The position numbers and the translations under genes are program-made. A stretch of DNA of 50,199 nt from an uncultured Pseudomonadota bacterium. Its GTDB lineage: Bacteria; Myxococcota_A; UBA796; SXON01. The notes below the pieces were generated by a model, which was given only the letters and a program-made list of their open reading frames with translations, was not told the origin of the DNA and searched no databases. Below, one piece after another: positions 1-50,199 of the stretch. Within the stretch, counting starts at the first letter, position 1. Every line of letters begins with the position of its first letter. The stretch lies in the NCBI GenBank assembly GCA_903921785.1, contig CAIXRH010000308.1:1-50199 (forward strand), written 5' to 3'.

Positions 1-25
1 CTCCCCCCAGCGCGCCGACCGTTGC

Positions 26-90
26 GGCGGGCCCCGCCCGCCGGCGCCGCCGAGCGGTCCTCCGCCGCGCCGACGCCGGTCTGGCGCCCC
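26..90 (-). repeat. 65-bp dispersed repeat 'H', copy 1
   Basis: This is the reverse complement of units at 20436-20500 and 48259-48323. A 24-bp core (67-90) is identical in all three copies. A spacer of exactly 24 nt follows, then a hairpin with 7-bp arms GGCGGGC/GCCCGCC and a 3-nt loop (26-42). No T-run follows the hairpin. This copy points away from the downstream gene and may belong to a gene outside the window. Confidence 0.75.
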
Positions 91-173
91 CTGCTCCGTC
101 GCGACCCTCCCCGTCGGCACCACCGCTCCCTCGCGAACCAACCCCGTCGATCGCCCCTCCCCTCGCAGCCGGA

Positions 174-179
174 TACGAT
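174..179 (+). promoter_or_regulatory. -10-like hexamer TACGAT, leaderless arrangement
   Basis: TACGAT (TAnnnT form) lies in GGATACGAT and ends 5 nt before the ATG at 185. There is no Shine-Dalgarno sequence in the short gap. Transcription would start at or beside the start codon. No clear -35 element is seen. Confidence 0.45.
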
Positions 180-184
180 CCCGG

Positions 185-1069
185 ATGTTCCTGCTGCTCA
201 CGATGGGCTGCGCCCATCACGCCTCGATGCCGGGTCCCGATGGCTACGACCCCCGGGTCGCTGAGTGGGTGAAGGGCAACCTCGCCGCCCGGCCGGCGCC
301 CGCGCCGTGCGACAAGATCACCGGCGCCCTCTCGAGCATGGGGAGCCTGCTCTACGTGTACGATCAGGCCGCCTGGCACGCCACCGACGCCGTCGAGCCC
401 GTGCTGAGGACCGTCGTCGCCGCCGACCCGAAGGCGCTGGCCCCGGGCTGGCTCGTGGTGCAACGCGCTGGGGGCGTGTCGGTGGAATGGGTGACCGTAC
501 GGAGCGGCTCGCCCGAGGTGCTCGTGGAAGAGCCGGTGAGCCTCCCCGACTTCAAGGCCGCTCCCCTCGCGCCGCCCGGCGCCGACGCCGCGACGGTGAA
601 GGCGGTCGCCGATTCGCTTCGGGGTCGGCCGCTGAGCCCCGAGGAGCTCGCCCAGTACACCGCCCTGCAAGCCGCGGTGAAGCACGGAGTGGCGATCAAG
701 GCCGAGCACCTCAACGTGGTGACCGTGCCCGTCGGCGCGGACGAGGTCTGGGTCTACTTCTTCCCGGCCACCACCGACCCGAACGTGGAGCTGTTCGGCG
801 GTGCGGTCGAGCTGGTGGTCAAGGGCGGGGTGGTGACCGAGGAGCTCCACCACGGTGAGCAGGTACACAGCCAGCCCAAGCCGCCGCCCGAGGCCGTAGA
901 ATCCGCCGCCTATCTGGACATCCCCTCCATGGTGTGTCCGTCCGAGACGCTGGTCTTCTCCAGCGCCCAGTACAACCGGCGAATCTTCCTCCGCGGCGCC
1001 AACGGCGCCTGGGGGATCGCCGGCCCCACCCTCGACTACCTGGGAACCGTGGTGAGGCCGGCAGAATAA
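185..1069 (+). CDS. Putative lipoprotein of unknown function
   Basis: A 294-residue protein. It opens with a very short export signal, MFLLLTMGC, whose Cys9 fits a lipobox (T-M-G-C), so it is probably lipid-anchored and periplasmic or surface-facing. I recognise no enzymatic motif. The mature part has alternating short beta-like stretches and Pro/Ala-rich linkers, and no further membrane segment. A TACGAT hexamer ends 5 nt upstream of the ATG and there is no Shine-Dalgarno sequence, which supports this start and a leaderless message. It is convergent with the lipoxygenase gene (25-bp gap), so it is transcribed alone. Family unknown; its reality as a gene is supported by the lipobox and the uninterrupted frame. 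Confidence 0.7.
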   Translation: MFLLLTMGCAHHASMPGPDGYDPRVAEWVKGNLAARPAPAPCDKITGALSSMGSLLYVYDQAAWHATDAVEPVLRTVVAADPKALAPGWLVVQRAGGVSVEWVTVRSGSPEVLVEEPVSLPDFKAAPLAPPGADAATVKAVADSLRGRPLSPEELAQYTALQAAVKHGVAIKAEHLNVVTVPVGADEVWVYFFPATTDPNVELFGGAVELVVKGGVVTEELHHGEQVHSQPKPPPEAVESAAYLDIPSMVCPSETLVFSSAQYNRRIFLRGANGAWGIAGPTLDYLGTVVRPAE

Positions 1070-1094
1070 GCCAATCGGCGAGCCAGACGACGGC

Positions 1095-3011
1095 CTAGAT
1101 GTTGATGCTCTCGGGGATGTTCTCCGGCGACAGGAACGGGTACGGCACGGACCGCTCCCGGTTGTTGCGCTCGATCTGCGCCCGCACCTCCCCGAGATCG
1201 TTCCGGAACACCTCCAACGGCCCGCCGTCCCGGGTGATCTGCGGGTCGAGGAACCATGGACCGTAGGGTAATTCCGCGCAGCGGTAGTCGCCGAGCTTGC
1301 GGAAGTGCACCCCGCCGAGCACCCAGAGGGTGTTGATCTGCTGCAGGGCGAGGTCCGTGGTCGGGAGCATCGCGAGCCAGGCCGCCTCGTCCTTGGGGCC
1401 GGGCGCGTCGGGGCCAGGCGCCCAGGCGGAGCCGGTCACGTTCGGGACCCAGGTCATGTCGGTCTGCTGCGGGAAGTTCACCGCCGCATGTTGCGCGCTC
1501 CCGTTGAAGACAATCATGGTCAGCGCCTGCACCAGCCCGGCGATCGACTCGATCACCGGGAACCCCTTCACCTTGCCCAGTCCGCGCACTTCCGCGCCGA
1601 ACGCCGCGAGCTCCGTGTCGCCGACCACGTCGTCGTCGGTGCGGTAGTAGGTCCGCACGTAGGCGTCGATCCAACGCTGCAGCGCGCCCCAGACAAGCAG
1701 CGCGTCATCCCGGTAAGGGTAGTCGGGGAGCGCCGCCCGGTCGGAGACCCGCCGCGAGTTCAGATCGTTGGGGAGCATGCGGGCGGTGAAGTCGAACGCG
1801 AGGCGGTCGTGCACGGCGGCGAGCTGGATCGTCTCGATCGTCCCGGCGAAGATCTTCTCGATGGGCCCGCCCGCGGCGATGAGCCCGCCCGCGGCCGAGT
1901 TGTTGATGAACAACGTGCCCTCGGTGTGCCCGATGAGCAGCAGGTACAGCGGATGCGACGGCGCGAGCGCGCGGTGCGTAGCGACGGCGAAAACCTCTTG
2001 CACGAGGTGCGTCCGCGCGAGGTGGGCGAAGAGCTCGTGGTAGTTCCCGTCGGCCACCTGCACCACGAACTTCGCCATCTCCCAGGCCCAGACCTTCGTT
2101 CCCGCCGCCGGGCGCACATGCACCGGCGACGCCGCCGGGTCCTGCCCGCACTGGATGGCCACCGCCTGGATCGAGCGTCCGCCCGGCGCCACCGCGAAGC
2201 AGGCCACGGGGCACGACAGGTACTTCTGCCGCCCGCCGGAGGTCCCCGGCACCATGGACGCCAGCGCCGCGTAGTCCACGACGAACAACCGCCCCTCCGC
2301 GCCAGCCCGCGCCAGGGAATCGGCGCCCGCCGCCAGCCGCATGCCCGCGAGGTACTCGGCGTCGGTCAGCGGGAACTTGGCCGGAAGTACAGCCACACCC
2401 TCGATCATCGCCGCGTTCGGCCCGGCCACGCGCATCCGGGCGAAGGTCTCGTCGTCAGCGAAGGTGTCGGCGACCGCGGGGAGCGGGAGCTTCTTGAATT
2501 GGTCACGGTAGGCGTCGAGATCGGCGGCCGCGCGCGGGCCGAGGGTGTTGGCCTCGAGGATCGCGGCCAGCTCGTCGAGGTGGCCATTCAGCGTGTCCCC
2601 GTGGGTCCCGAGCACCGAGTCCACCGCGCCGACCGCCGCTTCGAACAGCCCCTTGAGCCCACCCGGCCGCTGATCGTCGTGGAACACCTCGATCTGCGCC
2701 ACGCTCGCCTTGATCTTCCCGAGGCGGGCGCGGTGCCCGCCCACGTCCGCCTGTTCGGCCGCGAGCTTGTTCTCCAGGACGTTCTCCAGGACCGGGATCG
2801 CCACCTTCGCGGTGGCGATGAGCCAGGGCACGTCCGGCTTGTCCTCCCGCGGGACCGCGGCCGCGAGGGGAGTTCCCGGCAGCGTCGGCACCTGCGTCGT
2901 CCAGGTGTAGGTCTTTCGCGCCGCCGCGACGTCGCGCAGGCGGCACTCCTGGTCCTCAGGGCTGTCGGACTGGGGCAAAGACGGGCGCTCACGACCCGAA
3001 CGATCGTTCAT
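1095..3011 (-). CDS. Lipoxygenase (non-heme iron dioxygenase)
   Basis: A 638-residue lipoxygenase, which inserts O2 into polyunsaturated fatty acids to give hydroperoxides. All five iron ligands of the family can be placed. His330 and His335 lie in an HLARTH motif (spacing as His499/His504 of soybean LOX-1). His508 and Asn512 lie in QHAAVN (as His690/Asn694). The C-terminal residue is Ile638, as required. The conserved 'ATxR...HP' helix follows the first pair. I see no signal peptide and no recognisable N-terminal PLAT domain, so it looks cytosolic, unlike the secreted LoxA of Pseudomonas aeruginosa. A TAGCCT element lies about 50 nt upstream of the ATG. The gene is monocistronic or leads a short unit with unrelated neighbours. 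The same window encodes desaturase and PUFA-synthase-type enzymes that could make its substrate (inference). Confidence 0.92.
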   Translation of the reverse strand: MNDRSGRERPSLPQSDSPEDQECRLRDVAAARKTYTWTTQVPTLPGTPLAAAVPREDKPDVPWLIATAKVAIPVLENVLENKLAAEQADVGGHRARLGKIKASVAQIEVFHDDQRPGGLKGLFEAAVGAVDSVLGTHGDTLNGHLDELAAILEANTLGPRAAADLDAYRDQFKKLPLPAVADTFADDETFARMRVAGPNAAMIEGVAVLPAKFPLTDAEYLAGMRLAAGADSLARAGAEGRLFVVDYAALASMVPGTSGGRQKYLSCPVACFAVAPGGRSIQAVAIQCGQDPAASPVHVRPAAGTKVWAWEMAKFVVQVADGNYHELFAHLARTHLVQEVFAVATHRALAPSHPLYLLLIGHTEGTLFINNSAAGGLIAAGGPIEKIFAGTIETIQLAAVHDRLAFDFTARMLPNDLNSRRVSDRAALPDYPYRDDALLVWGALQRWIDAYVRTYYRTDDDVVGDTELAAFGAEVRGLGKVKGFPVIESIAGLVQALTMIVFNGSAQHAAVNFPQQTDMTWVPNVTGSAWAPGPDAPGPKDEAAWLAMLPTTDLALQQINTLWVLGGVHFRKLGDYRCAELPYGPWFLDPQITRDGGPLEVFRNDLGEVRAQIERNNRERSVPYPFLSPENIPESINI

Positions 3012-3103
3012 GGGGATTCTCCGGAGGGGGTCCGCCGTGGCCGGGAGGGGCGCGGCGGGGGGAGGCTACCACGAATTGGGGAGGGGGCCCGACGCGCCTC
3101 CCT

Positions 3104-4303
3104 CTACTCAAACCGGAGCTCCCCCAAATAGATCGCCGTCCCCGCTTCGCTCGTCTGCCCCTCCAACCAGGAGAGGTCGGGCTCGTCGAGCGGGGAGGTG
3201 TAGTTGGCGAACTGCCACGTGTCCGCGCCGGTGCGCCACGCCGAGACGAACGCCGTGTCGCCGTCGCCCGGGAGGTCCTGCAGCCAGACGACCTTTCGCG
3301 CGACGGTGTCGAGCTGGTAGAGCGCCGTCCGCTTGGGACGGGTGGAGTACGGGAACATCCCCTCGTCCACGCCGTAGGGGCCGCCGACGTCGCGGCGGGC
3401 GAGGAGGTAGAGGTCGTCGCCATGGCGGATCAGCTCGGGCGAGTCGTAACGCTCAGGGTCGGAGGGGTCGGAGCAGGTCCAGGCGCTCCAGTCGGCGGCG
3501 GGCGCGCTGCACACCTTGCTGCCCTTCCCCGTGGCGTCGCCGTCTTCGTTGCGGGTGACCGCCCAGAGCGTGCCGTCCGCGGCGATCTCGATGGCCACCT
3601 CGGAGTCGCCGCCGGTGGAGACGGGGTCCTTGCCCACCGGGGTCCACGTACGGCCGTGGTCCGCCGTGGTCTCGAGGTGGAGGTCGAGGTTCCCCTCGCC
3701 GTAGTGGTCGCCCGAGTAGGCGGTGCGGAGCGCCATGCCGCCGCGGACCTTCACGTCCCACGGCACCTTCTCGCCTTCGGAGACCTGCGCCGCCGCCCAG
3801 TCACCCGCGCGGCAGCGTTCGGCGCGCCACGTCGCCCGGGGCTCGAACTCCACCGGGTTGGTGCCCGCCTCGAAGAACGACAGGGTGAGCACGCCGTCCT
3901 GGAGGAGGAACGCCGGCTCCCGCACGTCGGTGCCGAGGCTGAAGGTCGCCTCCAGGGTCCACGGCGCGCCGCCGGTCTCCGAGGAGATCACGTGCAGCTC
4001 GGTGTCCGCGCTGGCGAAGTGGCTCGGGGCGGTGCGCCACGCCAGGAACGTACGTCCCCCCGCGATCGCCAGCGCCACGTTGTTGTTCGCCGTCTGCGGG
4101 GTGACGGGGAGGCCCTCCCCGGGGATCACGAAGGTCGGCGCGGAGACCACCGGCGTCCACGCCCGGGATGTGTCCACCACCCAGGCGGCGGGGTCGTCGT
4201 CCGGGCCACCGGAGAGGCGCTCACAGCCGCCCGAGTCTCCGCTCGCCGAGGCGCAGCCGACGCCGAAGAGGCCCACGAAACCCCAGCCGAGAGGACGCGC
4301 CAT
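3104..4303 (-). CDS. Lipoprotein with sialidase-like (BNR) beta-propeller
   Basis: A 399-residue protein. The signal sequence MARPLGWGFVGLFGVGC has lipobox Cys17, so it should be a lipoprotein. The mature region contains recurring blocks of the BNR/sialidase type: 'TADHGRTWTP', 'SSETGGAPWTLEA' and 'AADGTLWAVTRNEDGD'. These suggest a six-bladed propeller. The Arg triad of true sialidases is not obvious, so it may bind glycans or act as another exo-type propeller protein rather than cleave sialic acid. The ATG is preceded by TAGGCT ending exactly 6 nt upstream, with no Shine-Dalgarno sequence. Downstream (92 bp) lies the lipoxygenase gene in the same direction. Specific function unknown. Confidence 0.8.
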   Translation of the reverse strand: MARPLGWGFVGLFGVGCASASGDSGGCERLSGGPDDDPAAWVVDTSRAWTPVVSAPTFVIPGEGLPVTPQTANNNVALAIAGGRTFLAWRTAPSHFASADTELHVISSETGGAPWTLEATFSLGTDVREPAFLLQDGVLTLSFFEAGTNPVEFEPRATWRAERCRAGDWAAAQVSEGEKVPWDVKVRGGMALRTAYSGDHYGEGNLDLHLETTADHGRTWTPVGKDPVSTGGDSEVAIEIAADGTLWAVTRNEDGDATGKGSKVCSAPAADWSAWTCSDPSDPERYDSPELIRHGDDLYLLARRDVGGPYGVDEGMFPYSTRPKRTALYQLDTVARKVVWLQDLPGDGDTAFVSAWRTGADTWQFANYTSPLDEPDLSWLEGQTSEAGTAIYLGELRFE

Positions 4304-4309
4304 GCGCGC

Positions 4310-4315
4310 AGCCTA
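4310..4315 (-). promoter_or_regulatory. -10-like hexamer TAGGCT, leaderless arrangement
   Basis: Read on the minus strand, GGGGTAGGCT is followed by GCGCGC and then the ATG at 4303. The spacing is exactly 6 nt, which would put the transcription start at the A of ATG. No Shine-Dalgarno sequence is present. Confidence 0.5.
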
Positions 4316-4375
4316 CCCCGTCCGGCCGCGGGCGCCCCGCGTCCAAGCCCCCCGATCGTCGCAACCGCCAGCCGG

Positions 4376-5692
4376 TCAGAACCCCCCGCTCATCCCCACC
4401 ACCGCCCCGTCGTGCAGCGGCATCAGGAGCGCCATCGGCGCCTCCTCCTGGTCCCGCAGGCCCAGGAACAGGAGCACGCCCCCGAGGACGGCCACGCCGG
4501 CCCCCGCCTCGGAGACGAGGTTCAGCGGGGTCAACGTATCGATGTTCTCGAGCTTGTAGGCCTCGGCCTCGGCCTGCTGCGCGTAGTAGCTCGACGATCC
4601 GGCGCCGGCGGACTGCGCCTGGAGCACCATCTGGTCGTAGGTGGCCTGGTTCTGCGCGACCTGCACCTCCGTGTACACGACGTCGCCGACGGCGGTGGCC
4701 ACCCCGAGCCCGAGCACCGTTCCGCCCACGGCGCGGAGCACCTGCTTGTTCCGCACATGCCGATCGGCCTTGGTGAGGCCCTCTTCGTCGGCGTCGATCT
4801 CCTGTTTCGTCATCGCCGGCCACTCGGCCACGGCGCCCACGACCACCTCCGCCTCCGGCCCGCCGAGCCCCTCCGGCCCCCCGGGACCCGGCTCGCCGTC
4901 CTCCCCCGGATCGCCGCCCGGCCCGCCCTTGCCGCCCGGGGACACGAATTCGATGTTCTTGAGGTGCTTCTCCGCGCTCGGATCCACGGTCACCTGCACG
5001 CGCCCGCCCTCGCCACCTTCGCCGCCGGCGCCGCCCGGCCCATACGGGCTTCCCCCATGCCCGCCCACGCCGCCCTGCCCCCCGGCCGAGCCGATGACCA
5101 CCTCGGTGCCGCTGGTGACCGCGAACCAGCTCACCGCCTTCGTGGCGGGATCCGTGACCCCGACCCGCCGCACCTTCGCGCCCGAGGCCGGCTCCTCGAC
5201 CCGGTCGATCGTCACCTTCACCGTGGGTCCCCGGCCGCCTCGGCCGCCGGGCCCGCCCGAGCCGCCGAGGTGGCTGCTGTCCCCCGCGACGCCCGCCCGC
5301 CCGCTACTTCCTTGCGCCCCCGCGTGCACCACCCGCACCGGGCAGTCCCAACGCATGGGAATCTCAACCTTGGTCTTCACGTCCGGATCGGACTTCAGGG
5401 CCACCTCATACACCCCCGGCTTCCCCCAGGCCGCGCGGGGGTCCTCCGGCATGTAGAGCCCCAGCGACTTCCCCACCGGCATGATGTCCCAGCCCCGGGT
5501 GAAGTCGGCGGCGATCAGCTTGTCCTTCACCTTCACCTCCTTGCCCGAAGGCAGGGTGGCGTAGAGGGTCAACTCCAGGAATTCACCGGGACAGAGGCCG
5601 TACTCGGGCGCACCCTCGAGGCGGAGCGCGGTGGGCGCGTCGTCGTCGGCGAACGCCGTGCCGGAGGTGGAGAGGAGCAGGCCGAAGAGCAT
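4376..5692 (-). CDS. Secreted/membrane protein with collagen-like Gly-rich blocks
   Basis: A 438-residue protein. I start it at the ATG that begins MLFGLLLSTSGTAFADDD, a normal Sec signal. A longer in-frame start at 5791 would overlap the upstream gene and lack a signal. After a beta-rich domain (about residues 20-125) come two to three Gly-Gly-X and Gly-X-Y-like blocks (about 130-165, 205-240 and 255-285), alternating with short beta-like segments. Two hydrophobic stretches near the C-terminus (VLGLGVATAVG and AVLGGVLLFLGL) could be membrane spans around an Ala/Gln-rich, probably helical loop. It may be a surface or envelope structural protein; no enzyme motif is visible. It follows the GH18-like gene by 52 bp and is probably co-transcribed with it. 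Confidence 0.72.
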   Translation of the reverse strand: MLFGLLLSTSGTAFADDDAPTALRLEGAPEYGLCPGEFLELTLYATLPSGKEVKVKDKLIAADFTRGWDIMPVGKSLGLYMPEDPRAAWGKPGVYEVALKSDPDVKTKVEIPMRWDCPVRVVHAGAQGSSGRAGVAGDSSHLGGSGGPGGRGGRGPTVKVTIDRVEEPASGAKVRRVGVTDPATKAVSWFAVTSGTEVVIGSAGGQGGVGGHGGSPYGPGGAGGEGGEGGRVQVTVDPSAEKHLKNIEFVSPGGKGGPGGDPGEDGEPGPGGPEGLGGPEAEVVVGAVAEWPAMTKQEIDADEEGLTKADRHVRNKQVLRAVGGTVLGLGVATAVGDVVYTEVQVAQNQATYDQMVLQAQSAGAGSSSYYAQQAEAEAYKLENIDTLTPLNLVSEAGAGVAVLGGVLLFLGLRDQEEAPMALLMPLHDGAVVGMSGGF

Positions 5693-5744
5693 GGAGACCG
5701 CGCGTGGGGGGCGCAAGTATCCGGCGGCGCGACGCGGCGTCGGG

Positions 5745-6830
5745 TCAGTCGGCGGCGGCCACCGGCACGGGCGGGTCCACGGCGCCTCCATCGGTCGACG
5801 CTGCGCCTCTCCAGGCGTCGAACGCCGCCCATTCGGCCGCGTCCGTGGTCCAGGACGCGTACACGGCGGCCCCCAGCGGCGCCCTCCCCTCCGGCGCCCC
5901 TGCGATCCCGGCCGTGACCCCGTCGAGCGCCGCTCGGAGCGTCTCCGCCTCGGGCCGGTGCCAGGGTTTGTCGTCTTCGTAGCTCGGGACGCCCACGCGC
6001 CAGCCGCAGCGGCCGTCGGCGAAGGTGCGGGCGAGCTCGCCGGTCCACTGCCCGACGAGGTCGCGGTAGGCCGCCTCGGTGGGCAGCGCGGTGTCGTAGG
6101 CCATCACCGAGACGTCGTCGGCGGCGACGCACACCTCGCGCAGGAAGCCCAGCGACCAGTGCACATCCGCGTAGGGGTGCAGCGGCGTGACGGGCGGATA
6201 CGCCGCGACGGAGACCCGCTTCCCCGGTCCCATCCCGGCGCGGAGCTCGCGCAAGAGCTCCAGGTAGCCAGAGGTGGCTTCGGGCATGGGCTCGATGTTC
6301 ACCTGCACGCCGTCGGCCCCGGCGGCGGTGAGCGCGACGGCCTGGGCCACGAACGCCGCTCGCCACGCGGGGTCGTCGAGGGAGACGTCGCGCTCAAGGA
6401 GGCCGCCGGTCCACGGGAGCACCAGTAGCGCCGGGTCTTCGGCGTGGATGCGGGAGAAAAACGCACTGGCCACGGCGAGATCGACCTCCCGGATCGCCTC
6501 CCCATCGCGCCAGCCGAACCGCCCGCCCGGCTTCATCGGGCCCACGAACGGGTACAGCGTCGTGATGCCGTGGGCCCGGACGCGTCGGACCAGCTCCGCG
6601 ATCTCGGCGTCGGTCCTCGCTTCGTGCAGCCAACGACGCCGGAGCCAGATCGCGTGATCCGCGGGGACCGCGGCAGCGGCGACGGGAGCAGGTGCGCCCT
6701 CCGCGTCCGACGCCGGCTTCGCCCACCAGTGCGCCGGACTGGCCATGAGCGCGAAGATCACGCCACCGACGCCGATCCCCAGCCATCGACCCAGCCGTCG
6801 TCGCGGCCTCTGTCCAGCTTCGTCCGCCAC
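5745..6830 (-). CDS. Membrane-anchored GH18-like TIM-barrel protein, degenerate active site
   Basis: A 361-residue protein. I choose the GTG at 6830 because a GGGGAGG Shine-Dalgarno sequence precedes it at good spacing; an ATG at 6923 would add about 31 low-complexity residues. A basic N-terminus (RRRLGR) is followed by one membrane span (WLGIGVGGVIFALMAS). The rest resembles a glycoside hydrolase family 18 barrel: the strand 'ADGVQVNIEPMP' sits where GH18 has DGxDxDxE, and 'VSVMAYD' matches the conserved strand-6 motif. The first Asp and the catalytic Glu are kept, but the two middle Asp are Gln and Asn, so normal chitinase chemistry is doubtful. It may be a carbohydrate-binding or altered-specificity enzyme facing the periplasm. 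Confidence 0.75.
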   Translation of the reverse strand: MADEAGQRPRRRLGRWLGIGVGGVIFALMASPAHWWAKPASDAEGAPAPVAAAAVPADHAIWLRRRWLHEARTDAEIAELVRRVRAHGITTLYPFVGPMKPGGRFGWRDGEAIREVDLAVASAFFSRIHAEDPALLVLPWTGGLLERDVSLDDPAWRAAFVAQAVALTAAGADGVQVNIEPMPEATSGYLELLRELRAGMGPGKRVSVAAYPPVTPLHPYADVHWSLGFLREVCVAADDVSVMAYDTALPTEAAYRDLVGQWTGELARTFADGRCGWRVGVPSYEDDKPWHRPEAETLRAALDGVTAGIAGAPEGRAPLGAAVYASWTTDAAEWAAFDAWRGAASTDGGAVDPPVPVAAAD

Positions 6831-7034
6831 CGTCGCCTCCCCTCCCCTCGTAGCGCGGTGCGCGCGGATCGGGACGACGTTGATCCTGGGGCGGGGGCTG
6901 TCGCCCCCGCAACGCCCCCACACCCTGACTACGTGCTAAACCGTATTTCCGTCGTGTCTGTGGAACACGCAGCACCAGGCCCGCCTCCGAGGCGCCTCCG
7001 CCCCCCGGGTCCCGGTCTCCGCTCCGGCGGCGCT

Positions 7035-7087
7035 CGCCGACCCTGGTCCTGGCTCGCGAGGGTGGAGAGGGGCCGGGAGGGGGAACC
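7035..7087 (-). repeat. 53-bp dispersed repeat 'S', copy 1
   Basis: On the minus strand this runs from GGTTCCCCCTCCCGGCC through CTCGCGAGCCAGGAC to GGTCGGCG. It matches the copies at 17064-17116, 39712-39764, 44993-45046 and 45142-45194. It starts 39 nt after the stop codon of the gene ending at 7127, in the same orientation. The rest of the 296-bp gap 6831-7126 shows no gene. Confidence 0.8.
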
Positions 7088-7126
7088 ACCTGCTTCTACG
7101 TAATCCGTTCTTCTCGAGGCCCACCC

Positions 7127-8329
7127 TCAGAAGGAAGGCTCATCCTCGGCGTCGGCGCCGACCGCTGCTTCGCGATTCTCGCCTGACTCCCACGTGGCGT
7201 CGTCGAGGAGCCACTTGTAGGCGATGGTGCCCGAGCCGCCCAAAAGTACGGCCTCCCAGCGGTCGGCGGCCGTGTTCACCGCCGGCCACCCCGCCTCCCA
7301 GCCCAGCGGGGACGGCTCGCCGCGGAGGGTAAGGAAGTTACCGAGCCCCGCGTCGTACGTCGCGGCGAAGCGGGTCGCGGCCATCTCCACCGGCGCGCGG
7401 CGCCGCAGCTGCACCACCACGCCGGGGTGATCGGAGACCACCGGCTCGTGATCGCCCGTGAACACCAGCCGCGAACCAAGCACCTCGAAGTTCGCGGCGG
7501 TCGGCGCCAGCACGTGATCGATCTGGTCGCCGTCGGGGTCGGAAGCGGACGACAGGCGGGTGAAGCCGGCCGCGGTCACGTCCATCACGGCGTCGTCGGA
7601 CGCGAACGCGTTGAAGTCGCCCGCGAGCAGCCCGCCCCAGGCACCGTCGGCGTGGACCAAAACGTCCATCGCCGACTGTCGCGCCTGCGCCCGACGCGCC
7701 GCGGGATCGTCGTAGTCGAGGTGGACGGTGGCGAGGCGGACCGCGCTGCCGGCGGCCGTGGTGAAGCTCCCGGCGAGGAGCCGGCGCTCGAGGCCGCCCT
7801 GCACCGAGTACACCAGCGTGGCGACGTTCGTAGGATCGCCACCGGCGGTCAGGATTCCCACACCCTCCTGGGCTTCGTCGGGCGTGCCCGCCCAGGCGGT
7901 GTGGGTGGGTGTCCAGGCCGTGCCCCAGCTGACGCCGGTCGCGGCCGTAAGCGCAGCCGCCAACCTCTCGATCGCCTTGCCCTCTGTGTCGGTCTCACAC
8001 GCCTCCTGCACCGCCATGGCGCGAACACCCTCGGCCGCCACCGCGGCGGCGATCGCCGAGAAGCGGGCGTCGTTGTCCGCGAAGCCGGTGCCGTCGAGCT
8101 TGAAACAGTGCAGGTTCAGGGTGAGGATCGCGACGTCGTCGTTCTCGGCGCCGGTGTCGGCGGTGTCCGCGCCCGTATCGCCCGTCTCGGTGCCGGCGGT
8201 GTCGCCGGAGTCCGCCGCGGCGCTGTCGCCCGCGCCGGTGTCTGCGCCAGACGCGGCGGGATCGCCGCTCGTCGCCGTCGCACAACCGACCGTGAAAACC
8301 AGCCCGAGCAGCGAAGCCGTCCTGATCAT
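7127..8329 (-). CDS. Lipoprotein of the endonuclease/exonuclease/phosphatase family
   Basis: A 400-residue protein. The signal MIRTASLLGLVFTVGC gives lipobox Cys16. Residues of about 17-65 are an acidic Thr/Gly/Asp/Ala linker (TGDTGADTADTG), a common spacer in myxobacterial surface lipoproteins. The globular domain has EEP-superfamily motifs: 'ILTLNLHC' (metal-site Asn), 'VQEAC' (Glu), 'GDFNAF' and 'SDHPGV' (catalytic Asp/His). It is therefore probably a secreted phosphodiesterase or nuclease; the substrate (DNA, phosphoinositide or sphingomyelin) cannot be told. A GGGGG run lies before the ATG. It is 19 bp downstream of the sigma-54 activator gene in the same direction and could be its operon partner. 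The last ~80 residues beyond the EEP core are unassigned. Confidence 0.85.
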   Translation of the reverse strand: MIRTASLLGLVFTVGCATATSGDPAASGADTGAGDSAAADSGDTAGTETGDTGADTADTGAENDDVAILTLNLHCFKLDGTGFADNDARFSAIAAAVAAEGVRAMAVQEACETDTEGKAIERLAAALTAATGVSWGTAWTPTHTAWAGTPDEAQEGVGILTAGGDPTNVATLVYSVQGGLERRLLAGSFTTAAGSAVRLATVHLDYDDPAARRAQARQSAMDVLVHADGAWGGLLAGDFNAFASDDAVMDVTAAGFTRLSSASDPDGDQIDHVLAPTAANFEVLGSRLVFTGDHEPVVSDHPGVVVQLRRRAPVEMAATRFAATYDAGLGNFLTLRGEPSPLGWEAGWPAVNTAADRWEAVLLGGSGTIAYKWLLDDATWESGENREAAVGADAEDEPSF

Positions 8330-8348
8330 CGTTCCCCCAAAGCTGCGG

Positions 8349-9878
<1,530 letters not shown>

Positions 9879-9921
9879 CCGCGCGGCTAACCCACGAGGG
9901 GACGAATCGGGCGTCTGGCCC

Positions 9922-9949
9922 TTGCCCCGTGCCGATTCTGCGGTAGACT
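9922..9949 (+). promoter_or_regulatory. Candidate sigma-70-type promoter of the VWA lipoprotein gene
   Basis: TTGCCC (9922-9927) and TAGACT (9944-9949) are separated by 16 bp in the 90-bp gap between divergent genes. A GGGAG lies between the -10 and the ATG at 9969, so this gene would have a short leader with a Shine-Dalgarno sequence, unlike many others here. Confidence 0.4.
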
Positions 9950-9968
9950 CGCGCCCCGGGAGCTGCCC

Positions 9969-11303
9969 ATGATCGTGTCCCTGATGCTGCTGGCGTGTAC
10001 TGACTACAACCTCACCGCGCCCAACCAGCCCGACACGGTGGATCCCGAGGCCGATCCCGAAGAAGAGGAGGCCCCTCCGCCGAAGGACCCCGACATCGAG
10101 GTCTCCCCCGCGACGATCGACTTCGGGGACGTGATGCGTGATTGTACGGAGGGCCCGATCCCGGTCACCGTCACCAACAAGGGCCTGGGCACCCTCAAGG
10201 TGCGGGACATCGCGATCTCCGGCTCCGCCGCCGCCAAGTTCTCCGAGAACGGCGCCGCCACCGAGCTCGCGTATGGCGACTCCTACACGTTCGACGTGGA
10301 ATTCACCCCCAGCGCCTACGTCACCTACGAAGTGTCGATCGACATCAACAGCAACGACCCCGACGAAGCGACCACGTCGTTGCCCACCGAGGGCACCGGC
10401 ACCTCGGGCAACATCTACGAAGAGAGCTTCGAGCAGACCTACAACGAAGACCCGATCGACGTGCTCTGGGTCCTCGACAACTCCGGCTCCATGGACGAGT
10501 CGCTGAGCCGGCTCAACGCCCAGCTCGACGTGTTCATCAGCGCGTTCACCAGCCTCGGGCTGGACTATCACATCGGCGTCGTCACCACCGACATGGACGC
10601 CCCGGGCCAGTCTGGCAAGCTCCAGGGCTCACCCACCTACCTGGAAACCACGACGCCCAACCTGATCTCGCTGTTCGAGTCCCGCGCCTCGGTGGGCAGC
10701 GGCGGCTCGGCGGACGAGAAGGGCTTCGACGCGGCCAAGGCCGCCCTCACCTCTCCGCTCTCCACCTCGGAGAACGCCGGCTTCCTCCGCGCCGACTCCA
10801 CGATCTCGGTCATCGTGCTCTCCGACGAGAACGACTCGTCGTCGCAGACCGCTGCCAAGTTCACCAGCTGGTTCGAGTCGCTGCGCACCGACGCTGACAT
10901 GACCTCGTTCAACGCCATCGTGGGCGACAAGGGGCTCGGCTGCACCGACGGCGACATCTGGAGCGGCGACTTCATCGAGGCCGTCGGCGGCGACAAGTAC
11001 ATCGAGGCCGCGAACAACACCGGCGGGTTCTTCGCGAGCATCTGCACGCCCGACTTCAGCGTGATCGTGAAGAACATGGCTCGTTCTTCGGCCGGCATGA
11101 AGTCCACCTTCGAGCTCGCCGAGACCCCCAGCGATCTGAGCCGCATGGTGGTCGAGGTCGATGGCAAGACCATCGCCGCCGACGCGTTCGATGGCTACAC
11201 CTACGACTCCACCGACAACAGCATCACCTTCCACGGCACCGCGTTCCCCGACGGTGGCTCCTCGATCGACGTGTCCTACCCGATCGACGAAACCTGCAAC
11301 TGA
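9969..11303 (+). CDS. VWA-domain lipoprotein
   Basis: A 444-residue protein. The minimal signal MIVSLMLLAC gives lipobox Cys10. An acidic Pro/Glu linker (about 18-42) leads to an Ig-like ASH/choice-of-anchor domain (about 42-145: 'DIEVSPATIDFGDV', 'FTPSAYVTYEVSIDINSND'). Next comes a von Willebrand factor A domain (about 160-360) with the metal-ion site DNSGS at 170-174. The tail is beta-rich with paired Cys. It is probably a surface protein binding a ligand or matrix through divalent metal; such proteins are abundant in myxobacteria. It diverges from the sigma-54 activator and is followed after 28 bp by the arsenosugar pair. The frame is uninterrupted and codon use matches its neighbours. 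Confidence 0.88.
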   Translation: MIVSLMLLACTDYNLTAPNQPDTVDPEADPEEEEAPPPKDPDIEVSPATIDFGDVMRDCTEGPIPVTVTNKGLGTLKVRDIAISGSAAAKFSENGAATELAYGDSYTFDVEFTPSAYVTYEVSIDINSNDPDEATTSLPTEGTGTSGNIYEESFEQTYNEDPIDVLWVLDNSGSMDESLSRLNAQLDVFISAFTSLGLDYHIGVVTTDMDAPGQSGKLQGSPTYLETTTPNLISLFESRASVGSGGSADEKGFDAAKAALTSPLSTSENAGFLRADSTISVIVLSDENDSSSQTAAKFTSWFESLRTDADMTSFNAIVGDKGLGCTDGDIWSGDFIEAVGGDKYIEAANNTGGFFASICTPDFSVIVKNMARSSAGMKSTFELAETPSDLSRMVVEVDGKTIAADAFDGYTYDSTDNSITFHGTAFPDGGSSIDVSYPIDETCN

Positions 11304-11331
11304 TCGCGGCATCTCCCGCCGCGAGGTTCGG

Positions 11332-11664
11332 ATGAGCGAGTACTACAAACATGAGCACCTCACCGGGTTCGGCGGGGTGGCTGCCGCCTCGCCCGAGCTG
11401 GGGAAGAAGTTCTTCGAGTGGTACGGGGCGGTCTTTGAGCCGGGCGCGCTCACCGAGCGCGAGAAGTGCCTCATCGCCCTGGCGGTCGCCCACACCGTGC
11501 AGTGTCCCTACTGCATCGAGGCGTACACCGGAGAGAGCCTCGCCAAGGGCGCCGACCTGGAGCAGATGACCGAGGCGCTGATGGTCGCCACCGCCATCCG
11601 CAGCGGCGCCACCCTGGTGCACGGCATGCAGATGATCGAGAAGGCCAAGAAGCTCGGCGCGTGA
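11332..11664 (+). CDS. Arsenosugar biosynthesis-associated AhpD/carboxymuconolactone decarboxylase-like protein
   Basis: A 110-residue protein of the AhpD-like fold. It has the redox pair C58-x-x-C61 in 'VQCPYCIEAYT' and the conserved 'LTEREKCLIALAVAH' helix. Small proteins of exactly this kind are encoded beside arsS in arsenosugar operons and are described as peroxidase-like. The start ATG at 11332 follows GCGAGG. Its TGA stop overlaps the GTG of arsS (GTGA at 11661-11664), which implies translational coupling. The molecular role in arsenosugar formation is not settled; it may handle a thiol or peroxide step. The usual partner ArsM (arsenite methyltransferase) is not in this window. Confidence 0.88.
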   Translation: MSEYYKHEHLTGFGGVAAASPELGKKFFEWYGAVFEPGALTEREKCLIALAVAHTVQCPYCIEAYTGESLAKGADLEQMTEALMVATAIRSGATLVHGMQMIEKAKKLGA

Positions 11665-12755
11665 CAGACGCCGCGCCCGCCGAGGCCCTCGCGCCCGCCG
11701 AAGCCGAAGCGAGCCCTCACGGGGTCGCGGCGAGCTTGCACGCCCGGGGGAGCCCGCTCGCCCCGGCGGCCACGCAGCTCCGCCGCCTCGCCGAAGCCGC
11801 GCCCGAGCTGCCGGCGTTCGCCGACCGCCTCGCCGCAGCCGGCCTCCCTCCCCTCACCCGCGCCCCGTTGCAGGTCTTCCAGGTCAACCTCGGAAAACTC
11901 TGCAACATGACCTGCCGTCACTGCCACGTGGACGCCGGGCCCGACCGCGCCGCCGAGACCATGTCCCGCGAGACGCTCCAGCTCTGCCTCGACGCCATCG
12001 ACCGCTGCGCCCCCGCCGCGGTGGACGTCACCGGCGGCGCCCCCGAGCTCAACCCGCACTTCCGCTGGTTCGTGGCCGAGTGTGCGGCCCGCGGTCTGCA
12101 CGTGATGGACCGCTGCAACCTCACGGTGCTCACCCTCCCCCGCTTCGTCGATCTGCCCGGCTTCTTCGCCGAGCATGGCGTGGAGGTGGTCGCCTCCCTC
12201 CCCCACTGGCGCCGCCCGTCCACCGACAAACAGCGCGGCGACGGCACCTTCGACCGGAGCATCGACGCGCTGCGTCGCCTCAACGCCGTCGGCTACGGCG
12301 CGGGCGACCCGAGGCGGGTGCTCACGCTGGTGCACAATCCGGTGGGCGCGTTCCTCCCCAGCGGCCAGGCGTCGATGGAGAAGGAGTGGAAGATCGGGCT
12401 CCTTCGCGACCACGACGTCCGCTTCGACCGGCTCATCGCGCTCAACAACATGCCCATCGCGCGCTTCCTCGACAGCCTCGACGCGCAGGGCACCACCGGC
12501 GACTACCTCCGCCAGCTCCACGCGGCGTTCAACCCCGCCGCGGTGCCGGGGCTCATGTGTCGGGACACGGTCTCGATCGGGTGGGACGGCCAGGTCTTCG
12601 ACTGCGACTTCAACCAGATGTTGGAGCTGCCGCTGTCCGGAGTGGGGCACGTGCGCGACCTGAGTCCGGAGCGGCTCGGCCCGCCCGTCACCGCGCGCCA
12701 CTGTTTCGGCTGCACGGCGGGGGCGGGATCGAGCTGCGGCGGCGCCACGACGTAG
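11661..12755 (+). CDS. arsS: Arsenosugar biosynthesis radical SAM protein ArsS
   Basis: A 364-residue radical SAM enzyme. In the proposed pathway ArsS builds the 5'-deoxyadenosyl-derived arsenosugar precursor from a methylated arsenical. The radical SAM cluster motif is C81-x3-C85-x2-C88 ('CNMTCRHCHVDAGP'), followed by 'DVTGGAPELNPHFRWFV' and, late in the protein, a Cys-rich DUF3641-type end ('CFGCTAGAGSSCGG'). Many relatives carry selenocysteine in this tail; here every position is Cys and the frame ends normally at TAG. The GTG start at 11661 overlaps the preceding stop. A 31-bp repeat and a strong hairpin follow the stop codon. Members of the family are very well conserved, so the identification is secure. 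Confidence 0.93.
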   Translation: MTDAAPAEALAPAEAEASPHGVAASLHARGSPLAPAATQLRRLAEAAPELPAFADRLAAAGLPPLTRAPLQVFQVNLGKLCNMTCRHCHVDAGPDRAAETMSRETLQLCLDAIDRCAPAAVDVTGGAPELNPHFRWFVAECAARGLHVMDRCNLTVLTLPRFVDLPGFFAEHGVEVVASLPHWRRPSTDKQRGDGTFDRSIDALRRLNAVGYGAGDPRRVLTLVHNPVGAFLPSGQASMEKEWKIGLLRDHDVRFDRLIALNNMPIARFLDSLDAQGTTGDYLRQLHAAFNPAAVPGLMCRDTVSIGWDGQVFDCDFNQMLELPLSGVGHVRDLSPERLGPPVTARHCFGCTAGAGSSCGGATT

Positions 12756-12785
12756 GGGGCGAGGGGCTGGAGCCGGGCGGACCGG

Positions 12786-12816
12786 CCTGCCCCGCGGCCG
12801 CCGTCGGCGGTCGAGG
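12786..12816 (+). repeat. 31-bp dispersed repeat 'V', copy 1
   Basis: CCTGCC, 11 variable bases, then GTCGGCGGTCGAGG. Related units are at 37377-37406 (30 bp) and, inverted, at 41554-41584 (31 bp). It begins 30 nt after the arsS stop, in the same direction, and overlaps the terminator-like hairpin. Confidence 0.6.
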
Positions 12817-12829
12817 AGCCGCCGACGGC
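12800..12829. terminator. Bidirectional hairpin between convergent genes
   Basis: GCCGTCGGCGG (12800-12810) pairs perfectly with CCGCCGACGGC (12819-12829) across an 8-nt loop. It lies between the stop of arsS and the stop of the channel gene. There is no T-run, so it is not a textbook intrinsic terminator. Confidence 0.6.
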
Positions 12830-12851
12830 GAGCCTGGCTCCCCGGGCCCGA

Positions 12852-14762
12852 TCAGCTCTCCGCCACCACGATCAGCCGGTCATCGGCCGCAAACTTGAGC
12901 CGTGAGCTCTTGTCCGGGTTCACCACCACGCCGTAGGACTCGGCGGACTCGCGCGCCTTCGCCGCGATCTTGTACCCCAGCGCGATCTCGCCGCGGCGCC
13001 GGGCGGCCTCGGTGACCGTGTAGAAGTCGACCTCCACCCCCGGCTTCACGTAGTTGCCGGCCGGCTTGACGTAGATCTCGGAGCCATCGGGATCGAACAG
13101 GTCCTCGAACAGGGGCGCGAGCTCCTTGTTCTCGGAGATCTGGGTGAGCAGCAGGCTCACCAGCTTCTCGCTGACGATGAAGTCGTCCGCGTTGGTGACC
13201 TCCGCCAGCTCCCGGTTGCGCGAATCGAGCATCTCGGTGACGATCGAGAAGTCTTTGTCCGCCTTCTCGGCCATGTCGCGAAGGTGGAGCAAGGTGACGA
13301 GCACCCGGGAGTCGGCGCGCTGGGCCTCGATGCGGTCGGAGCAGAGCACGATGATGTGGTCGTACGCAGCGGGGTCGAGGGCCTCGAGCTGCTTGCGCGA
13401 CGCGGTGTCGCCGCGGACGTACGCCAGCGTCTGGTTGCGGAGCTCCCCGCACTCCTCGCCGAGGCTGGTCTCCTCTTCCGCCAGTTCGCTCACCACGGTG
13501 ATCCGGGAGCTGGGCGCCACGTAGGCGTCCAACCCGTTGACGATGCGCGAAGCACGCCAGTTCCAGCCCAGGATGAGCGTGGACTCCGGCTGGGGCGCCG
13601 CGACGGCGCCCTCCACGATGGCGCCCTCGTCGATCTTCGGCGTGATGCCCGAGAGCTTGATGGTGTCGTCGTCTTCGGAGACGGCGATCACCTTGTCCCC
13701 GGGGCCGATCTTGCGGTCCATCGGGGGGTTGAGCAGCACCTTGCCGTCGGCGGTGCGCAGGCCCATGATCGTGCTGTCTTCGTAGGCGAAGAGGCTCTCG
13801 CCGAAGGTCTTGCCCACGAGGGCGGGCTCTTCCTTGAAGTAGATCTCGTCGCCGCCGAAGTCGAGCAGCTCGGTGTGCACCACCGAGAGCCCGGACTGCC
13901 GACAGGTCTGCACCGTGATGCGGCTGATGAGATCGCCGGCGAGGACGATCTCCGCCTCGTCGCGGCCCACGAGGCGCGCGGCCTCCATATTCGCGGGATC
14001 GCTGATCACCGCAACGACGTGGTACGGCGCCTTGCGGCGCCCGGGCCCGTTGGTGATCGCGAGGATCGACTTGATGACGCTCGCATCGGGGTCCTCGCCC
14101 TCGGGGGAGAGCACGATGATCGACTTCGACGTGTCCACGCTCACCATCGCGAGGTCCGCGAGATCGATCGGGCTGCCGTTGCGGCACACGACGACGGTGG
14201 ACTTGAGGTTCGGAACCCGCTCCCGGATGGCGTCCTCCATCTCCACCTTGTCCATCTCGGCGAGGATCACCACGCACGCCCGGCGCTGGTTCTCGTTGGC
14301 CCCGACGAGCTCGGTGAGGATGGTGAAAACCTGCGGCGACCACCCCAGGATCAGGGTGTGGCCGGTCTCGATCACCTTGGACCGCCCCTTGCGGAGCTCG
14401 TCCACCTTCGCGTCCACGCCGCTGGAGATGACGCCGATGAGCGTGGAGACGATGAAGATGCCGCCGAGGGTGACGGTGAGCATCGACAGCTTGAACCCCC
14501 ACGAACCCTCGTCGCCGCCCATGGTGCCCGAGTCCAGGGTGCGCATGAGGCCGAACCAGAAGGCCTCGATGAAGTCCAGCGGGGTGTCCACCCCCGCGTC
14601 TCCCGCGGGGCCGAGGCCGAGGGCCCAGACGAAGGTGGCGGCGACCGCAAGGAACAGCACCGTGACGACCGACAGCCACCCGATCAGCGCGGGCGTGCCC
14701 TTGGCCATGGAGTTGTCGAACGCGTAGCGAAGGCGCTCTTTCATCGTACTCTGAGCGGACAT
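12852..14762 (-). CDS. CASTOR/POLLUX-type ion channel with tandem RCK/TrkA-N-like domains
   Basis: A 636-residue membrane protein resembling the CASTOR/POLLUX/SYM8 channels of plants and their bacterial homologues. A first membrane span (about 25-50) leads to a pore loop with the filter-like sequence RTLDSGTMGGDEG, then a second span ('FKLSMLTVTLGGIFIVSTLIG', split here by a Lys at its edge). The large cytosolic part has two Rossmann-like RCK modules, the first beginning 'GHTLILGWSP' and the second 'STLILGWNW'. Each is followed by TrkA-C-like beta segments. It should be a cation channel gated by a cytosolic ligand (Ca2+ for the plant proteins; unknown here). I use the ATG at 14762; a longer frame upstream lacks coding character. 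Confidence 0.9.
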   Translation of the reverse strand: MSAQSTMKERLRYAFDNSMAKGTPALIGWLSVVTVLFLAVAATFVWALGLGPAGDAGVDTPLDFIEAFWFGLMRTLDSGTMGGDEGSWGFKLSMLTVTLGGIFIVSTLIGVISSGVDAKVDELRKGRSKVIETGHTLILGWSPQVFTILTELVGANENQRRACVVILAEMDKVEMEDAIRERVPNLKSTVVVCRNGSPIDLADLAMVSVDTSKSIIVLSPEGEDPDASVIKSILAITNGPGRRKAPYHVVAVISDPANMEAARLVGRDEAEIVLAGDLISRITVQTCRQSGLSVVHTELLDFGGDEIYFKEEPALVGKTFGESLFAYEDSTIMGLRTADGKVLLNPPMDRKIGPGDKVIAVSEDDDTIKLSGITPKIDEGAIVEGAVAAPQPESTLILGWNWRASRIVNGLDAYVAPSSRITVVSELAEEETSLGEECGELRNQTLAYVRGDTASRKQLEALDPAAYDHIIVLCSDRIEAQRADSRVLVTLLHLRDMAEKADKDFSIVTEMLDSRNRELAEVTNADDFIVSEKLVSLLLTQISENKELAPLFEDLFDPDGSEIYVKPAGNYVKPGVEVDFYTVTEAARRRGEIALGYKIAAKARESAESYGVVVNPDKSSRLKFAADDRLIVVAES

Positions 14763-14844
14763 CACGGACCCTGGAGAGGCGCGGCGGCTATCCCGCCGCG
14801 CAGGGATTGTCCGCCGGGAAGTGTCGTACTCTGATCGTACGGGC

Positions 14845-15756
14845 TCAGCCCCAGCCGTTCTCCGCGAAGGCCGCGAAGGCCTCGGCGAGGGGCTCCACCC
14901 GGTTCGGCGAGGCGACGACCTCCTGGAACGGCACGAACGCCTCGGTGAGCAGGTCCCGACGTACTTCCACGCAGACCACCCGCCCCGGCCACGCCACGAC
15001 ATGGGCGTAGCCGGTGGTGATCGGGTGCAGCGGGTAGGTGACTCCCTCGGCCATGGGCACGCCGATGGCGGCGAGCGCCTTCCGGAGCGCATCCACCGTG
15101 GGGTCCGGGAGGGCGCGGCTGCCATCGGGCTTGCGGAAGATGAGGTCGACCTCGGGGCGGAGCGGCCACCGTTCGGGGTCGGCGTACGCGGCGTGGAGAT
15201 CGGGCACGATGTTCATCGAGACCTCGACATCCACGCTGCGCGGGGCGTAGGTGTGGAGGAGCACCGCCCGGCCCTCCGCGGCGCAGACCCGGTTGATCGT
15301 CGCCCCGGCCACCGCCTGGTAGGCGGTGTACAGCCCCAGGAGCAAGGCGTGGTCGTCCGGGTGGGTGACCCACGGGGGCACCCCCGGCGTGACCCCCCCG
15401 GCGCGATAGGCCGCGGCATCCCCCCCGAGCACCCGGTTGCAGTCGATGAACGTGCGCGGGATGCGCGAGCGGATGAGGTAGGCCCGCCGCACCGCGCCGG
15501 AGGCACACAGCCGCACCGCCAACGCTTCGCCGAGCTCGGCCGCGCCGGAGTCGGTGTTCACGTGGAAGAAGTCGATCAACCCCGCTGGCAGCGGGCTCTG
15601 GAGCCGCGACGCGACCGCCTCGTACTCCGCGGCGCCCTGCGCGCCGTGGGGGACCTCGATGACCAGGTCGCGAGCGCCCGGCCGGGGGTGGGGCGAGACG
15701 ACATCGACCACGTCGAGCACGTCGGGGACGGAGGCGGGACCAGCCGTGGGGCGCAT
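14845..15756 (-). CDS. N-formylglutamate amidohydrolase-like hydrolase
   Basis: A 303-residue protein. 'LVIEVPHGAQG' near residue 30 matches the first metal/substrate motif of the N-formylglutamate amidohydrolase superfamily. 'FIDCNRVLGG', 'LLLGLYTAYQAVAGATINR' and 'VLLHTYAPRS' match the later conserved blocks, including the His of 'LHTY'. The superfamily hydrolyses amides such as N-formyl-L-glutamate (histidine catabolism), but no hut genes are nearby, so the substrate is uncertain. The start lies 9 bp after the stop of the Y-family polymerase gene, so the two are probably co-transcribed. An 82-bp gap separates it from the channel gene. Confidence 0.75.
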   Translation of the reverse strand: MRPTAGPASVPDVLDVVDVVSPHPRPGARDLVIEVPHGAQGAAEYEAVASRLQSPLPAGLIDFFHVNTDSGAAELGEALAVRLCASGAVRRAYLIRSRIPRTFIDCNRVLGGDAAAYRAGGVTPGVPPWVTHPDDHALLLGLYTAYQAVAGATINRVCAAEGRAVLLHTYAPRSVDVEVSMNIVPDLHAAYADPERWPLRPEVDLIFRKPDGSRALPDPTVDALRKALAAIGVPMAEGVTYPLHPITTGYAHVVAWPGRVVCVEVRRDLLTEAFVPFQEVVASPNRVEPLAEAFAAFAENGWG

Positions 15757-15765
15757 CGGCCATGG

Positions 15766-16989
15766 TTAGCGGGCCGACCGCGCTTGTTCCACCGCGCCGA
15801 GGCGAATGGCGGCGTAGCCAAACCGATCCCGCACCGCGTCGATCGCGGCGGAGGCGCGAGGGCGGGCCGGAGGAAACAGGGGGAGCTGCCGCGCCACGCC
15901 CGGAGCGGGCGCCGGGCTGAGGTTGGCAAGTTGTACGCCGAGGAGCCGCACCCGGCGGCGGCGGTTCCACGACGCGACGAGCAGCGCCATCGCCACCTCC
16001 AGCACATCGCCCTCCGCGTTCGTCGGCGCGCCGGACCGGGCGCGGGTGAGGGTGGTGAAGTCGTCGTACCGAAGCTTCAACGAGACGGTTCGCGCGAACC
16101 CCCCACGCCGACGTAGACGCCAGGTGACCCGCTCCACCAGCCCGCGTAGCGCGTCGTAGACCGGCTGCTCCTGCCCGAGCGCCGCGAAGAAGGTGCGCTC
16201 GTTGGAGAGGCTGCCCTCCGCCACCTCGTCGTGCTCGCGGAACGCGGGGCGATCCCGCTCCGGCAGCGGCCCGGAAGGGCACAGCGACTCCCGCAAGTGC
16301 ATCGCCATCCCCGCCACACGCGAGGGACCGTCGGGCACCGCGTGGAGCTCGCCGAGCGTACGGATGCCCGCCGCGAGCAGGACCTCCTCCGCCTTCGGGC
16401 CGATCCCCGGGAGTTTTCGAACCGGAAGCGGGTCCGCGAAGGCCCGCTCCTCCCCCAACTTCACCATGCGCACGCCCGCCGGCTTCGCCTTCCCGCTCGC
16501 CATCTTGGCGATCGCCCGCGACGGGCCGATGCCGACCGAGGCGGGCAGGCCCGTCTCCACCTGGATGGCCTGCCGCATCTCCCCCACCGTGCGCTCGATG
16601 GTGGCATCGCCATCGACATCGCCCGGGCGGCGGTAGAGGCCATCACACCCCCGGAAGTCGAGGTAGAACTCATCGATGCTGGCGGTACGCACCACGGGGC
16701 ACCACCGCTCGAGGATCTCCTTCACCCGCGCCGCGTAGGGGCCGTAGGTGTCGTGCCGGGTGGGGACGAAGATCGCGTGCGGGGCCAGCTTCGCTGCTTC
16801 GAGGAGGCTCATCCCCGAGTGCACACCGAGCGGGCGCACCTCGTAGCTGCACGAGGTGACCACCCCGCGATCCCCCTTGTGCCCGCCCACGATCACCGGC
16901 TGCCCCACGAGCCGGGGCTCCAAAAGCCGCTCGACGGACACGAAGAACGTGTCGAGGTCGAGGCAGGCGAGGCGCGCGAGGGGTGTCAC
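15766..16989 (-). CDS. dinB: DNA polymerase IV (Y-family, DinB-type)
   Basis: A 407-residue error-prone polymerase for lesion bypass. The catalytic carboxylates are visible: Asp11 in 'CLDLDTFFVSVE', and Asp106-Glu107 in 'ASIDEFYLDF'. The steric-gate aromatic pair F15-F16 follows the first motif. 'SCSYEVRPLGVHSGMS' is the conserved fingers motif. The helix-hairpin-helix 'KLPGIGPKAEEVLLAAGI' and the little-finger domain follow. There is no beta-clamp peptide I am sure of, although 'QLPLF' near residue 380 fits the QLxLF consensus. The GTG at 16989 sits 7 nt after a TACATC hexamer that has a TTGCAC -35 at 17 bp, a convincing leaderless promoter. No LexA box is evident. Confidence 0.93.
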   Translation of the reverse strand: MTPLARLACLDLDTFFVSVERLLEPRLVGQPVIVGGHKGDRGVVTSCSYEVRPLGVHSGMSLLEAAKLAPHAIFVPTRHDTYGPYAARVKEILERWCPVVRTASIDEFYLDFRGCDGLYRRPGDVDGDATIERTVGEMRQAIQVETGLPASVGIGPSRAIAKMASGKAKPAGVRMVKLGEERAFADPLPVRKLPGIGPKAEEVLLAAGIRTLGELHAVPDGPSRVAGMAMHLRESLCPSGPLPERDRPAFREHDEVAEGSLSNERTFFAALGQEQPVYDALRGLVERVTWRLRRRGGFARTVSLKLRYDDFTTLTRARSGAPTNAEGDVLEVAMALLVASWNRRRRVRLLGVQLANLSPAPAPGVARQLPLFPPARPRASAAIDAVRDRFGYAAIRLGAVEQARSAR

Positions 16990-16996
16990 CTGAACA

Positions 16997-17025
16997 GATG
17001 TATCGCAACCCCACCGACTGTGCAA
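16997..17025 (-). promoter_or_regulatory. Promoter of dinB, leaderless
   Basis: On the minus strand, TTGCAC (17020-17025), a 17-bp spacer, then TACATC (16997-17002), which ends 7 nt before the GTG start at 16989. This is the best-formed sigma-70-like promoter in the window. There is no room for a Shine-Dalgarno sequence in the transcript. Confidence 0.6.
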
Positions 17026-17063
17026 GCGTTCAGTAGGCCTCCGCGCGATCGCCCCGGTCGCGC

Positions 17064-17116
17064 CGCCGACGTTTGTCCTGGCTCGCGAGGGTGGAGGAGG
17101 GCCGGGAGGGGGAACC
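17064..17116 (-). repeat. 53-bp dispersed repeat 'S', copy 2
   Basis: Same 53-bp layout as the copy at 7035-7087, with CTCGCGAGCCAGGAC intact. It starts 32 nt downstream of the stop codon of the S9 peptidase gene, in the same orientation. Confidence 0.82.
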
Positions 17117-17148
17117 CTCATTTTCGTCGTCGAACCGCGAGCGACCGC

Positions 17149-19101
<1,953 letters not shown>

Positions 19102-19107
19102 CCCCGA

Positions 19108-19113
19108 ACGGTA
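19108..19113 (-). promoter_or_regulatory. -10-like hexamer TACCGT, leaderless arrangement
   Basis: GGATACCGT on the minus strand, followed by TCGGGG and the ATG at 19101. The spacing is exactly 6 nt and the hexamer has the TAnnnT form. Confidence 0.5.
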
Positions 19114-19151
19114 TCCGGTGGCGGCGATCGGCACACCGGGACCGGGCGGAG

Positions 19152-19157
19152 TAGCCT
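19152..19157 (+). promoter_or_regulatory. -10-like hexamer TAGCCT, leaderless arrangement
   Basis: TAGCCT is followed by TGCACC and the ATG at 19164 (6 nt). It shares the 62-bp divergent gap with the hexamer of the S9 peptidase gene. Confidence 0.5.
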
Positions 19158-19163
19158 TGCACC

Positions 19164-19760
19164 ATGCTCCTCCTCGACAACAACGTGTGGTTCTCCCTGG
19201 AGCCGTCCGGGTGGGTCCTGCCAGTGGTCGCGGGGGCGGGGCTGGGGATCGCCACCCTCGCCGGGGTGATCTTCGCGGGGTCCTGCCTGTGGGCGGCGGC
19301 CACGCGGGGCGGAACGCGCCGGGAACGGCTGCAATCGCTGGCCTGGGGCCTCGGCGCGGGCGGCCTGGTCCTCTGGGGGGTCGGGGACTTCGGGCGCCAG
19401 CTCGCCGATCCCCTGTTCGCGCTCGACGACGACTTCGCGGCCGTCCGGCTCTCGGGCACCGAGCTGCGACTGGTGCCGGGCGCGGGCGACGAGGTCGCGA
19501 GGCCCGTCGCCGATCTTCGCGGCGTGGAGCTGTCCTGCGACGCCGAACGGGTCTCCGGAGAGGAAGACTGGCGCTGCCGACGAAGCGTGAGGCTGACCTG
19601 GGCCGACGGAGCGGTCTCTCGGGGCGGCGACACGCTCCAGGGCGGGTGGCACGCGTGCCCAGACGCCCTCACGATCCCCAGGGCGGACGCCCAATCTCTG
19701 CTGGTCGCCGCCGGCCGTCCCGACGCGCTCGTCGTCCATGACCACTGCGCCGCTCGCTGA
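19164..19760 (+). CDS. Membrane protein of unknown function
   Basis: A 198-residue protein with two predicted membrane spans near the N-terminus (about residues 18-45, 'WVLPVVAGAGLGIATLAGVIFAG' region, and about 60-75, 'LGAGGLVLWGVG'). A soluble C-terminal domain (about 85-198) is beta-rich, with Cys residues at around 127 and 136 and in the tail. I recognise no family. The leaderless-type start supports the ATG at 19164. It is followed by another small protein of unknown function after 61 bp, possibly in the same transcript. Confidence 0.65.
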   Translation: MLLLDNNVWFSLEPSGWVLPVVAGAGLGIATLAGVIFAGSCLWAAATRGGTRRERLQSLAWGLGAGGLVLWGVGDFGRQLADPLFALDDDFAAVRLSGTELRLVPGAGDEVARPVADLRGVELSCDAERVSGEEDWRCRRSVRLTWADGAVSRGGDTLQGGWHACPDALTIPRADAQSLLVAAGRPDALVVHDHCAAR

Positions 19761-19821
19761 GGTGAGGGCCCTTCGGGAAAATTCAGGCGAACCGCGGCCC
19801 ACCTGAGTTGTCGAGGCCCGC

Positions 19822-20409
19822 ATGGCCCTCTCCGACCGTGTCCGTTTCCTCTACGTCTGCCCCCTCGCCTGGAACCGCCTCACCGGCGACGAACGCGTCC
19901 GCTACTGCGCGGAGTGCCAGAAGACGGTGACCAACCTCTCCGAGATGTCGTCCGCCGAGGCCGACACCTGGCTGCAAACCCAGACCGACAGCGTGTGCGT
20001 GCGCCTCGAACGCGACGCCGCCGGTCGCTCCCTGCACTGGCCCGACCTCCGCCGCGTCGGCCTGGCCGCCACGCTCGCGACCGCGGCCATCGCGTGCGCC
20101 CCCGCTGGCGACGAGACCGGCGATTCGACGCTTCGGGAGCCGGGCTTGCCCACGGTGTCGGCTGAGGCGCCGCCGCCCGACAAGGCCGCAGCTCAGCCGT
20201 CGACAGGAACCTCTTCCGCTCGCGACACCGGGCGGGCAGCGAGGCGGTTCATGGACGACGGCGGGGCCGACGCCGGGAGCGAGGCGGGGGCGCGCGCCGG
20301 GAGCCGATCGGCCCCCGTCGCGAACGCCATGAAGAAGGCGGAAGACGAGTCCGAAGAGGCGGCGGACTTCAGCCACATGACCATGGGCGTCATCGCGCTT
20401 CCCCGCTGA
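19822..20409 (+). CDS. Zinc-ribbon-like protein with internal lipobox-like segment, unknown function
   Basis: A 195-residue protein. The N-terminus holds Cys13 ('YVCPLAWNRL'), Cys29 and Cys32 ('RYCAECQKTVTNLS'). This pattern is found at the start of many small myxobacterial proteins and probably binds metal. After residue 75 comes 'LRRVGLAATLATAAIAC', an Arg pair, a short hydrophobic run and a Cys that looks like a signal-anchor or lipobox placed inside the protein. The rest is a low-complexity Ala/Gly/Asp-rich tail. A GAGG lies 9 nt before the ATG. The 65-bp H repeat follows 26 nt after the stop. Function unknown. Confidence 0.68.
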   Translation: MALSDRVRFLYVCPLAWNRLTGDERVRYCAECQKTVTNLSEMSSAEADTWLQTQTDSVCVRLERDAAGRSLHWPDLRRVGLAATLATAAIACAPAGDETGDSTLREPGLPTVSAEAPPPDKAAAQPSTGTSSARDTGRAARRFMDDGGADAGSEAGARAGSRSAPVANAMKKAEDESEEAADFSHMTMGVIALPR

Positions 20410-20435
20410 CCGGGGGCTCGTCGATCCGAACCGAA

Positions 20436-20500
20436 GGGGCGCCAGACCGGCGTCGGCGCTCCGACCCACCCACCTCAGGCGCCGGCGGGCTCCGCCCGCC
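20436..20500 (+). repeat. 65-bp dispersed repeat 'H', copy 2, with hairpin
   Basis: The 24-bp core at 20436-20459 is identical to the other two copies. After 24 nt of spacer comes the hairpin GGCGGGC-TCC-GCCCGCC (20484-20500). It starts 26 nt after the stop codon at 20409, in the same orientation. It may serve as a transcription terminator or RNA 3' end, although there is no T-run. Confidence 0.8.
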
Positions 20501-20529
20501 GTGAACCGTCGCGCTTCGGTCCGCCCTCG

Positions 20530-21705
20530 CTACCCCGCCGCGGCGCGGGCCGGAGGGCGCGCGAGCGCGGCCACCAGGCCCCAACCCGCCGCGAAGCCGC
20601 TCGCCGCGAGCGCCAACTTCGCGAGCATCCACACGTCGGGGAGCCCGAGTCCCGCTCCGAAGGTCTGCGGCGGCACCATCGCCGCCACGGCGGCCACGAC
20701 CACCGCCACGCCGAACCGCGCGGCCCACACGCCGCGTGCCGGCCGCGGAACGTCCGCGAGGGCATCCCTCACGGCGAGGCCGGCGGCCAACGCGAGCACC
20801 ACCGCGAACGCAACCGCGGCGGCGGCCTGCCCGGCGGGGCGGCTCCCGGCGTAGCGGATCGCCAGGGCGGGCACCGCGAAGAGCAGGGTGAACCTCCGCC
20901 CGAACGCGAAGAGCAGCCGGACCAGCCAGGACCCCGACGCCGCCACCGGCGCGCTCCCGGCCCACGACGCCGCGGCCGCTACGAACGCCGCGGCGGCCAT
21001 CGGGAGCCCCAGGGTGCGGAGCCAGCCGAGGTTGTAGAGCAGCGCCACGAGGTTGGTCCCCATCACCAGGACGCTCATCGCGGCCAACCCGAACCCGAAC
21101 CACACCAGACGCCACGCAGACGGCAGATCCGGCACCACGGCCGGGCCGGCGAGCGCCCGCATCAGGGGAACCGTGAGGAGCACGCCCACGCCGCGCAGGG
21201 CGAGGTCGTCCATCGTGTAGCGGTTCTCGAGGAGCACCTCGATGCCGCAGAGCACGACGGTGAAGCTGAGGCACAGCAGCCCACCGAGCGGCCCCGCGGC
21301 GATCTGTCGGGCGACCGAGCGGTCCACGAGCCGCGCGACGCTCAGGTACGCGAACGCGGCAAACGGAAGCTCAAGGACCGCCTGGACCCGCAGCGCGCTC
21401 GGCGCGAGCCACTCCGGCTCCGGGACCACCCGCTCCAGCCACCGCACCGCCGGGTGCTCCGGCTCCATCCGCGCGAAGAAAACCGCCGGGAAGTCGCGCC
21501 CGAAGAACGCCGTGCTCCCGCCATGGGCCCCGAAGACGTAGGCGTTGAAGGCCACCTGGTTGACCCACAGCAGCAGCAGCACGGCGGCGAACGCGAGGCC
21601 GAAGCGGTCAACGCGCCCCGCCGCGGCGGTCCCGCTGGGGGGACGGGCGAAGACCGCGCCGACGAGGACGGAGAGCAGCGCGGTGACCGAGATGAGCGTC
21701 CACAT
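20530..21705 (-). CDS. Polytopic membrane protein of unknown function
   Basis: A 391-residue protein, strongly hydrophobic, with roughly nine to ten membrane spans (for example 'LAFAAVLLLLWVNQVAF', 'AMSVLVMGTNLVALLYNLG', 'AAAAVAFAVVLALAAGLAV'). One larger loop (about 55-100) contains several acidic and aromatic residues (FGRDFPAVFFARMEPEHP). I do not recognise a transporter signature. The ATG at 21705 is chosen over one 24 nt upstream because a TACCCC hexamer ends 6 nt before it. The stop is convergent with the zinc-ribbon-like gene, with the H repeat between them. Confidence 0.7.
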   Translation of the reverse strand: MWTLISVTALLSVLVGAVFARPPSGTAAAGRVDRFGLAFAAVLLLLWVNQVAFNAYVFGAHGGSTAFFGRDFPAVFFARMEPEHPAVRWLERVVPEPEWLAPSALRVQAVLELPFAAFAYLSVARLVDRSVARQIAAGPLGGLLCLSFTVVLCGIEVLLENRYTMDDLALRGVGVLLTVPLMRALAGPAVVPDLPSAWRLVWFGFGLAAMSVLVMGTNLVALLYNLGWLRTLGLPMAAAAFVAAAASWAGSAPVAASGSWLVRLLFAFGRRFTLLFAVPALAIRYAGSRPAGQAAAAVAFAVVLALAAGLAVRDALADVPRPARGVWAARFGVAVVVAAVAAMVPPQTFGAGLGLPDVWMLAKLALAASGFAAGWGLVAALARPPARAAAG

Positions 21706-21711
21706 TCGGCC

Positions 21712-21717
21712 GGGGTA
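21712..21717 (-). promoter_or_regulatory. -10-like hexamer TACCCC, leaderless arrangement
   Basis: GGATACCCC on the minus strand, then GGCCGA and the ATG at 21705 (6 nt). It matches the GGATAC pattern at other starts in the window, but lacks the final T. Confidence 0.4.
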
Positions 21718-21798
21718 TCCGCGGAGCACCCGGGCGGTGCGGCGGCGCCGTGCGGCGGATGTGGCGGTTTGGTGCAGTGAGGCGAGAGCCCCCTCACC

Positions 21799-22524
21799 TC
21801 ACCCCGGCCACAACCCTCGGACCAACCGCGCGATCGCCGCGCCGTCCGCGCGGGCCTGGGCGCAGTGCCGCGCCTCTTCGGCCGCGAGCGCGCGGCGCCA
21901 GTCGGCGACCTCCCCGGCGGGCAGCGGCACGGGGTTGCACATCAGCGACGAATCGCCGGTGTAATGGCCGTAGTGGCAGCGCTGAACCTGCCCGGCGTCG
22001 AGTGCGGCGCGCGCGGCCCCGTACACCGCACCCAGGCGCGAACACACGGTCTCCCCTGCGCTCCGGGGGTCGGTGAACCCCGTGAAGTCGCCGCCGGGCG
22101 CGGTGACGTCGGTGAGCTCGAGGGTGAGGCTCAGCTCGCGACCGAGGTCGAGGCGGTCGGTCTCCGCGCCCCCGGAGAAGCGCACCAGGTGCAGGCTCCA
22201 GTCTTCCCTGGCGACCGTGAGCTGCCCGCCCCAGCCGTCGGCGGGAAAGTCGGCGGCCTCCCAACGTCCGGGGCTCAGCTCCCGCCACCCGGCGCCGGCG
22301 TGGATCCGCCGGTCGCTGCAGCCGATGGTCGGGTCGGGGGTGCGGCACCAGGTGGTGGTCGCGCCGTCGCCAGTGACGCCCTCTTCGTGGGCCCAGCCGG
22401 TGGCCTCGGCGGCAGCGCGGAGGCGATCCCCCGGAGACGTGGCCTTGGGGGCGCAGCCGAGCGCGACGGCCGCGAGCGCGACGGCGGCCGGGGCACGGTA
22501 GACGACGGCGAACGCGCGACGCAT
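21799..22524 (-). CDS. Putative lipoprotein of unknown function
   Basis: A 241-residue protein. The signal MRRAFAVVYRAPAAVALAAVALGC has two N-terminal Arg and lipobox Cys24. The mature domain has several Cys (WC, GC, VC, HC, MC), which could form disulfides in the periplasm. It shows beta-rich stretches such as 'WSLHLVRFSGGAETDRLDLG' in its middle. No family recognised. The frame extends upstream to 22896, but only this start gives a signal peptide. It lies downstream of oleD in the same direction with an 86-bp gap, so read-through from the ole operon is possible, though I see no functional link. Confidence 0.72.
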   Translation of the reverse strand: MRRAFAVVYRAPAAVALAAVALGCAPKATSPGDRLRAAAEATGWAHEEGVTGDGATTTWCRTPDPTIGCSDRRIHAGAGWRELSPGRWEAADFPADGWGGQLTVAREDWSLHLVRFSGGAETDRLDLGRELSLTLELTDVTAPGGDFTGFTDPRSAGETVCSRLGAVYGAARAALDAGQVQRCHYGHYTGDSSLMCNPVPLPAGEVADWRRALAAEEARHCAQARADGAAIARLVRGLWPG

Positions 22525-22610
22525 CCGCCCACTGTCCCCGCCGCGGAGGCCGACGTCAATGGGCAAGGGCGCTCCGGACAGGCGGGGCGTCGCGGTTGGG
22601 CCCCGTCGAG

Positions 22611-23573
22611 TTAGACCTTCTCCGCTTTCAACGCTGCGACCGTGCGCGAGAACGCCTCGCCGCCGCTCACCGGTGGCGCGTAGCCGAACGCCGCCACCGC
22701 CGGCGCGAGCGTGTACGTGTGGCTGGTCGCGAGCTGCTTCGCCACGAAGCGCGTCATCGGGGGTTCCCCGGATCGTCCAAACGTGCGCCAGACCCACTCC
22801 GCCATCGCCCCCGCCCCGTAGGCGAGGCCGGCCGGGACCCGACCGGTGATGGGGGAAATCCCGAGGGCGGTGAACACCTCGTTGAGCCACGGCCACAGGG
22901 CCACCGGCTCAGCGTCGTTGATGAAGAAGGCGCGTCCCGCCGGGAGGGAGGTGGCGTCCACGAGGGCGAGCGCGGCCTGGAGGTGAGCGACGGCGGCGTT
23001 CTCGACGAAGGTCAGGGAGACCTGGTTCTTCCCCTCCCCCACGATGCGCAGCCGGCCGGCGCGGGCGCGGGCGATGAGCCGGGGCAGGAGGTGCGGATCT
23101 CCCGGACCGTAGATGAGGTGGGGACGGAGCGCAGTCGTGACGAGGCCGGCACCGTTCGCGGCGAGCACGAGGCGCTCGGCGGCCGCCTTGGTTCGCGGAT
23201 AGTCGGCGAGGAAGCTGGCGGGATACGGGAGGTCGTTGCCGGCGCCGACGTGGTCGCCGCCGTCGAAGACCACGCTCGGGGAGCTGGTGAAGACCAGGCG
23301 GCGGACGCCGGCTTCCCGGCAGGCGGCGAGCACGTTCTCGGTGCCGGTGACGTTGGTGCGCTCGTAGTCCTCAGGTGCGCCCCACACGCCTGCCTTCGCC
23401 GCGACGTGGAACACGACGTCGTGCCCGGCCATCGCGCGGGAGAGCGAAGCCCGATCGCCGATGTCCACGCCGCTCTGGCGCGAGGCCGGCGTGGCCGAGT
23501 GCCCGGCCGCGCGGAGCTGCCGCACCAGCGCGGCGCCGAGGAACCCGTGGCCACCGGTGACGAACGCCCGCAT
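22611..23573 (-). CDS. oleD: OleD: NAD(P)-dependent 2-alkyl-3-oxoalkanoate reductase
   Basis: A 320-residue short-chain dehydrogenase/epimerase-type protein. The Rossmann motif 'FVTGGHGFLG' is at the N-terminus. The catalytic Tyr-Lys pair sits in 'YPRTKAAAE', with Ser in 'FTSSPSVVFDG'. In olefin biosynthesis OleD reduces the beta-keto acid made by OleA to a 2-alkyl-3-hydroxyalkanoate, the substrate of OleC. It is the last gene of oleA-B-C-D on this strand. The ATG at 23573 matches the family start; a GTG at 23585, which overlaps the oleC stop as GTGA, is an equally possible start adding four residues. Confidence 0.93.
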   Translation of the reverse strand: MRAFVTGGHGFLGAALVRQLRAAGHSATPASRQSGVDIGDRASLSRAMAGHDVVFHVAAKAGVWGAPEDYERTNVTGTENVLAACREAGVRRLVFTSSPSVVFDGGDHVGAGNDLPYPASFLADYPRTKAAAERLVLAANGAGLVTTALRPHLIYGPGDPHLLPRLIARARAGRLRIVGEGKNQVSLTFVENAAVAHLQAALALVDATSLPAGRAFFINDAEPVALWPWLNEVFTALGISPITGRVPAGLAYGAGAMAEWVWRTFGRSGEPPMTRFVAKQLATSHTYTLAPAVAAFGYAPPVSGGEAFSRTVAALKAEKV

Positions 23574-23581
23574 CGGGGCGC

Positions 23582-25117
23582 TCACTTCTGACCCGCGGCC
23601 CACTCGGCCAGCGTTCGCCGGTGGATCTTCGAGTTGTGGCGTTTGTCCACCGGGAAGGCGGGGTGGAAGAGCACCCGCTTCACCAGGCCCGACGCCATCA
23701 CCTGTGCCGCCTTCGCCGGGTCGGGCGCGCCCTCGATGACCAACCACGGCTCGCCGCGCACGCCGACCAGCGCCGTGCGGCCACACGTGGGGTTGAACCT
23801 GCCCTCGACGGCATCGGTGAACAGATCCCCCACGGCCTCGGCCTTGCGGCCCATCAGCCAGAGGTAGCCCTCGGCGTCGACGTAGCCGAGGTCGCCCATG
23901 CGGTGCCAGACCTCGTCTTCCCCGGCGGGGATCTTCGCCTTCTCGTTGGCGTCCATGTTGTCGACGTACAGCTGCGTGACCACCGGGCCCTTCACGCAAA
24001 GCTCGCCGACCTCGCCCTGGGGGAGCCACTCGGCCTCCTGCTCGTCGAGCACCGGCTCGTCCGAGCGACGCAGCACCCGCACCTCGACGCCCACGGCCGG
24101 CTTGCCCACGCAGGTCCCCTCCCCGTTCAGCGATCGGGCGGCGAACGCCTCGATCTCCCGGCCCCACACCGCCGCGACCGGGAGCGCTTCGGTGGCGCCG
24201 TAGGGCGTGCCCACGTCCCCGTTCGGGAGGAGCGAACGGAGCTGGGCGATGAGCGGCGGCGGCACGCTGGCGCCGGCGATCATCAGGCGCTCGACCGTGG
24301 GGAACGTCAGCCCCTGCTGCACGGCCCACGGCGCGAAGGTGCGCCAGATCACCGGCGAGCCGAAGACGTTCTGCGCGCCGTACTTCGTGATCGCCTCCGC
24401 GATCTTCTCCGGCTTGGTGGCGGCCATGTTCGCCGCGTCCAGATCCGGGATGACGCTGGTGATGCCGAGCGCGGCGTCGAACAGGGAGAACGGGGGGAAC
24501 GCCGCGACGTCCACCTGACCGGAGCGGTAGCCGTACGTCTCGCGGAGGGAGGTCACCTGGGCGGCGAAGTTGCCGTGGGTGTAGAGCACGCCCTTGGCGG
24601 GGCCGGTGCTCCCGGAGGTGAAGAGGATCGCGGCGTTGTCTTCGGGGTCCACCACCCGGGGGCGATCCACGCCGGGGCTGCCGATGAGCTCCGTCAACGT
24701 GCGGCCGTCGAACCCGGCGCGCTTCACGGTGTAGACGCGGCGGGAGAGCGCCGGCCACTTCCAGAACGTGAGGTAGCTGAGGTAGTGCGCCTCGGGGACG
24801 CCGATGAGCACCGTGGGCCGCGTCCGCTCGACGCACCCAAGGAAATTCCCGATGCCCATGCCCGGATCGATGAGCACGGGGATGACCCCGGCCTTGAAAC
24901 ACGCCCACATCACCAGGATGAGGTCGATGCCGGGGCGGACCATCACGACCGCGCGATCACCGGCGTTGATCCCATCCATCGCGAAGCCTTTGGCGATGGC
25001 GCCGGACTTCCAGTCGAGGTCGAAGAAGCTGATCGACTCGCCCGTGGCGGCCATGATCACCGCCGGCTCGTCCTTGCGAACCTTCGCGGCGGCCTGCAGG
25101 TAGGCGGCGACGTTCAC
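23582..25117 (-). CDS. oleC: OleC: olefin beta-lactone synthetase
   Basis: A 511-residue ANL-superfamily adenylate-forming enzyme. It activates the 2-alkyl-3-hydroxy acid with ATP and closes it to a beta-lactone. The phosphate-binding loop 'LFTSGSTGPAKG' and the 'YGATEAL' motif are present. 'WHRMGDLGYVDAEGYLWLMGR' (split by one residue from the family form) carries the ribose-binding Asp. The C-terminal domain ends with Lys in 'NSKIHRR'. The start is GTG at 25117, overlapping the TGA of oleB in a GTGA, so translation is coupled. Its neighbours oleA, oleB and oleD make the assignment secure against ordinary acyl-CoA synthetases. Confidence 0.94.
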   Translation of the reverse strand: MNVAAYLQAAAKVRKDEPAVIMAATGESISFFDLDWKSGAIAKGFAMDGINAGDRAVVMVRPGIDLILVMWACFKAGVIPVLIDPGMGIGNFLGCVERTRPTVLIGVPEAHYLSYLTFWKWPALSRRVYTVKRAGFDGRTLTELIGSPGVDRPRVVDPEDNAAILFTSGSTGPAKGVLYTHGNFAAQVTSLRETYGYRSGQVDVAAFPPFSLFDAALGITSVIPDLDAANMAATKPEKIAEAITKYGAQNVFGSPVIWRTFAPWAVQQGLTFPTVERLMIAGASVPPPLIAQLRSLLPNGDVGTPYGATEALPVAAVWGREIEAFAARSLNGEGTCVGKPAVGVEVRVLRRSDEPVLDEQEAEWLPQGEVGELCVKGPVVTQLYVDNMDANEKAKIPAGEDEVWHRMGDLGYVDAEGYLWLMGRKAEAVGDLFTDAVEGRFNPTCGRTALVGVRGEPWLVIEGAPDPAKAAQVMASGLVKRVLFHPAFPVDKRHNSKIHRRTLAEWAAGQK

Positions 25118-25971
25118 GCCGCCTGCTCCCGAATGTGCCGGAGGACCTCCTCGCGCGCATCTTCGATGACGTAGTGACCCGCATCCGCGATCGGGAAGCT
25201 CGCCGCGGCCGGGAACCGGCGTTGGAACTCCTCACGGAACCACGGGGTGAAGCACCAGTCCTTCTCCCCCCACACCAGCCGCATCGGCTTGCCGGCGAGC
25301 GCGGGCAGGCCGGCCTCGATGTCGGCCAGGGTCTGCCAGCTCGGGTGCGACGCATCCATCGGGATGTCGAGCACGAAGGTGTGGGTGGCGATCCGGCTCT
25401 TCCAATCGGCGTAGGGCGCAAGAAGGCCCGCCTTGGCGGCCGGCGAGAGCCCTTTCTCCGTGGCCATGAACACGGCCGCGCCGGCGAAGCCATTGAACCC
25501 CCGCACCGCCAGCTTCCCGAGGCCGGGGATGCGGCACGCGGCGATGCGCAGCGGGATGTGCGGCGCGCGGAAGGCCGCGGTGTTGGTGACCACGAAGTCC
25601 CGGAAACGGTCGGGGTGGCGGGTGGCCACACCGAAGCCGATGGCCCCGCCCCAGTCGTGCACCACCAGGGTGATGTCGCGAAGATCGAGGTGCAGCACCA
25701 GCGCTTCGAGGTTCCGGATGTGGCCTTCGAGGCGGTACGGCCAGTCCTGGGGCTTGTCGGACATCCCGCAGCCGAGGTGGTCGATGGCCACGGCGCGATG
25801 GTCGCCCCGCATCGCCTGGATCCCGTGGCGCCAGTAGAAGCTCCACGTCGGGTTGCCGTGCACGAAGAGCACCGGGCGACCCTGCCCCTCGTCGACGTAG
25901 TGCACCCGCCCCCCTTCCACCTGCAAGAAGTGGTCGGCGAAGGGGTACTCGGCCTTCCAGTCCGCGCTCAT
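25114..25971 (-). CDS. oleB: OleB: beta-lactone decarboxylase (alpha/beta hydrolase)
   Basis: A 285-residue protein of the haloalkane dehalogenase-like alpha/beta-hydrolase group. The oxyanion motif 'FVHGNPTWSFYWR' and the nucleophile Asp106 in 'VVHDWGGA' are clear. The catalytic His lies in 'ADAGHYVIED'. Asp rather than Ser as nucleophile is what distinguishes OleB. It decarboxylates the cis-beta-lactone made by OleC to the final cis-olefin. In some organisms oleB is fused to oleC; here the two are separate but overlap by 4 bp. It starts 7 bp after the oleA stop. Confidence 0.93.
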   Translation of the reverse strand: MSADWKAEYPFADHFLQVEGGRVHYVDEGQGRPVLFVHGNPTWSFYWRHGIQAMRGDHRAVAIDHLGCGMSDKPQDWPYRLEGHIRNLEALVLHLDLRDITLVVHDWGGAIGFGVATRHPDRFRDFVVTNTAAFRAPHIPLRIAACRIPGLGKLAVRGFNGFAGAAVFMATEKGLSPAAKAGLLAPYADWKSRIATHTFVLDIPMDASHPSWQTLADIEAGLPALAGKPMRLVWGEKDWCFTPWFREEFQRRFPAAASFPIADAGHYVIEDAREEVLRHIREQAA

Positions 25972-25978
25972 CGCACGC

Positions 25979-26998
25979 TCACCAGGTGAGGCTCATCATC
26001 GCCACGTTGAGCCCGCTCCCGATGCCCATCAGCGCGACGTGCTCGCCGGCGCGGATCCGCCCCGAGTCCACCGCCAGGGCGAGGGTGAGCGGGACCGCGG
26101 CGGGGCCGACGTTGCCGAAGTTCGGGTACGTGAGGTGGCAGCGGGCCGGCTCGATCTCCAGCGCCTGGCAGAGCGCGGCGAGGTGCGCCTTGCCGACCTG
26201 GTGGCAGACGTAGTGCTGGATGCCGGCGTGGTTCCAGTTGGGGAGCTGGTCCTGCGCTTCGCTCCAGGTGCGACGCGCGAGGCTCACCCCGGCCTTCAGG
26301 AGCCGAGTGCTGTCCGTGACCATGCGCTCGGAGGTGCCGAGGCAGAGGCGGTTGTTCGCCGTGTCGGCCATCGCGACGCTGCCATTGACCCGGTGGCCGT
26401 TCTTGGAGAGCTCGGCACGCGACAGCACCATCGCCACGGCGGCGCTGCCGAGGGTGAGGGTGGCGAAGTTGTCCCAGAAGTCCTGGGAGGTGCTCTGGGG
26501 TTGGTGCAGGCGTTTGATCGTGGTGTCCACGATCTCGCCGGCGCTCTCGCCATCGACGATCACCGCATAGTCGATGACGCCGGCCTCGATCATCTGCCCC
26601 GCGAGCTCGATGCCGTTGATGAACCCGAGGCAGGCGTTCGCCACATCGAGGTTGCGGCACGTGGCGGGCAGCGCGAGATCGCCATGGACCAGGGCCGCCA
26701 TCGACGGCTCCAGGTAGTCCTTGCACACCGAGGTGTTGACCAGGAGGCCGATCCGCGAAGGATCCACGCCGCTCTGGGCGATCGCCTTGCGGGCCGCCCG
26801 GGTGGCCACCTCGTGCACCCGCGTGCCCGGCTCCCAGAACCCGCGCTCGTTGATCCCCGTGAGGAGCTCGATCGGCTTCGGCGGGAGCCGCATCCGCACG
26901 AGCGCGCCGTTGAGCTGCTCTTCGAGCTGGCTCGACGACACCCGCCGAGGAGCAAGCTCGTAGGCCACGGATTCGATGGCGACGTGCTGAAAGCGCAT
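25979..26998 (-). CDS. oleA: OleA: acyl-CoA head-to-head condensing thiolase
   Basis: A 339-residue thiolase-fold enzyme that joins two fatty acyl-CoA chains into a beta-keto acid, the first step of long-chain olefin synthesis. The nucleophile is Cys123 in 'NACLGF'. Glu97 in 'DYLEPS' lies 26 residues earlier, the same spacing as Glu117/Cys143 in Xanthomonas OleA, and this Glu distinguishes OleA from FabH. His266 ('CHQVGKAH') and Asn296 ('FGNVGPAA') complete the triad. I take the ATG at 26998; an ATG 42 nt upstream adds non-conserved residues. It is the first gene of oleABCD. A GGGATAGCC element and an imperfect palindrome lie upstream. Confidence 0.94.
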   Translation of the reverse strand: MRFQHVAIESVAYELAPRRVSSSQLEEQLNGALVRMRLPPKPIELLTGINERGFWEPGTRVHEVATRAARKAIAQSGVDPSRIGLLVNTSVCKDYLEPSMAALVHGDLALPATCRNLDVANACLGFINGIELAGQMIEAGVIDYAVIVDGESAGEIVDTTIKRLHQPQSTSQDFWDNFATLTLGSAAVAMVLSRAELSKNGHRVNGSVAMADTANNRLCLGTSERMVTDSTRLLKAGVSLARRTWSEAQDQLPNWNHAGIQHYVCHQVGKAHLAALCQALEIEPARCHLTYPNFGNVGPAAVPLTLALAVDSGRIRAGEHVALMGIGSGLNVAMMSLTW

Positions 26999-27057
26999 GT
27001 GAGGGTCGGCGCGGCTATCCCGAGCCGCTCCCCTGCGCACCCCCGATCTACGGTCCC

Positions 27058-27075
27058 GGTGACGGAACCGTGACC
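27058..27075. promoter_or_regulatory. Imperfect palindrome upstream of oleA, candidate operator
   Basis: GGTGACGG-AA-CCGTGACC, with one mismatched pair of eight, centred about 68 bp upstream of the oleA start codon. The size and position fit a dimeric repressor or activator site. No regulator gene is adjacent. Confidence 0.3.
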
Positions 27076-27122
27076 TGATGCGGAGACATCGGGCTCACCG
27101 GGTCCGCCCTCGCTCACCGCTC

Positions 27123-27225
27123 GCCCGGCAAGACGCGGCGCCCCAAGTGGCGGGATTCACGTCGTCGAGAGTCTGTCGCGTTCAGCCTAAAAAACAGGGA
27201 GCGTCAGCGCAGGGTCCTGCCGCCG
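27123..27225. repeat. Dispersed repeat 'T', diverged copy
   Basis: It begins with CCGGCAAGACGCGGCGCCC and ends with GGGTCCTGCCG, the same terminal sequences as the copies at 35741-35837 and 36016-36112, with a different middle and a length of about 103 bp. The ends are imperfect inverted repeats of each other. Confidence 0.55.
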
Positions 27226-27406
27226 TCATCGACGGGCGGTCGCTGCGCTCCGCCCGCCGCTGACGACGTCACACGCCTGGCCCACTTTCGGGCCCGTCAA
27301 CGCACGCCGAATCGTCGGCGAAAAACGACCAGGATTCCGCTCGGCGCCGCGAAGCCCGCCTGGGCTGGCCCACTTCGGGCTTGCTGCACGGACTCGCGTA
27401 GGGGGC

Positions 27407-28636
27407 TCACCCCCGCCGACGACGCGCGACCAGCCCGAGCGCCGCGATCCCGAGCGCCATCCCGGCGCTCCCCGTACTGTCGCAGCCGCAGCCGCCACCG
27501 CCGGTCCCGTTGCCGGTGTCGTTGTTCGCCGCGCTGTCGCCGGAGCCGCTGTCCGTGCCGCTGGTGTCCGTCCCGCCGCCGGTGTCCGTGCCCGTGCCGG
27601 TGTCGACCGTGCCGGTGTCCCCGGTGTCGACCGTGCCGGTGTCCCCGGTGTCGTCCGGGGTGTAGTCGGTGGCGTCGAGGTCGATGGGCACGTAGATCGC
27701 GTAGTTGGAGGCCTGGTAGGTGTAGTTCACCACCAGCTTGTCTCCCGCCTGGACCACCCAGGGGTGGAAGGCGCCGAGCGGCGGGGCGATGGAGGTGAGC
27801 TCCACCTGATCGATCACGTTCCAGTCAGGGTCGAAGGCGGTGAGCCAGACGTTGCCGGTCTGGGTGTCGAAGGACTCGCTGTCCTTGTGGCCCATGTGCG
27901 CCACGACCCACACGTCATTGACCTTGATGAGGCGCTGGTACCAGTAGGCGACGTAGCCGTCGGGGGCGACGTCGATCTTCTCGGGGTCGTCGCCGACGAG
28001 GCGGGTGCTCCAGTGGGCGAGCCACATGTAGTCGGGCTCTTCGTAGCGGGTGCCCACGGCGGTCAGACCGTTGTCGTCGCCCCAGAAGCTGGCGCCGCTC
28101 GCGTCGGGCCCCACGTCCAGCGACTTGACGCCCTTGACCTCTCCGGCCTCGTCCAGCGGGTAGTAGCGCATGACGCTGCGAGGGGGGCCAAGGACCATCC
28201 CGGCGAAGCCCCACGTCCAGTTGGTGCAGACGACGGCCGGATCGAGGAAGTTCACCTCGGGGTCGGACTCCACGGCGTTGGTCTCGACGATGACGTTGAA
28301 GTCGGCATCGAGCTTCTGGAGGTACACCGAGTCGTCGCTGAGCGTCTGCGACGAGGTGGCGGCGTGGATGAAGGTGCCATCGGGGCAGTCGGTGATGCCG
28401 TGGTCGAGCTCGTCGCCGTGCGCGCTGATCGCGCGGTCGGTGCCGGCGACCCGCTTGAACGTGCTGTCCGTCTCCTGGTAGTTGTAGTTGCCGCCCGACG
28501 CGGTGAGCAGCGAGAAGTGATCGCCGCCCGCGATCGGGAACATCCGCGGCCAGTTCCCGCCCGGATCGAGCTGCACGCTCGCCGAAGGGGTCTGGAAGAC
28601 GGGATCAGCGAGCGCGACAGAGAGGAGGAGCAGCAT
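27407..28636 (-). CDS. Secreted surface protein with MYXO-CTERM-type sorting signal
   Basis: A 409-residue protein with a short Sec signal (MLLLLSVALADPVF). The mature domain (about 15-310) is beta-rich, with repeated 'WxxAxD' and 'YYPLDE' type strands that look like a beta-propeller. Next is a Thr/Gly/Asp repeat linker (TGDTGTVDTGDTGTVDTG). The C-terminal signal is GGGGCGCDSTGSAG, then a hydrophobic stretch, then RRRR. That order (Cys-rich motif, membrane span, Arg cluster) defines MYXO-CTERM-type surface sorting. The true start is the ATG at 28636; the frame runs on upstream through the next gene's antisense. It follows the PfaC-type gene by 34 bp, so the two may be co-transcribed. Confidence 0.85.
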   Translation of the reverse strand: MLLLLSVALADPVFQTPSASVQLDPGGNWPRMFPIAGGDHFSLLTASGGNYNYQETDSTFKRVAGTDRAISAHGDELDHGITDCPDGTFIHAATSSQTLSDDSVYLQKLDADFNVIVETNAVESDPEVNFLDPAVVCTNWTWGFAGMVLGPPRSVMRYYPLDEAGEVKGVKSLDVGPDASGASFWGDDNGLTAVGTRYEEPDYMWLAHWSTRLVGDDPEKIDVAPDGYVAYWYQRLIKVNDVWVVAHMGHKDSESFDTQTGNVWLTAFDPDWNVIDQVELTSIAPPLGAFHPWVVQAGDKLVVNYTYQASNYAIYVPIDLDATDYTPDDTGDTGTVDTGDTGTVDTGTGTDTGGGTDTSGTDSGSGDSAANNDTGNGTGGGGCGCDSTGSAGMALGIAALGLVARRRRG

Positions 28637-28670
28637 GGGACGGGGACCCTCGGCCCCGAGGATAACCGAT

Positions 28671-31600
28671 CTACGACCCCAGTTGGCGGACACGCGCGGC
28701 CCACGTGGGGTCCGCGCCGACGAGGGCGCCCGCCGCTTCGAGGACGGCCACGATCGCGGCGCCCGGATTCGCCACCGCGGAGGGCACGCCCACCGGAGGC
28801 GGAACATCCCGACCGAGCGCGTCGATCGCCTCGGCCACCGCCTGCCGACGCTGCGCGTACGGCATCGCCCCGAGCACCTCCGGGAGGATCGGCCGGCCGA
28901 CGACGTGCACCTGCGGCGCCACCGGAAGGTCGGTTTTCGCGCCGTTGACGCCACCTCGGAAGGCGACGGGGACGACGGCCCAGCCCCGCTCCACCGCGAG
29001 GTCCGTCCACACCGAAGACACCTTGTCGATCCGGGCACCGACCTCGGTCTGCCGGGAACCTTCGACGTGCACGAGCAGGGAGACCTGCTTGGGGATCGCG
29101 TCGAGGACGGGACGGAGGGAGGCGGGACGATCCTGGTCGAACCAGGCGATCCGCGGTGGATCCCGGTGGTCGGGGTAGCTGGTCATCGCGGCGTGGAGGC
29201 GCCCGAGCCAGCGGGTCTGGTGCTCGACCTTGGCCAGGGCGCGGATCGGCCGGTTGAACGCCGCGGCGGCGACCGCGGTGAAGAACACGCTCTCGAGGTA
29301 ACTCTCGTGGTTGGCGAGGAAGAGCACCGGGCGGTCGAGCCGGGTGATCGCGTCGGCGTCCTCCACGCGGAAGTCCGCGAGGTACGCCTCGGCCAACGCC
29401 GCGAGTACGCCCTCCCCGGCCCACGGGCCCACGCCGAGCTGCTCCCGCCACCAGCCGGTGACGGCGGTGAGGTCGAGGTCGCGGAGGGCGCCACGAGCGA
29501 CAAGCCCTGGGCTCCCCTCCCCCCGCGCCAGCTCCACGGTGCGGAGCGGCTGCCGGGTGCACCACGCGCGTTCGGCGGAGGTGCGCACGTCGCGTGGGTG
29601 GCAACAGAGCGTTGCGGCCCCAATTTCACGCGCCGCGATCTCGCCCGGCGCGTCGGTGCCGAAGACGGCGCGCACGGTGCCGGGCAGCCAGTCCGAGGCG
29701 CGGACGTCCGTCGCGGAGACGGTGGCGGTGTCGCCCTCGAGGCGGCTCAGGGAGACCCCGGGGGTGACGGCGCCCTGGAGGAACGCGCGGCGCGCCTCGG
29801 GCGCGGCCTGCCCGATGGGGCCCTTCGGGAGGAGCACCTCCTCCAACTCCACATAGACCACGGCCGCGCCGTCTTCGCCGAAGGCCCAGAGGCCCACGAC
29901 CGGGCGGCCCTTCTCCACGCCGAGGGCGCGGGCTTCGACCCGGGGAGAACCCGCCGGCGGCCCGCCCGCGAGCACGAGGCGGCGGAGGCGCATCGGATAC
30001 GCAGCGTTGCCCGCAGGCACCGCGAACCAGGTCTCCATCGCGTCGTGAGGCACCAGGTGCGTCATCCCGTCGAGGAGCACGTCGGGGGCGAGGCCGGGGC
30101 GGAGGAGGGCGCTGGCGCCGTCCGTGCCGCGGGCGACGAACCGATCCACCGCCTGGAAGCTCGGCCCGTGGAAGAGCGCGCCGCTCGCATACAGCTCAGT
30201 GCCGGTCGTGGCCTCGGGCTGGGCGCCGGAGATCGGCGCGAGCGTGGGGAAGCTCCGGTCGCCGCCGATGCGGGCGGAGAAGTGGGGCTTGTCGAGGTCA
30301 CCCAGGACGACGCGCTCGCCGCGCTCGTCGACCACGCGGCGGATCGCCACGTCCCGAGGTTTGTCGTCGGGGAACGTGAGCCAGCGGCCGGCGACGCCGT
30401 CCTCCAGCGTGTCGGTGCCGGCGAAGGCGATCGCCTGCATCGCCATCGTCATCATCGCGGTGCTCGGGAGCGTCCACGTGGGGCGGTGGTCCACCGGCAC
30501 GGGGAAGCGGACGAGGTCCGGGCGTTCATCCTCGCGGACGCGCATCGCCACCCGGGGCATCGTGTAGATCTTCTTGCCGTCTACCCAGAGGTGGGCCTCG
30601 GCGATGGCCACGACGGCGCCCGCTTCGCGTTTCACCTCGGTGATCCGCACCTCGCTCTGGACGAGGCGGTTCTCCGGCACCACCTGCCCGCGGTACTTCC
30701 AGGTCATCGCCTCGGCGTTGGCCACGGGCTCGAAGCGCGGCTTGTGCAGGTCGGCGGCCAGGCCCTGGTCGACCATCGCCACCTGGAGCACCTGGAGGAG
30801 CGCCTCGATGCCGAGCGAGCCCGGCTGGACGGGGTCCTGGTAGAAGTGGGCCGCGAAGAACCACTGATCGGCGCTCACGTCCATCTCGCCGCCGTACCAG
30901 CCTCCTTCGCCGCGGAAGGCGCGGTCCAGCAGCGCGAGCTTGAAGCCGGCGCCCGCGGGACGCGACTCCTGGCGCGGAACGGCCACGGGGACGCCCGGCG
31001 CCACCAGCCGCGCCCGCTCCTCCGGCGTGCTCCCGACGCCCACCTGGTTCGCGAAGGCGGCCGGCGGGAAGAAGCCGAAGACCGTCTTCATGTCGAGGAT
31101 CGGCCCTTGGGCGTCCACCACGGCCACGGTGAACGTGACGAGCACCATCCCGCCGGAGCGCGAGACGCGGTCGAGCGTGGCGGTCGTGGTGATCATCCCG
31201 GTCTCCGGGGTGATCTCGCGGTGGACGGTGGTGGTGCCGTCGAGGTTGCGGAAGAGGAAGTCGTCGTCGGAGATGGCGCCGCCGGACCAGCTCGCGAGCC
31301 AGCCGCAGGGCTGGAGCGCGGCTTCGAGCAGCACGCAGTACGGCATCACCGGGTGGCCGTTCTCCTGGAAGTACCAGGCGTCCTTCGGGACGTCGTACTC
31401 CACGACCGCGCGGGCGCCGGCCTCCCCGCTGCCCATCTTCCCGGTGACCGTGCGCACCCGGGACATGAAGTGGTAGGGCGGGCCGGGGAGCCGCGCGACG
31501 CGGCGCGGGCTGTCATAGCGGGCGTACATCTCGCCGAACGCCGCAGTCGGGCGGCCCCAGGCGCACGCGAGCAGGCTCGGCCAGTCGTAGGCGGGCGCGG

Positions 31601-34600
31601 GCCCGGCCACCTCGCGCGTGGGGGTGAGCCACGGCTTGAAGTTCGGCCGGGAGAGCGGCCAATCGGGCACGAGCTCCACGCCCATCGGGTCCGCGTGGAA
31701 ACACTTCAGCCCGTCCACCGTGCAGAGCACCTGCGCCATGAGCCGCGGCACGGGGCCGGCGCTCACCTCGGTGACGAAGACCTCGTAGACGAGCTTCTTG
31801 CTCGTGGGCGTGACCTGCCCCCGACAACGCAGCTTGAACGGGACGTCCTTCACCGGCTCGAACCGCCAGCCGTCGTTGTTGAGCGTGTGGCCGCCCGCGC
31901 TGAGCAGGATGTACATGGCCTGGAGGCAGCCATCGAACATCAGCGTGCCCGGCATGCACGGGTCGTTGTGGAAATGACCGTGGAAGAACCACAGGTCCGG
32001 GCGGATGTCGAGCTCGGCGCGGAGGTAGCCGCGTTTCCACGGGCCGCCCTGGAGGTCGAAGCTCACGCGGTCGAGGAGGAGCATGCGCGTGGAGGGCACG
32101 CGCGGCGTCCAGGTGTGGGTGTCGGCGCGGGCGAAGGCGGGGCCGAAGACGCCGCAGAGATCGCCGTTTCCGAGCGCTTCGAGCTGCGCGCGGTCGAGCT
32201 CCGTGCGGGTGGGGACGGCCACGGGCGCGGCGACCGTGCCGGGGCCCGGGTCGTGCGTCTCCACATCCCAGATACATCCACCGGAATCGGCGAGCTCGGC
32301 GTCGGTGAAGAAGCCGGCCTGCCCCTCGCGCACGCTCAGGCGGTGGCGCTCGCCGGTGAAGCAGTCGTAGCGGAAGAAGAACATCCGGATGCCGCCGAGC
32401 TTCGCGTGCTGGTCGATGCGGATGTCGTACTGGAGCGTGTCCCCGGGGCCGGGCAGCTCGGCCTTGTAGGTGAGCGTGCAGCCGAGGAGCCGGTAGATGC
32501 GCTCGGACTGGTTCAATTCGTCGATGCCCTGCCAGCTCCCGAGGAGCAGGTCGGCCTGGCCGGACTCGATCATCAGCCCGCCCGGCATCCGCCCGTCGTG
32601 GAGGTACCAGGAGTCCTCGGTGATGTCGGTCTCGGTGACGATTCGGCCCTTTCCAAGAACCTTACTCGGCCCTTCGATGCCGAGCACGCGGTCGGCGAGG
32701 AGCAGCGGCGGCTCGGGCATGCGCACCACGCGGCGCCAGGCGTCGTGGGAGGCGAATTCCGGGCCGAAGATCGTGGTGATCGAGCCGTTCGCGCCCATCT
32801 CCAGCTCGGCGCGGCTCAGCCGCGGCCCGGGCATGTCGTCGCATGGGGTGCGCTGGAGCGGGACCGCGGTGGGGGCCGCGCTGCCCGGCGCGGGCTTCGG
32901 CGACGCAGGCAGCACCTTGCTGATCGCGGGGGCAGCGGGCGCGGCGGGCCGGGCCACGACCGGCGCGGCGGCCGGCGTCGACGCAGGGGGGGCCGGCGGC
33001 TTCGCAGGCACGGTCGTCGGCCAGGGTGCGGTCGGCGCTTCGGCCGGATCAGGGCGCCAACCACCCGCATCGCCCGTTCCACCCGTCTCACGCGCAACGC
33101 CCGTCAGCCCTTCGTTCCAGCCTCCTTCCGCCGGGACGGCGGCGGCCACGCGGAGCATCGTGTCGGTCATCGCGGCGTGCGCGGCCAGGAAGCTGGTGTG
33201 GAGGGCGGCCTGCTGCTCGAGGTACGCGCCGTGCGTGGCGCCGATGGCGCGGCGCCAGGCGGCGAAACCCGTCTCCCAACCTACATCGACCGGCGCGGGC
33301 GCGGCGGCCAGCCCATCGTCCCAGGCGACGGCGCTCGGGGGAGGAGCGGCGGCCGACGGGGGGGCAGGACGATCGTTGCGCATGCTGTCGGTCCCGGGGG
33401 CGGTGACGGTGGGGATGCGCCCAAACGAGGACGACACCGGCGCCAACTTCGGCGCCTTGGGCAGGACGGTGACCCCGGGCTTCTTCAAGACGACCTCCGA
33501 AGGATGCAGCTTCATCGTGAGGACCGGGCCGCGTACGGGCAGCTTCGGCCCCGCCACGTACCGACCGTTTCCGCGTACGCCCACCGCGCCGCGCTCGCCG
33601 CCGAGCCCGGACGCCTCCACCACGCTGTCGCCGCCCTTGCGGATCGCGTCCGCCACGGCGACCAGCGCGTCCGCCGCACCGTGCCGGGGCGGGCTCGGCT
33701 TCACGACCGGGCCCTCCACGTCGTCGTCGAGCCACGCGACGGGCTGCGCGCCCTGCTTCTCCACGGCGCTCGCCAGCGTGAGGACCAGCACCACGACGGC
33801 GTCCTCGGAGGGCTGCGTGCGGCCGAGGGCCTTGCGGGCGGCTTCGGCGCGCGGGTCCTTGGCGGTGTCCACCGCGCCGACCACGGCCACGTCGAGCTCG
33901 CCGCGGGCCAGGGCGTCCCAGGCGGCGTCGAGGGCGCGGAGGCCCGAGAGCTCCTCGGCGGAGATGGTGAAGCCGGGGCCGGCGGCGTCGAGCTGCACGC
34001 CGAGGCGGTTCGCGACGATGTTCGGCATCGTCCCGACCACGTGCTCGGCCTTGAGCGGGGGGGCGATCTCGTCGAGCGGGGCGGGCTGATCGCGGTGGAG
34101 CAGCCGCCAACGCAGGCCCCAGCGGGTGATCCGGCCGTCGCAGGCCATGCCGGCGTACACGCCGAGGCGGTCGCGGGACGGGGCGAGGCCGGCCTGGGCG
34201 AAGGCGTCGCGGCCAGCCTGGAGGAAGAGCGCCTGTTGCGCGAGCGAAGCGGAGAGATCGGCCGGGGGGAAGCGGAGGCCTTCGAGGGCGAGGCTCACCT
34301 CGTCGCCGCCGCGGCGGTCCAGCAGCGCGCGGATCGCCAGCCGCGGCCGACGCTGGAGCGGGCGGGCCGCCGGCGCCCCTTGACCCAGAGTCCAGCTCTC
34401 CACCAGCAAGTGCCCGTTGTTGCCGCCGAACCCGAACGCGCTCACCGCCGCGCGTCGCACGCCGTCCGCCGCGGGCGCCCAGGGCTGGGCGGCGTGCAGG
34501 AGCGAGAAGCCGCCGAGGTCCTGGAGGGGATCGTCCGCGTGCAGCGTGGGCGGCATCGTGGCCGCGCGCATGCCCACGAGCACCTTCAGGAGCCCGGCCG

Positions 34601-35648
34601 CGCCGGCCACGGTGATGAGGTGGCCCAGGTTGCTCTTGAGGGAGCCGACGTGGCCGCCGGGGTACACGCCGCGGAGGCTGTCGATCTCGGTGCGGTCGCC
34701 GGTGGGGGTGCCGGTGGCGTGGCACTCGAAGAGCTGCACGGCGTCGGGCGCCCAGCCGGCGTCGGCGAGCGCGAGGCGCATCGCGCGCTGCTGGCCCTCG
34801 GTGCTCGGGGCGAGGAGCGAGCGCCCGCGGCCGTCGTTGGACAGGCCGACGCCGCGGATCACGCCGAGGATCGGCTCGTTGGCGGCGATCGCGTCGTCGA
34901 GGCGGCGGAGCGTGAAGACCACGCAGCCCTCGGCGGGCACCAGCCCGTCCGCGCCCTTGTGGAACGGGCGGCTGAGGCCGCGCTTGGACATCGCGCCGAG
35001 TTGGCAGAAGCCCACGTGGAGGAAGAGGCTGTCGGCCCGCTGTACAGCGCCGGCCAGCATCCGATCGGCGCGGCCGGCCTCCAGGGCGTCGCAGGCGAGC
35101 TTCAGGGCGTAGAGCGAAGAAGCGCAGGCGGCGTCCAGGCAGAAGGCGCCGGCGTCGAGGCCGAGGGCACGCGCGACGATCGCGGCGGGCAAGCCCGACA
35201 TGAAGTGGTTGCGGGGGTCGCCGGGGTCGGTGCCGAGGGCGAGCCCTTCGCCCCACTGGGCCATGCCGTCGGTCGGGAAGGAGAGGTTGCCGAAGACGGC
35301 GCCGGTGCGTGCGGGGGCGAGGCCGCCGGGGCCCGCGCTCTCCGCCAGGGCACGGCGCGAGGTGTGCAGCAGCCAGTGGACCAGCGGATCGAGGCGTTCC
35401 ACCTCGGGGACATCGAGCCCGCCGAGGTCGGGCACGAAGCCCTCCACGTAGCCGCCGGCCAGCGACCACGCGCGGTCCCTCCCTTCCCCGCGCACCCGGG
35501 CGTTCGGCACCCCGAACCGACCTTCCGCCGGATCGCTCACGGCACAGACGCCGTCGAGCACGAGGCGGGTGAACGCGGCGACGTCGGGCGCGCCTGGCAG
35601 CACGCAGGACGCACCGGTGATCGCGATGGGGGTCCGGGGGGTGATCAT
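28671..35648 (-). CDS. PfaC-type PUFA/polyketide synthase subunit (KS-CLF-DH-DH-DH-acyltransferase)
   Basis: A 2325-residue protein. Residues 1-430 are a ketosynthase with Cys175 (DAACASS), His310 (CHATGT) and His343 (NLGHL). Residues 435-645 are a chain-length-factor-like KS without the Cys. A linker rich in Pro/Ala follows (650-935). About 935-1330 and 1360-1715 are two double-hotdog FabA-like dehydratases; the halves with HxHFHNDPCMPG (His1227) and HFYQDPVQPG (His1601) hold the active sites. About 1715-1945 is a PKS-like dehydratase ('FHGPSFQAVDRF', Asp1860/His1864). Residues 2085-2260 are a PlsC-like acyltransferase with NHESYLE (H2114, E2119 in place of the usual Asp) and 'VEGSRQ'. There is no malonyl-AT, ACP or KR. 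This matches PfaC/Pfa3 of marine bacteria and myxobacteria, but PfaA and PfaD partners are not in the window. Confidence 0.9.
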   Translation of the reverse strand: MITPRTPIAITGASCVLPGAPDVAAFTRLVLDGVCAVSDPAEGRFGVPNARVRGEGRDRAWSLAGGYVEGFVPDLGGLDVPEVERLDPLVHWLLHTSRRALAESAGPGGLAPARTGAVFGNLSFPTDGMAQWGEGLALGTDPGDPRNHFMSGLPAAIVARALGLDAGAFCLDAACASSLYALKLACDALEAGRADRMLAGAVQRADSLFLHVGFCQLGAMSKRGLSRPFHKGADGLVPAEGCVVFTLRRLDDAIAANEPILGVIRGVGLSNDGRGRSLLAPSTEGQQRAMRLALADAGWAPDAVQLFECHATGTPTGDRTEIDSLRGVYPGGHVGSLKSNLGHLITVAGAAGLLKVLVGMRAATMPPTLHADDPLQDLGGFSLLHAAQPWAPAADGVRRAAVSAFGFGGNNGHLLVESWTLGQGAPAARPLQRRPRLAIRALLDRRGGDEVSLALEGLRFPPADLSASLAQQALFLQAGRDAFAQAGLAPSRDRLGVYAGMACDGRITRWGLRWRLLHRDQPAPLDEIAPPLKAEHVVGTMPNIVANRLGVQLDAAGPGFTISAEELSGLRALDAAWDALARGELDVAVVGAVDTAKDPRAEAARKALGRTQPSEDAVVVLVLTLASAVEKQGAQPVAWLDDDVEGPVVKPSPPRHGAADALVAVADAIRKGGDSVVEASGLGGERGAVGVRGNGRYVAGPKLPVRGPVLTMKLHPSEVVLKKPGVTVLPKAPKLAPVSSSFGRIPTVTAPGTDSMRNDRPAPPSAAAPPPSAVAWDDGLAAAPAPVDVGWETGFAAWRRAIGATHGAYLEQQAALHTSFLAAHAAMTDTMLRVAAAVPAEGGWNEGLTGVARETGGTGDAGGWRPDPAEAPTAPWPTTVPAKPPAPPASTPAAAPVVARPAAPAAPAISKVLPASPKPAPGSAAPTAVPLQRTPCDDMPGPRLSRAELEMGANGSITTIFGPEFASHDAWRRVVRMPEPPLLLADRVLGIEGPSKVLGKGRIVTETDITEDSWYLHDGRMPGGLMIESGQADLLLGSWQGIDELNQSERIYRLLGCTLTYKAELPGPGDTLQYDIRIDQHAKLGGIRMFFFRYDCFTGERHRLSVREGQAGFFTDAELADSGGCIWDVETHDPGPGTVAAPVAVPTRTELDRAQLEALGNGDLCGVFGPAFARADTHTWTPRVPSTRMLLLDRVSFDLQGGPWKRGYLRAELDIRPDLWFFHGHFHNDPCMPGTLMFDGCLQAMYILLSAGGHTLNNDGWRFEPVKDVPFKLRCRGQVTPTSKKLVYEVFVTEVSAGPVPRLMAQVLCTVDGLKCFHADPMGVELVPDWPLSRPNFKPWLTPTREVAGPAPAYDWPSLLACAWGRPTAAFGEMYARYDSPRRVARLPGPPYHFMSRVRTVTGKMGSGEAGARAVVEYDVPKDAWYFQENGHPVMPYCVLLEAALQPCGWLASWSGGAISDDDFLFRNLDGTTTVHREITPETGMITTTATLDRVSRSGGMVLVTFTVAVVDAQGPILDMKTVFGFFPPAAFANQVGVGSTPEERARLVAPGVPVAVPRQESRPAGAGFKLALLDRAFRGEGGWYGGEMDVSADQWFFAAHFYQDPVQPGSLGIEALLQVLQVAMVDQGLAADLHKPRFEPVANAEAMTWKYRGQVVPENRLVQSEVRITEVKREAGAVVAIAEAHLWVDGKKIYTMPRVAMRVREDERPDLVRFPVPVDHRPTWTLPSTAMMTMAMQAIAFAGTDTLEDGVAGRWLTFPDDKPRDVAIRRVVDERGERVVLGDLDKPHFSARIGGDRSFPTLAPISGAQPEATTGTELYASGALFHGPSFQAVDRFVARGTDGASALLRPGLAPDVLLDGMTHLVPHDAMETWFAVPAGNAAYPMRLRRLVLAGGPPAGSPRVEARALGVEKGRPVVGLWAFGEDGAAVVYVELEEVLLPKGPIGQAAPEARRAFLQGAVTPGVSLSRLEGDTATVSATDVRASDWLPGTVRAVFGTDAPGEIAAREIGAATLCCHPRDVRTSAERAWCTRQPLRTVELARGEGSPGLVARGALRDLDLTAVTGWWREQLGVGPWAGEGVLAALAEAYLADFRVEDADAITRLDRPVLFLANHESYLESVFFTAVAAAAFNRPIRALAKVEHQTRWLGRLHAAMTSYPDHRDPPRIAWFDQDRPASLRPVLDAIPKQVSLLVHVEGSRQTEVGARIDKVSSVWTDLAVERGWAVVPVAFRGGVNGAKTDLPVAPQVHVVGRPILPEVLGAMPYAQRRQAVAEAIDALGRDVPPPVGVPSAVANPGAAIVAVLEAAGALVGADPTWAARVRQLGS

Positions 35649-35735
35649 GGGCGCACTCGCGGCCGCGCGGTTTAGCGCGGCGGTGTCACGGGGAGGTCAC
35701 CGGGCGCGTCCTCGAAGGTCCCCGTCCTGCGCCTA

Positions 35736-35842
35736 CGGGTCGCCGGCAAGACGCGGCGCCCGAGGGCGCGAGGGGCGATCCCCGGGGGTCGGGGCGGCGT
35801 CGGCGAAGAGCGAGGTCGGCGCTGGGTCCTGCCGGCGCGGAC
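35736..35842. repeat. 107-bp dispersed repeat 'T', copy A
   Basis: Identical to 36011-36117 except for one base (CGGCG versus CGACG). The inner 97 bp (35741-35837) is bounded by imperfect inverted repeats CGCCGGCAAGACGC and GGGTCCTGCCGGCG, with 12 of 14 positions pairing. Confidence 0.85.
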
Positions 35843-35935
35843 CGACCCGGCGCTCCCTCCGGTCGGCCGGGACGCCCCGCACCGTCACCCGCCCGGTCAC
35901 CGCTCACCGGCAACGTCGGCGCGGGAGAACCACCG

Positions 35936-36010
35936 GTGTTCGGCCTCGCTTTGGCTTGCTGCACGGCTCGCGGGGGTGCCGACGGGGGCAGCGGGGAACG
36001 ACGAGGGCAG
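35936..36010 (+). other. Possible displaced 5' end (lipoprotein signal) of the caspase-like gene
   Basis: A GTG at 35936, 8 nt after GGGAG, begins V-F-G-L-A-L-A-C-C, the minimal lipobox style of other lipoproteins here. Its frame is off by one from the caspase frame, but removing exactly the 107-bp repeat copy B (36011-36117) would join them in frame. Caution: part of this stretch resembles dispersed repeats near 27372, so the resemblance to a signal could be accidental. Confidence 0.35.
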
Positions 36011-36117
36011 CGGGTCGCCGGCAAGACGCGGCGCCCGAGGGCGCGAGGGGCGATCCCCGGGGGTCGGGGCGGCGTCGACGAAGAGCGAGGTCGGCGCTGG
36101 GTCCTGCCGGCGCGGAC
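36011..36117. repeat. 107-bp dispersed repeat 'T', copy B
   Basis: Second copy, with terminal inverted repeats at 36016-36029 and 36099-36112. It abuts the coding part of the caspase-like gene. Confidence 0.85.
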
Positions 36118-37341
36118 TCCGGCAACCAGTGCGAGAGCGACTCCCCCGCCCCCTGGACCGGCGCCCTCCCCCTCGGGCTCAGCTGGGGCCAGACCCGCGA
36201 GGAGGTGGTGGCCCTGCTCGGCCCGCCCTACGAGGACGACCTCCAGAAGAACTGCTGGCGAAGCCGGGACGACACGCTCCTCGTGGCCAAATTCGAGAAC
36301 GGTCACCTCTCCAGCCTCATCGAGAGTCGCGGCTCCCCGGACGACTGGACCCACGCATCCGCCAACGTCGATGTCGGCTACGTACGCCGCGCCATCGGCC
36401 CCGCGCCGTCGGTCGTCGCGCGCGCCACGAGCACGCCCCCGCCCGTCATCGTCACCCCGACGCCCACTCCCCCCGTGGTCACCCCACCGCCCGTCGCCCC
36501 CGCGCCGATCGTGGCGACCACGCCTGCGGCCCCGCTGGTGCTGCCGCCCATCGACGCGCCGATCCGCACCGGCGCGCGCGCCGCCAAGGAGGCGGCCGTG
36601 GTGATCGGGCTGGAGGCCTACCCCTTCCTCGGCGCCGGCGTGCCCTATGCCCATCGCGACGCACAGGCCTTCGCCGACCTGCTCCTCTACACCCGCGGTG
36701 TGCCGGGTCAGAACATCCAGACGCTGCAATCCGGGGCGCGGGAGCAGATCCTCTCCGCCGTGGAGCGCGCCGCCCGCGACGCCGGGCCGGGCGGACTGGT
36801 GTGGGTGTACTTCGCTGGACATGGGGCGGCGAACCCGTCCAATGGCGAGCGGGTGCTCCTGGGCGACGACGTCCGCGCCGACGTGCAGGCGTTCGAGTCA
36901 CGCGGCGTGGCCGTGTCCGAGATCGAGCGCACCGTCGCGGCCACCGGCGCCCGGGCGTTCCTGATGCTCGACACCTGCTACGCCGGCGCGAGCCGCTCCG
37001 GCGCGTCGATCCTCGGGGGTACTCGCCTCCTGGTTCCCGCGTACGCCGTGATCCGGACCGCCGGCACCGCGCAGTGGAACGCCGCCGGCCCCGACCAGAT
37101 CTCCGGTCCCCTGCCGGGCACGGACCATGGCGCGTTCACCTACTTCGGCGTCGGCGCGCTCCGGGGATGGGCAGACGGAGAGCTCGACGCCAAGCGCGAC
37201 GGGAAGATCACCGCCGGCGAAGCGCAGGCCTACGTCGCACGCGCGCTCCGTCGCACCGGCACCAACACGCAGCAGCCGGTGTACGTGGGCGCCGAGGACC
37301 TGGTGCTCTCGACGGGCTCCGAGATGGGTCCGCCGCTCTGA
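36118..37341 (+). CDS. Caspase-like (peptidase C14) protein, 5' end disrupted or uncertain
   Basis: The frame is open from before this point, but sequence with protein character begins here ('CESDSPAPWTG'), right after repeat copy B. About 407 residues. An N-terminal SmpA/OmlA-like module ('LSWGQTREEVVALLGPPYEDD') is followed by a long Pro/Thr/Val linker, then a caspase-fold domain. The catalytic dyad is His in 'VYFAGHGAAN' and Cys in 'MLDTCYAGASRSG'. An EF-hand-like loop 'DAKRDGKITAGEAQAYV' lies near the end and may bind Ca2+. No good start codon lies between the repeat and the domain, so the native N-terminus was probably lost or shifted by the repeat. Whether it is expressed is open. It is transcribed away from the PfaC-type gene. 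Confidence 0.75.
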   Translation, partial: SGNQCESDSPAPWTGALPLGLSWGQTREEVVALLGPPYEDDLQKNCWRSRDDTLLVAKFENGHLSSLIESRGSPDDWTHASANVDVGYVRRAIGPAPSVVARATSTPPPVIVTPTPTPPVVTPPPVAPAPIVATTPAAPLVLPPIDAPIRTGARAAKEAAVVIGLEAYPFLGAGVPYAHRDAQAFADLLLYTRGVPGQNIQTLQSGAREQILSAVERAARDAGPGGLVWVYFAGHGAANPSNGERVLLGDDVRADVQAFESRGVAVSEIERTVAATGARAFLMLDTCYAGASRSGASILGGTRLLVPAYAVIRTAGTAQWNAAGPDQISGPLPGTDHGAFTYFGVGALRGWADGELDAKRDGKITAGEAQAYVARALRRTGTNTQQPVYVGAEDLVLSTGSEMGPPL

Positions 37342-37376
37342 TCAAGGACGAAGAGGGAGCGGCCCGGGGGCGCGGC

Positions 37377-37406
37377 CCTGCCCCACGCCGACGTCGGCGG
37401 TCGAGG
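37377..37406 (+). repeat. 30-bp dispersed repeat 'V', copy 2
   Basis: CCTGCC, 10 variable bases, GTCGGCGGTCGAGG. It starts 35 nt after the caspase-like stop in the same direction, closely paralleling the copy 30 nt after arsS. Confidence 0.6.
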
Positions 37407-37506
37407 GGTGGCCGCGGCGAGAATGGCGGGGCGGGCAAGGGGGCCGCCGATACGTTTCGATCGGCGTCGCGATTCGGCGCACCCGTCATTTGCAGGATGC
37501 CATGCC

Positions 37507-37526
37507 AAACGCCAGGTCAGGCGTTT
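37507..37526. promoter_or_regulatory. Perfect inverted repeat upstream of the desaturase gene
   Basis: AAACGCC-AGGTCA-GGCGTTT is a 7-bp perfect inverted repeat with a 6-bp centre, ending 84 bp before the desaturase ATG. The region is less GC-rich than its surroundings. It could be an operator or a weak hairpin. Confidence 0.35.
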
Positions 37527-37596
37527 CCACTCACGACGAACGGTCCGCGTTCCGCCAGATCGACACCCGATCGTAGCGATGACCGGAGGCCCGCGA

Positions 37597-37602
37597 TAGC
37601 GC
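37597..37602 (+). promoter_or_regulatory. -10-like hexamer TAGCGC, leaderless arrangement
   Basis: GCGATAGCGC is followed by eight C-rich bases and the ATG at 37611. No Shine-Dalgarno sequence is present. Confidence 0.35.
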
Positions 37603-37610
37603 CCGCCCCC

Positions 37611-38783
37611 ATGGCCACCGCCGCTCCCGCGCTCGACTACGCCGCGTTCGCCTCGGAGCTCGATGCCCTGCGGCAGCGCCTGGAGGTCGAGCTGGCGCCT
37701 CAGGCCGCCGCCCACCTCCGCCGGCAGGCCCGTTGGGGGCGGCTGTGCACCGCCCTCGGCTACGCCACCGCCTGGATCGCGCCGAACCCGCTGTCCGCCG
37801 CGCTGATGGCCCTGGGCATGTCCGCGCGGTGGACCATCGTCGCGCACCACACCAGCCACCGCGCGCTCGACCGCGTGGGCGGGGACGTGGCCCCTCACGA
37901 GACCAGCAAGGGCTTCGCCAAGGGCCGCCGCCGCTGGGTGGACTGGCTCGACTGGCTCGACCCTGCCGCCTGGGACTTCGAGCACAACAAGCTCCATCAT
38001 TACCACACGGGCGAGGTCTCCGACCCCGACCTCGTGGAGGAGCAGCTCGGCTGGCTGCGCGACATGCGGGCGCCCCGATGGGCGAAGCGCCTCGGCATCT
38101 GGCTCTTCGCGGGCACGTGGAAGTTCACCTACTACGCCCCGAACATCTACGCGCTCCACCGCCGTGAACAGAAGCGCCGCACCGAAGGCCGACAGTTCGA
38201 CCCGTCGGTCTCCACCACGGACGTGAACCTCTGGCGCACGTGGAGCCCGTTCAGCGCCGACGGCGCCCCCTTCTGGCGAGACGTCGTGGCGCCCTACCTC
38301 GGCGTACGCCTGTTGCTCCTGCCGCTGCTCTTCGCGCCGCTGGGCGCCTGGGCCGCCTTCTCCGTGCTGGTCAACACCGTGCTCGCCGAGCTGCTCACCG
38401 GCTGGCACACCTTCGTCATCGTGGTGCCGAACCACGCCGGCGAGGACATGTGCCGCTACGATCGTGCGCCGACCGACCGGGCTGAGTTCTACGTACGGCA
38501 GGTGCTCGGCTCGGTGAACTTCCGCACCGGCGGGGAGATCAACGACTTCCTCCATGGCTACCTGAACTATCAGGTGGAGCACCACCTCTGGCCGGACGCC
38601 CCGCCGCTGCTCTACATCCACGCCGCGCCCGAGGTCAAGGCGATCTGCGCCCGCCACGGCGTGAGCTACGCCCAGGAGAGCGTTTTCCGGCGCGTGGGGA
38701 TGCTCCTCGACATCATGACCGGCAAGACCTCGATGATCCGCGGGACGACGCTGGCGAAGTCGGAGCGCGTCGTCCCGGCCTGA
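37611..38783 (+). CDS. Membrane fatty acid desaturase, front-end type
   Basis: A 390-residue desaturase with the three histidine boxes of the diiron site: HHTSH (79-83), HNKLHHYH (125-132) and QVEHH (321-325). A Gln at the start of the third box is typical of front-end desaturases that act between an existing double bond and the carboxyl group. There is no fused cytochrome b5 domain, so an external electron donor is needed. Hydrophobic stretches at about 55-80, 150-165 and 225-260 fit membrane insertion. Acting on polyunsaturated chains would link it to the PfaC-type protein and lipoxygenase (inference). Its own TAGCGC element and an upstream inverted repeat suggest separate regulation. Confidence 0.88.
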   Translation: MATAAPALDYAAFASELDALRQRLEVELAPQAAAHLRRQARWGRLCTALGYATAWIAPNPLSAALMALGMSARWTIVAHHTSHRALDRVGGDVAPHETSKGFAKGRRRWVDWLDWLDPAAWDFEHNKLHHYHTGEVSDPDLVEEQLGWLRDMRAPRWAKRLGIWLFAGTWKFTYYAPNIYALHRREQKRRTEGRQFDPSVSTTDVNLWRTWSPFSADGAPFWRDVVAPYLGVRLLLLPLLFAPLGAWAAFSVLVNTVLAELLTGWHTFVIVVPNHAGEDMCRYDRAPTDRAEFYVRQVLGSVNFRTGGEINDFLHGYLNYQVEHHLWPDAPPLLYIHAAPEVKAICARHGVSYAQESVFRRVGMLLDIMTGKTSMIRGTTLAKSERVVPA

Positions 38784-38791
38784 GGGCCGGA

Positions 38792-38797
38792 TACAAG
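38792..38797 (+). promoter_or_regulatory. -10-like hexamer TACAAG, leaderless arrangement
   Basis: GGATACAAG is followed by 8 nt and the ATG at 38806, within the 22-bp gap after the desaturase stop. It suggests the next gene can be transcribed independently. Confidence 0.4.
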
Positions 38798-38805
38798 GCT
38801 TCGCC

Positions 38806-39696
38806 ATGCTCGCCCTCCTCACCGCCGCCCTGGCCGCGCCCATCACCCCCACCTTCGCCTGGGCGCCCGCCGACGGCTGGAGCGTCGCCTACACCGAGTC
38901 GATGCGCCGCAGCGGCACCGGCCCGGCGCTGAGCGTGAAGACCGGCGCGCGTTGGCACCTCGCGGTCACCGGGAGCCCCGGGGCGCTCACCGTCACCGCC
39001 ACCGCGTACACGCTCGACACCCCCAGCGGCCTCCCCTCGAACGACGGCGCCGGCCTCTACGCTCGCGCCCTGCTCGCCTCCGCCGCCAGCTTTCGGCTCG
39101 GCGCCGGCGGCGCCCTCGGCGACCTGCTCGACCTCCCGGGCCTCCGGCTTCCCGCGGAGAAGGCCCTCGCCGCCGCCGCCGGCCTCACCGACGACGATCG
39201 GCGCATCGCCGCCTCCACGATGAGCGACGCCCGGGTCACCGCGCTGGTCACCGACTGGTGGACCGCGCTGGTCGGCGCCTGGGCCGGCGCGCCGCTGGTG
39301 CAGGGGCAGCCCGACGCGTTCGCCACCCGCACGCCCGTGCCCGCCCTCGCCAACGCCGTCGTGCAGACCGACTCGACGCGGACGTACGACGGTCCCGCGG
39401 CCTGCACGGCGGGCGGCGCCACCACCTGTGAGGCGTTCACCCTGCATTCTGCGCTCAACCCCTCGGCGGCCGGCGTCGCGATCGGGGAGTACAGCCGGCG
39501 CCCCGGCGCCCTCGCGCTGGCGTCGCTGAGCCAGGAGACGACGGCGCACCTCGTCAGCGAAGCCAACGATCTGCGGCCGCGAAGCCTGAGCATCGAGCGA
39601 CATACCCACACCCGCGGCGCCGCCAGCGGCACCCCGGTCGAGGTGGACCAGGTGGAGACCCGCACGTGGACCTTCACTCCGATCGCCCCGAAGTAG
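38806..39696 (+). CDS. Secreted protein of unknown function
   Basis: A 296-residue protein with a short signal peptide (MLALLTAALAAPITP). The mature part is Ala/Thr/Gly-rich and beta-like ('GWSVAYTESMRRS', 'ARWHLAVTGSPGALTVTATAYTLD'). It has a pair of Cys near residues 200-207 ('AACTAGGATTCEAF') and ends with 'VDQVETRTWTFTPI'. It could be an outer-membrane-associated or periplasmic protein. No family recognised. It starts 22 bp after the desaturase gene but has its own -10-like element. The S repeat follows 15 nt after its stop. Confidence 0.68.
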   Translation: MLALLTAALAAPITPTFAWAPADGWSVAYTESMRRSGTGPALSVKTGARWHLAVTGSPGALTVTATAYTLDTPSGLPSNDGAGLYARALLASAASFRLGAGGALGDLLDLPGLRLPAEKALAAAAGLTDDDRRIAASTMSDARVTALVTDWWTALVGAWAGAPLVQGQPDAFATRTPVPALANAVVQTDSTRTYDGPAACTAGGATTCEAFTLHSALNPSAAGVAIGEYSRRPGALALASLSQETTAHLVSEANDLRPRSLSIERHTHTRGAASGTPVEVDQVETRTWTFTPIAPK

Positions 39697-39711
39697 AGGA
39701 AGAAGCACGAG

Positions 39712-39764
39712 GGTTCCCCCTCCCGGCCCGGCTACATCCTCGCAAGCCAGGACCCACGTCGGCG
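39712..39764 (+). repeat. 53-bp dispersed repeat 'S', copy 3
   Basis: GGTTCCCCCTCCCGGCC, 10 nt, CTCGCAAGCCAGGAC, 3 nt, CGTCGGCG. It starts 15 nt after a stop codon in the same orientation as that gene. Confidence 0.82.
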
Positions 39765-39795
39765 GGCGCCGCCGGGCAGGGCTGCGAGGCGGGCG

Positions 39796-41496
39796 CTACG
39801 GGAGCTCGCGGGTCCAGCCGCCGCGGACAACGACGACCGAGCCCGGGGCGGGCGCGAGCTGCACGCTGGACGCCACGCGCAGCGCGCCGCAGTCCGGGGT
39901 CGGGAGCCCGCCCCAGCTCACCACGCGGTCGCCGACGAGCAGGCCGAGCGAGACGCCCGACGGCGCCGCCCGGAGCACCGGTCCCGCCGGCTCGTCGTCG
40001 CAATCCTGCAAGCGCAGCGTCGGCTCCCGGCGGGTGGCGGCGGCGGCCACCAGGGGGAACGGTCCGCGAGGCGCCGTCGCCACCCCCGGGGTTCCCGGGA
40101 GCGGGGCCGCCTCGCAGGCGAGGAGCTGCTGGAGCTTCCGCGCGGAGGCGGCGTCCTCCGAAGCAGACAGCGCCGTGAGCGCCCGCCCCCGCTGCATCGC
40201 CCACGCCGCCCGGGTCATCACCGCCTCCTCGGTGCCCCGCGCCCACTCCGCGCGGATGCCCTCCTGGAGCTGATCCTCCAGCGCCGCGACCATCGGCCAG
40301 AGCCCATCCTTCCGCGCCTGTTTCTCGAGGATCGCGAGGAGCTTCCGCTCGGCGGCTTCGTCGGTGCGGGCGGCCGAAGCGAGCTCCGACAGCCGCGGGG
40401 TTCGCCGCGCCGCCCGCTCCCAGATACCACGGTTGATCGATTCGAACCGCTCGGCGAGCGTCCCTGCGTCTTCCCGGGCGCCGGCCGCCTCACGGCGCGC
40501 GTCCATCAGGGCGCCGGCGAACCGGGATCGCCCTCCGGACGGCTCCAGCAGCGTGGGCCAGGGCAAGGAGGGGAACGCCACGGTGAGGTCCATCACGACC
40601 GGGGGCACCGCGAGCGGCCCCTCGCCCGACATCGCCGCGGAGCGGGAGAGCCAGCCTTGGAGGAAGAGATCGGAGGTCAGGAGCGGCACGTCGGGGGCGT
40701 CGTCGCCGAGGCGGAGGGTGTCGGCGAGCGCGGCGAGGCTCGCCGCGGCGCGCGACTCCGCGGCGAAGCGGAAGGCGAACCCCACCTTCGCCTCCTCCAC
40801 GTCGTCGGGCAGGGGGTAGCAGCCGTAGGCCACGCGGTCTTCGGGGACGGAGAAGACGCCGCAACGGTCGGCGCGGTCGGTGGCGACGAGGGCTCGCCCG
40901 AACGCCCCGGAGAAACACTGGCTCATCGCCAGCCGGACCCGCACGCCCTCCGGCACCTCGTCGAGCAGCCGCACCATCGGCTCCGGCGCCATCGCTTCGT
41001 GCCAGAGCGCGAGACCGGCGTCGCGGCTGCCGTGATCGGTGGTGAAGAGGGTGAGGGTGTCGCCGGGGTGGAGCTCGGCGGAGACGCTGTGGACCCACGC
41101 GGAGAGCGCGGCGGCGGTGGCGGGCCGCATCGGCACCCCGTCCCACGTGGAATTGCGGGTGGGGAGCTTGTGGGCGAGGCGCTCGGCGGAGGTGCCGCGG
41201 AGGAGCTCCCGGGCGAGGCCGGCGTCGTCCACGGTGGACTCGTCGGGGGCGGGATCGTCACCATCGGCGTTGAACACCACGATGTTCGCGGCGGGCACGT
41301 CGCGTTCGCGGAGGGCGCTGTACACCGCCTTGAGGTGCATGAGATGGCTGCTGAAGTTCCCGGATGGGTCGTGGCCTCCGTTGAGGAGCACGAAGCGGTC
41401 GGTGGCGTAGGCGGGCGTCGCGACGCCGAGGCCGGCGCAGATCCCGAGCCCGGTCGCGAGCGCGACGAGGGGGCCGGGGGTCCGCCGCGTACCCAT
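39796..41496 (-). CDS. Secreted caspase/legumain-like peptidase with C-terminal PDZ-like domain
   Basis: A 566-residue protein with a signal peptide (MGTRRTPGPLVALATGLGIC, then AGLGVATPAYA). The peptidase domain (about 33-300) carries the clan CD dyad His155 ('TTDHGSRDAG') and Cys194 ('MSQCFSGAFG'), each after a hydrophobic strand. The overall order resembles the C13 (legumain) or C14 family. A helical region follows (about 330-470). The C-terminus looks like a PDZ domain ('APSGVSLGLLVGDRVVSWGGL', split from its family form by a residue, then 'PGSVVVVRGG'). The peptidase may be tethered to or regulated by peptide C-termini. It is convergent with the preceding secreted protein gene; TACCTG ends 6 nt before its ATG. 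Confidence 0.85.
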   Translation of the reverse strand: MGTRRTPGPLVALATGLGICAGLGVATPAYATDRFVLLNGGHDPSGNFSSHLMHLKAVYSALRERDVPAANIVVFNADGDDPAPDESTVDDAGLARELLRGTSAERLAHKLPTRNSTWDGVPMRPATAAALSAWVHSVSAELHPGDTLTLFTTDHGSRDAGLALWHEAMAPEPMVRLLDEVPEGVRVRLAMSQCFSGAFGRALVATDRADRCGVFSVPEDRVAYGCYPLPDDVEEAKVGFAFRFAAESRAAASLAALADTLRLGDDAPDVPLLTSDLFLQGWLSRSAAMSGEGPLAVPPVVMDLTVAFPSLPWPTLLEPSGGRSRFAGALMDARREAAGAREDAGTLAERFESINRGIWERAARRTPRLSELASAARTDEAAERKLLAILEKQARKDGLWPMVAALEDQLQEGIRAEWARGTEEAVMTRAAWAMQRGRALTALSASEDAASARKLQQLLACEAAPLPGTPGVATAPRGPFPLVAAAATRREPTLRLQDCDDEPAGPVLRAAPSGVSLGLLVGDRVVSWGGLPTPDCGALRVASSVQLAPAPGSVVVVRGGWTRELP

Positions 41497-41502
41497 GGTT
41501 CG

Positions 41503-41508
41503 CAGGTA
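41503..41508 (-). promoter_or_regulatory. -10-like hexamer TACCTG, leaderless arrangement
   Basis: CGGTTACCTG on the minus strand, then CGAACC and the ATG at 41496 (6 nt). Confidence 0.4.
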
Positions 41509-41553
41509 ACCGGGGCCGCGACGCCGCGTCCCGCCCTTCTCGCCCCGGCGGCC

Positions 41554-41584
41554 CCTCGACCGCCGACGCCAGCCGGTTGGCAGG
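41554..41584 (-). repeat. 31-bp dispersed repeat 'V', copy 3
   Basis: On the minus strand: CCTGCC, 11 nt, GTCGGCGGTCGAGG. It lies in the 161-bp gap between divergent genes rather than after a stop, so the 3'-end rule is not strict for this family. Confidence 0.5.
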
Positions 41585-41657
41585 CCGGTCTCGCCAGTTC
41601 CAGCCCCTCGACGCCTTGGACGGCGCCACGATACCGGACCGCGCTCCCCCAACGCCC

Positions 41658-43490
41658 GTGATCGCCCTCCTCGCCTCCGCGTTCGCCGCCACGGTCGCCG
41701 TGCTTCCCCTCCAGCACGGCGCCGGCGGCCCCGAGTACGACGGCCTCGGCGCCGCCCTCTCGGGCATGCTCACCACCGACCTGAGCGCCGCCCCGGGGGT
41801 CACGCTCGTGGAACGTGCGCAGCTCGAGGCGGTGACCGGAGAGATCGCGCTCGGGAAGGGCGGGTACATCGAGCCGTCCACCGCGCAGTCGCTCGGGAAG
41901 GGCCTCGGCGCGCAGTACGTGGTGCTCGGGAGCTACAGCGTGGTTGGGGACACGTTCCTCCTCGACGCCCGGCTCGTGGACGTCGCGAGCGGGAAGGTGG
42001 CGAAGGCCGCGGACGCGGAGGGCAGCGTCGACGGCTTCGTGGACGTGGAGAAGACGCTTGTCGGCTCGCTCCTCGCCGGGCTGAGCGTCACGCTGAGCGA
42101 GCCAGCGGCCGCCGCGGTGGCGAAGGCGCCCACCCGCAGCTTCGACGCCCTCGCCGCCTACGGCGCCGGACAGGCCGCGGAGAAGCGCGGCGATTGGGAG
42201 GCCGCCCGCACCGCCTACGCCGTGGCGCTCACCGCGGACCCGCTCTACGCCGCCCCGGTCACGCGCCTCGGCGCGCTCCGCACCCAGCTCGACGCCGCCG
42301 CCGCCGCCAGCCTCGCGAAGGAGAAGGGCGCGCGGGCCGCGCTCCTCGACCGCGTCCTCGCTGCCCATCCCTTCCCCACGAGCGCCACCGACCCGACGCA
42401 GCGGGCCGGCTTCGTGCTGCGGCTGGTCGTCCTCGCGGAGGCGGGGCGCGACTGCCAGCGCGCCGAGGAGATGCTCCGGTACCTCGAGCTCACCGGCTGG
42501 AAGGTCGAGCGGAGCCCCTCCGAGCTCACGACGCTCTTCGACGACAGCCTCCAGCTCGCGGAGGCCGACGGCTACGCCCCGAAGAAGGAGGACGACGGCT
42601 GGGGCCGTCACGACGCCGAGACCGCCATCCAGACGCGCGGAACCTGGCTGTTCAAGGCCGCAGGGCGGTACTTCTACGACTTCCCCACCGTCAGAATCGA
42701 CGTGGCGGCGTCCGCCGACCTCACCACCACGCTCTCCCGCTGCCTCACCCCGCCGGAGCTCCTGGCCGAGCTGAGCGTCCTCGGCGTTCAGGTGCGGGTC
42801 CACGGCCTCGCCGGCGTCCGCGGCGACGAGCTGCCGGTCCCGCTTGCCGAGCGCCTGAAGTGGTCGTCCCTCGCCGTGAAGGCCCGCACCACCGGGGTGG
42901 ACGAGGCGATGGCCGCGCGGTTGACCAGCCTCGTCGCGCGCTATGACGACACCACCCCGTCCAAGGCGCTGCACGGCAAGACCGAGCGCGCCTGGGCGGA
43001 GGGCGAAGCGAAGCGCATCCTCGACGACGGCCTGCTCGTGGCGCGGAAAGAGGCGACGAAGCTGGGTTGGCGCGACCCCGAGGTCACCGACGCCCTGGAC
43101 GCCCTCGCCGCCCACGACCCGAAGCGGGTGGCCGTGAAGGACGCGGACTGTTCGCTGCTGCTCGCCAACCTCCAGGCCTGGGCCACGGCCACGAAGGCGG
43201 CGAAGCCCTCGCCCGGGACGCCCGCGATGCTCACCGCGCTCCGCGACCTCGGCTGCTTCACCGCCACGAAGGCGCGGTTCGCAAAGCCGAGCGACGCGGC
43301 GGTCTACGTGGCGGACGCGCCGCGGCGGGCGGTCCCCGCGTACGCCGCGACCAAAGAGTGTTCGTCCGCGCTGGCGGAGCTGCCGAAGCGGCTGGCCCCT
43401 GGCACCCCGATGAACGCGCAGGCGGCGCTGGAGCTGCTTACGTGGTACCACGCGGCTCTGGAGGGGAATCTCTGCGTGGCGGACGGGTAG
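41658..43490 (+). CDS. Secreted CsgG/FlgO/TolB-N-like protein with TPR-like region
   Basis: A 610-residue protein. I choose the GTG at 41658 because it opens the signal peptide V-I-A-L-L-A-S-A-F-A-A; an ATG at 41577 adds a non-hydrophobic stretch. Residues of about 12-155 match the CsgG/FlgO nucleotide-binding-like fold: 'VAVLPLQHG', 'LSGMLTTDLSAAPGVTLVERAQLEAVTGE', 'LGAQYVVLGSYSVVG'. These sentences split one long conserved block. About 160-220 looks like a TPR pair ('GAGQAAEKRGDWEAARTAY'). The remaining ~380 residues are helical with several Cys and no known family. It is likely periplasmic and involved in envelope or secretion-related assembly. Confidence 0.78.
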   Translation: MIALLASAFAATVAVLPLQHGAGGPEYDGLGAALSGMLTTDLSAAPGVTLVERAQLEAVTGEIALGKGGYIEPSTAQSLGKGLGAQYVVLGSYSVVGDTFLLDARLVDVASGKVAKAADAEGSVDGFVDVEKTLVGSLLAGLSVTLSEPAAAAVAKAPTRSFDALAAYGAGQAAEKRGDWEAARTAYAVALTADPLYAAPVTRLGALRTQLDAAAAASLAKEKGARAALLDRVLAAHPFPTSATDPTQRAGFVLRLVVLAEAGRDCQRAEEMLRYLELTGWKVERSPSELTTLFDDSLQLAEADGYAPKKEDDGWGRHDAETAIQTRGTWLFKAAGRYFYDFPTVRIDVAASADLTTTLSRCLTPPELLAELSVLGVQVRVHGLAGVRGDELPVPLAERLKWSSLAVKARTTGVDEAMAARLTSLVARYDDTTPSKALHGKTERAWAEGEAKRILDDGLLVARKEATKLGWRDPEVTDALDALAAHDPKRVAVKDADCSLLLANLQAWATATKAAKPSPGTPAMLTALRDLGCFTATKARFAKPSDAAVYVADAPRRAVPAYAATKECSSALAELPKRLAPGTPMNAQAALELLTWYHAALEGNLCVADG

Positions 43491-43546
43491 CCTGCCTCGC
43501 GCAGCTCCATCGTGAGATGCCTGCACTCGATATCGAAGACTCCTCC

Positions 43547-43567
43547 CCTTCTCCCTCCGGGAGAAGG
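43547..43567. terminator. Hairpin CCTTCTCCC-TCC-GGGAGAAGG
   Basis: A perfect 9-bp stem with a 3-nt loop, 56 nt after the stop at 43490, followed by GTGGCGCGCAGCGCCGG and GATGAGGG. This resembles a short palindromic repeat seen between genes in many proteobacteria. It probably ends the upstream transcript. Farther on (43634-43680) is a partial S-like repeat on the minus strand. Confidence 0.6.
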
Positions 43568-43723
43568 TGGCGCGCAGCGCCGGATGAGGGGCTTCACGGC
43601 GCATCGTACCCAGCCGCCGCCGGATCTCCTGGCTGGCCCACTTCGGGCTCGCGACCTTCCTGCCGAGACGGGAGGTGGGCCCCCCCTCCCCTCGCGCGCC
43701 GCCACCGACCGGTCCGGCCGGGA

Positions 43724-43729
43724 TAGTCC
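43724..43729 (+). promoter_or_regulatory. -10-like hexamer TAGTCC, leaderless arrangement
   Basis: GGGATAGTCC is followed by 5 nt and the ATG at 43735. No Shine-Dalgarno sequence is present. Confidence 0.42.
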
Positions 43730-43734
43730 TCGGC

Positions 43735-44973
43735 ATGCTCCTCCTGGTCCTCCTCGCCTGCGCGACGGACGCCTCGGAGCCGGCGATCGAGGTCTGCGGG
43801 ACGCCGGTCTACCTCGATCCCCTGCCGACGGACGGGAGCTCGCCCCGTCCGGACTGGACCCTGCCCAGCGACGACGGCCCGGAGGCGCCCTACCCGGCCG
43901 TCATGCGGGTGGAGGTCCCCGAGGTGGTGGTGGTCGAGGGGGACTGGGGATCGGACGTGAAGACGGCGTCCGACGTCCTGTGCCGGGCGGAGATCGAGGC
44001 GGACAGGGGCCGGCTGGAGACCTGGGGAACCCCCGCCTGGCTGCCCGACCTCGACGGGGACGGCCTGGCCGAGCTCGGAATGGGGCGGGCAAGCTGGGTC
44101 GGGCCGGACCAGGAGTGGTTCTCGCTGGCGTGGTCGTCGCAGGGCTGGCCGCCCTCCGACCGGGACGAGTACGACTTCCAGTGTCTCTCCTGGGGCGACA
44201 GTTCGGGCCCGATGGTCGATGTCGGGCCGCTCGGCGGAGATGGGCCCGAGGTCGTCTGTGGCAGTGACCGCCTCTTCCTCCAGCCGGTTTCGGCGTTCGC
44301 CGATGGCCGCGCGGGCGACGACGAGGCGTTCGCGGAGATCGTCGGCCCGCTGTATCTTCTTCGGGTGATCCCCCTCGGCGCCGACTTCGACGGCGACGGC
44401 GTGGCCGAGCTGGCCGTGACCGACCCCTACGCCGACGACGCGGCCTGGCTCTTCGACGGCGCGGCGGTCGGCGCCGGCGTGCACGACGTGGCCGACGCGG
44501 ACGTCGCCCTCACCGGCCCCCTCCCCCTGGTCGCGCTCGACGTGCTCGGCTCCGGCGTTCCCCAGATCGTCGCGAGCGCCCGGGGCCACTCGGATGACCG
44601 CAACGCCGCCGACGAGCTCGGGGTCTACGCGGTGGACGGCGCCGCGTGGTCGCTCGGGGAGCCGCTCTCCACCTTCACGCTCCCCACGAAGACTGCGCCC
44701 TGGGTGGGGGTCGCATCGCTCGGCGACGGCGACGGCGACGGGCTCGACGAGCTGCTCCTCTCCAGCACCGAGGCCGCGTGGCGTTTCCCGGGGAGCGAAG
44801 CCGCGTCTCCCGGGGTCCACCGCCAGGCCGACGCCGACCTTCGCTTCTTCGCCCCCGGCGGCGCCACCGTGCGCGACCTCGGCGGCGACCCGCTCCCCGA
44901 CGTCCTCACCGCGTCCACCGGGACGGTGGAGGACCCGGTGGTGGCGGTGTTCTTCGATCTGGCGGGGCGGTGA
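43735..44973 (+). CDS. FG-GAP/VCBS-like repeat lipoprotein
   Basis: A 412-residue protein. The minimal signal MLLLVLLAC has lipobox Cys9. The mature region has repeated Ca2+-loop motifs of the FG-GAP type: 'PDLDGDGLAELGMG', 'ADFDGDGVAELAVTDP', 'LGDGDGDGLDELLLSS' and a weaker 'VRDLGGDPLPDVLTAS'. Such repeats form an integrin-alpha-like seven-bladed propeller. It is probably a surface-exposed binding protein. The start is supported by TAGTCC 5 nt upstream. The 53-bp S repeat begins 19 nt after the stop. Confidence 0.85.
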   Translation: MLLLVLLACATDASEPAIEVCGTPVYLDPLPTDGSSPRPDWTLPSDDGPEAPYPAVMRVEVPEVVVVEGDWGSDVKTASDVLCRAEIEADRGRLETWGTPAWLPDLDGDGLAELGMGRASWVGPDQEWFSLAWSSQGWPPSDRDEYDFQCLSWGDSSGPMVDVGPLGGDGPEVVCGSDRLFLQPVSAFADGRAGDDEAFAEIVGPLYLLRVIPLGADFDGDGVAELAVTDPYADDAAWLFDGAAVGAGVHDVADADVALTGPLPLVALDVLGSGVPQIVASARGHSDDRNAADELGVYAVDGAAWSLGEPLSTFTLPTKTAPWVGVASLGDGDGDGLDELLLSSTEAAWRFPGSEAASPGVHRQADADLRFFAPGGATVRDLGGDPLPDVLTASTGTVEDPVVAVFFDLAGR

Positions 44974-44992
44974 GGCGGTGGCGATATCTATT

Positions 44993-45046
44993 GGTTCCCC
45001 CTCCCATCTCCGCAGTCGTCGTCGCGAGCCAGGACCGGCGTCGGCG
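44993..45046 (+). repeat. 53/54-bp dispersed repeat 'S', copy 4
   Basis: GGTTCCCCCTCCC start, TCGCGAGCCAGGAC core and CGTCGGCG end, with one inserted base relative to the other copies. It is 19 nt after a stop, in the same orientation. It belongs to the gene-free stretch 44974-45337 (364 bp), which otherwise holds only the repeats listed next. Confidence 0.78.
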
Positions 45047-45075
45047 CACCGCCGACCCGGCGCTGGCGCCCAGGG

Positions 45076-45119
45076 CCAAACAACGCCCGAGGGGAATCGT
45101 CACCCCCCGAGTTGTTTGG
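45076..45119. repeat. Inverted repeat with 9-bp outer arms
   Basis: CCAAACAAC (45076-45084) and GTTGTTTGG (45111-45119) are perfect inverted arms around a 26-bp centre that itself contains GAGGGG and a C6 run able to pair. The A/T-rich arms stand out from the surrounding GC-rich sequence. Confidence 0.6.
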
Positions 45120-45141
45120 GGTGAACGCCCCCGCCGCGCCG

Positions 45142-45194
45142 CGCCGACGGGTGTCGTGGCTCGCGACCTTCCTGCCGAGGCGGGAGGGGGAACA
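45142..45194 (-). repeat. 53-bp dispersed repeat 'S', copy 5 (variant)
   Basis: Minus strand: GTTCCCCCTCCCGCC start, GTCGCGAGCC core, CGTCGGCG end; same 53-bp length with several differences. It lies 143 nt downstream of the methyltransferase stop, in the same orientation. The variant segment TCGGCAGGAAGGTCGCGAGC recurs near 43647-43670. Confidence 0.65.
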
Positions 45195-45251
45195 ACCTCC
45201 TCCTCCGTCCGGCCGCCGGTCCGGCTGCGGCCTTCCCCGGCGACGCGCGAC

Positions 45252-45289
45252 GCCGACGTCGGTGCCGACCGCCGACGTCGGTGCCGACC
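45252..45289. repeat. Exact 19-bp tandem duplication
   Basis: Two adjacent identical copies of GCCGACGTCGGTGCCGACC. The centre GCCGACGTCGG includes a palindrome (CCGACGTCGG). It lies 48 bp beyond the methyltransferase stop. Confidence 0.75.
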
Positions 45290-45337
45290 CCCGCCGCGAC
45301 ACCCAGCGCCCAGCGCGTCGTCGAGCCCCCGTTTCCC

Positions 45338-46576
45338 CTAGCCCCCGCCCTTCTCATACATCACCGCGTGCTCCGGACGCATCCGGTCCACGCCCTCGTC
45401 CCAGCGCTCGACCGTGGCGCGCGCCACGCGGGTGAGCCCCTCGCTGCGGGCCGCTTCCCCGAGGGGGCCCAGCGTCTCCACCGGCTTTCCGGCGACCACG
45501 CCGTCGGCGATGACGACGACCAGCCGTCCCCCGGGGCGGAGAGCGCGAGCGGCGGCGCGCACCCAGCGGTGGGTGTCCAGCTTCCAGGCGGCGAGGGCCT
45601 CCGCGCGGTCGGCGCGGAACTGCCGACGGCTGCCCATCTCCGAGAAGCGGGTGTCCTCGGCGTCGATCCCCAGCCAGGCGAGGCGGAGCTGCTGGAGCTG
45701 CGCGTAGTCGTACACCCCCGGGTACGGCGGCGAGGTGACCACCATCCCGAACTCCTCCCGCTCCCGGAGCTCCCGGGCGTCCTCCCGGTGGACGCGGACG
45801 CGAACCTCGGCGTCGAACGCCGCGGTGAGCTTCTCCAGCTCCTCGAGCTGCCGGGCGTACTCCCGGGCGCGCTTGTGGAAGAGCGTGGCGGTGGTGGTGG
45901 GCGGACGCGGCTCGTCGACCTTCCGGTTGGCCGTCTCGGATTCGCGGTGGCTCACCTTCACCAGGATCGAGGAGAAGACGGCGCGAGCGGCGGCGTGGTT
46001 GCCGATGGCGGCGCGGATCGCGTCGAGCTCCACGGCGGTCCACGGGTCGTACCACTCCGGGGCGATGTCGGGGATGGTGCCCTTCACCATCGTGAAGTCG
46101 CGGCCGTTGCCGTTGAAGTTGGCGACGCCCGCGAGGCGGGCGGTCTCGGCGGCCTTCCGGCACAACGAGCGCAGCGCCACGCGCTCCTCCTCGGTGGTGC
46201 GGGCGGTGCGCGCGCGGGCCACGATCGTGGCGACCGGGTTCACGTCGCAGCCGAGGCCGGGGCGGCCGGCGAGGAGCGCCTCCACCAGCACAGTGCCGCC
46301 GCCGCAGAAGGGATCGAGCACCGGGCCTTCGCCGAGGGTGAGCAGCGCAGCGGCCGCGTCCGGGTGCAAGCCGGCGGGGTAGGCGTGGAAGCCGTGGGTG
46401 GCGCGCTCGACGCGCTCGCGCTCGCGCAGCGCCGACTCGAGCACGCGCGACGCCGCGTCGTCGCCCTCACGGAGGGCCTCGCCGGAGCGCTGGGTGAGGG
46501 CGCGGCGGACGTCCCCCGCTTCCGCCCACTCGGGAGAAGCCGCGCGAGCGCGGCGATCACTACGTCGGGATGCCAT
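45338..46576 (-). CDS. SAM-dependent DNA/RNA methyltransferase (DPFCGGGT...TSPPY type)
   Basis: A 412-residue protein. The SAM-binding motif DPFCGGGT (88-95) is followed by 'GCDVNP' (ribose contact, 109-114) and, much later, the catalytic TSPPY (281-285). This order (motif I before motif IV) and the TSPPY form resemble Trm11/Trm-G10-like enzymes and some N4-cytosine or N6-adenine DNA methylases. The target, DNA or RNA, cannot be told. The N-terminal 60 residues are basic. There is no restriction endonuclease gene next to it, so it may be an orphan modification enzyme. The start has TAGCCG 5 nt upstream and diverges from the SRPBCC gene. Confidence 0.8.
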   Translation of the reverse strand: MASRRSDRRARAASPEWAEAGDVRRALTQRSGEALREGDDAASRVLESALRERERVERATHGFHAYPAGLHPDAAAALLTLGEGPVLDPFCGGGTVLVEALLAGRPGLGCDVNPVATIVARARTARTTEEERVALRSLCRKAAETARLAGVANFNGNGRDFTMVKGTIPDIAPEWYDPWTAVELDAIRAAIGNHAAARAVFSSILVKVSHRESETANRKVDEPRPPTTTATLFHKRAREYARQLEELEKLTAAFDAEVRVRVHREDARELREREEFGMVVTSPPYPGVYDYAQLQQLRLAWLGIDAEDTRFSEMGSRRQFRADRAEALAAWKLDTHRWVRAAARALRPGGRLVVVIADGVVAGKPVETLGPLGEAARSEGLTRVARATVERWDEGVDRMRPEHAVMYEKGGG

Positions 46577-46581
46577 GCGGG

Positions 46582-46587
46582 CGGCTA
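46582..46587 (-). promoter_or_regulatory. -10-like hexamer TAGCCG, leaderless arrangement
   Basis: GAGATAGCCG on the minus strand, 5 nt before the ATG at 46576. The opposing start is only 35 bp away. Confidence 0.38.
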
Positions 46588-46598
46588 TCTCGCCCGGT

Positions 46599-46604
46599 TA
46601 GAGC
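46599..46604 (+). promoter_or_regulatory. -10-like hexamer TAGAGC, leaderless arrangement
   Basis: CGGTTAGAGC, 7 nt before the ATG at 46612. It faces away from the hexamer at 46582-46587, so the -35 regions of the two promoters must lie in or beyond the opposite coding sequence. Confidence 0.38.
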
Positions 46605-46611
46605 CCGCGGC

Positions 46612-47136
46612 ATGGAACTCAACGCCTCGTCGCTCATCCGTCACCCCCGCGAGCGGGTGTACCTCGCCTATCGCGACGAGCTGCCGCGCATCGCGGCCTA
46701 CATGCCCAACGTGAAGTCCGTGGAGGTGCAGAAGCGGGAGGAGCTCCCCGGCGCCGTGCGGCTGCACAACGTGTGGACGGGCAAGGGGGAAATCCCCAAG
46801 GTCGCCCAGCACATCGTGAAGCCCGACATCCTTCTGTGGGACGACTTCGCCACCTGGGACGACGCACGGAGCCGCGCCGAGTGGCGCATCGGCCTGCGGG
46901 TGTTCAACGACAGCTTCTCCTGCCGCGGCACCACCACCGTCACCTCGGAAGGCCCGCACACCCGGGTCACCCTCCGTGGCGACCTCTCGGTGGACCTTCG
47001 CGAGATCCCCGGCGTTCCCCGCCTGCTCGCCGGGCCGCTCAAGCCGCAGATCGAGGCGTTCATCATCAAGTTGGTCCGCCCCAACCTCGAGGACACCAAC
47101 GCCGCCCTCGGCCGCTACCTCGACGCGAACCCGTAG
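46612..47136 (+). CDS. SRPBCC/START-like lipid-binding protein
   Basis: A 174-residue protein. The opening 'RHPRERVYLAYRDELPRIAAYMPNVKSVEV', a helix-grip start broken here only by one loop, is typical of the SRPBCC (Bet v1/START-like) fold. The middle has alternating beta strands ('EWRIGLRVFNDSFSCRGTTTV', 'HTRVTLRGDLSVDL'), and a long C-terminal helix ends the domain. Such proteins bind a hydrophobic ligand. It is followed after 7 bp by a GNAT-like acyltransferase gene, so the two are probably an operon, possibly dealing with an acyl or lipid substrate (inference). It has no signal peptide and should be cytosolic. Confidence 0.75.
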   Translation: MELNASSLIRHPRERVYLAYRDELPRIAAYMPNVKSVEVQKREELPGAVRLHNVWTGKGEIPKVAQHIVKPDILLWDDFATWDDARSRAEWRIGLRVFNDSFSCRGTTTVTSEGPHTRVTLRGDLSVDLREIPGVPRLLAGPLKPQIEAFIIKLVRPNLEDTNAALGRYLDANP

Positions 47137-47143
47137 CTCCCGC

Positions 47144-48259
47144 ATGGCCGTCGCCGTCCGCCCGATCCAGCTCCCTGGCGACGCCAGCGCGTTCATCGAC
47201 GTGTGGTTCCGCCTGTACGCCGGCGACCCCCACTGGGTGCCGCCGCTGCGTTTTGAGCGTAAGGAGTTCCTCGATCCCGCGCAGAACCCCTACTTCGGGG
47301 TGAGCCGGGTGCAGTGTTTCATCGCCAGCAAGGACGGAAAGGACGTCGGCACCATCTCCGCGCAGGTGGATCAGAAGTACCAGGAGAAGAACCCCGGCGT
47401 CGGCTTCTTCGGCTTCTACGAGTTTCCCGATGATCCCGAGGTGAGCGCTGCGCTGTTTGCCGCCGCCGCCGACTGGCTCCGTGCCCAGGGAATGACCCGA
47501 GCCGAGGGCCCCTACAACTTCAACAGCAACCACGAGTGCACCCTGCTCGTGGATGGTTTCGACAGCGACCCGCTGGTGATGATGGTCTACAATCCGCCCT
47601 TCTACGCCCGCCACTACGAAGCGTGCGGAATGGAGAAGGCCAAGGATATGTACGCATACTGGCTGGCGAACGACGGCCCCATCCCCGACCGGGTGGGCGC
47701 CATCGCCGACCGCTTCGAGAAGAAGCACCCCGAGGTGACGATCCGCCCGGTAGACGTGGCGAAGTACGACGAGGAGGTGCAGCTCTGCCTCCAGATCTAC
47801 AACGATGCCTGGGCGGAGAACTGGGGGTTTGTGAAGCTCACGGACCAGGAGTTCCTGAAGGTCGCCAAGGGCCTCCGCCCCATGGTGGACCCGCGCTACT
47901 GCTACTTCGCGTTCGTCAACGGGGAGATCGCCGGCTTCTCGCTCACGCTCCCCGACTACAACCAGGTGGTGAAGCCGATGAAGGGGCGGGTCTTCCCCTT
48001 TGGGTGGTACCACTGGCTCACCCGCCCCGCCAAGGTCGACCAGATTCGGGTCTTCACGTTGGGCATCCGTCAGAAGTACCAGCACCTCCCCCTCGGTGCG
48101 CCGCTCTATAAACGTACCTGGGAGGCCGGCCGACAGGCGGGCGTGAAGGGCGCGGAGGCGAGCTGGGTGCTCGAGGACAACGTGCGCATGCGCGGCGCCA
48201 TCGAGAAGATGGGGGGGAAGGTCTACAAAACCTACCGGATCTACGGGGCGGGACTGTAG
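47144..48259 (+). CDS. GNAT-like N-acyltransferase (YghO-like)
   Basis: A 371-residue protein with two GNAT-like halves. The N-terminal half ('FIDVWFRLYAGDPHWVPPLRFERKEFL', split from its conserved form by small changes, and 'ISAQVDQKYQEKNPGVGFFGFYE') and the C-terminal half ('YFAFVNGEIAGFSLTLPDYNQ') each resemble an acyl-CoA/acyl-ACP-binding acyltransferase. It looks like the YghO-type family, some members of which have been linked to bacterial ceramide synthesis; I cannot confirm that role here, as no serine palmitoyltransferase gene is in view. Probably co-transcribed with the SRPBCC gene. The 65-bp H repeat begins at the last base of its stop codon. Confidence 0.75.
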   Translation: MAVAVRPIQLPGDASAFIDVWFRLYAGDPHWVPPLRFERKEFLDPAQNPYFGVSRVQCFIASKDGKDVGTISAQVDQKYQEKNPGVGFFGFYEFPDDPEVSAALFAAAADWLRAQGMTRAEGPYNFNSNHECTLLVDGFDSDPLVMMVYNPPFYARHYEACGMEKAKDMYAYWLANDGPIPDRVGAIADRFEKKHPEVTIRPVDVAKYDEEVQLCLQIYNDAWAENWGFVKLTDQEFLKVAKGLRPMVDPRYCYFAFVNGEIAGFSLTLPDYNQVVKPMKGRVFPFGWYHWLTRPAKVDQIRVFTLGIRQKYQHLPLGAPLYKRTWEAGRQAGVKGAEASWVLEDNVRMRGAIEKMGGKVYKTYRIYGAGL

Positions 48260-48323
48260 GGGCGCCAGACCGGCGTCGGCGCTCCGGTCCACCCATCGGC
48301 GGCGCCGGCGGGCGGGGCCCGCC
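48259..48323 (+). repeat. 65-bp dispersed repeat 'H', copy 3, with hairpin
   Basis: The 24-bp core 48259-48282 starts at the last base of the TAG stop. The hairpin GGCGGGC-GGG-GCCCGCC is at 48307-48323, with the same 24-nt spacer length as the other copies. The remaining gap to 48587 (about 260 bp) shows no gene or clear signal. Confidence 0.8.
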
Positions 48324-48587
48324 AAAGGGATCATCGGCGCGCTATCGGGTGGTCTTGGCGGCGCCGGTCAACCGCCCCCGACCCCGCACCCTCCACTGCC
48401 AAGCCTAATTCACGTCGGCACCCTCGTCCGTCAATAAGGTCGGCGCGGACGCGGCGGTGGGCTTCGGGGGCGGATCGAGGACGCGTTGAAAGTGCACCTC
48501 CGGAGGTGGAACCCCCCCGGGGCAGCCGACCCGGCACCCGCGCGAGGGAGGGTCGAGCCCGTCCGGCCGGATGGCGAAAGGCGGCGA

Positions 48588-49064
48588 TCACCGCGGTGCG
48601 CTGCGAGCCCATCGGGGGAGCGGGTCGAACACGACGGTCGGCCCTTCCCACCCCGGCAATGAGAGGTGTGCGGCGACGGCCCCGCGAAACTCGGACGCGA
48701 GGCTCCATCCGGAGAAATGCGACCGGTGGAGATGCAGGTAGTTGAACCGTCCAAGCGCGGACGCGGTCGCGCCGAGAAAGCCCGTGCCGAAGTAGTCGTC
48801 CGGGTCGGTGACGACGGTGGAGCACATCACGCAGACGCGGGCCGAAGGCACACTTTGGGCGAGCGCCTCCTCGCGACGGCTCAGAGCCTCCGCGCCGAGC
48901 GGGTCTCGGTCCAGGCAGGCACGGTGGACCACTCCGTCGCTCAGGTGGAAGAGCGGGTCGCGCTTGTTTGCCACGAAGGGAGGGAACAGAACACGCTCCT
49001 CCGACGCAGCCACGGGCTTCCCGCAGATCGCACAGTTCGACTTGCCGGCGAGGAACAGGGCCAT
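48588..49064 (-). CDS. Candidate immunity protein for the RHS toxin (zinc-binding)
   Basis: A 158-residue protein starting 1 bp after the stop of the RHS gene, in the same direction. This is the usual place for an immunity gene. Its N-terminus has C11-x2-C14 ('NCAICGKPV') and H47-x2-C50 ('DGVVHRAC'), a probable zinc site, then C78-x2-C81 ('RVCVMCSTVV'). There is no signal peptide or membrane span, fitting a cytosolic antitoxin-like partner. I do not recognise the family by name. The role is inferred from position and size; it could instead be an independent zinc-ribbon protein. Confidence 0.65.
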   Translation of the reverse strand: MALFLAGKSNCAICGKPVAASEERVLFPPFVANKRDPLFHLSDGVVHRACLDRDPLGAEALSRREEALAQSVPSARVCVMCSTVVTDPDDYFGTGFLGATASALGRFNYLHLHRSHFSGWSLASEFRGAVAAHLSLPGWEGPTVVFDPLPRWARSAPR

Positions 49065-49065
49065 C

Positions 49066-50199
49066 TCAGTTCCCCCAGAACTTTTCGAGTGTGCCGTTCT
49101 CGAGGACGTACGAGCTTGATTGCCCCAGTTGCTCCAGGGCAGCGCGATCCGCCGCAGACGGACCGACGAACCCCAACCCGTAGGGATGGGTGTGGCCGTA
49201 GATCAAGTCAACGCCCAGGTCCTCCATCGCGGAGATACCTCCGGGCCCGCCCGAGACGATCGCGCGTTCGCCACCGGCCAACCTCACGAGCGCGTGCTCG
49301 TTTCCAGTCGAGAACGTCAACGACTTCCCCTCGGCGATCAGGTCGGCGATCCTCTCGCCCCGCGCGACCGTTCCTACCATCGACGCAGGGAGCACCTCAC
49401 CGCCCGTGCTCGCGACCGATAGTCCCCTTGAGGCGCTCGGAGCAAGTTCCGCCACTTCCGCCGCCCCCACGGCTGCGTCCGCCAGCTCCGGGGCCGCGGT
49501 GGCCAACTTCGCCGCAAGTACGCCGGCTCTCAACGCCGGCGCCGCGCGGGCGACCACGGCGGCCCCGGCTTCTGGCGCTACGATCGACGCGACGACGCCG
49601 ATGGCGGTGACGCCCTGGTCCACGTTCCGCTTCCCGGCGGCTTGAACCTCTTCTTTGGTGCCCGTCGCGATCTTGTACGCATTGTACGCCGGCAGGACTC
49701 CTGTGGAGACCCCCGCGACCGTGAGCAACGTTTTCCCCGCTCCCACCACGATGGACGCATCGATCTCCGCTACCTGCTTCGCCGCTCCGGCGAAGTCTCC
49801 GCCGACCGCCTTCTTCAACGGCGACGCACCGTAGAGCGCGCTCGCGGTGTCGATGGGGTGGGCCACGGCGGTGCCAACGGCGGCGAGGGTATCGCCGGCG
49901 CTCGACACGGTGTCTACCGCCGCCGCGACCTCCGCGTGGAAGGCCGTGGAGATGCGATCCGACCAGCTGAATTCCTCCATTCCGCCGCTGTCCAAGCCGC
50001 CGACGGGGCTGGCGTGGCAATAGCAAAACCGATTGACTCCATCCCCCAACCCGATGGGATCCGCGGACGTCCACCTCCCGAGCCAGGGCGCGTAGTACCT
50101 CACGCCATGGCACTGCAATCCGGTCTCCTCGTCGCGCTCCATGCCGGTGTAGCGGTAGCGCTTCCGCGACACGTCGATGCTCGAATCCCCGGCCCACCA
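49066..50199 (-). CDS. RHS-repeat polymorphic toxin, C-terminal part (5' end outside window)
   Basis: The frame runs off the window at 50199; 377 residues are visible. The RHS core signature 'YRYTGMERDEETGL', then 'YYAPWLGRWTSADPIGL' and the start of the toxin tip ('VGGLDSGG'), show the conserved junction where the cage ends. Next is a region of Ala/Val-rich helices with possible membrane character (about 80-220 of the fragment). The last ~100 residues are the variable effector tip: 'NEHALVRLAGG' then 'YGHTHPYGLGFVGPSAADR'. The H-T-H-P...S-x2-D pattern resembles a JAB/JAMM metallo-isopeptidase-like toxin, although the spacing between His and Ser is two residues longer than usual. Likely delivered by type VI or a related secretion route. 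Confidence 0.85.
   Translation of the reverse strand, partial: WWAGDSSIDVSRKRYRYTGMERDEETGLQCHGVRYYAPWLGRWTSADPIGLGDGVNRFCYCHASPVGGLDSGGMEEFSWSDRISTAFHAEVAAAVDTVSSAGDTLAAVGTAVAHPIDTASALYGASPLKKAVGGDFAGAAKQVAEIDASIVVGAGKTLLTVAGVSTGVLPAYNAYKIATGTKEEVQAAGKRNVDQGVTAIGVVASIVAPEAGAAVVARAAPALRAGVLAAKLATAAPELADAAVGAAEVAELAPSASRGLSVASTGGEVLPASMVGTVARGERIADLIAEGKSLTFSTGNEHALVRLAGGERAIVSGGPGGISAMEDLGVDLIYGHTHPYGLGFVGPSAADRAALEQLGQSSSYVLENGTLEKFWGN

Follow-up and report, generated by a model that had tools for sequence, protein, structure and literature searches.

Linkage of oleABCD to a myxobacterial-type pfaC gene suggests a route to polyunsaturated olefins in uncultured lake Myxococcota

Does the co-location of olefin-synthesis genes, a PfaC-type megasynthase gene and genes for a desaturase and a lipoxygenase mark a pathway to polyunsaturated hydrocarbons? 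The window that raises this question is the whole of contig C308 (50,199 nucleotides), part of a 7.48-Mb genome (362 contigs, 72% G+C) of an uncultured bacterium. The first-pass annotation of this DNA had proposed such a pathway, and its core stands: PfaA and PfaD accompany the ole genes and PfaC in the genome, and the neighbourhood is conserved. The desaturase, which it had placed in the cluster, and the lipoxygenase, which it had suggested could act on the same class of lipid, are set aside. We consider it likely that the Pfa synthase feeds OleABCD, yielding polyunsaturated long-chain olefins as in Shewanella and Geobacter.

The candidate unit lies on the minus strand (Table 1) in the order pfaC, a gene for a 410-aa secreted protein, oleA, oleB, oleC and oleD (ending at 22611), with oleABCD (22611-26998) downstream of the 2,325-aa PfaC/Pfa3-type gene. 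A promoter and terminator scan gave no signal above chance. All four ole genes are present in the order A-B-C-D, in agreement with the claim of a complete set with the OleA-specific Glu. The best solved relative of OleA is Xanthomonas OleA (E 1.2e-84); alignment to it finds the active-site Cys, Glu (LEPS), His and Asn intact, in the relatives as well, and ATG 26998 is a better start than 27040. OleB belongs to the alpha/beta hydrolases and resembles haloalkane dehalogenases, OleC is an AMP-binding protein whose top olefin-specific models are beta-lactone synthetases, and the top match of OleD is 2-alkyl-3-oxoalkanoate reductase. OleC and OleD score below the NCBIfam olefin equivalog cut-offs (432 vs 900 and 337 vs 580, respectively), which belong to strict models named after single lineages and are not a biological requirement. 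Two other genomes, G027 and G028, carry oleA, oleB and oleD side by side, with no oleC detected between them.

Table 1. Features of the pfaC-ole region and of the two outlying lipid genes (window coordinates).
Feature	Position	Strand	Basis or remark
Lipoxygenase	1095..3011	-	closest relative of known structure is a bacterial 15-lipoxygenase (E 4.8e-150); not assigned to the unit
OleD, 2-alkyl-3-oxoalkanoate reductase (SDR)	22611..23573	-	domain searches
OleC, AMP-binding beta-lactone synthetase	23582..25117	-	domain searches; 4-bp overlap with oleB
OleB, alpha/beta hydrolase (beta-lactone decarboxylase by family)	25114..25971	-	domain searches
OleA, head-to-head thiolase-type condensing enzyme	25979..26998	-	domain searches; active-site residues all kept
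Predicted secreted protein, 410 aa	27407..28636	-	Gly/Cys-rich, membrane span, Arg tail
PfaC/Pfa3-type synthase, KS-CLF-DH2-DH3-DH4(weak)-AGPAT, without AT insert	28671..35648	-	domain searches; syntenic with ole in relatives
AGPAT domain of PfaC, approximate extent	28674..29528	-	NHX4E and VEGSR motifs
Double FabA-like dehydratase/isomerase region of PfaC	30519..32858	-	domain search
Fatty acid desaturase, QVEHH third His box	37611..38783 (about)	+	PF00487; judged not part of the unit

The PfaC-type megasynthase reported near the ole genes was recovered by domain searches, on the same strand as oleABCD. It comprises a KS, a CLF in which the active Cys is absent and four FabA-like hot-dog units that form two DH pairs; a weak match to a PKS-type DH follows, and an AGPAT lies at the C terminus. 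The AGPAT call combines a weak Pfam score with motif alignment, in which NHX4E and VEGSR are the counterparts of NHQxxxES and VEGTR in other Pfa3 homologues. The combination of KS-CLF-DH2 with a C-terminal AGPAT is a trait of Type L myxobacterial PUFA synthases, and AGPAT has been reported only from the myxobacterial Type L cluster (PMC4882568). FabA-like domain arrays of this kind were found nowhere else in a search of the window's genome. The protein lacks a stretch of about 700 aa between CLF and DH, carried by about half of the compared homologues, which presumably corresponds to the AT domain described in published work. Two candidate signals in PfaC were rejected. Absence of the AT does not mark linkage to ole, as AT-less PfaC is common at unlinked loci; likewise, HX4E in place of HX4D is not a sign of a dead AGPAT, as nearly all compared Pfa3 homologues, Sorangium included, carry HX4E.

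The first-pass annotation had named the missing PfaA and PfaD as the main gap and had called for a genome search, which places both partners on other contigs, outside the window. PfaD has two homologues, one each on C53 and C136, whose scores exceed the curated cut-off by a wide margin. PfaA is in pieces, with KS-MAT on C195 (862 bits) and the ACPs and KR-DH on C236. Because C195 stops before any ACP and C236 starts with two ACPs identical in sequence, the break is consistent with a gap that repeats left in the assembly. The genome holds PfaA and PfaD besides PfaC, as expected of Type L, dispersed over different contigs; the contiguity of pfa1-2-3 that is also typical of Type L is found in a relative, G010. 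Across the 22 genomes of the family, PfaA and PfaD are universal (22/22 each), PfaC occurs in 20 and OleA in 21.

In G000 (the window's genome, on C236), G019 and G020, pfaA is split: a stop after VLHP(Q) closes the ACP frame, and KR-DH is read further on in a different frame; in G013 and G010 pfaA is one fused gene. A C-run/G-run hairpin (CCCYCCCGAYGAGGGGGGG) stands at the pfaA junction in G000, G013, G019 and G020; the C7/G7 hairpin was considered as a dispersed repeat and was not found within the window. The fission, the dispersal of pfaA and pfaD, the absence of pfaC and oleA from G020 and that of pfaC from G006 could be taken to mean that the Pfa synthase of this subclade is decaying or repurposed, that no polyene is made and that the adjacency is a relic. 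We consider this very improbable, since the PfaC, PfaA and PfaD frames are open with their motifs kept, genus-wide identity is 74-80% in the DH region and 76-82% in the PfaA KS-AT, and split domains are able to work in trans.

Conservation of the neighbourhood, the test that the first-pass annotation had set for itself, was borne out among relatives, and the arrangement is not unique to this genome. Seven congeners (G013, G014, G016, G017, G018, G019 and G021) have pfaC and oleA adjacent on the same strand with a gap of 65-300 bp, and in three genomes of two other genera (G007, G009 and G010) the ole genes follow pfaC after 2.5-4 kb, with a reversed gene adjoining oleA that we read as ferrochelatase. 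G010 carries pfaD, pfaA, pfaC and, further on, oleABCD on a single contig, all with the same orientation; in G013 pfaA ends 7 bp ahead of pfaC, followed by oleABCD. Linkage of pfaC to ole was absent from G001-G005, G008 and G011, and none was found within 4.6 kb in G015. Each OleA-bearing genome of the family has one OleA, and the window's copy is the one beside pfaC. G006 has OleA and no PfaC, and G020 lacks both, a joint absence that we count in favour of a joint function. The window's genome itself has no single pfa-ole operon, given the extra gene between pfaC and oleA, which encodes the 410-aa secreted protein, and the location of pfaA and pfaD on other contigs. The tail of this protein, with a Gly/Cys-rich stretch, a membrane span and an Arg cluster, is reminiscent of a MYXO-CTERM sorting signal. 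Where relatives of the PfaC gene are named, they come from metagenome-assembled genomes whose titles read Deltaproteobacteria, Proteobacteria or Myxococcales, and several of these titles point to lakes (Baikal-deep, Erken). One further such genome, titled Klebsiella pneumoniae (CAMAXZ010000055.1), contains a Myxococcota-type pfa locus, and its title is most likely a labelling error.

By contrast, the two outlying genes do not travel with the unit. Both are real. The desaturase (PF00487) has the His boxes HHTSH, HNKLHH and QVEHH and no cytochrome b5 HPGG motif, but it lies on the strand opposite to pfaC-ole; it occurs in 11 of the 22 family genomes, and the 10 homologues outside the window are all on contigs without pfaC or ole. 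The lipoxygenase is about 20 kb from oleD and occurs in only 4 of the 22 genomes, with the matches in the other three never on a pfaC or ole contig. In Sorangium cellulosum So ce26, a lipoxygenase-like gene (L134 20102-21505) lies about 6 kb downstream of pfa3.

Linkage extends well beyond the family. Of the 71 genomes of the class, 59 carry OleA and 52 a PfaC DH region that passes the threshold applied; OleA and a pfa gene are about 20 kb apart or less in 23 of the 59 (the window and its seven congeners, G007, G009, G010, G023, G025, G026, G061, G029, G030, G036, G041 and G066-G069). These belong to five of the seven OleA-bearing families and show at least three layouts. In family f1, pfaC is followed by oleABCD. 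In families f2 and f6 (G023, G025, G026 and G061), oleABCD precedes pfaD-pfaA(-pfaC), and in G023 oleABCD-pfaD-pfaA-pfaC spans about 18 kb with all genes in the same orientation. In family f9 (G066-G069), a second type of pfaC (about 37% identical), without detectable AGPAT, is followed by oleABCD with almost no gap; G068 and G069 have another, unlinked PfaC as well. In three fen Myxococcales, pfaC and oleBA converge. A random site in a 6-Mb genome would fall within 20 kb at a rate of <1% per pfa locus, a rough estimate in which relatives are not independent. On the OleA tree, linkage changes state 12 times, gains and losses pooled, and at least 10 of these changes are forced by well-supported branches.

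How the two gene sets might work together is suggested by characterised bacteria. Shewanella pfa mutants lose their hydrocarbon, and OleA expressed with a cloned pfa operon in E. coli without FadD gives a 31:8 ketone (PMC6463001). With the genes, their motifs, their genomic partners and the linkage in place, these results support our inference that OleA accepts the chain made by the Pfa synthase and that a polyene olefin results. PfaA (KS-MAT-ACPs, KR-DH), PfaC (KS-CLF-DH) and PfaD (enoyl reductase) would, judging from their families, build a methylene-interrupted polyene carried on the carrier domains of PfaA. The chain could leave by the AGPAT of PfaC, which would transfer it to lysophosphatidate and so into membrane lipid, or by OleA, which would join two chains head to head; OleD, OleC and OleB would then convert the OleA product to a long, highly unsaturated internal olefin, by analogy with Shewanella and Geobacter. 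The position of ole beside pfaC may favour co-expression and keep OleA near the synthase.

Alternatively, the neighbours could work apart: OleA would condense ordinary FAS-II chains, giving olefins that have few double bonds, and the Pfa synthase would use its own AGPAT to make PUFA phospholipids. This agrees with the retention of AGPAT in PfaC, whose HX4E motif is common to Pfa3 homologues, with the higher score of OleC against the Xanthomonas-type than the Shewanella-type model, and with several relatives that keep both gene sets unlinked. There is also a precedent in Photobacterium profundum SS9, in which the pfa and ole operons are physically linked, as here, but are separated by pfaT and yield no detectable hydrocarbon (PMC6463001), so that pfa-ole linkage is neither sufficient nor necessary for hydrocarbon formation. 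However, the linkage recurs in several different layouts in five families, and in Pfa producers OleA condenses exclusively the Pfa-derived chain despite the presence of FAS II (PMC6463001). We regard separate function as unlikely and favour the transfer of the Pfa chain to OleA.

Neither the pathway nor pfa-ole linkage is new in itself. A 2011 paper reported that ole genes co-occur with, and are linked to, secondary lipid synthases (PMC3098273), and the pathway and the linkage are known from work on Shewanella, Photobacterium and Geobacter bemidjiensis. In the last of these a tandem array runs pfaD, A, B, C, oleA, B, C, D and pfaE, and the organism produces C31:9 (PMC4882568). Its Type I secondary lipid synthase cluster resembles G010 and G013 in having ole directly after pfaC (PMC4882568; PMC3098273), but it has a separate pfaB and, going by the restriction of AGPAT to Type L (PMC4882568), would lack that domain, whereas the synthase described here resembles Type L and has its genes dispersed. 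Shewanella has the same enzyme set of pfa and oleABCD, with a Pfa-dependent product (PMC6463001), but its PfaC lacks AGPAT and it has a separate PfaB and a PfaT thioesterase. The domain order is shared with the myxobacterial Pfa1-Pfa2-Pfa3 (Type L) system, with a KS-CLF-DH-DH-AGPAT Pfa3; the AT is absent from the window's PfaC, as reported for So ce56. In the characterised Aetherobacter, Minicystis and Sorangium loci, pfa1-2-3 form one cluster, for which ole linkage is not described (PMC8436480; PMC6731297), whereas the window's pfaC sits with ole and pfaA lies elsewhere. A literature search on oleABCD in Myxococc- found no paper in the library searched. What is new is an ole set joined to a pfaC of the myxobacterial kind that bears AGPAT (‘Type L’), found in lake bacteria that are uncultured, together with the splitting and dispersal of pfaA in the window's subclade.

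More tentatively, and with rather less than even confidence, we suggest that pfa and ole were joined several times in this class of Myxococcota, with OleA serving to release the chain from the Pfa synthase. The ole-linked synthase would either share its chain between AGPAT and OleA, as in the window's family, or, without AGPAT, have OleA as its main exit, as in f9. Overall, Pfa-dependent hydrocarbon synthesis, demonstrated in marine Gammaproteobacteria and inferred in Geobacter, would thus extend to uncultured lake Myxococcota, and the natural layouts, with AGPAT beside ole, AGPAT absent beside ole, or PfaA split, may offer a way into how polyenes exit from the Pfa synthase.
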